The position numbers and the translations under genes are program-made. Positions 1 to 22,824 of a DNA stretch of 22,824 nucleotides are shown here, one piece after another; position 1 is the first letter of the stretch, and the number at the start of each line of letters is the position of its first letter. Location: IMG/VR virus record IMGVR_UViG_3300023179_008171, positions 1 to 22,824 of that record, one strand, 5' to 3'. Below the pieces are notes generated by a model. The model was given only the letters and a program-made list of their open reading frames with translations. It did not search any database and had not been told where the DNA came from. The stretch is from a virus.

Positions 1-293
1 TTGAAGTATCATTCGAAGGTGGTATTAGTACATGGTCCGGTCTTCTAGATATTGCAATAGAAGGCGGATTCGTTGTTAAACCTAGTAATGGTTGGTATGC
101 TCACAAAGGACACGAAAAGAAGCATAGACAAAAAGATACTTATACTAGAGAATTTTGGATACCCATTTTAACTAGTAAAGAATTTCAAGATTATATAGAA
201 TTAAGATATAAGATCGCAGGTACAGAGATGCTTCAACAATCTGTCTCTAACGAGGATTTGGATGAGGAGTTTAAAAATGCAGGTGAAATATGA
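1..293 (+). CDS. uvsX: UvsX-like RecA family recombinase, C-terminal part
   Basis: Open at the left edge; the reading frame begins at base 3 and gives 96 residues ending in TGA at 291-293. The piece contains GGISTWSGLLDIAIEGGFVV, then KPSNGWY, then TREFWIPIL. This series is typical of the C-terminal part of T4 UvsX-type recombinases (YSGLLDLALE..VVKP.NGWY). UvsX is the phage RecA: it coats ssDNA and drives strand exchange for recombination-dependent replication. The acidic tail (NEDLDEEFKNAGEI) is also usual for UvsX. The order uvsX, small gene, helicase is that of T4 genes uvsX-40-41, which strengthens the call. The ATPase core lies outside the window, so completeness cannot be judged. Confidence 0.85.
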   Translation, partial: EVSFEGGISTWSGLLDIAIEGGFVVKPSNGWYAHKGHEKKHRQKDTYTREFWIPILTSKEFQDYIELRYKIAGTEMLQQSVSNEDLDEEFKNAGEI

Positions 294-573
294 ACCATGG
301 ACAATTAAAAATGAAAAAATGGATGAATGGGGATTTCGAATAGATGATGGTGAATTTGCCGGCACAGTAATTAGTATTAAAAATACCAGCATAACTGAAG
401 AAGGAGAGATGGCATTAGAATTTAATTTTATTGCAACTCCCCCAGAAAAAACATCCAAAGAATTAGAAAGCCAAGAATTCAATCAAGTATTGGAATATAT
501 TTTAAATGATATTCTTACAAAGGCAGTAAATGAGTTTGAAAATAGAGACAATAATTCTTCAGAATCTAATTAG
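277..573 (+). CDS. Small protein between uvsX and the helicase (T4 gene 40 position)
   Basis: This encodes 98 residues (MQVKYEPWTIKNEKMDEWGF...). The ATG at 277 is preferred over the in-frame ATG at 262 because GAGGAG (264-269) sits at normal Shine-Dalgarno distance before 277. The gene overlaps the end of uvsX by 17 bases and the start of the helicase gene by 44 bases, so the three are probably translationally coupled. The N-terminal half looks beta-rich (WGFRIDDGEFAGTVISI) and the C-terminal half helical and acidic. T4 has gene 40, a head-vertex assembly chaperone of similar size, in this place. I cannot confirm homology by eye, so the equivalence is positional only. Confidence 0.7.
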   Translation: MQVKYEPWTIKNEKMDEWGFRIDDGEFAGTVISIKNTSITEEGEMALEFNFIATPPEKTSKELESQEFNQVLEYILNDILTKAVNEFENRDNNSSESN

Positions 574-1159
574 TGACGAAGATTACATGCGCAAGGTTAT
601 CCCGTTTTTAAAGCGGGATTATTTTTCTGACAATACAGAACAAAAAATATATGACGAAATAACTAGATTTGTAGACAAATATAATTCCTCCCCGAACAAA
701 GATGCCCTTGTAGTTGCACTGCAAAATGATAAATCTTTAAACGAAGATCAATATAAAACTACTGTTGAATATGTTTTAAATTTTGATAAGAAAGAAGAAA
801 ACAAGAAATGGTTATTGGATCAAACTGAAAAATTCTGCAAGGAAAAGGCATTGTACAATGCGATACTTAGTTCTATTTCCATTATTGATGGTCGCAACAA
901 AAGTCTGTCTACTGACGGAATCCCACAGTTACTTCAAGACGCACTCGGAGTATGCTTCGACAACAACGTAGGGCATGACTACATTGATAATGCAGATAAT
1001 AGATATGAGTTTTACCATACAGTAGAGTCTAGAATTCCCTTTGATCTTGAATATTTTAATAAGATCACTAATGGTGGATTACCTAATAAGACATTGAATG
1101 TAGTTTTGGCAGGGTGTGTACACCCCAATACTAAAGTTAGAATTCGTTTTAAAAAGTAG
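530..1159 (+). CDS. gp41/DnaB-like replicative helicase, N-terminal piece ending in a 14-residue split intein N fragment
   Basis: This encodes 209 residues. Residues 1-195 match the N-terminal region of T4 gp41-type (DnaB family) helicases and stop in the middle of the Walker A loop (LNVVLAG). From Cys196 the sequence changes to CVHPNTKVRIRFKK and then TAG. A catalytic Cys followed by a short beta-strand-like stretch is an intein block A start (compare C-x-x-x-D/N-T-x-V in other inteins). The rest of the helicase, preceded by the remainder of the intein, is encoded from 1266. The ATG at 530 has an AAAGG-type ribosome site about 10 bases upstream. Trans-splicing of the two products would give a helicase of 195+271=466 residues, close to T4 gp41 (475). 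The alternative is a pseudogene, but both halves are intact and the second has its own ribosome site. Confidence 0.85.
   Translation: MSLKIETIILQNLISDEDYMRKVIPFLKRDYFSDNTEQKIYDEITRFVDKYNSSPNKDALVVALQNDKSLNEDQYKTTVEYVLNFDKKEENKKWLLDQTEKFCKEKALYNAILSSISIIDGRNKSLSTDGIPQLLQDALGVCFDNNVGHDYIDNADNRYEFYHTVESRIPFDLEYFNKITNGGLPNKTLNVVLAGCVHPNTKVRIRFKK
1115..1156 (+). other. Split intein, N fragment coding segment (14 residues)
   Basis: Codons Cys196 to Lys209 of the upstream helicase piece form block A of an intein and nothing more. Canonical split inteins carry about 90-100 residues in the N fragment, including block B. Here block B is on the other polypeptide. The layout therefore matches the atypically split class (AceL-TerL and VidaL, known from memory, with N fragments of about 25 and 16 residues). 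Confidence 0.8.
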
Positions 1160-1265
1160 CACCAAGGCGATATCCATTATTTAAATATTCTTCTAATTTA
1201 TCTTGACCGCCGCTGTATTTTGACGCATCGCGACTCACATTTTATTTATATTTTTAGGAGTTTCA
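1160..1265. other. Spacer between the split helicase genes
   Basis: These 106 bases separate the two helicase genes. The forward frame after the TAG codes nothing intein-like. An AGGAG ribosome site at 1257-1261 serves the second gene. On the minus strand, 1238-1149 is open from GTG to TAA for 29 residues (SRDASKYSGGQDKLEEYLNN, then GYRLGATF), preceded on that strand by TATAAATA (complement of 1243-1250). This could be a relic of a mobile nuclease gene or chance. Confidence 0.5.
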
Positions 1266-1652
1266 ATGAATGATTGGACAGTAAAAGATGTAGAAATTCA
1301 AGAAATAAATAATCTTTTGCAACAAGGATTTGAAGTTCAAGTTGATAGCCCCGATGGCTGGGTAGATGTAGATCTATTTGTTGATAAAGGTATGTGGCCA
1401 GAATATGTCCTTAATACATCAAATGGATATACTATTAGATGTAATGAAAATCATTTATTTGAAACAACTTCGGGATGGGTGAGCGCCAAAGAATTATTGG
1501 ATATTCAATCTTCTCATAACATAACCGTTCTAACAGATAAAGGATGGTTAACTGCGAATATTGAAAAGACTAACAACCTTATACCCATTGTAGATATTAG
1601 AGTAAATCACCCGAATCATAGGTATTATACCAATGGAGTAAGTTCGCATAAT
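1266..1652 (+). other. Split intein, C fragment coding segment (129 residues)
   Basis: This spans Met1 to Asn129 of the downstream helicase piece. It carries block B (H63) and the terminal His-Asn needed for asparagine cyclization, with Thr as first C-extein residue. Together with the 14-residue N fragment it makes a 143-residue mini-intein, a normal size for an intein without an endonuclease domain. The canonical block B Thr (TxxH) is replaced by Asn60 (N-E-N-H). Confidence 0.82.
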
Positions 1653-2468
1653 ACAGGTGTAGGAAAATCTTTGTTCATGTGTCATATTGCAGCAGCCACT
1701 CTAGCTCAAGGCAAAAATGTCTTGTATATTACCATGGAGATGGCAGAAGAAAGAATTGCTGAAAGAATAGATGCCAATTTAATGAATGTAACTTTGGATC
1801 AGTTAAAAGATTTACCTAAACAAATGTTTGATAATAGAATAGAAAAGATAAAGCAAAAGACACAGGGTAAATTAATTATTAAAGAATATCCTACAGCCGG
1901 GGCACATACCGGGCACTTTAAATCTTTACTAAACGAGCTTAAGTTAAAAAGACAATTTTCACCAGATATGATTATTATAGATTATCTAAATATCTGCGCA
2001 TCTTCAAGATTCAAAGCTGGCACGAATATTAATTCGTATACATTAATCAAGAGTATTGCCGAAGAACTAAGGGGCCTGGCAGTAGAAGAAAATGTGCCTA
2101 TCCTATCAGCTACACAGACGACTAGAGGAGGATACGGTAATACTGATGTTGAACTTACTGATACTTCAGAATCATTTGGACTTCCTGCTACAGTTGATCT
2201 TATGTTTGCCTTAATAGCAACTGAAGAACTAGATCAGTTAAATCAGATTATGGTAAAACAATTGAAAAATAGATATAATGATCCAACTATAAATAAAAGA
2301 TTCGTAATAGGTATTGATAGATCAAAGATGAAATTATTCAACCTAGAACAAACTGCCCAACAACATATTAGTGATTCTGGTATAAAGCTTGATGAATCCA
2401 AATTAGATCAATTTAATTTAGGTAACATTATAAAAAGAACACGTGATTTTTCCAGTATTAAAACTTAG
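1266..2468 (+). CDS. Split intein C fragment plus gp41/DnaB-like helicase ATPase domain
   Basis: This encodes 400 residues, with AGGAG placed 4 bases before the ATG. Residues 1-129 are the intein C fragment. It has a block B-like stretch (CNENHLF, H63, close to the CSEEHLF of the known gp41-1 intein), a block F-like stretch (VDIRVNHPNHRYYTNGV) and a block G end, SSHN129, followed by Thr130 as +1 residue. Residues 130-400 resume the helicase exactly where the first piece stopped: LAG joined to TGVGKSLF rebuilds a Walker A loop. Walker B is MIIIDY (D239). ILSATQTTRG (280-289) and the late IGIDRSKMKLF stretch are typical of gp41/DnaB helicases. The protein unwinds DNA 5'-3' ahead of the phage polymerase. 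No homing endonuclease domain is present. Confidence 0.88.
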   Translation: MNDWTVKDVEIQEINNLLQQGFEVQVDSPDGWVDVDLFVDKGMWPEYVLNTSNGYTIRCNENHLFETTSGWVSAKELLDIQSSHNITVLTDKGWLTANIEKTNNLIPIVDIRVNHPNHRYYTNGVSSHNTGVGKSLFMCHIAAATLAQGKNVLYITMEMAEERIAERIDANLMNVTLDQLKDLPKQMFDNRIEKIKQKTQGKLIIKEYPTAGAHTGHFKSLLNELKLKRQFSPDMIIIDYLNICASSRFKAGTNINSYTLIKSIAEELRGLAVEENVPILSATQTTRGGYGNTDVELTDTSESFGLPATVDLMFALIATEELDQLNQIMVKQLKNRYNDPTINKRFVIGIDRSKMKLFNLEQTAQQHISDSGIKLDESKLDQFNLGNIIKRTRDFSSIKT

Positions 2469-2476
2469 GAGGTATT

Positions 2477-2656
2477 ATGTTATTTCCAAATCCAAAAGCT
2501 AAAAAAATTGAAGAACAAACTAATGATGAGAAATTATTATTGCAAGAGATACTCCATTCTCAAACTAAAAAAATTGAATCTGTAGAAGTAGAATTATTTA
2601 ATCATACCCCATATTCAAAACTAAATACAGATATAAGTCAGAAATCTAAACAATAG
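2477..2656 (+). CDS. Small protein downstream of the helicase
   Basis: This encodes 59 residues (MLFPNPKAKKIEEQTNDEKL...), starting 9 bases after the helicase stop with a strong AGGAGGT ribosome site at 2468-2473. It is charged and probably helical, with no membrane segment and no recognised motif. The perfect ribosome site, the tight spacing and a terminator-like hairpin just after it argue that it is a real gene and the last of the uvsX-helicase transcript. Function unknown. Confidence 0.7.
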   Translation: MLFPNPKAKKIEEQTNDEKLLLQEILHSQTKKIESVEVELFNHTPYSKLNTDISQKSKQ

Positions 2657-2672
2657 AAAATGGTCTTGTTGC

Positions 2673-2700
2673 AAAAGATTATATGAATATGATCTTTTTT
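2673..2700 (+). terminator. Intrinsic terminator after the replication genes
   Basis: The arms AAGATTAT (2675-2682) and ATATGATCTT (2687-2696) pair, with one G-T pair, around a small loop. They are flanked by A residues on the left and a run of six T on the right (2695-2700). It sits 17 bases after the small gene's stop. Confidence 0.65.
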
Positions 2701-2754
2701 ATTATTTCAAAGAATAAGAAGCTAACTGGTACCACACATCTATAAGGAAATACT

Positions 2755-2910
2755 ATGCAAATTACACTAACATTGTGGGACATTGGACAAATAGCTTTGA
2801 TGTTAACCGCATGCTATGCATGCTATATTAGGGGATTTAATAAGGGAATCGGGGATACCATGGAATTTCTTGAAGAGCAGGGAGTTATTGAATTGGAGGA
2901 TAAGGAATAA
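2755..2910 (+). CDS. Small single-span membrane protein
   Basis: This encodes 51 residues, with AAGGA 7 bases before the ATG. Residues 7-27 form one hydrophobic segment (LWDIGQIALMLTACYACYI), followed by RGFNKG and an acidic C-terminal tail rich in Glu. The positive residues just after the span and the acidic end suggest a small inner-membrane peptide. It lies between two terminators, so it is a separate unit. Function unknown. Confidence 0.65.
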   Translation: MQITLTLWDIGQIALMLTACYACYIRGFNKGIGDTMEFLEEQGVIELEDKE

Positions 2911-2945
2911 ATCAATGACTTACGAGTGTTGTTCAAAAACAACGT

Positions 2946-2976
2946 AAACCCGAGCATTTGACTCGGGTTACTTTTT
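2946..2976 (+). terminator. Intrinsic terminator overlapping the next promoter
   Basis: The arms AACCCGAG (2947-2954) and CTCGGGTT (2962-2969) pair perfectly around a 7-base loop, followed by ACTTTTT. The loop and 3' arm double as the -35 box of the downstream promoter. Confidence 0.8.
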
Positions 2977-2986
2977 CTTATATAAT
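2958..2986 (+). promoter_or_regulatory. Sigma-70 promoter for the SWIM-type gene
   Basis: TTGACT (2958-2963), a 17-base spacer and TATAAT (2981-2986). Transcription would be expected to start at about 2993, which is the A of the downstream ATG, so the message may be leaderless. Confidence 0.75.
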
Positions 2987-2992
2987 AATGGT

Positions 2993-3376
2993 ATGATGAA
3001 ATTTACGATAGGTCAAACAGTCGATTTGCGAGTCAAAAGTTACTCTTATCTGTATAAGAAAGAGGGCTGGATTGAACGTCAAATCAAGGGCAAAATTGTG
3101 CCAAGCCCAAAATGGTTGGACACAGATTACGTTTCTGTCCATACTGGCAATTCACAATATCCTGTTTCTCACGTAAACAAACAGAATATTGTTGGATTTG
3201 ATTTAGCACAGGATCGTATTGAAAGTAGAATATTCAAAGTGCGGTCTAAGAAAAAGGGTTCAATCTACAATGTAATTTCATCTAATGGTCAGGTTACATG
3301 TGATTGTATTGGTTTTCAATATCGTAAAACATGTAAACATAGTGAAGCGGTGAAGAAATTTATTCAAAATGCTTGA
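2993..3376 (+). CDS. SWIM-type zinc finger protein
   Basis: This encodes 127 residues. The C-terminus holds CDCIGFQYRKTCKH, a C-x-C-x8-C-x-H pattern typical of SWIM zinc fingers, which bind DNA or protein. The N-terminal part (GQTVDLRVKSYSY ... GKIVPSPKWLDTDYVSVHT) reads like a small beta-barrel domain. Two adjacent in-frame ATGs (2993, 2996) are possible. There is no ribosome site, and the predicted transcription start falls on the ATG, so initiation is probably leaderless. With its own host-type promoter it is probably expressed early. The precise function is unknown. Confidence 0.75.
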   Translation: MMKFTIGQTVDLRVKSYSYLYKKEGWIERQIKGKIVPSPKWLDTDYVSVHTGNSQYPVSHVNKQNIVGFDLAQDRIESRIFKVRSKKKGSIYNVISSNGQVTCDCIGFQYRKTCKHSEAVKKFIQNA

Positions 3377-3401
3377 CGGGTGTTACAGTTGAATTTATAA
3401 T
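3373..3401 (+). promoter_or_regulatory. Sigma-70 promoter for the basic-tailed protein
   Basis: TTGACG (3373-3378), a 17-base spacer and TATAAT (3396-3401). The -35 box overlaps the stop codon of the SWIM-type gene (TGA at 3374-3376). Confidence 0.75.
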
Positions 3402-3441
3402 TTAGGTATAGTAAGTTAATTAAATGAGAGGTAATTATATT

Positions 3442-3846
3442 ATGTCACAAGGTTTTTTTACAGTTGCGGGTGTTTCTACACAACATGGTTCCACTAAGGT
3501 TCGTTTTGCTAATGATCTAGCATCTCGTGTTAAGTTGCTTGCCAAAGGCGGGCATGACCCACTAGAATTAGTTCAGTTGCCAAAAGCAATGACTAAGGCA
3601 GAGGCTTGTAAATATTTGCTAGAACTTGGCGGTGTATTTACGCAATGGGAATCTCTTCTAAATGAGACTATGGGCAAAAAGTCTGGAACATCTGCTACCA
3701 AAGCACCGAAAGTTGCTAAGGTGCCGGCCAAGGTGAAGGCTCCTGCTAAGACCAAAGCTGTTAAGCAACCCAAGATTATCGTAGCCCCAAAAGCTGAAGA
3801 CGAAGATCTTGAGATTGAAGAGCTGAAGCAAATTGCAGCTGTATAA
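3442..3846 (+). CDS. Small conserved phage protein with histone-like Lys/Ala/Pro tail
   Basis: This encodes 134 residues from the ATG at 3442, which has GAGG at 3428-3431; an in-frame ATG at 3424 would add six residues. Residues 1-75 form a compact domain (SQGFFTVAGVSTQHGSTKVR, then FANDLASRVKLLAKGGHDPL) of a kind I have seen in marine T4-like phages. Residues 76-115 are low complexity (KAPKVAKVPAKVKAPAKTKA), like the tail of histone H1 or bacterial histone-like proteins, and the end is acidic. DNA or nucleoid binding is a reasonable guess from composition only. A near-consensus promoter immediately upstream suggests early expression. Confidence 0.75.
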   Translation: MSQGFFTVAGVSTQHGSTKVRFANDLASRVKLLAKGGHDPLELVQLPKAMTKAEACKYLLELGGVFTQWESLLNETMGKKSGTSATKAPKVAKVPAKVKAPAKTKAVKQPKIIVAPKAEDEDLEIEELKQIAAV

Positions 3847-3897
3847 CGTCGGGAGACGTTAATTAAAGGGGGAGCGGCAAGTACTGCCTGCCCTTAA
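3845..3897 (+). other. Two tandem RNA hairpins before the tRNA pair
   Basis: The first hairpin is AACGTC (3845-3850) with GACGTT (3855-3860) and a GGGA loop. The second is AAGGG (3866-3870) with CCCTT (3891-3895), containing an inner GGCA/TGCC stem around AGTAC. Neither is followed by a T run, so they are not ordinary terminators. They may protect or process the tRNA transcript. The 3898-3926 remainder shows nothing. Confidence 0.45.
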
Positions 3898-3926
3898 ACG
3901 ACAACATTGTGCCCCTAAACACTAAT

Positions 3927-4004
3927 CTCGGATTAGTTCAGTCTGGTTAGAATGCCTGCTTTGGGAGCAGGAGGTCGAGAGTTCGAATCCCTCATCCGAG
4001 ACCA
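3927..4004 (+). tRNA. tRNA-Pro (anticodon TGG)
   Basis: Acceptor arms CTCGGAT and ATCCGAG pair fully, with discriminator A and encoded CCA. The anticodon stem CCTGC/GCAGG closes the loop TTTGGGA (anticodon TGG). The T loop is the normal TTCGAAT; its stem GAGAG/CCCTC has one A-C mismatch. The gene reads codons CCN/CCA in an AT-rich genome. Confidence 0.92.
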
Positions 4005-4008
4005 TTAT

Positions 4009-4082
4009 CTGACCGTAGCTCAGCCGGAGAGAGCAACGTATTTCTAATCCGTCGGTCGGGGGTTCGAATCCCTCCGGTCAGG
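4009..4082 (+). tRNA. tRNA-Arg (anticodon TCT)
   Basis: Acceptor CTGACCG pairs with CGGTCAG. The D stem is GCTC/GAGC, the anticodon loop is TTTCTAA (anticodon TCT), and the T loop is TTCGAAT between GGGGG and CCCTC. The anticodon stem has one T-C mismatch. CCA is not encoded (GCAACC follows), unlike the other tRNAs here. It reads AGA, the common Arg codon of AT-rich phages. Confidence 0.88.
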
Positions 4083-4111
4083 CAACCAGACATCTCTGAA
4101 AAAATCCACAA

Positions 4112-4753
4112 ATGAAAAAACAACGCATAGCTTTATTTCATAATCATCCTGAGTGTAGTATTCAGTGTGCGCATGGCATTATACGTGCACTAGGATTGGC
4201 CTATGAGATAGATTGCTTTAATAAAGAAGAGATTTCTGATTCAATACTAAAAAAATACAAACTAATTGCTTTTCCTGGAGGTATAGGCGACAGCAACAGA
4301 TACAATAAGTTACTAAAAGATAAAGAAGATATAATACGAAATCAAATAGCAAAAGGTAAAAGATATCTTGGTATTTGTATGGGTGCATATTGGGCCGGAC
4401 CACATTATTTTAATATACTAGATGATGTAAATCCTGTACAATATATAAAAAGACCAGATGCAGAAACGAATAGAAGTTATGGTACAGTTGTAAATATCAA
4501 TTGGACGGGACATCATGAAACTATGTTTTTTTATGATGGTTGCAGTTTTCTGGGTGATTCTAATAAATTTGAAACTATTGCCACATACAGCAATGGTGAT
4601 GCTGCAGCAATTATACAACACAATATTGGTTTAATTGGTCCTCACCCTGAAAGCGATATATACTGGTACAAAAAGAAGTTTCTACACCCTTATTGGCATG
4701 AATATCGGCATCATTTATTGCTGCTCAAATTTGTCAATAGGTTGATGAGATAA
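4112..4753 (+). CDS. Class I glutamine amidotransferase-like protein (BPL_N-like)
   Basis: This encodes 213 residues. AFPGGIGDSNRY (53-64), GKRYLGICMGAYWAG (82-96) with nucleophile C89, and GPHPES (177-181) with H178 and E180 make a complete Cys-His-Glu triad of the class I amidotransferase fold. The GIGD...GICMGAYW pattern is closest to the biotin-protein-ligase N-terminal (BPL_N) subgroup. Those proteins are single-domain and their substrate is mostly unknown. No partner synthetase is visible next to it. No clear ribosome site precedes the ATG. It ends 8 bases before the next gene, so the two are co-transcribed. Confidence 0.75.
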   Translation: MKKQRIALFHNHPECSIQCAHGIIRALGLAYEIDCFNKEEISDSILKKYKLIAFPGGIGDSNRYNKLLKDKEDIIRNQIAKGKRYLGICMGAYWAGPHYFNILDDVNPVQYIKRPDAETNRSYGTVVNINWTGHHETMFFYDGCSFLGDSNKFETIATYSNGDAAAIIQHNIGLIGPHPESDIYWYKKKFLHPYWHEYRHHLLLLKFVNRLMR

Positions 4754-4761
4754 CCAAAAAT

Positions 4762-5439
4762 ATGATAAAATTTAAATGTTTACTACCTGGTCTAAAAGAT
4801 TATATGCCAATTATACCAATTGGTGATTATAATTTTGACTGGGTAAAACGACTGTACAATTTCGAAGAATCTTTTGATGTAAGAGAATTAAAGACAAGTA
4901 AATGTCCTGGCATTTTTTCTATTATGTCCAAGGGTTGGATTCAAAGAGCATATCAAGATATACACATTAAAACATTCGAAGAAGATCAACTTATAGAAAT
5001 TAGATGTAATTTTGATCAAAGGACTTCCAAGTACGGTAAATACATAGGTAAATATGTTTCATCCCACAATCCAAATCAATTAACAATACATAAAAAATTT
5101 CAACCAAGTACATCTAAAATTATTATTAAAATACAAAGTCCCTGGATAGCTGAAATACCAAAAGGTTATTCATTACTAATGATGCCTGTTGCTTATAATG
5201 ACGCTGTTCATTTTACTGCAGCAACAGGTCTTATTAAAAATACCAACTTTCTAAATGTACAGTTATATTGGCATTCGCCAGATAAGGAAAACGTAATTGA
5301 AAAAGGTACTCCACTGAATCAAATGATTTTAATAAAAGATATATCTAATGATTTTGAACTAGAAGAGATATCCAATATAGACGAATTTATAAATGAAACT
5401 AGCAATTCTCACTTCGAAAAGTTTAAGCCTAATAAATAG
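4762..5439 (+). CDS. Beta-rich phage protein of unknown function
   Basis: This encodes 225 residues and is not firmly recognised. IQSPWIAEIPKGYSLLMMPV (124-143) and ENVIEKGTPLNQMILI (176-191) resemble a phage family with the pattern PW.i.tP.GYS ... ieKGTP..Q, probably a double-stranded beta-helix or cupin-like fold. It may be a dioxygenase-like or carbohydrate-binding protein, but no HxD metal triad is obvious. The stop codon overlaps a late-promoter-like AATAAATA. Confidence 0.65.
   Translation: MIKFKCLLPGLKDYMPIIPIGDYNFDWVKRLYNFEESFDVRELKTSKCPGIFSIMSKGWIQRAYQDIHIKTFEEDQLIEIRCNFDQRTSKYGKYIGKYVSSHNPNQLTIHKKFQPSTSKIIIKIQSPWIAEIPKGYSLLMMPVAYNDAVHFTAATGLIKNTNFLNVQLYWHSPDKENVIEKGTPLNQMILIKDISNDFELEEISNIDEFINETSNSHFEKFKPNK
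5431..5438 (+). promoter_or_regulatory. T4-type late promoter variant (AATAAATA)
   Basis: One mismatch from TATAAATA. It lies in front of a repeated ribosome-site cassette whose second copy (6272) carries the exact consensus. Confidence 0.45.
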
Positions 5440-5458
5440 TAAAAACTAAGGAGATGAC

Positions 5459-5492
5459 ATGCCAAGATTAAAGAGCATATGAAAGAAATTTA
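5459..5492 (+). pseudogene. Deletion remnant of the small basic gene at 6299-6463
   Basis: Bases 5432-5467 repeat 6273-6307 (ATAAATAGT, CTAAGGAGATGACATG and the first codons) almost exactly. Bases 5468-5491 repeat the 3' end of the same gene from 6438. The 130 bases in between (6308-6437 of the intact copy) are missing, which shifts the frame: the remnant reads only MPRLKSI before TGA. Confidence 0.8.
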
Positions 5493-5501
5493 TCTTATCT
5501 T

Positions 5502-5576
5502 CTCCGGTTAGTTCAGTTGGTAGAATGCCTGCTTTGGGAGCAGGAGGTCGGGGATCGTGACCCTCACCGGAGACCA
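5502..5576 (+). tRNA. tRNA-Pro (TGG), second copy with a non-canonical T arm
   Basis: Acceptor CTCCGGT pairs fully with ACCGGAG, followed by A and CCA. The anticodon arm CCTGC-TTTGGGA-GCAGG is identical to the first tRNA-Pro. The T arm is one base shorter than in the first copy, and the loop reads ATCGTGA instead of TTCGAAT. The usual T54 and A58 are A and T. It may be decaying or functionally divergent. Confidence 0.75.
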
Positions 5577-5601
5577 CAGTTAGCCCATTAAAGGAAAAAA
5601 A

Positions 5602-6276
5602 TTGCATAAATTTTTTGAAAAATTCGACTTCATAACTAACGATAAATCTATCTATTTAGAAGATGTTATAGAATTTAGTGAAGATTTCTGCGATTGGAAT
5701 CAAATAGAATATGCAGTAAATCACCCCTATCTTTTTAAATTTGAATTAATAGATTCAAATTCAAATAAAATTATTATTCCTGAGAATAATTATATGTGGA
5801 CAGACCATCCAACTCAAAGTAATAAATTTATTATTGATAATATAAATCTTGGAAATGGTTTAGTTATAACTAGATGGGATGATGCTAATCATTTCACTAA
5901 TAATTTTTGTAAAATGCTAGATAACACCTTTGATGTTGCTTCATCTGCACACGTTTATTGTGGTTTGGCTGGGTCTAAATCGTTGAAACTTCATACAGAT
6001 GAACCTCCCAATTTTATAATTCAGATTGAAGGAAAAACGCGATGGAGAGTTTTTAAAAATCGGTTATCTTCCTTGTATAGATCAGGGAAATTTGTACCTA
6101 ATGAAAATGATCTTGAATTAGATTTTGAAATAACTATGAAGCCAGGAGATCTGCTTTATGTCCCCAATAAGGTTTATCATAAAGCAATGCCCGATCAAAA
6201 AAGAATTTCTATTAGTTTTCCTTGTTGGCCGACTTCTAATAAACAAGACAGAAATTATTATAAGATAAATTTATAA
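5602..6276 (+). CDS. Cupin_8/JmjC-type 2-oxoglutarate Fe(II) oxygenase
   Basis: This encodes 224 residues with a TTG start, supported by AAGGA 8 bases upstream and no better ATG. H131-T-D133 and H193 form the iron triad. QIEGKTRWRVF (141-151) and PGDLLYVPNKVYHKA (181-195) are the usual flanking strands of cupin_8/JmjC hydroxylases such as the ribosomal oxygenases RoxA and NO66. Members hydroxylate protein side chains or small molecules using 2-oxoglutarate and O2. The substrate cannot be told here; a ribosomal, host regulatory or virion protein are all possible. It lies between the deleted and intact copies of a repeated cassette. Confidence 0.8.
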   Translation: MHKFFEKFDFITNDKSIYLEDVIEFSEDFCDWNQIEYAVNHPYLFKFELIDSNSNKIIIPENNYMWTDHPTQSNKFIIDNINLGNGLVITRWDDANHFTNNFCKMLDNTFDVASSAHVYCGLAGSKSLKLHTDEPPNFIIQIEGKTRWRVFKNRLSSLYRSGKFVPNENDLELDFEITMKPGDLLYVPNKVYHKAMPDQKRISISFPCWPTSNKQDRNYYKINL

Positions 6277-6279
6277 ATA
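6272..6279 (+). promoter_or_regulatory. T4-type late promoter (TATAAATA)
   Basis: Exact TATAAATA, 20 bases before the start codon of the small basic gene and overlapping the stop codon of the oxygenase gene. Confidence 0.65.
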
Positions 6280-6298
6280 GTAAAACTAAGGAGATGAC

Positions 6299-6463
6299 AT
6301 GCCAAGACCAAAGAAAAATAATACTGAAGTGAAACCTAAAAAGAAAACTATAAAAACACAAGAAAATAATACAGAAAAAGATAAAAAAATAAATATAGGG
6401 TATTTGGATGCCAATGGCGTTATTGATTGGGATAAACTTAAAGAGCATATGAAAGAAATTTAA
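6299..6463 (+). CDS. Small Lys-rich protein
   Basis: This encodes 54 residues (MPRPKKNNTEVKPKKKTIKT...) ending in GYLDANGVIDWDKLKEHMKEI. The first 32 residues are strongly basic, and the C-terminal 22 look like a small folded or helical binding motif. The ATG has CTAAGGAG upstream and an exact late promoter 20 bases before it. A deletion-damaged second copy lies at 5459. Short basic proteins under late promoters in T4-like phages are often DNA-binding or packaged, but no function is known here. Confidence 0.75.
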   Translation: MPRPKKNNTEVKPKKKTIKTQENNTEKDKKINIGYLDANGVIDWDKLKEHMKEI

Positions 6464-6731
6464 TCTAATCTTCATCTTGCACAGCATCACCAAAAGATTA
6501 AATATTAATATATAATTAGATTTATATTACTGAATTTCATATTAAACAGGTACTTTTAAACTCAGATGATACGACATTTTTAAAAGAAATGCGGAATGGT
6601 TCAGTACATAAAACTGAGTATCGTAAATCAGAGTGATAAAGATACCTGCCCCACCATATAAACTTTGGGTTTTAACACAGTATTCAATACTTTCTAAAAC
6701 TTAGGTTTTGTCAATTTAATCAGGAGAGAAA
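6464..6731 (+). other. Gene-free stretch with structured-RNA potential
   Basis: No open frame with a ribosome site lies here. It holds a candidate branched RNA (6547-6648), then short hairpins: AGTAT/ATACT near 6680 and AAAAC-TTAG-GTTTT near 6697. The CAGGAGAG ribosome site of the next gene is at 6721-6728. Confidence 0.5.
6547..6648 (+). ncRNA. Candidate structured RNA, three-way junction
   Basis: By hand-folding: CAGGTA (6547-6552) pairs with TACCTG (6643-6648), CTTT (6553-6556) with AAAG (6638-6641), ACTC (6560-6563) with GAGT (6631-6634), GAT (6565-6567) with ATC (6627-6629), and TACGA (6570-6574) with TCGTA (6621-6625). Inside lie two hairpins: CATTT/AAATG (6575-6591) and TCAGT/ACTGA (6601-6617). 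It is not a tRNA. It could be a small RNA or a 5' leader element for the gene at 6732. Confidence 0.45.
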
Positions 6732-7376
6732 ATGAGATTACAAGAATTAGCAGCAAGATTGGTCGTTGTAGAAACAAAATTAGCTACCTTAACAGGGGTT
6801 ACACCCAATACTAATCAGCCCAATGATATTGAAGATTTAGACAAAAGACTTTCGGTTGTGGAAGTTCAAGTAGATCGTTTACTATCAGAAAAAGCTGAAA
6901 AACATATTGCAGAGATTGTAGCTGCGCCTGAAGATAAATCATTGACATCGGTGGCAGACGTTGTTGCTTTGTCTGCTAGTGCAAATGTCCCCCAAGCTGC
7001 AGAAATAGTTGCAGATGTTTTATCTGTTCAAATGGAATCTCCAGCTATTCATGATCCTGAAGTTGCTGCAATAGTTACTGCAGTAATTAAAGCAGTTGTA
7101 AATTCTGATCCTAGTGTTGTTGCTGATCCAGAAGCAATTAAAGCAGTTATTACTGATACTGTTGCACAATTACCAGCACCATCGGCAGATGCTGAAGAGC
7201 ACGCTACTGCTGCAATTGTAGAAATTTTATCTGCAGCTACAGGGCAAGAAGTTTCTTCAGATGAGCATGCAGAAATAAAAGATGCGGTAGTTACACCCTC
7301 TGATGTAGTTTTAGATACTATTGAAGCAAGATTAACTGTTGCCGAAGCAAAGGTTGAAAGCCTGTTGGGAAAGTAA
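6732..7376 (+). CDS. Ala/Val-rich protein with terminal coiled-coil segments
   Basis: This encodes 214 residues with CAGGAGAG 4-8 bases before the ATG. Residues 1-50 (LAARLVVVETKLATL ... LDKRLSVVEVQVDRLL) and 195-213 (IEARLTVAEAKVESLLG) carry the same heptad-like RL.vvE.kv..L pattern at both ends. The middle is made of low-complexity Ala/Val-rich helices with recurring units such as DPEVAAIVTAVIKAVV and DPEAIKAVITDTVAQL. There is no signal peptide or membrane span. The protein is probably an all-helical elongated or oligomeric protein. I do not recognise the family; a virion or scaffold-like role is a guess. It stands alone between the structured stretch and the lipid operon. Confidence 0.75.
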   Translation: MRLQELAARLVVVETKLATLTGVTPNTNQPNDIEDLDKRLSVVEVQVDRLLSEKAEKHIAEIVAAPEDKSLTSVADVVALSASANVPQAAEIVADVLSVQMESPAIHDPEVAAIVTAVIKAVVNSDPSVVADPEAIKAVITDTVAQLPAPSADAEEHATAAIVEILSAATGQEVSSDEHAEIKDAVVTPSDVVLDTIEARLTVAEAKVESLLGK

Positions 7377-7388
7377 TAGATGTAATTA

Positions 7389-7411
7389 AAAAATGGTTTC
7401 ATAGCATTTTT
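7389..7411 (+). terminator. Weak AT-rich hairpin
   Basis: AAAAATG (7389-7395) pairs with CATTTTT (7405-7411), with the T run inside the stem. It lies between the Ala/Val-rich gene and the lipid operon and may act as a terminator or be incidental. Confidence 0.3.
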
Positions 7412-7435
7412 AGGTATTAAAAACCAAAAACTATA

Positions 7436-8209
7436 ATGCATTATAATTCGATCTTTATATCTGATATTCATTTAGGTAGTAAAGGTTGTAAAGCAGAAAT
7501 ATTAGTTAATTTTTTAAAATACAATACTGCTGATAAATTATATCTGATTGGTGATATAGTTGATGGTTGGAAAATACAACAAAACAAGTGGGCTTGGAAA
7601 CAGGCCCACACCAACGTTGTTCGTCAAATATTAGGTCATGCTAAGCAGGGAACTGAGGTTTTTTATATAGCAGGCAATCATGACGAATTTCTTAGACCAA
7701 TGATTCCTTACGGAATATCATTCGGCAGAATTCATATTTTTAATCAAACTATTCATAATGGTATTGATGGAAAACGATACTTAGTTATACATGGTGATTT
7801 ATTTGACGGGATTACTCGTCTTGCACCCTGGATAAGTTTTTTAGGCGACAAAGCATATGAGTTATTACTCTCTATCAACACTGCCTTTAATTACTGGAGG
7901 CATAGATTTGGATTTGGTTATTGGAGTCTTAGTCAGTTTCTTAAGCAACGTGTTAAGCAAGCTGTGGATTTTATATTTCATTTTGAGCGCAATCTTACTG
8001 ACTATTGCCGTAAGCGTGGTTTTGACGGAATTATTTGCGGACACATCCACAAACCAGAAATCAAAACCATAGAAGGTATTGTATATATGAACGATGGCGA
8101 TTGGGTAGAAAGTTGCAGCGCTTTGGTTGAACATCTTGATGGGCACTGGGAAATTATATATTGGACAAAAGAATTACAAGATGTGGATACTATTACTTAT
8201 AGTAGTTAA
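7436..8209 (+). CDS. plcP: PlcP-like metallophosphoesterase (phospholipase C type, LpxH-related)
   Basis: This encodes 257 residues. The metallophosphoesterase motifs are complete: D10-x-H12, GDIVD (39-43), GNHDE (80-84), HGD (119-121), GHIH (202-205). Beyond these, the sequence follows PlcP of alphaproteobacteria: GCKAE..VNFLKY, YLIGDIVDGWKI, AWKQAHTNVV, YLVIHGDLFD, FNYWRHRFGFGYWSLSQFLK and GDWVESCSALVEHLDG. PlcP cleaves head groups from phosphatidylglycerol and related phospholipids to give diacylglycerol, which the glycosyltransferase Agt then glycosylates. An Agt-like gene ends the same operon. The main alternative is UDP-diacylglucosamine hydrolase LpxH or LpxH2, but the YWSLSQ and GDWVESC stretches favour PlcP. 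No clear ribosome site is seen before the ATG. Confidence 0.82.
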   Translation: MHYNSIFISDIHLGSKGCKAEILVNFLKYNTADKLYLIGDIVDGWKIQQNKWAWKQAHTNVVRQILGHAKQGTEVFYIAGNHDEFLRPMIPYGISFGRIHIFNQTIHNGIDGKRYLVIHGDLFDGITRLAPWISFLGDKAYELLLSINTAFNYWRHRFGFGYWSLSQFLKQRVKQAVDFIFHFERNLTDYCRKRGFDGIICGHIHKPEIKTIEGIVYMNDGDWVESCSALVEHLDGHWEIIYWTKELQDVDTITYSS

Positions 8210-8351
8210 TATTTACGACCCTATGGATGTACCTGGCAGAATAAATTTGTATTTCAAAGATCAACAAAGTTGTGAATATGCATTACAATCAATGACAGGT
8301 TATATCAAATTTCCATGGTTTAAAGTAGAGGGCAAGTGTGAAAAAAAATAG
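8181..8351 (+). CDS. Small probable secreted or membrane peptide with two cysteines
   Basis: This encodes 56 residues from the ATG at 8181. It begins with a short hydrophobic stretch (MWILLLIVVNIY), followed by about 40 polar residues with two Cys (QQSCEYAL and VEGKCEKK), plausibly a periplasmic disulfide. It overlaps the end of plcP by 29 bases and the next start by 14, in different frames. A frame staying open across both junctions fits the compact operon style. An upstream in-frame ATG at 8127 would remove the signal-like start and is less likely. Function unknown. Confidence 0.55.
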   Translation: MWILLLIVVNIYDPMDVPGRINLYFKDQQSCEYALQSMTGYIKFPWFKVEGKCEKK

Positions 8352-9141
8352 TTTTGATCTAGTTAGTGATTTACATATTGACCATTGGGGTCGAAGTTAT
8401 GAATTCGACTGGTTACACAGTCAAAAAAGTGATACATTGGTTATTGCAGGAGACACCAGCGATAGTATTGATATAACATGTGAATATTTACACAAGCTTA
8501 CTAATTATTATACCGATGTTTTAGTTGTTGATGGTAATCATGAACATCAACATCACATGGAAAATTTAGAAGAATCCATACAATATTGGAAATCCTGCGT
8601 ATCTCAAACATTGGCAATCTATCTTGGAGATACACAGCCCATAATTAATGGTGTAAAATTTATTGGAATCTGTGGATGGTGGAGTTTTGATTTTGGTCTA
8701 CCAAATATAAAACCTGAGCAAACCATTCTTACGGGCAAAAATAAGTATGAACTCACTGATACCATCATAAAAAATCAACTAAATCAAAGTTTACTGGATG
8801 CTAATAGTTTAACTAATAAGATGATAGATGCCACATTAAATTCTGCTGTTAATGATATTGTTGTGGTGAGCCATAGTTTACCGCATTCAAGTTGCATAAG
8901 TTGGAATAGATATCCTCCAGATTACAATATGGTCGGTTGTTATGGAAATTCCAGATTCCAATGGACTTTAGATGCAGATATCAACAAAAAGTGTCGCTAT
9001 TGGGTTTTCGGGCATAACCATGATACTAAAAATATACCTTATGATTATCTAAATTTTATTAGCAATCCTCGTGGCCGAAGAGAAGATTGGAATCGAGTAA
9101 ATTATCAAGCTATAGAAATAGAAATTAATTCATCTAAATGA
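8338..9141 (+). CDS. Calcineurin-like metallophosphoesterase
   Basis: This encodes 267 residues from a GTG start with GAGGG 6-10 bases upstream. Motifs are DLH (11-13), GDTSD (38-42), GNHEH (66-70), VVSHSLPH late in the chain and VFGHNHD near the end, the full metal-binding set of the calcineurin fold. It is different from the PlcP-like gene upstream, with no YWSLSQ or GDWVESC stretch. It resembles the single-domain phosphoesterases common in T4-like phages, whose substrates (nucleotide, phosphoprotein or phosphodiester) are mostly unknown. Its stop overlaps the next start (ATGA). Confidence 0.8.
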   Translation: MKKNSFDLVSDLHIDHWGRSYEFDWLHSQKSDTLVIAGDTSDSIDITCEYLHKLTNYYTDVLVVDGNHEHQHHMENLEESIQYWKSCVSQTLAIYLGDTQPIINGVKFIGICGWWSFDFGLPNIKPEQTILTGKNKYELTDTIIKNQLNQSLLDANSLTNKMIDATLNSAVNDIVVVSHSLPHSSCISWNRYPPDYNMVGCYGNSRFQWTLDADINKKCRYWVFGHNHDTKNIPYDYLNFISNPRGRREDWNRVNYQAIEIEINSSK

Positions 9142-9743
9142 ATTTTATTACAGATTGTGATACTTTAGAATCTATAGATGTTAATGATCTTTGGATTATA
9201 GATAAATTTATTTTAGCAAAAAAATTAGGCTATATTTGTGGACCAGCAGGTGTTTTGCCCTCCGAGGAAGGAAGATATATTGTACGTCCTTGCATCAATG
9301 TTAGAATGCTATCTAAAGGTGCTAAATTTATGTGGTTAAATACTATTGATGATATAATACCAGATGGATTTTTTTGGTGCGAGGTATTTGAGGGTCGTCA
9401 TAGAACTTTTGATTATAATTGGGGCAAACAGATATTGGCAGTAGAAGGTTTTAGATCTGATTCGAATAGATTAGACAGATTTAGTCGATGGACAAAAATT
9501 AAGGATGAATTCAAGCTACCAGACTTTATTCAAGAAATTGCTAATAGATATGAGTGGTTTAATGTAGAAACCATAGGCGATAAAATTATAGAAGCACATT
9601 TTAGATATAATGATGATTTTGCCAATCACAATGCAAACACAATTATTCCTATCTGGAAAGAAGAGTTTTATGCTAGTCAGGAAGGAGATAGAATAGGATT
9701 TCTATTAAAAGATAATGAAAAAAATATTAATAGTCACGGATAA
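9138..9743 (+). CDS. Conserved phage protein, ATP-grasp-like
   Basis: This encodes 201 residues starting in an ATGA overlap. The chain DLWIIDKFILAKKLGYICGP, then GVLPSEEGRYIVRPCINVRM, then FFWCEVFEGRHRTFDYNW reads like a reduced ATP-grasp domain: a Lys/Arg-rich lid, then an acidic strand. This family is frequent in marine T4-like phages and its function is unknown to me. ATP-grasp enzymes join carboxylates to amines or thiols. The usual Glu/Asn metal ligands are not clearly placed, so the fold call is tentative. The position between a phosphoesterase and the glycosyltransferase suggests co-expression only. Confidence 0.6.
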   Translation: MNFITDCDTLESIDVNDLWIIDKFILAKKLGYICGPAGVLPSEEGRYIVRPCINVRMLSKGAKFMWLNTIDDIIPDGFFWCEVFEGRHRTFDYNWGKQILAVEGFRSDSNRLDRFSRWTKIKDEFKLPDFIQEIANRYEWFNVETIGDKIIEAHFRYNDDFANHNANTIIPIWKEEFYASQEGDRIGFLLKDNEKNINSHG

Positions 9744-10719
9744 CTTAGCCGACCAAATCAATGGGGTGGTCACGACATACAAAAATATTGAAGCGTTTGC
9801 TATTCTTGATGGTTTTGAGTTTGTTTATATTACTCCCAATGAGTTTAATTATTTTGATTGCCCCGTCTATAACGAAGTCAAGATTGCTATTCCGAGATCA
9901 ATGGGAGAAAAGATAAAAGAGATAGATCCGAATTATGTTCATATCGCCACAGAGGGACCTGTGGGTTTATGGGCCAGAGCATATCTTACAAAACATAATC
10001 TTAGCTACAATACTGCTTATCATACTAAATTTCCTGAAGGACTCAAAGCTCTTATCGGTTTATCGGAAAGAATAACATGGCGATACATAAAATGGTTTCA
10101 TAAGCATACTGGTAAAGTATTAACTACAACTGAAACCATGGTGAAGGAATTAAAGGACCATAAATTAGTTGCAGATATAATTCCTTGGACTAGAGGCGTA
10201 GATCGAAATATTTTTAATTCAGAACAACGTAGTAAAACTAATGAGACGTTGAATCTAGTTTGTGTTAGTAGAATAAGTAAGGAAAAAAATTTAGATGATT
10301 TCTGCAAAATAGATTATTTTCATGCAAAGAAAATTCTTGTAGGCGATGGTCCTTATAGAGAAGAATTACAAGAAAAATATCCTGATGTAAAATTTGTTGG
10401 ATTTAAAGTAGGTAAAGATTTAGCATATTATTATGCCAATGCAGATGTATTTGTATTTCCTAGTCGATGGGAAACATTTGGTATTGTTATGATTGAGGCA
10501 ATGGCGTGCGGCACCCCGGTAGCAGCATATCCATGCCAAGGTCCCATGGAAGTGGTAGATCAAGGAAAAACTGGATTCCTAAGAGATAATTTAAAGTTAG
10601 CAATTACTGAATGTTTAACTCTAAATAGATTTGATGTGGAAGCAAGAAGTTTAAAATGGTCTTGGGAAGAGGCATGGAAAGTTTTTAAAAATAATCTTAC
10701 TCCCATTAATAAATACTGA
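9715..10719 (+). CDS. agt: GT4 glycosyltransferase, Agt/SqdX-like (diacylglycerol glycosyltransferase)
   Basis: This encodes 334 residues, overlapping the previous gene by 29 bases. The N-terminal Rossmann half has DNLADQINGVVTT (9-21), VHIATEGPVGLWAR (75-88), YHTKFPE (102-108) and PWTRGVD (157-163). The nucleotide-sugar half has SRISKEKNL (185-193), VGDGP (209-213) and the E-x7-E motif ETFGIVMIE (253-261). HIATEGP..AR and YHTKFPE are the signature of the Agt, SQDG synthase and mannosyltransferase MgtA branch of GT4. In alphaproteobacteria, agt lies next to plcP and makes mono- or diglycosyl-diacylglycerol when phosphate is short. The sugar donor cannot be read from the sequence. SqdX without SqdB, or a capsule or teichoic-type glycosyltransferase, are the alternatives. 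Confidence 0.82.
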   Translation: MKKILIVTDNLADQINGVVTTYKNIEAFAILDGFEFVYITPNEFNYFDCPVYNEVKIAIPRSMGEKIKEIDPNYVHIATEGPVGLWARAYLTKHNLSYNTAYHTKFPEGLKALIGLSERITWRYIKWFHKHTGKVLTTTETMVKELKDHKLVADIIPWTRGVDRNIFNSEQRSKTNETLNLVCVSRISKEKNLDDFCKIDYFHAKKILVGDGPYREELQEKYPDVKFVGFKVGKDLAYYYANADVFVFPSRWETFGIVMIEAMACGTPVAAYPCQGPMEVVDQGKTGFLRDNLKLAITECLTLNRFDVEARSLKWSWEEAWKVFKNNLTPINKY

Positions 10720-10728
10720 TTTATTAAT
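10705..10728 (+). other. AT-only inverted repeat with late-promoter-like box
   Basis: ATTAATAAA (10705-10713) pairs with TTTATTAAT (10720-10728) around TACTGA, which contains the stop codon of the agt-like gene. AATAAATA (10708-10715) is one mismatch from the T4 late promoter and is well placed to serve the glycine-rich adhesin gene. Confidence 0.45.
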
Positions 10729-10741
10729 AAAAATAATGTAA

Positions 10742-11767
10742 ATGGCTATAAATTTCAATGGGGCCAAAATTACAGGCGCAACGATTGGGAATAATTATAC
10801 TCCCGCCCCAGGTGATGAATTGTATTCCTTTTCATCATTTACATTTACCTCTGCCAATGTTGCAGGCAGAGCAGGTCCAACTTTATCCCAATGTCTAGCA
10901 AACTATAATACTGTAACCAATACCTGGTTAAATGATATTAATTACTTTAATGTGCCTGTGCAAGGTATTCAACTCTGGACAGTACCAAAGACAGGCATTT
11001 ATAGAATTACTGCAGCAGGTGCCCGCGGAGGTAAAAGTCACTTTGCAAATTTAGAAGGCGGATTCGGGGCACAAATAATTGCAGATATATCTCTCACAAA
11101 AAATGAAACTATAGCTATAGTTGTTGGGCAAGAAGGAAGAGATAGAAGTAATGTATCGGGTGTAACTTTTTTAGGTGGAGGCGGAGGTGGTGGCACATTT
11201 GTTTACAATAATACCACCACAACATATTATGTTGTTGCCGGCGGCGGGGGCGGAGCTGCATCTACAAGAACAGGAATTCTAACAAATCAAAATACTGCAC
11301 ATGGTAGAGGAAATACAATACATGGCACAAACGTAACTATTCAGGGTGGATTCATTGCATTCGGTGGTAGAGATGGTAAAGGTGCAAATGTTTCCAACAG
11401 AAATATGCTTTATGGTGGTCCAGGTGCAGGAATATTATCAGATGGACAATCAGCAAATGGATTGCAGGGAAGATCCAAAAATAACAATTGGATCGGTGGA
11501 AATGTAATAGTTAATTCTCCCAATTCTGTACAAGGTGGTTTTGGTGGAGGAGCAGCATCAGGCAATGGAGATAATAATGCCACCAACTCTTACGCATGGT
11601 CTGGTGGTGGAGGTGGATATAGTGGTGGCGGCTCTGGCGGCAACGGAGGAGCTTCGGACGGACAATATGGTGGGGGCGGTGGTTCTTATGTTTCCTCGGG
11701 ATATGTTAGTAACGTATCAGGTATAAACAACAGTAACGGTTATGTCGTAATTACATTTATTTCCTAA
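10742..11767 (+). CDS. Glycine-rich tail-fibre adhesin-like protein
   Basis: This encodes 341 residues. Residues 70-135 form a beta-rich lead (VPKTGIYRITAAGARGGKSH). This is followed by poly-Gly segments (FLGGGGGGGTFVY at 143-155, VVAGGGGGAAS at 164-174, then WSGGGGGYSGGGSGGNGG and GGGGGSYVSSGY near the end). Such spaced polyglycine runs with aromatic residues occur in gp38-type phage adhesins and in glycine-rich domains of the ALK-receptor type, where they form polyglycine-II lattices that present variable loops. A role in host receptor recognition at a fibre tip is likely. The end NSNGYVVITFIS is a typical closing strand. The ribosome site is weak; a late-promoter variant lies about 30 bases upstream. 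Confidence 0.72.
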   Translation: MAINFNGAKITGATIGNNYTPAPGDELYSFSSFTFTSANVAGRAGPTLSQCLANYNTVTNTWLNDINYFNVPVQGIQLWTVPKTGIYRITAAGARGGKSHFANLEGGFGAQIIADISLTKNETIAIVVGQEGRDRSNVSGVTFLGGGGGGGTFVYNNTTTTYYVVAGGGGGAASTRTGILTNQNTAHGRGNTIHGTNVTIQGGFIAFGGRDGKGANVSNRNMLYGGPGAGILSDGQSANGLQGRSKNNNWIGGNVIVNSPNSVQGGFGGGAASGNGDNNATNSYAWSGGGGGYSGGGSGGNGGASDGQYGGGGGSYVSSGYVSNVSGINNSNGYVVITFIS

Positions 11768-11782
11768 TTGAACAACTATTGC

Positions 11783-11811
11783 TTGACAGCAATATCTTTT
11801 TCTTATATAAT
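11783..11811 (+). promoter_or_regulatory. Consensus sigma-70 promoter, leaderless arrangement
   Basis: TTGACA (11783-11788), exactly 17 bases, TATAAT (11806-11811). The expected start is at about 11818, at the ATG (11817). The 15 bases CTTTTTCTTATATAA also precede the SWIM-type gene. Confidence 0.82.
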
Positions 11812-11816
11812 ATATT

Positions 11817-12338
11817 ATGAAAATATTTAATGAAGTATTATCCAATGATCTTATCAATGAAATTTTCTCAGAGATAAAATCAAAAACTAGTGCTGCTAAA
11901 TGGGCTGCAAGTGTTCTATTATGGGATAATACTATATTGAATAACGTAATGGCACCTGTATTACAAACACCTGCAGAATATCATGGTGAAAAGATTCTTC
12001 AAGAAGTCAAAAAATTTTTACCAGATCATATCAAAGAATACAAAGCATATGTGCAGTATTATATTTGGACAAAAAATTCCTCAATATCCTTACATTTAGA
12101 TAGTAAACATGCATACGGAGCCACCATCTACTTAAATAGAGAATGGATAATCGATGAGGGTGGTATTTTTTTGTGGAAGGATAAACAAGAAAAAACAGAT
12201 TGCTACAGAGCTTATGTACCAAAATACAATAGTATGATTTTAAATGATGATAATGAGAAACATCTAGTGACACCCGTAAATCCTTTTTCTAGAAACTTTA
12301 GAATAACGGTACAAATTTTCGGTAAGAAAGAAGCCTGA
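11817..12338 (+). CDS. 2OG-Fe(II) oxygenase (prolyl-hydroxylase-like fold)
   Basis: This encodes 173 residues. SLHLDSKHAYGATIYLN (91-107) carries the H93-x-D95 pair. EKHLVTPV (147-154) gives the distal H149, and RNFRITVQIF (159-168) the 2-oxoglutarate-binding Arg162. This is the standard 2OG-FeII_Oxy order found in many T4-like phages. The substrate is unknown. It has a full-consensus host-type promoter whose start coincides with the ATG and no ribosome site, so the message is probably leaderless. The stop codon TGA is inside the acceptor stem of tRNA-Leu, an overlap of 6 bases, so the transcript may continue into the tRNAs. Confidence 0.82.
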   Translation: MKIFNEVLSNDLINEIFSEIKSKTSAAKWAASVLLWDNTILNNVMAPVLQTPAEYHGEKILQEVKKFLPDHIKEYKAYVQYYIWTKNSSISLHLDSKHAYGATIYLNREWIIDEGGIFLWKDKQEKTDCYRAYVPKYNSMILNDDNEKHLVTPVNPFSRNFRITVQIFGKKEA

Positions 12339-12420
12339 GTGGCGAAATTGGAGAAACGCAACAGACTTAAAATCTGTCACATTAGAAACACTGCCGGTTC
12401 GAATCCGGCCTCAGGTACCA
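12333..12420 (+). tRNA. tRNA-Leu (anticodon TAA)
   Basis: Acceptor GCCTGAG pairs with CTCAGGT (one G-T), then A and encoded CCA. The anticodon stem ACAGA/TCTGT encloses CTTAAAA (anticodon TAA). A long variable arm of class II type is present, and the T loop is TTCGAAT between GCCGG and CCGGC. It overlaps the upstream gene's last two codons. Confidence 0.93.
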
Positions 12421-12423
12421 ATT

Positions 12424-12500
12424 GCCCCTTTAGCTCAGTGGTCAGCAGCGCCCGGCTCATAACCGGTGGGTCCTTGGTTCAATTCCAAGAGGGGGCACCA
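12424..12500 (+). tRNA. tRNA-Met (anticodon CAT)
   Basis: Acceptor GCCCCTT pairs with AGGGGGC, then A and CCA. The anticodon loop is CTCATAA and the T loop TTCAATT between CTTGG and CCAAG. The CAT anticodon could also be a lysidine-modified tRNA-Ile reading ATA, which is common in phages and AT-rich genomes. The first acceptor pair (G-C) argues against an initiator. Confidence 0.9.
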
Positions 12501-12519
12501 ATTTTTAAAAGGAAATGCA

Positions 12520-12720
12520 ATGGCAAGAATCACATCGGAAATAGCATCTAATAAAATAGGAAACAAATATGACATGATTCTTATTGCTGTTGTTAGAGCA
12601 AGAGAACTGGGAAAAGGAAATAAACCAAAAATGCTATCTAACAATAAACCTATCGTTACGGCAATTAGAGAAATTGAACAGGGTTTAATTGGAAAAGAAT
12701 ACTTAAGAAAAATACGATAA
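12520..12720 (+). CDS. rpoZ: RNA polymerase omega subunit homologue
   Basis: This encodes 66 residues with AAAAGGA 5-9 bases before the ATG. MARITSEIASNKIGNKYDMI, LIAVVRARELGKGNK and NNKPIVTAIREIEQGLI match the conserved core of bacterial omega (N+fDLvllAa.RArqL..G ... KP.v.ALrEI..G.I). Omega binds the beta-prime subunit and helps assemble and stabilise RNA polymerase. A phage copy could replace the host subunit and change promoter use. The length is near the minimal omega core (E. coli omega is 91), so the variable C-terminal tail is absent. It directly follows the tRNA pair. Confidence 0.88.
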   Translation: MARITSEIASNKIGNKYDMILIAVVRARELGKGNKPKMLSNNKPIVTAIREIEQGLIGKEYLRKIR

Positions 12721-12737
12721 TTTGATTAACTTTATAC

Positions 12738-12766
12738 TTGACTTTTTTATCTTTTTAATTTAATAT
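12738..12766 (+). promoter_or_regulatory. Sigma-70 promoter for the HTH gene
   Basis: TTGACT (12738-12743), 17 bases, TAATAT (12761-12766). An ATG in frame with the HTH gene lies at 12772, again at the predicted start site. Confidence 0.65.
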
Positions 12767-12819
12767 TAGTAATGGTGATGTTGCATACCTTAGTTGCAAT
12801 AATTTATGAAGGAGTATTT

Positions 12820-13068
12820 ATGCTTAAAAATCGTGTGTTACAAGTATTGCAATCTGGAAGTCAGTTTACCCCTGCTCAACTAGCAAGATTGACTAATAGT
12901 TCTGAGAATAGCATTCGCCCTCGCATCAGTGAGCTTCGTTCTGAGGGTCACGCAATTTATACCAACACTACCAAAAATGGTAGGTCTTCTTATCGCCTCG
13001 GTAAACCAAGTCGTGCGATGGTAGCTGCTGCTTATAAGCAGTCTGGTAGCGAGGCATTCCTAGCCTAA
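12820..13068 (+). CDS. Winged-helix/HTH DNA-binding protein
   Basis: This encodes 82 residues. The ATG at 12820 has GAAGGAG 7 bases upstream; an in-frame ATG at 12772 would add 16 hydrophobic residues and is less likely. FTPAQLARLTNSSENSIRPR is a helix-turn-helix, followed by ISELRSEGHAIYTNTTKNGRSSYRLG, a wing. The end RAMVAAAYKQSG is also found in a small HTH family that is common in marine T4-like phages. It is probably a transcriptional regulator under its own host-type promoter. The target is unknown. Confidence 0.8.
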   Translation: MLKNRVLQVLQSGSQFTPAQLARLTNSSENSIRPRISELRSEGHAIYTNTTKNGRSSYRLGKPSRAMVAAAYKQSGSEAFLA

Positions 13069-13094
13069 ATTAAATATTATGCTCGATCTTTATT

Positions 13095-13655
13095 ATGACT
13101 ACATTTGATTTTACTGACAAAGCATTAGTTAAAGAAGCCAGACGTTTAAATCTTGTAAAGAAAGTAGGCGAAAGGCAATTAACTGAAGATGAATCTACTC
13201 TATTAAAAGCATTTACAAAATGGGAGTATCAGCTTAAGAAAAGTAAACTTGCAACTTTACCCGAAAGTAAATTAAAGAAACTAAAGGAAAAACATGGTGC
13301 AAGTTATCGTAAACGTAAAGCTGATCCTTTAAAATTTGGTAAAATGGAACATACTGCTCTTAAAACAAGAGCGAAAACTAAGGATCTAAAATTTGATCTT
13401 ACACCTGAGTATATTCAAAAGAAATTTGATGATTGCGCAGGCAAATGTGCCATTACTAAATTTCCTTTTAGTATGGAAATGGGAACTAAGGGAAAAAGAA
13501 ATCCTTACAGACCCAGCGTAGATCGTATTAATTCAAATAGAGGATATGTCAAAGGTAATATTCAAGTTGTACTTGCAATAGTTAATACGATGAAAATGGA
13601 TTACACTGATGATATTTTACATCCCGTAATAAAGTCCTGGGCAGAAAATATTTAA
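13095..13655 (+). CDS. HNH-type endonuclease-like protein
   Basis: This encodes 186 residues. A very basic N-terminal half (KKLKEKHGASYRKRKADPLK) is followed by CAGKCAITKFPF (C114, C118) and RPSVDRINSNRGYVKGNIQV, VLAIVNTMKMDY. The S-x-DRI...GY..GN.q.V...N.mK series is the core of a group of phage HNH nucleases with D143 and N155 at catalytic positions. It may be a free-standing homing endonuclease, or a packaging or recombination nuclease. No ribosome site is visible. It lies at the boundary between the early-type and the late virion blocks, where homing nucleases are often found. Confidence 0.72.
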   Translation: MTTFDFTDKALVKEARRLNLVKKVGERQLTEDESTLLKAFTKWEYQLKKSKLATLPESKLKKLKEKHGASYRKRKADPLKFGKMEHTALKTRAKTKDLKFDLTPEYIQKKFDDCAGKCAITKFPFSMEMGTKGKRNPYRPSVDRINSNRGYVKGNIQVVLAIVNTMKMDYTDDILHPVIKSWAENI

Positions 13656-13659
13656 AAAA

Positions 13660-13679
13660 AGAGCCGGTTAACCGGCTCT
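13660..13679. terminator. Perfect 20-base palindrome, terminator in minus orientation
   Basis: AGAGCCGG-TTAA-CCGGCTCT. On the + strand it is preceded by seven A and followed by AACC. On the minus strand it is followed by a run of seven T, as an intrinsic terminator should be. It lies 4 bases after the HNH gene stop. It may still stop + strand transcription partly, and it blocks minus-strand transcripts entering the HNH gene. Confidence 0.6.
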
Positions 13680-13697
13680 AACCATGTATTAAGCTTC

Positions 13698-13705
13698 TAT
13701 AAATA
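13698..13705 (+). promoter_or_regulatory. T4-type late promoter (TATAAATA)
   Basis: Exact match, 18 bases before the ATG of the first gene of the virion block, with TAAGGAG ribosome site between. Confidence 0.78.
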
Positions 13706-13722
13706 TAAAATAAGGAGCAAAC

Positions 13723-14802
13723 ATGGCATTTACTTTTATTCCTAAAAATTATGCTGAAGTAGCAGGCAAAGCGATATTTAAGCCATACATCGAGGACTAC
13801 TTCAAGCTATTCAATTATTTTAATGAAAATTTTGCTAAAATTAACTATCCATTTGCTCTGGATACCACCTCGCCAAATAAAGTTAAAGTTACTAGAAGAA
13901 TTTCACCAATCAATCTAAGTAATATTAAAAATTCATTAAAAATAAAATTGAATCTCGCATATGGTGAGGGCTCTAGAAAAAGTGGTACTGCAGAACAAAA
14001 AATAAATTTAGGTAATCAATTTGAAATAAATCTTGTAACAGATATAAACAAATATATCAAAGGTGATACTATATCTGATAAGAAAAACGAAAAATTTATT
14101 AATGAATTTATACAGTATTATAAACTTAGTACTTTGGACAGAGTTGTCCCTATGGGGGAACTTAATCAAAAACGACCATTACAATTCACATCGTCAGGAG
14201 TTTTTATAGGAACAACGGGTGATCCGAATATTGGATCTATAGTTACAGATATAAATGTTGAAGGTCAACAAAAAAATATTGGAAAAACTATATTTTTATC
14301 TTTGAAGTACGGCAAGAAGGTAACATTTGCAAATCCAGGTGTTGCTACTATATTCCCCGAAAAAGATTTTAAGGCAAATAAATTAAATAATCCGAATGCC
14401 CATATACTTATAGATATGTTTGGTATAAGTGAGGCGAAATTTATCGCCACATTCGAATCATATAGTTCAGGCAAGATGTTTAAAGATAACGAGAATACCT
14501 TTGGTAAGATTGATAAAAGAATTTTACAGAATTTCATCAAAAGCGGTATTGGATATGGCTATCATATGGTGCATTTACTTGGACCAAGTATTAAACATAA
14601 AGAAATGACCAGGACATATCTTGAACAAGCAGCAACACCAAAATCTTGTACAGTTTACTATGGTGGCCTAGGCGGCACTGCTGCAGGCAAAAGAGTTGAT
14701 ATATTAGTTGAAACTAATGCATATAAATTACAATTTAATCTTAGATCAAAATCTGGTGGGATTTATCCTACACATTTAATGATAGATTACGAGTATATCT
14801 AA
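13723..14802 (+). CDS. Probable virion-associated protein, unknown family
   Basis: This encodes 359 residues, first gene after an exact late promoter, with TAAGGAG before the ATG. It is not recognised. The N-terminus (MAFTFIPKNYAEVAGKAIFK ... DYFKLFNYFNENF) is helical. The middle is mixed beta with Lys-rich strands. The C-terminus (VDILVETNAYKLQFNLRSKSGGIYP) ends with a beta hairpin resembling the D...E-x-K arrangement of PD-(D/E)xK nucleases, though the match is loose. It overlaps the next gene by one base (TAATG), so translation is coupled. A structural or packaged role is inferred only from the position. Confidence 0.65.
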   Translation: MAFTFIPKNYAEVAGKAIFKPYIEDYFKLFNYFNENFAKINYPFALDTTSPNKVKVTRRISPINLSNIKNSLKIKLNLAYGEGSRKSGTAEQKINLGNQFEINLVTDINKYIKGDTISDKKNEKFINEFIQYYKLSTLDRVVPMGELNQKRPLQFTSSGVFIGTTGDPNIGSIVTDINVEGQQKNIGKTIFLSLKYGKKVTFANPGVATIFPEKDFKANKLNNPNAHILIDMFGISEAKFIATFESYSSGKMFKDNENTFGKIDKRILQNFIKSGIGYGYHMVHLLGPSIKHKEMTRTYLEQAATPKSCTVYYGGLGGTAAGKRVDILVETNAYKLQFNLRSKSGGIYPTHLMIDYEYI

Positions 14803-15971
14803 TGTTATCCTTTAAAGCTCTACTTTTAGAACAATTGCAAGTTAATGAGCAATTGTCGCATCTAGATCATCCATATCAAATGCATGTTTTATATGGCAAG
14901 CATGGTGCAGAGTCTGCTATTCGTGATCTTAAAGCTACACATGAATATTTCAAAACTGGAAAATCAAATAAAGTTTATACATCAAGAAAAGTAGATGGCG
15001 GTGTAAGTATCATTATGAAAAATCATCCTATTCACGGGTTTTCGGTTGCAACCAAATCTGCATTCAATGTTAAACCAAAAATAAACTATTCAGAAGAAGA
15101 TATAAACAAAAATCATGGTCATGCTAAAGGATTAGCAGATGCGTTAAAACATGTTCTCAAATACGGTAAAGATTTAGTAAAACCGGGGCATACTGTTCAA
15201 GGCGATTTATTGTATACAAATGATGCAAAAACAACAGATCATCACGTATCAAGCACACCAAATAGAATAGAATATAGACATGCAGGAGCGCCAAAGAAGT
15301 TTGGTATAGCATTACATACTGAGTATGAAGGCAATAGTGCAAAATCTGGTGTGTCTCCCTCAGCAATAAATCATTCGAGAAATGTATTTGTTGCAGATAC
15401 TTCTTTCGAACCCAAGGCATCTCACTACGATCATAAACATCAAGCTATTGCGGAAAAACACTTGGCTGCTGCTGAAGAAATCGTAAAGAAACATCCTGAG
15501 CATTTTGATGTTCCTAAGGAACATAAGGAACATCTTTTGACTTATATGAATTCTTTAAGATCGGAATCTGGTCATATTGTTTCACCGACACATGAAGGAT
15601 ACAAAGAACACTTAAAAAAGATAATGGAGAAAAAACAAGCAAGTGTTAAGACAGAAAAATCTAAGTCAGAAAAAGGTGCGGTTTTTAACAATATGATAAA
15701 CGATGTGAATAAAAATAAAAGTAAATTTAAATCTATTTTTGATTATCATAATCACATAAATAAGGTTACTGAGGCATTAGCATCAACACTGCATCACAAT
15801 AAACCAAGTAACTTTACTACACATATTGATGGAGCACCTAGTACCGACGAGGGAATTGTCGTTGCTGATAAAAAGACAAAAAATATAAGATTTAAAATTG
15901 TTCCTAATCATATTGCTTCTGCATTGCGATATAATCCTAGATTTCCTAGAAACACTACAGCTTCTCAATAG
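14802..15971 (+). CDS. Divergent ligase-like covalent nucleotidyltransferase
   Basis: This encodes 389 residues. Motifs appear in the order of ATP-dependent DNA/RNA ligases: motif I K63-V-D-G-G in YTSRKVDGGVSI, a basic/Ser strand FSVATKSAF (80-88), motif III-like VQGDLLYT (132-139), IIIa-like FGIALHTEY (167-175), motif IV DEGIVVAD (349-356) and motif V IRFKIV with K365. A charged helical insert of about 150 residues rich in His/Lys separates IIIa from IV. The first 20 residues look like a common N-terminal segment of phage packaged proteins. If active it would adenylylate K63 and seal nicks; it may instead be a virion enzyme acting at infection. I know similar proteins from marine T4-like phages, usually unannotated. 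Confidence 0.65.
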   Translation: MLSFKALLLEQLQVNEQLSHLDHPYQMHVLYGKHGAESAIRDLKATHEYFKTGKSNKVYTSRKVDGGVSIIMKNHPIHGFSVATKSAFNVKPKINYSEEDINKNHGHAKGLADALKHVLKYGKDLVKPGHTVQGDLLYTNDAKTTDHHVSSTPNRIEYRHAGAPKKFGIALHTEYEGNSAKSGVSPSAINHSRNVFVADTSFEPKASHYDHKHQAIAEKHLAAAEEIVKKHPEHFDVPKEHKEHLLTYMNSLRSESGHIVSPTHEGYKEHLKKIMEKKQASVKTEKSKSEKGAVFNNMINDVNKNKSKFKSIFDYHNHINKVTEALASTLHHNKPSNFTTHIDGAPSTDEGIVVADKKTKNIRFKIVPNHIASALRYNPRFPRNTTASQ

Positions 15972-16005
15972 AGTACATAGAGAAGTATAACACCATGTCA
16001 ATTGT

Positions 16006-16761
16006 ATGTCTATAAAAAATATTAGAGAAAAGAAGCTTTTGATTAACTTATCCAAAACATTTGGACAAGAGATTGATCCTTCTATAGTCGAAGAAGTAAA
16101 TAATCAAAAAGAGTTTGAACAAAATTTAAAAAATTCTATAAGGCAAAATTGGTTAAAAGATTTACAAGAAGCTCTGCAGAATGTAACAGGTGAAGTAAAT
16201 CAAATAAAAGAACAAACAGAATATCCTAAACCTCCCTCTTTAGATAATCTTCAAGAATTTTTAATTAATGATGAAAAAGAAAATATATTAGAAGCGAAAA
16301 CAGAATCACTTGCAGAAAGAGCAGCAAAATCAATCAAACTTAACGAAAATTCTTATAGTCAACCTGATCCGCTTTTAGTTCCGCCGGATATTAATTCTAT
16401 TCAAAAGAAGATTAAATTCTTAGAGCAATGGTTGGGGAAGATATCGGCAAATGGCCCGGGTGGAGGAGCAGGAAATACTATAACACTAGATTATCCTGTT
16501 AAATTGATAACAGGTAATTACACACTAACGAAAAAAGATTATTACGTAGGAGTGAACGCTAATTCTTCCGTAACTATCACTCTTCCAAGCTCAATTGGTT
16601 TTTCTGGTAGAAAAGTAATAATTAAAGATGAATCCGGTCATTGTTCCTCAAATCCCATTACTGTACTTGGAAACGTGGATAATGATTCTGGTGGTTTCGT
16701 CTTGAGTATTAACAATGGCTCAATACAAATGATATACAGAGAAGGCTGGAGAATAATATGA
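16006..16761 (+). CDS. Phage fibre/baseplate-type structural protein
   Basis: This encodes 251 residues. Residues 1-110 are charged and helical (probable coiled coil or attachment part). A Pro/Gly hinge (LVPPDINSIQ ... NGPGGGAG) follows. Residues 160-251 are a beta domain: VNANSSVTITLPSS, GRKVIIKDESGHCSSNPITV and IYREGWRII. The ItLP..iG..g+.viIKDesG...npItv pattern closes many phage fibre and neck-whisker proteins. It overlaps the next gene by 4 bases (ATGA). No ribosome site is obvious. Confidence 0.75.
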   Translation: MSIKNIREKKLLINLSKTFGQEIDPSIVEEVNNQKEFEQNLKNSIRQNWLKDLQEALQNVTGEVNQIKEQTEYPKPPSLDNLQEFLINDEKENILEAKTESLAERAAKSIKLNENSYSQPDPLLVPPDINSIQKKIKFLEQWLGKISANGPGGGAGNTITLDYPVKLITGNYTLTKKDYYVGVNANSSVTITLPSSIGFSGRKVIIKDESGHCSSNPITVLGNVDNDSGGFVLSINNGSIQMIYREGWRII

Positions 16762-18038
16762 CATATTTGTTTACATCCAATAATATAATTACCGGTGAAG
16801 TTGAGGTAAAGAATGATTCCGGTAATGCCTTAACTGTAACGCTACCTGTTACCAATTATGATTCTTTTGGTAGATTTAGAATCAGTGCCCCTCTTACACT
16901 ATTTGATTCTTCACAAAGATACTACGATAATGATAAATTTGCAACATCAAATACTGCAACTACAAGTTATTCTTTTCAGGCAAATACTGCTAGTATAGAC
17001 ATGGTAGTTGATACTACATCATTGGCAAAAGTTTATAGAGAAAGCTACAGAGTATTTGCCTATCAACCAGGTAAATCCTTACAGATCATTAACACATTTG
17101 TCATGAATGCCAGCAAGGCAAATCTCAGACAACGTGTTGGATATTTTAGCACAGACAATGGTATTTTTCTGGAGCAATCTGATGATGTGTATTTTGTAAA
17201 ACGATCTAAAGTTACTGGATCAGTTGTGGATACAAAAATTGCACAATCTAACTGGAACATAGACCCCATGGATGGCACCGGTCCTTCTGAATTGACTTTA
17301 AATCTGACCTATCCTCAAATCTTTTGGATGGACATAGAATGGTTGGGTGTCGGAACAGTAAGAATGGGTTTTGTTATCAATGGACGATTTATTCATTGTC
17401 ATTCCATACACCATGCAAATCTTTCTAGTTCGCCTGCAGGCGCTTATATGCAAACTGCATGTCTGCCAGTTAGATATGAGATAGAAAACACTGCTGCAAC
17501 TGCAAGTTCTTCTACACTTAAACAAATATGCTCTACGGTGATTTCCGAGGGCGGGTATGAACTATCAGGAAAAATGCGAACCATTGGTATGCAACCTATT
17601 ACTGCTGCTAATTATAATCTGGCAACAGCCAATGTATTCTATCCGGTGGCCAGTATTAGATTGAAATCCACTCATTTAGATGCCGTTGTTATTCCTAAAA
17701 ATATAGCTTTAGTTGGAACAACACAAAGTGATTTTAGATATAAAATTATTTCGGGTGCCAATGTTACCGGGGGCTCTTGGGTTTCCGATGGAGCAGATTC
17801 TGCTGTAGAATATAATCTTTCTGGTACTTCTGTTACTGGCGGAACAGATTTAAGATCTTCTTATCTTGTATCTACAGGTAGTCAGAGTTTAACCGTTGAT
17901 CTAAGAGATGGTGATTTTAAATTTCAATTAGAAAGAGATAGTTTTACTGCAACTCCTAAAACTTTTACTCTAGTTGTAACTGCTAAAAATAACAATGATA
18001 AAATACTAGCTGCCTTAGATTGGGAAGAGATAACTTGA
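16758..18038 (+). CDS. Marine-phage virion structural protein (fibre-type)
   Basis: This encodes 426 residues. FGRFRISAPLTLFDSSQRYY, then KSLQIINTFVMNASKANLRQ, RVGYFSTDNGIFLEQ and WMDIEWLGVGTVRMGFVING are features of a large phage structural family that I know from marine T4-like phages. The core is probably a jelly-roll or lectin-like sandwich with a trailing beta domain (SVTGGTDLRSSYLV ... TFTLVVTAKNNNDK). It probably sits on tail fibres or the capsid surface. The start is coupled to the previous gene by ATGA, and the stop lies at the foot of a terminator hairpin. Confidence 0.78.
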   Translation: MTYLFTSNNIITGEVEVKNDSGNALTVTLPVTNYDSFGRFRISAPLTLFDSSQRYYDNDKFATSNTATTSYSFQANTASIDMVVDTTSLAKVYRESYRVFAYQPGKSLQIINTFVMNASKANLRQRVGYFSTDNGIFLEQSDDVYFVKRSKVTGSVVDTKIAQSNWNIDPMDGTGPSELTLNLTYPQIFWMDIEWLGVGTVRMGFVINGRFIHCHSIHHANLSSSPAGAYMQTACLPVRYEIENTAATASSSTLKQICSTVISEGGYELSGKMRTIGMQPITAANYNLATANVFYPVASIRLKSTHLDAVVIPKNIALVGTTQSDFRYKIISGANVTGGSWVSDGADSAVEYNLSGTSVTGGTDLRSSYLVSTGSQSLTVDLRDGDFKFQLERDSFTATPKTFTLVVTAKNNNDKILAALDWEEIT

Positions 18039-18060
18039 TTGAATACATTTTTCAATCTTT
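18037..18060 (+). terminator. Intrinsic terminator after the fibre genes
   Basis: GATTGAA (18037-18043) pairs with TTCAATC (18051-18057), loop TACATTT, then TTT. It overlaps the stop codon and abuts the next late promoter. Confidence 0.65.
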
Positions 18061-18067
18061 ATAAATA
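18060..18067 (+). promoter_or_regulatory. T4-type late promoter (TATAAATA)
   Basis: Exact match 34 bases before the nucleotidyltransferase gene, directly after a terminator. Confidence 0.75.
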
Positions 18068-18100
18068 AATAATACCCACTAAAAATAATTTTATATTCTA

Positions 18101-19522
18101 ATGGAAAAAACAGCTGTTGTGGCCTGGGGCAGAGCCAATCCGCCCACAATAGGTCATCAAAAATTATTTGATAAAACTATAGAACACGCCAAAGAAGTGG
18201 GCGGTGTCCCCCATATCTACGTTTCGCATTCGCAAGATAGTAAAAAAAATCCACTTTCTGCTTCGGAAAAAGTAGGTTTAATTAAAAAAGCCTATAAAGA
18301 ACACAGTAATCTTAGTGTTCGTTCCTCTACTAAAGAAACTCCTAGTTTACCTGATATTGCAAAAAAACTACACAACGAAGGATACCATCATTTACATGTA
18401 GTGGCTGGTTCTGATAGAGTACAACAATATCATGATTTATTACACAAGTATAATGGTAAAGAGGGACATTATAATTTTAAATCTATAAAAGTAGTATCTG
18501 CTGGGCACAGGGATCCGGATGCTGAAGGAACAGAAGGTATGTCTGGATCTAAATTAAGATCCCATGCCATTGCCGGTGAGAAAGAAAAATTCAAAAGTGG
18601 AATAATGCATGGTTTGTCTGACAAAGATAAAGAAAATGTCTACAATAAAGTAAGAGCATCACTTAAAGAAGATTACGAAAATTCAAATCGTTTTGATTGG
18701 GGAACACCTGGCGGCACCAAATATATGCTTAACATGATGCCCTATGGAAAAATTGTTTGTCCTGAGGGCGAATACTGGTGTAATACGGAAGGTAAATGTA
18801 AACCTATAGATATGAAAAAAGAAATGAGTATAAGAGAACAATATGTGCTAGGACACATTTATAAATTGGGCGAAATTATAGAAACATTGGATGGATTAGA
18901 GGGCGAGATAGTATACAGAGGATCAAACTATATCACATTACAATTAGAAAATAAATCTACAATAAAACGTTGGATTACAGATATAAATGAAGAAAAATAT
19001 AAAACCAAAACTGGCGCACTTAAACAAAGACCAAGTGTTAAAAACTACTCAGATGTAAATAAGAAAAATGCTCCCAAGGGAGTAGTCTCGCCCTCTGCTG
19101 TTAAAAAGAATCAAGATAAAGCAAAAGAATTAGTAAAGAAAAATCCAGATGATCCAAGCCTACTTCAACAATGGTCGACTGATAAAGGCGTAAAAACTAA
19201 ACCTTCTGTATATACCAAAGCTTACAGAGAAAGACATGGATTAAAATCTGAATCAAATGTTCCTTATTTACTAATGTCCCCCGGACAAAAACAACAATTA
19301 CAAGAAACAAATAATCAATTAGAATATGGTGGATACAAAACTAAGAATTTTGATATCAGCCCAGAAGCAAGAAACAAATTTACAGATTTAATAGATAAAA
19401 TAGGTCCCTATGAGGCACCTCCGGGCCCGAATGAACCGGTGATAGCAAAGATACAAGCAGGAATCACAATGAAACCTGAAAATATTAGACATATGCAATT
19501 TAGGCAATACACGGAGTTATAA
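18101..19522 (+). CDS. Cytidylyltransferase-like enzyme fused to a modular phage C-terminal region
   Basis: This encodes 473 residues. Residues 1-160 are a nucleotidyltransferase: VAWGRANPPTIGHQKL carries the HxGH-like T-I-G-H (16-19), and MSGSKLR (147-153) is the ISxTxxR-type motif. The fold transfers NMP as in NMNAT, PPAT and CTP:phosphocholine enzymes; the substrate is unknown. Residues 215-235 hold three Cys (VCPEGEYWCNTEGKCKP), probably a small metal or disulfide knot. Residues 248-297 are SH3-like (HIYKLGEIIETLDGLEGEIV, then WITDIN). The C-terminus (300-473) is Lys/Pro-rich and flexible. Such mosaics are typical of packaged virion proteins of large phages. It overlaps the Dps gene by one base (TAATG). 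Confidence 0.75.
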   Translation: MEKTAVVAWGRANPPTIGHQKLFDKTIEHAKEVGGVPHIYVSHSQDSKKNPLSASEKVGLIKKAYKEHSNLSVRSSTKETPSLPDIAKKLHNEGYHHLHVVAGSDRVQQYHDLLHKYNGKEGHYNFKSIKVVSAGHRDPDAEGTEGMSGSKLRSHAIAGEKEKFKSGIMHGLSDKDKENVYNKVRASLKEDYENSNRFDWGTPGGTKYMLNMMPYGKIVCPEGEYWCNTEGKCKPIDMKKEMSIREQYVLGHIYKLGEIIETLDGLEGEIVYRGSNYITLQLENKSTIKRWITDINEEKYKTKTGALKQRPSVKNYSDVNKKNAPKGVVSPSAVKKNQDKAKELVKKNPDDPSLLQQWSTDKGVKTKPSVYTKAYRERHGLKSESNVPYLLMSPGQKQQLQETNNQLEYGGYKTKNFDISPEARNKFTDLIDKIGPYEAPPGPNEPVIAKIQAGITMKPENIRHMQFRQYTEL

Positions 19523-19953
19523 TGAATCCTTTATTAGTAGCATTACAAAAAACGCTTGGCGATACTTTTAATTTTTATTTAAAAGCGCAATATTATCATT
19601 GGAATGTCGAAGGTGTATATTTTTATTCCTTACATAAATTTTTTGGTGAAATTTACGAGGATGCGCAGGGCGCAACTGATACGATTGCTGAACTAATAAG
19701 AACACTTGATGCACCGGCACCTGGGCATAAAGAAAGCTCCATGTTATCTAGTATTATGTCAGATGGCATTGTTTCAGATGGAAAAACTATGGCTGCTAAT
19801 CTTGAAGCCGATAATAATCTTGTTATCATTTCTTTAATGACTGCATATAAAATAGCAGAAGAACAAGGTGAAATAGGTATTTCTAATGCTCTACAAGATA
19901 GAATTACAATTCATCAGAAGAACGGTTGGATGTTAAGAGCTACCGCAAAATGA
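19522..19953 (+). CDS. dps: Dps-like ferritin-fold protein
   Basis: This encodes 143 residues. YYHWNVEGVYFYSLHKFFGE (24-43) and DAQGATDTIAELIRTLDAPA match the Dps family: H26, H38, D53 and E57 align with E. coli H51, H63, D78 and E82. The ligand aligned with D67 is G42, with E43 next to it, so the ferroxidase centre is shifted or weakened. Dps dodecamers bind DNA and detoxify iron and peroxide. There is no Lys-rich N-terminal tail, so DNA binding by that route is unlikely. It lies in the late virion block, between two modular proteins with one-base and four-base overlaps, so it may be packaged or structural. Confidence 0.8.
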   Translation: MNPLLVALQKTLGDTFNFYLKAQYYHWNVEGVYFYSLHKFFGEIYEDAQGATDTIAELIRTLDAPAPGHKESSMLSSIMSDGIVSDGKTMAANLEADNNLVIISLMTAYKIAEEQGEIGISNALQDRITIHQKNGWMLRATAK

Positions 19954-20948
19954 ATAAAGTTCATGTAGATCACGAATTATTAAAAAACGCTATTAAAGCT
20001 ACTGATAATTATCTTGGCGTATTAAAAGATTCACGTAAAAGTGGAACTGAACAACAAATCCATGATTTTACGCAGCATTATACAAATGCATATACAGCAC
20101 TTAAAGCACTAAATGCCATTGATGACCATGAAACCTATATGAAAGAGCACGTGGGTGAAATGATTAAAAATGCCAAGGATGAAGATATTTCTTTAGCAGA
20201 CGAACCCTATGCCCATGTTCCAAAAGGACCAGGTGAAACAGATGAATCAGTGAAAACGAACGAAGAATATCTTGATGAATCGGCAGAAGCGGCATTAAAA
20301 AATAAGGCATCTAAATCTGGTGTATCTTTGGGGACACTAAGAAAAGTATTTAATCGAGGTGTTGCTGCATGGAGAACATCTCATAGGCCAGGAACAACTC
20401 CGGTACAATGGGGATTAGCAAGAGTAAATTCATATATTATGAAAGGCAAAACTTATCATACCGCTGATAAAGATTTACGCGAGGATAATTTATCCTTCAA
20501 ATCTTTTAATGATGAAATAACAGAAGATCAGTTTAATGATATCGTGGAGAATTTAGAGTGGCATGATATTGTTGAATTTTATAACGATGATGAAGTAGAA
20601 TTTGAAGGCAATGCTCTGGAAAATGTTGATGAAAAAATCTCACCTATGTCCAGAATACAACGTAGAATGAGATTTGCTAGGACTGCCAATAAGCGTAACG
20701 TAGCAAAATCTATAAAATTACGAAGAGCATCTGATATTAAAACACTACAAACCAGAGCAAGTAAAGCAGCCAGAAGAGCATTGATGAATCGTTATCTTAG
20801 GGGCAGAAATAAGTCAAATCTGTCTGCTCAGGAAAAAGATCAGATTGAGACACAAGTAAATAGAATGGCTGCTCTACAGGCGAACCTTGCCGTAAAAATG
20901 CTTCCTAAAATAAGAGAAATCGAAAAGAGAAGATTAGCAAAATCTTAA
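19950..20948 (+). CDS. Modular phage protein with RGVAAWRTSHRPGTT module and Arg-rich tail
   Basis: This encodes 332 residues from an ATGA overlap with the Dps gene; an in-frame ATG at 19926 would lie within dps and is less likely. Residues 1-110 are helical. Residues 116-175 are a module common in large phages: AALKNKASKSGVSLGTLRKV, FNRGVAAWRTSHRPGTTPVQ, then WGLARVNSYIMKGKTYHTAD. Residues 180-228 are acidic (HDIVEFYNDDEVEFEG). Residues 230-332 are a strongly basic helical region (RIQRRMRFARTANKRNVAKS). This acid-base mosaic is typical of proteins packaged in the head and injected with DNA. Function unknown. Confidence 0.75.
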   Translation: MNKVHVDHELLKNAIKATDNYLGVLKDSRKSGTEQQIHDFTQHYTNAYTALKALNAIDDHETYMKEHVGEMIKNAKDEDISLADEPYAHVPKGPGETDESVKTNEEYLDESAEAALKNKASKSGVSLGTLRKVFNRGVAAWRTSHRPGTTPVQWGLARVNSYIMKGKTYHTADKDLREDNLSFKSFNDEITEDQFNDIVENLEWHDIVEFYNDDEVEFEGNALENVDEKISPMSRIQRRMRFARTANKRNVAKSIKLRRASDIKTLQTRASKAARRALMNRYLRGRNKSNLSAQEKDQIETQVNRMAALQANLAVKMLPKIREIEKRRLAKS

Positions 20949-20962
20949 GAGGTCTAGGTACA

Positions 20963-22824
20963 ATGAAATCATTTTTTAAATTAAGAGAAGAATTGGGTTC
21001 ATGCTGCGATGAATGCGAGGATGATTCTTTGTATGGTTCAGTAGAAGAAGATTTTGAACCAACAGGCGAAGAGCAGTATGAAGATTGGGAAGATAGTATT
21101 GAAGAAGGCAATGGATTGTGGGCAAATATTCATGCAAAAAGACAAAGAATTAAAGCTGGATCGGGCGAACATATGCGAGAACCAGGAAGTAAAGGTGCAC
21201 CAACTACCGCAGCATTAAAAAGAGCTGCTGAATCAGTTCAAGAGGCTACTTATACTTATAAACCCTTTGGTGGTTCATTAAAATATAATAGAACAACAAC
21301 TGGTCATGAGGTGGTTGGTACAACAAATGATGAACAAAATCGCAAGGGCGCCAATATTCTTAAACATAAAAATGGTGGATACTTTGCAGCATCTGGTTCA
21401 TCAACACGACAAGAAGGCGACATTCATAAAACGCCCGAAGAAGCAGCTAAAGCATTCCATGCAAAACGAAAAGAAAAATTAGTTGAAGCCGAGACACCTT
21501 TATCCTACATACTAAAAAATCCTGGTAAAAAATTACCCATGCATCTAGATCCAAATAGACCATTTGATCCAGATATGCCCAGGAAAAATCCAGTGGCCAA
21601 AGCAGGCAAATATGGGCAAGGTTTCTCTATAGCAAAACACTTGGCCAAACAGGGCATGGCCAGTGTAAATAAACAAAAAATTAAAGAAACACATGATCAG
21701 GAATATCAAGCATCATATAGTGATAATAATATGGAATCATTACGAAACTGGAAAAATGAAGTCCCCGCACAATATGCTGAGCATTTAATGAAAACATTTG
21801 GTGCCCCCGATTATGCTACTAACGATTTCGTAATCTGGAAAAATACCGATGGATTTAAGCGTATAGAAATAAAAGATGAATATGTAATGCATACTAGTCC
21901 AGAACCTCATTACGATTATTGTTATAGTTTTATTGATCTTAAAGTCCCACATACTTTAGCCACATCATTGGCTGATTGCAGTGAAAGTATTCTCATTGAT
22001 TTTCTTAAAAACGAGGTGGGGGCAAGATGCGCTAGTTTAGCAGCAAATGCCGTGACTTTAAATTTTGTAATGGATGTGGTTGCAGGTAGAACTAAACCCA
22101 CTAAAGAAGAATACGAATCAAGAATAATGAAAATGCATAATGCATTTGATCAGGGTAAAACTTTTGAAATAGATTGGTGGCCAGACGAAAGCCATGATAC
22201 TGATCCAAACAATTCTTATTATGCTGAAGATACTGACAATTTGAAAGAAGCTAAAAATCTTGCACAACAGGCAGCTATTGCTATAGCCATGAAAAAAGCA
22301 GGCAAAAAACCTAAGAATGTTGACGAAGCCAAGTATCAAAAATTATCTTCTCGACAAAAATTTACTAATTCTTTGGCACGTGCAGGCTATGATGTAAATG
22401 CCAGCTCAAAACGAATACAAGATCTTTTAGCCAAACAAAAGAAAGAGCGTGAAGAAAGAGAAAAGCAAAGTGTGGCGGAAGGCGATAGTGGAGCAAAATA
22501 TAAAGTTAAATCTATTGGTAAAGATAGTAAAGGTGATTATTATATGAGCCCAAGTACTGGTAAAAAAGTATATAAGTCAGGAGTGAACAAAGGCGATCAC
22601 GAAAATCCTAAAACAGGAGAGATTAAAAAACGTGTGGCGGAAGGCTCATTAACAGAGATGGATAAAAGCAGCCCGCAACCAGGTCGTGATGGTAAGGTTA
22701 GCCATAAAACTTACGGTAGTCGTGACAACTACAAACTGGGTGATCCAGAAAGAATGGCGAAACAAGTATCTGCAGAAAAAGCCAAAAAAGATGCTCTTGA
22801 CATTTTGAAGAAGCAAGGTGTGGC
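20963..22824 (+). CDS. Long modular phage protein (polyprotein-like), open at the window end
   Basis: At least 620 residues, running off the right edge. Modules in order: Cys-rich acidic N-terminus (1-45); GLWANIHAKRQRIKAGSGEH followed by MREPGSKGAPT (51-81), a short basic module widespread in phage and plasmid proteins; a Tyr/Gly module with HKTPEEAAKAFHAKRK (95-172); ETPLSYILKNPGKKLPMH (177 on); a globular mixed region (240-425); basic helical segments (430-503); and short Lys/Gly repeats. The joints carry [I/L/V]-x-E-[A/G]: IEE48-G, VQE94-A, LVE175-A, LKE429-A, VDE455-A, VAE506-G, VAE560-G, and probably V620-A at the edge. These resemble T4 prohead protease (gp21) sites, so the chain may be cut in the head and injected. 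The AGG-containing leader gives a normal start. Confidence 0.75.
   Translation, partial: MKSFFKLREELGSCCDECEDDSLYGSVEEDFEPTGEEQYEDWEDSIEEGNGLWANIHAKRQRIKAGSGEHMREPGSKGAPTTAALKRAAESVQEATYTYKPFGGSLKYNRTTTGHEVVGTTNDEQNRKGANILKHKNGGYFAASGSSTRQEGDIHKTPEEAAKAFHAKRKEKLVEAETPLSYILKNPGKKLPMHLDPNRPFDPDMPRKNPVAKAGKYGQGFSIAKHLAKQGMASVNKQKIKETHDQEYQASYSDNNMESLRNWKNEVPAQYAEHLMKTFGAPDYATNDFVIWKNTDGFKRIEIKDEYVMHTSPEPHYDYCYSFIDLKVPHTLATSLADCSESILIDFLKNEVGARCASLAANAVTLNFVMDVVAGRTKPTKEEYESRIMKMHNAFDQGKTFEIDWWPDESHDTDPNNSYYAEDTDNLKEAKNLAQQAAIAIAMKKAGKKPKNVDEAKYQKLSSRQKFTNSLARAGYDVNASSKRIQDLLAKQKKEREEREKQSVAEGDSGAKYKVKSIGKDSKGDYYMSPSTGKKVYKSGVNKGDHENPKTGEIKKRVAEGSLTEMDKSSPQPGRDGKVSHKTYGSRDNYKLGDPERMAKQVSAEKAKKDALDILKKQGV
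22470..22824 (+). repeat. Recurring GTGTGGCGGAAGGC repeats in the modular gene
   Basis: The same GTGTGGCGGAAGGC word occurs at about 22472 and 22632, and its beginning (GTGTGGC) is at the last seven bases (22818-22824). Each encodes V-A-E-G at a module joint, 160 and 186 bases apart. The identical nucleotide sequence suggests recent module duplication or homogenisation. Confidence 0.7.

What the first reader, a model, noticed from the sequence alone, without database searches (positions are those of the whole stretch)
1115..1652. Ultra-short-N split intein in the helicase Walker A loop
The helicase gene is fractured. The first polypeptide ends with only 14 intein residues (C196 to K209). The second begins with 129 intein residues ending SSHN followed by Thr. 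Joining LAG to TGVGKS restores the P-loop and a 466-residue helicase. Known gp41-1-type inteins split after about 90 residues. Only the atypical class (AceL-TerL, VidaL) has such short N fragments. This looks like a new member with one of the shortest natural N fragments, and with Thr rather than Ser or Cys at +1.
Basis: partly seen in the sequence, partly recalled or inferred. Interest (0 to 1): 0.9.

Follow-up and report, generated by a model that had tools for sequence, protein, structure and literature searches.

The report
Ultra-short split intein in phage helicase
A T4-like phage encodes its replicative helicase in two separate proteins that carry the halves of a self-splicing protein element (one half only 14 amino acids long), so the enzyme's ATP-binding loop must be rejoined after translation; the split was apparently left behind by a parasitic DNA-cutting gene that has since been deleted.

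Summary
The helicase gene is broken in its Walker A loop: residues 1-195 plus 14 intein residues, then 129 intein residues plus 271 helicase residues. An intein-free relative aligns across LAG|TGVGKS without a gap. The C fragment is a HINT-type intein, nearest VidaL by sequence and fold; the N fragment supplies the first strand. Splicing was not tested.

It is not isolated. IMG/VR holds a family at the same site: 71 split and 5 contiguous of 87 distinct loci, N fragments 14-23 residues (five have 14), +1 Thr in 85. So 14 residues is one below the published 15, and Thr+1 is the family rule; no isolate phage in the collection carries it.

New here: in most relatives the break holds an antisense HNH endonuclease gene behind a T4-type late promoter. 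The window keeps that promoter and the gene's last codons. Near-identical inteins lie in helicases mostly 74-79% identical, with gaps of 758, 441, 223 and 88 nt: a homing gene invading, decaying and leaving a split intein. New member of a known kind.

The parts
530..1114 (+). N-extein: DnaB/gp41-like helicase residues 1-195, ending ..NVVLAG (first part of Walker A)
   Evidence: phrog_19 E 9.5e-43; aligns to intact Melnitz-3 helicase
1115..1156 (+). IntN, 14 residues CVHPNTKVRIRFKK (block A, nucleophile Cys1); stop TAG at 1157-1159
   Evidence: block A conserved in split and contiguous relatives
1149..1220 (-). Remnant of the 3' end of an antisense HNH homing-endonuclease gene (..KYSGGQDKLEEYLNNGYRLGATF*), its stop codon overlapping the IntN codons
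   Evidence: tblastn vs relatives' HNH proteins 28.9 bits for DKLEEYLNNGYRLGAT; 27.7 bits when the gap alone is searched, 0 of 1000 dinucleotide shuffles reach it; translation
1221..1242 (-). 5' half of the leader hairpin that precedes the HNH gene in relatives (AAATGTGAGTCGCGATGCGTCA); 3' half deleted
   Evidence: comparison by eye with the L124 leader; covarying hairpin in relatives
1243..1250 (-). TATAAATA, T4-type late promoter pointing into the gap, i.e. promoter of the lost HNH gene
   Evidence: exact match in the window and in 60 of 78 distinct loci just 5' of IntC
1256..1260 (+). Shine-Dalgarno AGGAG, 5 nt before the ATG of the second helicase gene
   Evidence: read directly; conserved in L002
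1266..1652 (+). IntC, 129 residues, blocks B (NENH63), F (VDIRVNHPNHRYY) and G (VSSHN)
   Evidence: PDB VidaL 6vgv E 2.4e-11; AF2 pLDDT 90.4; Foldseek/VIA best match VidaL; invariant H63, D110, H118, H128, N129 in the family
1653..2465 (+). C-extein: helicase residues 196-466, starting Thr+1 TGVGKS (rest of Walker A) through the RecA-like domain; stop 2466-2468
   Evidence: phrog_19 E 3.8e-79, Pfam DnaB_C 1e-16

Best explanation
The two ORFs make two polypeptides: helicase-N + IntN (14 aa) and IntC (129 aa) + helicase-C. IntN, a basic peptide forming the first long beta strand and carrying Cys1, docks on the acidic IntC and completes a HINT fold. Protein trans-splicing then follows the standard class 1 route: N-S acyl shift at Cys1, transfer to the side chain of Thr+1, cyclisation of Asn129 assisted by His128, and an O-N shift, giving a seamless 466-residue helicase with an intact Walker A loop. 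Evolutionarily, the intein was fractured by an antisense HNH homing-endonuclease gene inserted in the turn after residue ~14-16 and expressed from its own late promoter. In this phage the HNH gene has been deleted down to a 106-nt scar (last codons, half a leader hairpin, promoter) while the split intein stays under purifying selection because the helicase needs it. Shown here: anatomy, homology, fold, empty-site match, HNH remnant, homing signature in relatives. Inferred: that splicing happens, its chemistry, and the order of evolutionary events.
For: Anatomy and frames. Empty-site match with Melnitz-3. HINT fold and VidaL as nearest solved structure by sequence and fold; contiguous relative L042 folds as a whole intein (pLDDT 93.8) and matches VidaL with TM 0.86; in it the split falls in the turn between strands 7-13 and 19-25. 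Contiguous homologues at the same site, e.g. L055/L058-L060/L068/L069, in which IntN (..RFRKIS) runs in frame into IntC. Catalytic residues invariant. Only one N and one C helicase piece in six longer relatives. dN/dS 0.10 on IntC. HNH antisense ORF in 82 of 120 loci with both halves, re-fetched loci included; late promoter TATAAATA antisense in 60 of 78; HNH remnant in L002's gap (37.7 bits vs shuffled maximum 23.5; E 2e-6 when its 112-kb record is searched) and in the window's gap (0 of 1000 shuffles). Homing signature: intein DNA 98-99.7% identical in helicases mostly 74-79% identical; window/L002 IntN identical and IntC dS 0.47 against helicase dS 1.19-1.28. Net charge IntN +5, IntC -10.
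Against: No splicing experiment. The 14+129 complex itself was not modelled (the tool takes one unmodified chain); the fold evidence for the assembled intein comes from the contiguous relative L042. Pfam's Intein_splicing model does not reach its cut-off (14.1 of 35.8 bits). The window is a 22.8-kb fragment, so a second helicase in this particular phage cannot be excluded. dN/dS rests on one pair, with dS above 1 in the exteins. The HNH remnant in the window is short (about 16 matched residues).
Confidence: 0.9

Rival explanations
1. Decayed intein: the helicase gene has been inactivated by intein degeneration and the phage uses another (host or phage) helicase.
For: The gene is interrupted by a stop and 106 nt of scar without an ORF.
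Against: IntC and both exteins show purifying selection; all catalytic residues kept; SD before the second ORF; no second phrog_19 helicase in six longer relatives; the same break in dozens of phages.
Confidence: 0.05
2. Assembly or sequencing artefact: the gene is really contiguous (a cis intein) and the stop plus scar are errors.
For: Contiguous forms exist among relatives (L042, L055, L110).
Against: L002 has the same stop and a different scar length at 75% extein identity; the scar contains an ordered HNH remnant, late promoter and SD; 71 split loci.
Confidence: 0.02
3. The two ORFs are joined at RNA or translation level (group I intron, ribosomal bypass or frameshift over the gap) rather than by protein trans-splicing.
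For: T4-like phages have introns and one bypass case (established knowledge, T4 gene 60).
Against: No Rfam intron in the window; the gap is HNH debris; the IntN/IntC residues would remain in the P-loop unless protein splicing occurs; contiguous relatives have no spacer.
Confidence: 0.01
4. The split is kept as a regulatory device: late antisense transcription from the retained TATAAATA promoter across IntN limits helicase-N synthesis, so it is not just a relic. (Compatible with trans-splicing.)
For: The late promoter is retained in the window after loss of the HNH gene and points antisense into the end of the helicase-N gene; L119 also keeps the promoter with an 88-nt scar.
Against: L002, L118 and the contiguous forms have lost it, so it is not generally needed; no expression data.
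Confidence: 0.1

Closest known systems
VidaL split intein (PDB 6vgv/6vgw; IntN 16 aa)
   Same: Break after strand 2 (S1-type), Cys-dependent, long IntC; best sequence and fold match
   Different: About 31-32% identity over IntC; IntN 14 vs 16 aa (PMC13014065). Natural host gene of VidaL not verified here (a 'T4-like helicase' origin is from memory)
PolB16 OarG intein (IntN 15 aa, published as shortest characterised; PMC10189870)
   Same: Atypical S1 split with ultra-short IntN
   Different: Cysteine-less, in a PolB gene, distant in sequence; the window's intein is Cys1/Thr+1
AceL-TerL / GOS-TerL and Cat (IntN about 25-30 aa)
   Same: Atypical N-terminal split
   Different: Natural TerL ones split after helix 1 (S2) as described in PMC13014065; TerL host gene
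gp41-1 split intein (PDB 6qaz)
   Same: Same host gene (T4-like gp41 helicase), natural split with an endonuclease gene between the halves
   Different: Different insertion site (SGY|SSSDV), canonical split near residue 88. It occurs as a second insertion in some relatives, e.g. L027, L057
Fractured genes (Dassa et al. 2009) and MIJ3 PolB with HNH (PMC6892783)
   Same: Endonuclease gene between the halves of a split intein
   Different: Here the HNH gene is antisense, late-promoted, at an S1 split, and in the window only a scar remains. Dassa 2009 could not be read (not held)

Membership tests
Inteins (HINT superfamily, class 1) | Block A with nucleophile at 1; blocks B, F, G; terminal His-Asn and Cys/Ser/Thr +1 | tested here: met
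   C1, NENH63, D110, H128-N129, T+1; conserved across the family
Inteins (HINT superfamily, class 1) | HINT fold | tested here: met
   IntC pLDDT 90.4, leading matches all inteins; whole intein via contiguous relative L042
Inteins (HINT superfamily, class 1) | Excision with ligation of exteins | not testable with these tools
   Only the gap-free empty-site alignment supports it
Atypically split inteins, S1 type (VidaL, PolB16) | Natural split leaving an ultra-short IntN, break after strand 2 | tested here: met
   14 aa; break in the turn between strands 7-13 and 19-25 of the L042 model
Atypically split inteins, S1 type (VidaL, PolB16) | Two separately translated genes | tested here: met
   Stop 1157-1159, SD 1256-1260, ATG 1266, read from sequence; translation not measured
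Atypically split inteins, S1 type (VidaL, PolB16) | Trans-splicing activity | not testable with these tools
   Needs a bench test
gp41-1 split inteins | Insertion at SGY|SSSDV of gp41 and split near residue 88 | tested here: not met
   Window insert is at LAG|TGVGKS, split after 14; the gp41-1 type is a second insert in other loci
Fractured genes with homing endonuclease between intein halves | Endonuclease gene in the break | tested here: met
   Only as a remnant in the window; intact antisense HNH in most relatives

The most novel reading that the evidence does not exclude
This helicase family shows the whole life cycle of a fractured gene: an antisense, late-promoted HNH homing gene inserts in a beta turn of a P-loop intein and splits it; the cassette sweeps through diverged phages; the nuclease then erodes to scars such as the window's, after which the intein stays split, becomes a stop-start overlap, or is fused back into a contiguous intein. 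Some relatives also carry a gp41-1-type intein in the same gene, so one helicase is made from three polypeptides by two different split inteins.
Probability: 0.65. Interest if true: 0.65.

Novelty: new member of a known kind. Interest (0 to 1): 0.55.

Why it matters
It adds a large natural family of ultra-short-IntN split inteins (a 14-mer is cheap to synthesise and useful for protein semisynthesis) with dozens of natural variants to test.

Tried and rejected
Considered and rejected: group I intron or other known RNA (Rfam finds only five tRNAs in the window); pseudogene (dN/dS); gp41-1 membership (different site and split). Chromosomal relatives: one genome-contig scan with the family alignment found none. 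Isolate phages: IntC matches are all under 60% identity; the records listed are mostly UvsX/RecA-type and terminase genes, and no record covers most of IntC plus the adjoining helicase. The window's HNH remnant was marginal with the first set of nucleases (21.2 bits) and became clear only with closer nucleases. The R1 hairpin-model hit at 13658 in the window is an ordinary terminator-like hairpin. R1 was not found in the few isolate regions tested. An 836-aa 'open frame' printed for the records of L014/L022 is not real: the translation has stops. The papers on VidaL (PNAS 2020) and fractured genes (NAR 2009) are not held.

Full report
Observation. The window is a complete 22,824-bp linear virus record. 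ORF 530-1159 encodes 195 helicase residues followed by CVHPNTKVRIRFKK and a TAG stop; 106 nt later, behind an AGGAG Shine-Dalgarno, ORF 1266-2468 encodes 129 residues ending VSSHN and then 271 helicase residues starting TGVGKS. The exteins match the T4-type helicase family phrog_19 in consecutive profile ranges, 159-361 and 362-589. The closest isolate helicases include Methylophilales phage Melnitz; its intact 463-aa protein aligns with the joined exteins over 462 columns (288 identical) with no gap at the junction, and shows the uninterrupted Walker A loop LAGTGVGKS.

Identity of the insert. IntC alone finds VidaL in the PDB (E 2.4e-11), and a profile of three contiguous relatives finds VidaL at 2.2e-18, aligning from position 4 of the intein, so most of block A is included. 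AlphaFold2 gives IntC at pLDDT 90.4; VidaL is first by Foldseek and VIA-align (Z 12.4, 2.5 A over 122 residues) and the leading matches are inteins. The contiguous relative L042 is modelled at pLDDT 93.8 and matches VidaL over the full chain (TM 0.86, 1.8 A). In that model residue 14 follows strand 7-13, and the next strand starts at 19: the split is in a hairpin turn, the position reported for VidaL and PolB16 (PMC13014065). Invariant residues in 31 relatives include H63 (block B), D110 and H118 (block F), H128 and N129.

Family. Three scans of IMG/VR gave 87 distinct loci after removal of re-fetched copies, nearly all in the same helicase at the same site; 71 are split, 5 contiguous, 11 undetermined; IntN is 14 (5 loci), 15 (1), 16 (36), 17 (17), 18 (8), 19 (2), 20 (1) or 23 (1) residues; +1 is Thr in 85 and Ser in 2. 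Hence a 14-residue IntN is one shorter than the shortest characterised (15, PMC10189870) but within the normal range of its family, and +1 Thr is not unusual. One scan of genome contigs found no relative, and no isolate phage record carries the intein in this helicase.

Cause of the split. In most relatives the gap, typically 700-1630 nt, holds an antisense ORF with an HNH motif (GLHEHHIxPKHMGG; Pfam HNH E 0.0021, just below its cut-off); 82 of 120 loci with both halves, re-fetched ones included, have it. On the minus strand just before it lies TATAAATA, the T4 late-promoter consensus, in 60 of 78 distinct loci; many of those lacking it are contiguous or nuclease-free forms. L002's 175-nt gap contains 33 codons of the HNH gene (37.7 bits against a maximum of 23.5 in 300 shuffles; 47.8 bits against a closer nuclease). 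The window's 106-nt gap contains, in antisense order, TATAAATA (1250-1243), the 5' half of the leader hairpin, and the last codons DKLEEYLNNGYRLGATF*; 0 of 1000 dinucleotide shuffles reach its score. The two gaps share their first 65 nt (98%, IntN codons included) and 25 nt near the end (92%) but differ in the middle, as expected from separate deletions of one ancestral insert.

Homing and decay. L124, L126, L118 and L119 have IntC DNA 98-99.7% identical while N-extein DNA is 74-79% identical in five of six pairs (the sixth, L119/L124, is 98%), and their gaps are 758, 441, 223 and 88 nt with, respectively, the nuclease intact, its first 74 aa, its last 56 aa and its last 7 aa. Window and L002 show the same in weaker form: IntN identical, IntC dS 0.47, exteins dS 1.19-1.28. 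On the IntC tree the short-gap and contiguous states need several changes (at least 5 and 4 forced by well-supported branches), and the contiguous L055/L068/L069 lie inside a clade of split, nuclease-bearing forms; L075 and L023 are stop-start overlaps. The likely course is nuclease insertion, spread, erosion, then either a persistent split (window) or refusion. The tree has few columns for its rows, and the direction of events is inferred.

Mechanism. IntN has net charge +5 and IntC -10, suggesting electrostatic capture of the 14-mer before it completes the fold; class 1 chemistry with Cys1, Thr+1, His128 and Asn129 follows from established intein biochemistry. Because the intein bisects the ATP-binding loop, the helicase should be inactive until spliced; six longer relatives have no second phrog_19 helicase. 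Splicing itself is not shown here.

Comparison. By mechanism it works like VidaL and PolB16 OarG (atypical S1 split, PMC13014065, PMC10189870); by membership all testable defining features are met and activity is not testable here. It is not a gp41-1 intein, which sits at another site of the same gene. An endonuclease gene between intein halves is a known arrangement (title of Dassa et al. 2009; HNH in MIJ3 PolB, PMC6892783); I found no description of an antisense, late-promoted HNH at an S1 split or of a graded decay series in the papers I could search, but key papers are not held.

Verdict. A real, new, ultra-short-IntN atypical split intein: a new member of a known kind, in a large uncultured-phage family whose alleles document how such splits arise.

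Noticed in passing
Leader of the antisense HNH gene in L004, L102-L105, L113-L117, L124, L126, L129, L130, L132, L136, L137; most of 80 further loci L150-L229; half of it at window 1221-1242 (-): A strongly covarying RNA hairpin (6-bp stem, CRC internal loop, 4-bp stem, then CUCUA) directly downstream of a TATAAATA late promoter and upstream of homing-endonuclease genes of unrelated families (GIY-YIG/NUMOD3, SegE-like, HNH). 79 distinct sequences: 98.9% of pair cells kept, covariation score 0.63 against 0.15 shuffled, on an alignment fitted to the model; 0.71 against 0.19 on the 13 founding sequences. Of 57 downstream ORFs 25 hit NUMOD3, 10 GIY-YIG, 7 HNH, 3 SegE (members can hit several); the clear non-nuclease, a cupin-type ORF (L193), has no model hit. 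Hits found by the model alone mostly have TATAAATA or a near variant. No Rfam match in the window and four of these loci. May be a new regulatory element shared by phage homing endonucleases.
   Followed up: partly
L148 1426-1510 (-), from the 129-kb record of L074: The same leader hairpin in front of a GIY-YIG-like gene at a locus away from the helicase.
   Followed up: partly
L027 2820-4011; also L028, L055, L057, L058, L071, L081: A second, gp41-1-type canonical split intein in the same helicase, with a GIY-YIG-like or methyltransferase-like gene between its halves in several loci; in L027 and L057 the helicase is in three pieces needing two different split inteins.
   Followed up: partly
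L139 2998-4269 (Pseudomonas phage MIJ3): An ORF annotated as RecA begins with an IntC related to this family, inserted in the UvsX P-loop (HN|SGKS), preceded by a 477-aa ORF of nuclease-like appearance; isolate phages PA5oct, Callisto and Paride have the same IntC match.
   Followed up: partly
L083 2746-4716 (Salicola phage SCTP-2): UvsX-like protein with two contiguous inteins, the first related to this family and unsplit at the P-loop.
   Followed up: no
L026, L033, L034, L037, L057 gaps (+ strand): Besides or instead of the HNH gene the break carries sense-strand cargo ORFs of unknown function (..YDIILSHLLDEGYAETPEAAEAIMVNMS..).
   Followed up: no
L070 gap (+ strand): Here the break holds a sense-strand ORF with a GIY-YIG-like start and repeated SPETRKKLSEA motifs instead of an antisense HNH gene.
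   Followed up: no
window 3927-4083, 5502-5576, 12333-12500: Five tRNA genes: Pro(TGG) twice, Arg(TCT), Leu(TAA), Met(CAT).
   Followed up: no

What the first reader, a model, noticed from the sequence alone, without database searches (positions are those of the whole stretch)
20963..22824. Modular protein punctuated by prohead-protease-like sites
At least seven [I/L/V]-x-E-[A/G] tetrapeptides lie at the joints between distinct modules (E48, E94, E175, E429, E455, E506, E560) and another seems to begin at the window edge. With ordinary composition one would expect about one or two by chance (rough estimate). T4 gp21 cuts packaged proteins at L/I-x-E followed by A or G. The protein may be a packaged polyprotein cut into several injected effectors.
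Basis: partly seen in the sequence, partly recalled or inferred. Interest (0 to 1): 0.75.

Follow-up and report, generated by a model that had tools for sequence, protein, structure and literature searches.

The report
Phage polyprotein built from swappable cassettes
A phage gene strings together small protein modules whose joints look like cutting sites for the phage's own head-assembly protease, and many joints are also a nearly fixed 18-letter DNA seam at which related viruses swap, gain and lose modules, so it may be a plug-in system for proteins packed into the virus particle.

Summary
In detail: ORF 20963-22824 (620 aa, open at the window end) has 7 [ILV]xE[AG] tetrapeptides against 1.12 in shuffles (0 of 2000 reach 7). 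Relatives show that all seven lie at real module boundaries. The window holds two copies (22466, 22628) and ends inside a third. In uncultured phages the same cassette recurs between unrelated neighbours (56 of 61 pairs), similarity falls to chance at both seam edges, and close relatives differ by whole cassettes. Where seams have drifted, Glu at P1 and an aliphatic at P3 are kept, as a T4-type protease requires. S77 protease and gp23 co-occur in all 8 contigs holding the head cluster; one carrier type is homologous to an MS-detected virion protein of phage PA5oct. Best reading: a packaged polyprotein, cut by the prohead protease, whose cassettes recombine at a cleavable seam. Boundaries, seam and exchange are shown; cleavage, packaging, injection and effector roles are inferred, and no protease was seen in the window's own fragment.

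The parts
20963..22824 (+). Modular ORF, 620 codons, runs off the window end
   Evidence: relatives
20963..20989 (+). CTS-like N-terminus MKSFFKLRE (possible cut after E9)
   Evidence: resembles KSFKDLRE|A inside relatives L016-L018; family-level N-terminal site enrichment; inference for this ORF
21107..21244 (+). Module aa 49-94 GLWANIHAKR..., phrog_16028; a free ~50-aa gene, often next to scaffold/capsid genes, in cultured podophages
21245..21487 (+). Module aa 95-175
   Evidence: L002, L003, L008
21488..22249 (+). Module(s) aa 176-429, with a conserved domain at aa ~243-429 matched in 10 contigs
   Evidence: structure model too poor to use
22250..22327 (+). Module aa 430-455 (NLAQQAAIAIAMKKAGKKPKNVDE)
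   Evidence: L003, L010; L078, L154
22328..22480 (+). Module aa 456-506 (AKYQKL..KQSVAE)
   Evidence: many relatives, different neighbours
22466..22483 (+). 18-bp DNA seam copy 1, CAAAGTGTGGCGGAAGGC (1 mismatch)
22481..22642 (+). Cassette aa 507-560, flanked by seams; confident 54-aa mini-fold
22628..22645 (+). 18-bp DNA seam copy 2, AAACGTGTGGCGGAAGGC (2 mismatches)
22643..22822 (+). Cassette aa 561-620, unfinished (GSLTEMDKSSPQPGRDG...)
22814..22824 (+). DNA seam copy 3, truncated by the window end (CAAGGTGTGGC)
   Evidence: last 30 bases; L024 shows a like end continuing as DILKKQGVAE|G
16758..18038 (+). Upstream virion structural protein (phrog_1645), places the array in a late/virion gene region
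18101..19522 (+). Cytidyltransferase-like protein; PGRFQPFHxGH-type neighbours also lie beside the arrays in G021 and G028
19522..19953 (+). Dps/ferritin-like protein; a similar protein lies near the array in G021

Best explanation
The ORF is the first part of a virion polyprotein. A short N-terminal capsid-targeting-like peptide brings it into the prohead core; the phage's S77 (T4 gp21-type) protease cuts after the Glu of each [V/L/I]-x-E|[G/A] joint and frees a set of cassettes (18-268 residues, median 71), which stay in the head and enter the host with the DNA, like T4 internal proteins. The VAE|G joints double as an 18-bp DNA seam: crossovers inside the seam add, drop, duplicate or exchange whole cassettes in frame, and because the seam encodes the cut site every newcomer is released wherever it lands. 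Shown: module boundaries, DNA-level seam, in-frame exchange with breakpoints inside the seam, co-occurring protease in relatives. Inferred: cleavage, packaging, injection, effector roles, and that ordinary phage recombination (not a dedicated recombinase) does the swapping.
For: Site excess. Mosaic relatives with the same modules in different carriers. Seam 18-mer with codons far from background; loci were found with a fully degenerate codon pattern. 452 DNA-defined seams, 418 in open frame 0 vs 4 and 1 in the other frames; among 232 non-QGVAEG seams P1 Glu changed 3%, P3 13% (28 of 31 to M/L/I), P1' 44%, P6 47%. Homology stops at seams 33% vs 9% at control points. 61 cassette pairs, 56 with both neighbours unrelated. 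Identity drops to chance at both seam edges, with the crossover inside. L016/L017/L018, with 89-98% identical flanks, differ by whole cassettes. Tandem cassette duplication in L151. 4-fold sites 87% same in seam vs 67% in bodies. S77 and gp23 in the same 8 contigs; gp23 N-terminal regions there hold LxE at the likely propeptide end. In G021 and G028 the most clearly enriched genes besides the mosaics are the gp22-position core proteins, and T4 gp22 is a known multi-cut substrate (PMC9958956). N-terminal sites 28% vs 7.6% in other ORFs. PA5oct sp278, detected by ESI-MS/MS, is homologous to five mosaic carriers (E down to 4e-24). One module is a free gene elsewhere.
Against: No protease or capsid gene seen in the window fragment; nearest long relative G001 (112 kb) and three contigs of 200-262 kb (G023, G024, G030) show no S77 even with a profile, perhaps because they are incomplete. 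Few cassettes have a recognised domain, none in PADLOC. In T4 some cut core proteins leave the head as peptides, so cassettes might be waste. No cleavage data. V at P3, on which the excess rests, is not the classical L/I of T4.
Confidence: 0.6

Rival explanations
1. Prohead-core filler: the arrays are scaffold/core proteins that are cut into pieces and expelled before DNA packaging, like T4 gp22, gp67 and gp68; cassettes have no role in the host.
For: T4 gp22/gp67/gp68 are cut to peptides that leave the head (PMC9958956); gp22-position proteins share the site enrichment.
Against: Cassettes are conserved modules, one modelled as a compact fold (54 aa, pLDDT 84.5), highly diverse and exchanged, some with enzyme-like domains (GNAT, ParB_N); a core filler would not need this. 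One module is kept as a free gene in other phages.
Confidence: 0.2
2. The joints are only flexible linkers; conservation is explained by DNA alone, the 18-mer being a recombination seam or nuclease target, with no proteolysis.
For: Strong DNA-level conservation beyond the peptide; crossovers map inside the seam.
Against: Amino-acid changes avoid P1 and P3 while P6 and P1' change freely; many other joints have ordinary codons but the same [VLI]xE[AG] pattern; homologues of the window cassette end in RVAE, GVAE, NIAE, KIRE, KINE, QVKE, SIKE, always [VI]xE where the end is covered.
Confidence: 0.12
3. As the best explanation for the protein, but cassettes are moved by a dedicated site-specific recombinase or homing-type nuclease that recognises the 18-mer, integron-like.
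For: Near-invariant 18-mer across many contigs, not in 50,697 cultured phage records.
Against: No inverted repeat or extended conservation around the seam; no nuclease or integrase obvious in the array neighbourhood of G021 (first residues only, not annotated); homologous recombination over short repeats would suffice. Not searched exhaustively.
Confidence: 0.25

Closest known systems
T4 internal proteins IPI/II/III and Alt (capsid-targeting sequence, gp21-processed, injected)
   Same: Often a short N-terminal targeting-like peptide ending in [LIVMF]xE, cut-after-Glu type sites, S77 protease and gp23 in related phages; diverse cargo behind a common packaging signal (PMC3012670, PMC5694885)
   Different: Many modules in one chain with repeated sites, joined by a conserved DNA seam and exchanged; packaging and cutting not demonstrated
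T4 gp22 core protein
   Same: Multiple [ILV]xE[AG] sites; the gene between S77 and gp23 is the other clearly enriched gene in G021/G028
   Different: gp22-position proteins are conserved single-family scaffolds, not mosaics of exchangeable cassettes
Polyvalent proteins of phages and plasmids (Iyer et al. 2017, PMC5512222)
   Same: Long multi-module proteins thought to be packaged and delivered
   Different: Those are defined by recognisable enzymatic domains, often with their own peptidase; here mostly small unknown modules, no own peptidase found, an external S77 protease implied, and a DNA seam
Short conserved boundary/linker sequences at module joints of lambdoid phages (own knowledge)
   Same: Short conserved DNA at joints lets modules recombine
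   Different: Here inside one gene, repeated in tandem, in frame, and encoding a probable protease site
Integron gene cassettes (own knowledge)
   Same: Arrays of exchangeable cassettes with a common junction
   Different: No attC-like palindrome, no integrase seen, cassettes are in-frame parts of one protein

Membership tests
S77 (gp21-type) prohead protease substrate | Aliphatic P3 and Glu P1 at cut sites | tested here: met
   7 sites, P1/P3 selectively kept across relatives
S77 (gp21-type) prohead protease substrate | S77 protease encoded in the same genome | tested here: inconclusive
   8 of 8 relatives with gp23 have it; the window is a 22.8-kb fragment without a head cluster; G001, G023, G024, G030 none found
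S77 (gp21-type) prohead protease substrate | Observed cleavage | not testable with these tools
   needs virion proteomics or purified protease
T4-type internal (capsid-targeted) protein | 10-20 aa N-terminal targeting peptide ending in a cut site | tested here: inconclusive
   family level 28% vs 7.6% of other ORFs; this ORF, MKSFFKLRE|E, fits LxE but not A/G at P1'
T4-type internal (capsid-targeted) protein | Present in virions | tested here: inconclusive
   carrier homologue sp278 of PA5oct is MS-detected; the homology is to other carriers, not to the window ORF
Polyvalent protein (Iyer 2017) | Recognisable effector/enzyme domains in one chain | tested here: not met
   no Pfam domain above cut-off in the window ORF
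Integron cassette array | attC palindromic recombination sites | tested here: not met
   flanks of the seam show no extended conservation that could form a palindrome
Integron cassette array | Associated integrase | not tested
   no search for integrases was made

The most novel reading that the evidence does not exclude
A general phage 'plug-in cargo' system: an 18-bp DNA seam that is both the recombination junction and the code for a prohead-protease site, so that any in-frame cassette landing in an array is automatically packaged, cut free and delivered to the host; arrays act as a shared, rapidly swapped pool of injected effectors among uncultured T4-like and jumbo phages.
Probability: 0.4. 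Interest if true: 0.92.

Novelty: new variant of a known kind. Interest (0 to 1): 0.8.

Why it matters
If true, these phages have solved modular cargo loading: one short sequence makes modules both exchangeable as DNA and separable as protein. It would give a large, searchable catalogue of probable phage-delivered proteins (115 cassette families among 170 cassettes in a small sample), explain rapid turnover of internal proteins, and offer a simple design rule for loading phage heads. It also makes a testable link between recombination and proteolytic maturation.

Tried and rejected
Structure of the aa 243-429 domain: model at pLDDT 41, discarded. Structure search with the 54-aa cassette: no PDB match at E<=0.001. 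PADLOC: no hit. Cultured phages: no match for other modules of the relatives and no copy of the 18-mer. Bacterial genomes: 26 scattered 18-mer matches in 257 Gb, about 7.5 expected with even base use, many in high-GC taxa, taken as chance. Simple tetrapeptide counting as a genome-wide detector was rejected as sole evidence because tail-fibre repeats also score. T4 portal profile was too insensitive to judge phage type. Misassembly at the 18-mer was considered: unlikely, since it is shorter than usual assembly k-mers and cassette-indel alleles occur in separate metagenomes, but long reads would settle it. Papers: no report of the motif found (the hits shown are mostly alpha-synuclein papers, none on phage), nor of a seam like this; the library is open-access only.

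Full report
What was claimed and what is there. The ORF at 20963 reads 620 codons to the window edge. It holds seven [ILV]xE[AG] tetrapeptides at the stated residues; shuffling gives 1.12 on average and none of 2000 shuffles reached seven. Of the 23 other window ORFs tested the best has p 0.04. The window is an IMG/VR record of 22,824 bases, so its own head genes cannot be seen.

Relatives are mosaics. A scan of viral contigs brought 24 relatives. Laid side by side they are built from the same pieces in different orders and behind different N-terminal carriers, and most edges read [VLI]xE|[AG]. For the window: the piece 49-94 (GLWANIHAKR...) is a free ~50-residue gene in podophages of Prochlorococcus, Pelagibacter and Synechococcus, beside scaffold and capsid genes in two of those looked at; the joints after 175, 429, 455, 506 and 560 are each followed or preceded by other modules in relatives.

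A DNA seam. Among 87 non-redundant site-rich ORFs, QGVAEG occurs 100 times and 65 copies are the identical 18-mer CAAGGTGTGGCGGAAGGC; Val is GTG in 91% (background 16%), Ala GCG in 93% (background 7%). Conservation ends at the motif on both sides apart from a preceding AAG-like codon, and all 162 exact 15-mer cores found lie in the same reading frame. Joints that are not VAEG use ordinary codons, so there are two classes: seams conserved as DNA, and joints conserved only as peptide. The window has two seams (22466-22483, one mismatch; 22628-22645, two mismatches) and ends within a third. In 25 long contigs the motif (up to 2 mismatches) occurs in 20, always on one strand per contig, with no hit for the reversed control. 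It is absent from 50,697 cultured phage records and near chance level in bacterial genomes.

Cassettes move. Homologous stretches end at seams in 33% of cases against 9% at control points (matches are not independent). Of 170 cassettes between two seams, in 115 families (median 71 aa), 34 families have several members; of 61 homologous pairs in different contigs 56 have both neighbours unrelated. Averaged over 57 such pairs, DNA identity falls from mostly 0.6-0.9 to about 0.3 at both seam edges; the first base follows the left cassette and the last codon tends to follow the right one, so exchange lies inside the motif. DNA identity of cassettes reaches 98.9% between different carriers. L151 carries a tandem duplicate of a cassette single in L192. 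L016, L017 and L018, from three metagenomes and about 89-98% identical in the flanks, differ by whole cassettes.

Why protease sites. Defining seams by DNA alone (up to 4 mismatches in all held DNA, 452 places, 418 in open frame 0) and looking at the 232 that no longer encode QGVAEG: P1 Glu changed in 3%, P3 in 13% and then to M/L/I in 28 of 31, P2 16%, P5 26%, P1' 44%, P6 47% (similar). That is the pattern expected of a cut after [aliphatic]-x-Glu. Independently, homologues of the window's 54-residue cassette end in RVAE, GVAE, NIAE, KIRE, KINE, QVKE, SIKE: [VI]xE wherever the end is covered. T4 gp21 and giant-phage proteases cut after Glu, e.g. ITE-6 and LTE-619 of Alt (PMC5694885).

Protease and packaging context. 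S77 and gp23 profiles hit the same 8 contigs, none alone. In the six gp23 proteins of the jumbo-like group an LxE lies at the likely end of the propeptide (the cut position is my inference). In the two contigs scanned in full that have both a head cluster and several seams (G021, G028) the most clearly enriched genes are the mosaics and the gene between S77 and gp23, in gp22 position; a few further ORFs are more weakly enriched. T4 gp22 is cut into small peptides (PMC9958956). Complete mosaics have a [ILVMF]xE[AG] site within residues 5-20 in 28% against 7.6% of other ORFs and 3.5% in shuffles; examples are MRAQEFITE|G and MRAIEFLTE|A, like T4 internal-protein leaders (own knowledge). G021's capsid protein is 68% identical to that of Pseudomonas phage PA5oct; there MS-detected virion proteins include sp247 with 7 sites against 1.8 expected (this count also allowed Ser at P1'), and sp278, MS-detected, is homologous to the carrier part of five mosaics. 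The window ORF itself is preceded by a virion structural protein, a cytidyltransferase and a Dps-like gene; a cytidyltransferase-like and a Dps-like gene also flank the array of G021 (by inspection of the sequences).

Function of cassettes. Mostly unknown. Recognised in mosaic proteins: GNAT acetyltransferase, ParB_N, GP88, DUF6321, and below cut-off DUF5872 and TAT-like peptides; nothing in PADLOC. The 54-residue window cassette gives a confident small beta-rich model with loose ends at the joints (pLDDT 84.5) and no PDB match.

Weak points. Cleavage, packaging and delivery of this protein are inferred. Protease was not found in the nearest long relative G001 nor in three contigs of 200-262 kb, even with a profile built here; these may be incomplete. 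The ORF set for several statistics was chosen for site richness; the DNA-defined test was made to avoid this. The seam may also be read as a purely DNA element; P1/P3 conservation argues against that being all.

Novelty. The parts have precedents: internal proteins with a targeting leader cut by the prohead protease, and short shared sequences at module joints. I found no report of a repeated in-frame seam that both joins cassettes as DNA and encodes a probable protease site (open-access library only), hence 'new variant of a known kind', with a fully new kind of system as the novel case.

Noticed in passing
window 530-2468: DnaB-like helicase gene broken by an apparent atypically split intein: the upstream ORF ends ...LAGCVHPNTKVRIRFKK*, ~105 bp later a new ATG ORF starts with the rest of the intein, ends ...VSSHN and continues TGVGKSLF.
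   Followed up: partly
window 21107-21244: The GLWANIHAKR module (phrog_16028) is a free small gene in many podophages of abundant aquatic bacteria, function unknown; one record (CRP-810) labels it ribonucleotide reductase A subunit, which looks like a mislabel.
   Followed up: partly
L192:3809-8275 and L149:5748-8642: Some cassettes begin with TAT-like signal peptides (DRRGFLKGLGAAAVAGGAGY), odd for a packaged protein; they might insert in membranes.
   Followed up: no
L059:5389-17271: Tail-fibre-like proteins with many 'NLTEGTNLYFTNARV' repeats; they mimic the site enrichment without being modular polyproteins.
   Followed up: no
L265-L266 (G021 116519-121104): A run of genes with leaders MRANEFTTE, MISKEFIVE, MRSYEIMDE, MRASEFVN near one contig end, the head cluster lying at the other end: a probable block of capsid-targeted proteins.
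   Followed up: no
window 3927-12500: Five tRNA genes (2 Pro, Arg, Leu, Met) scattered between protein genes.
   Followed up: no
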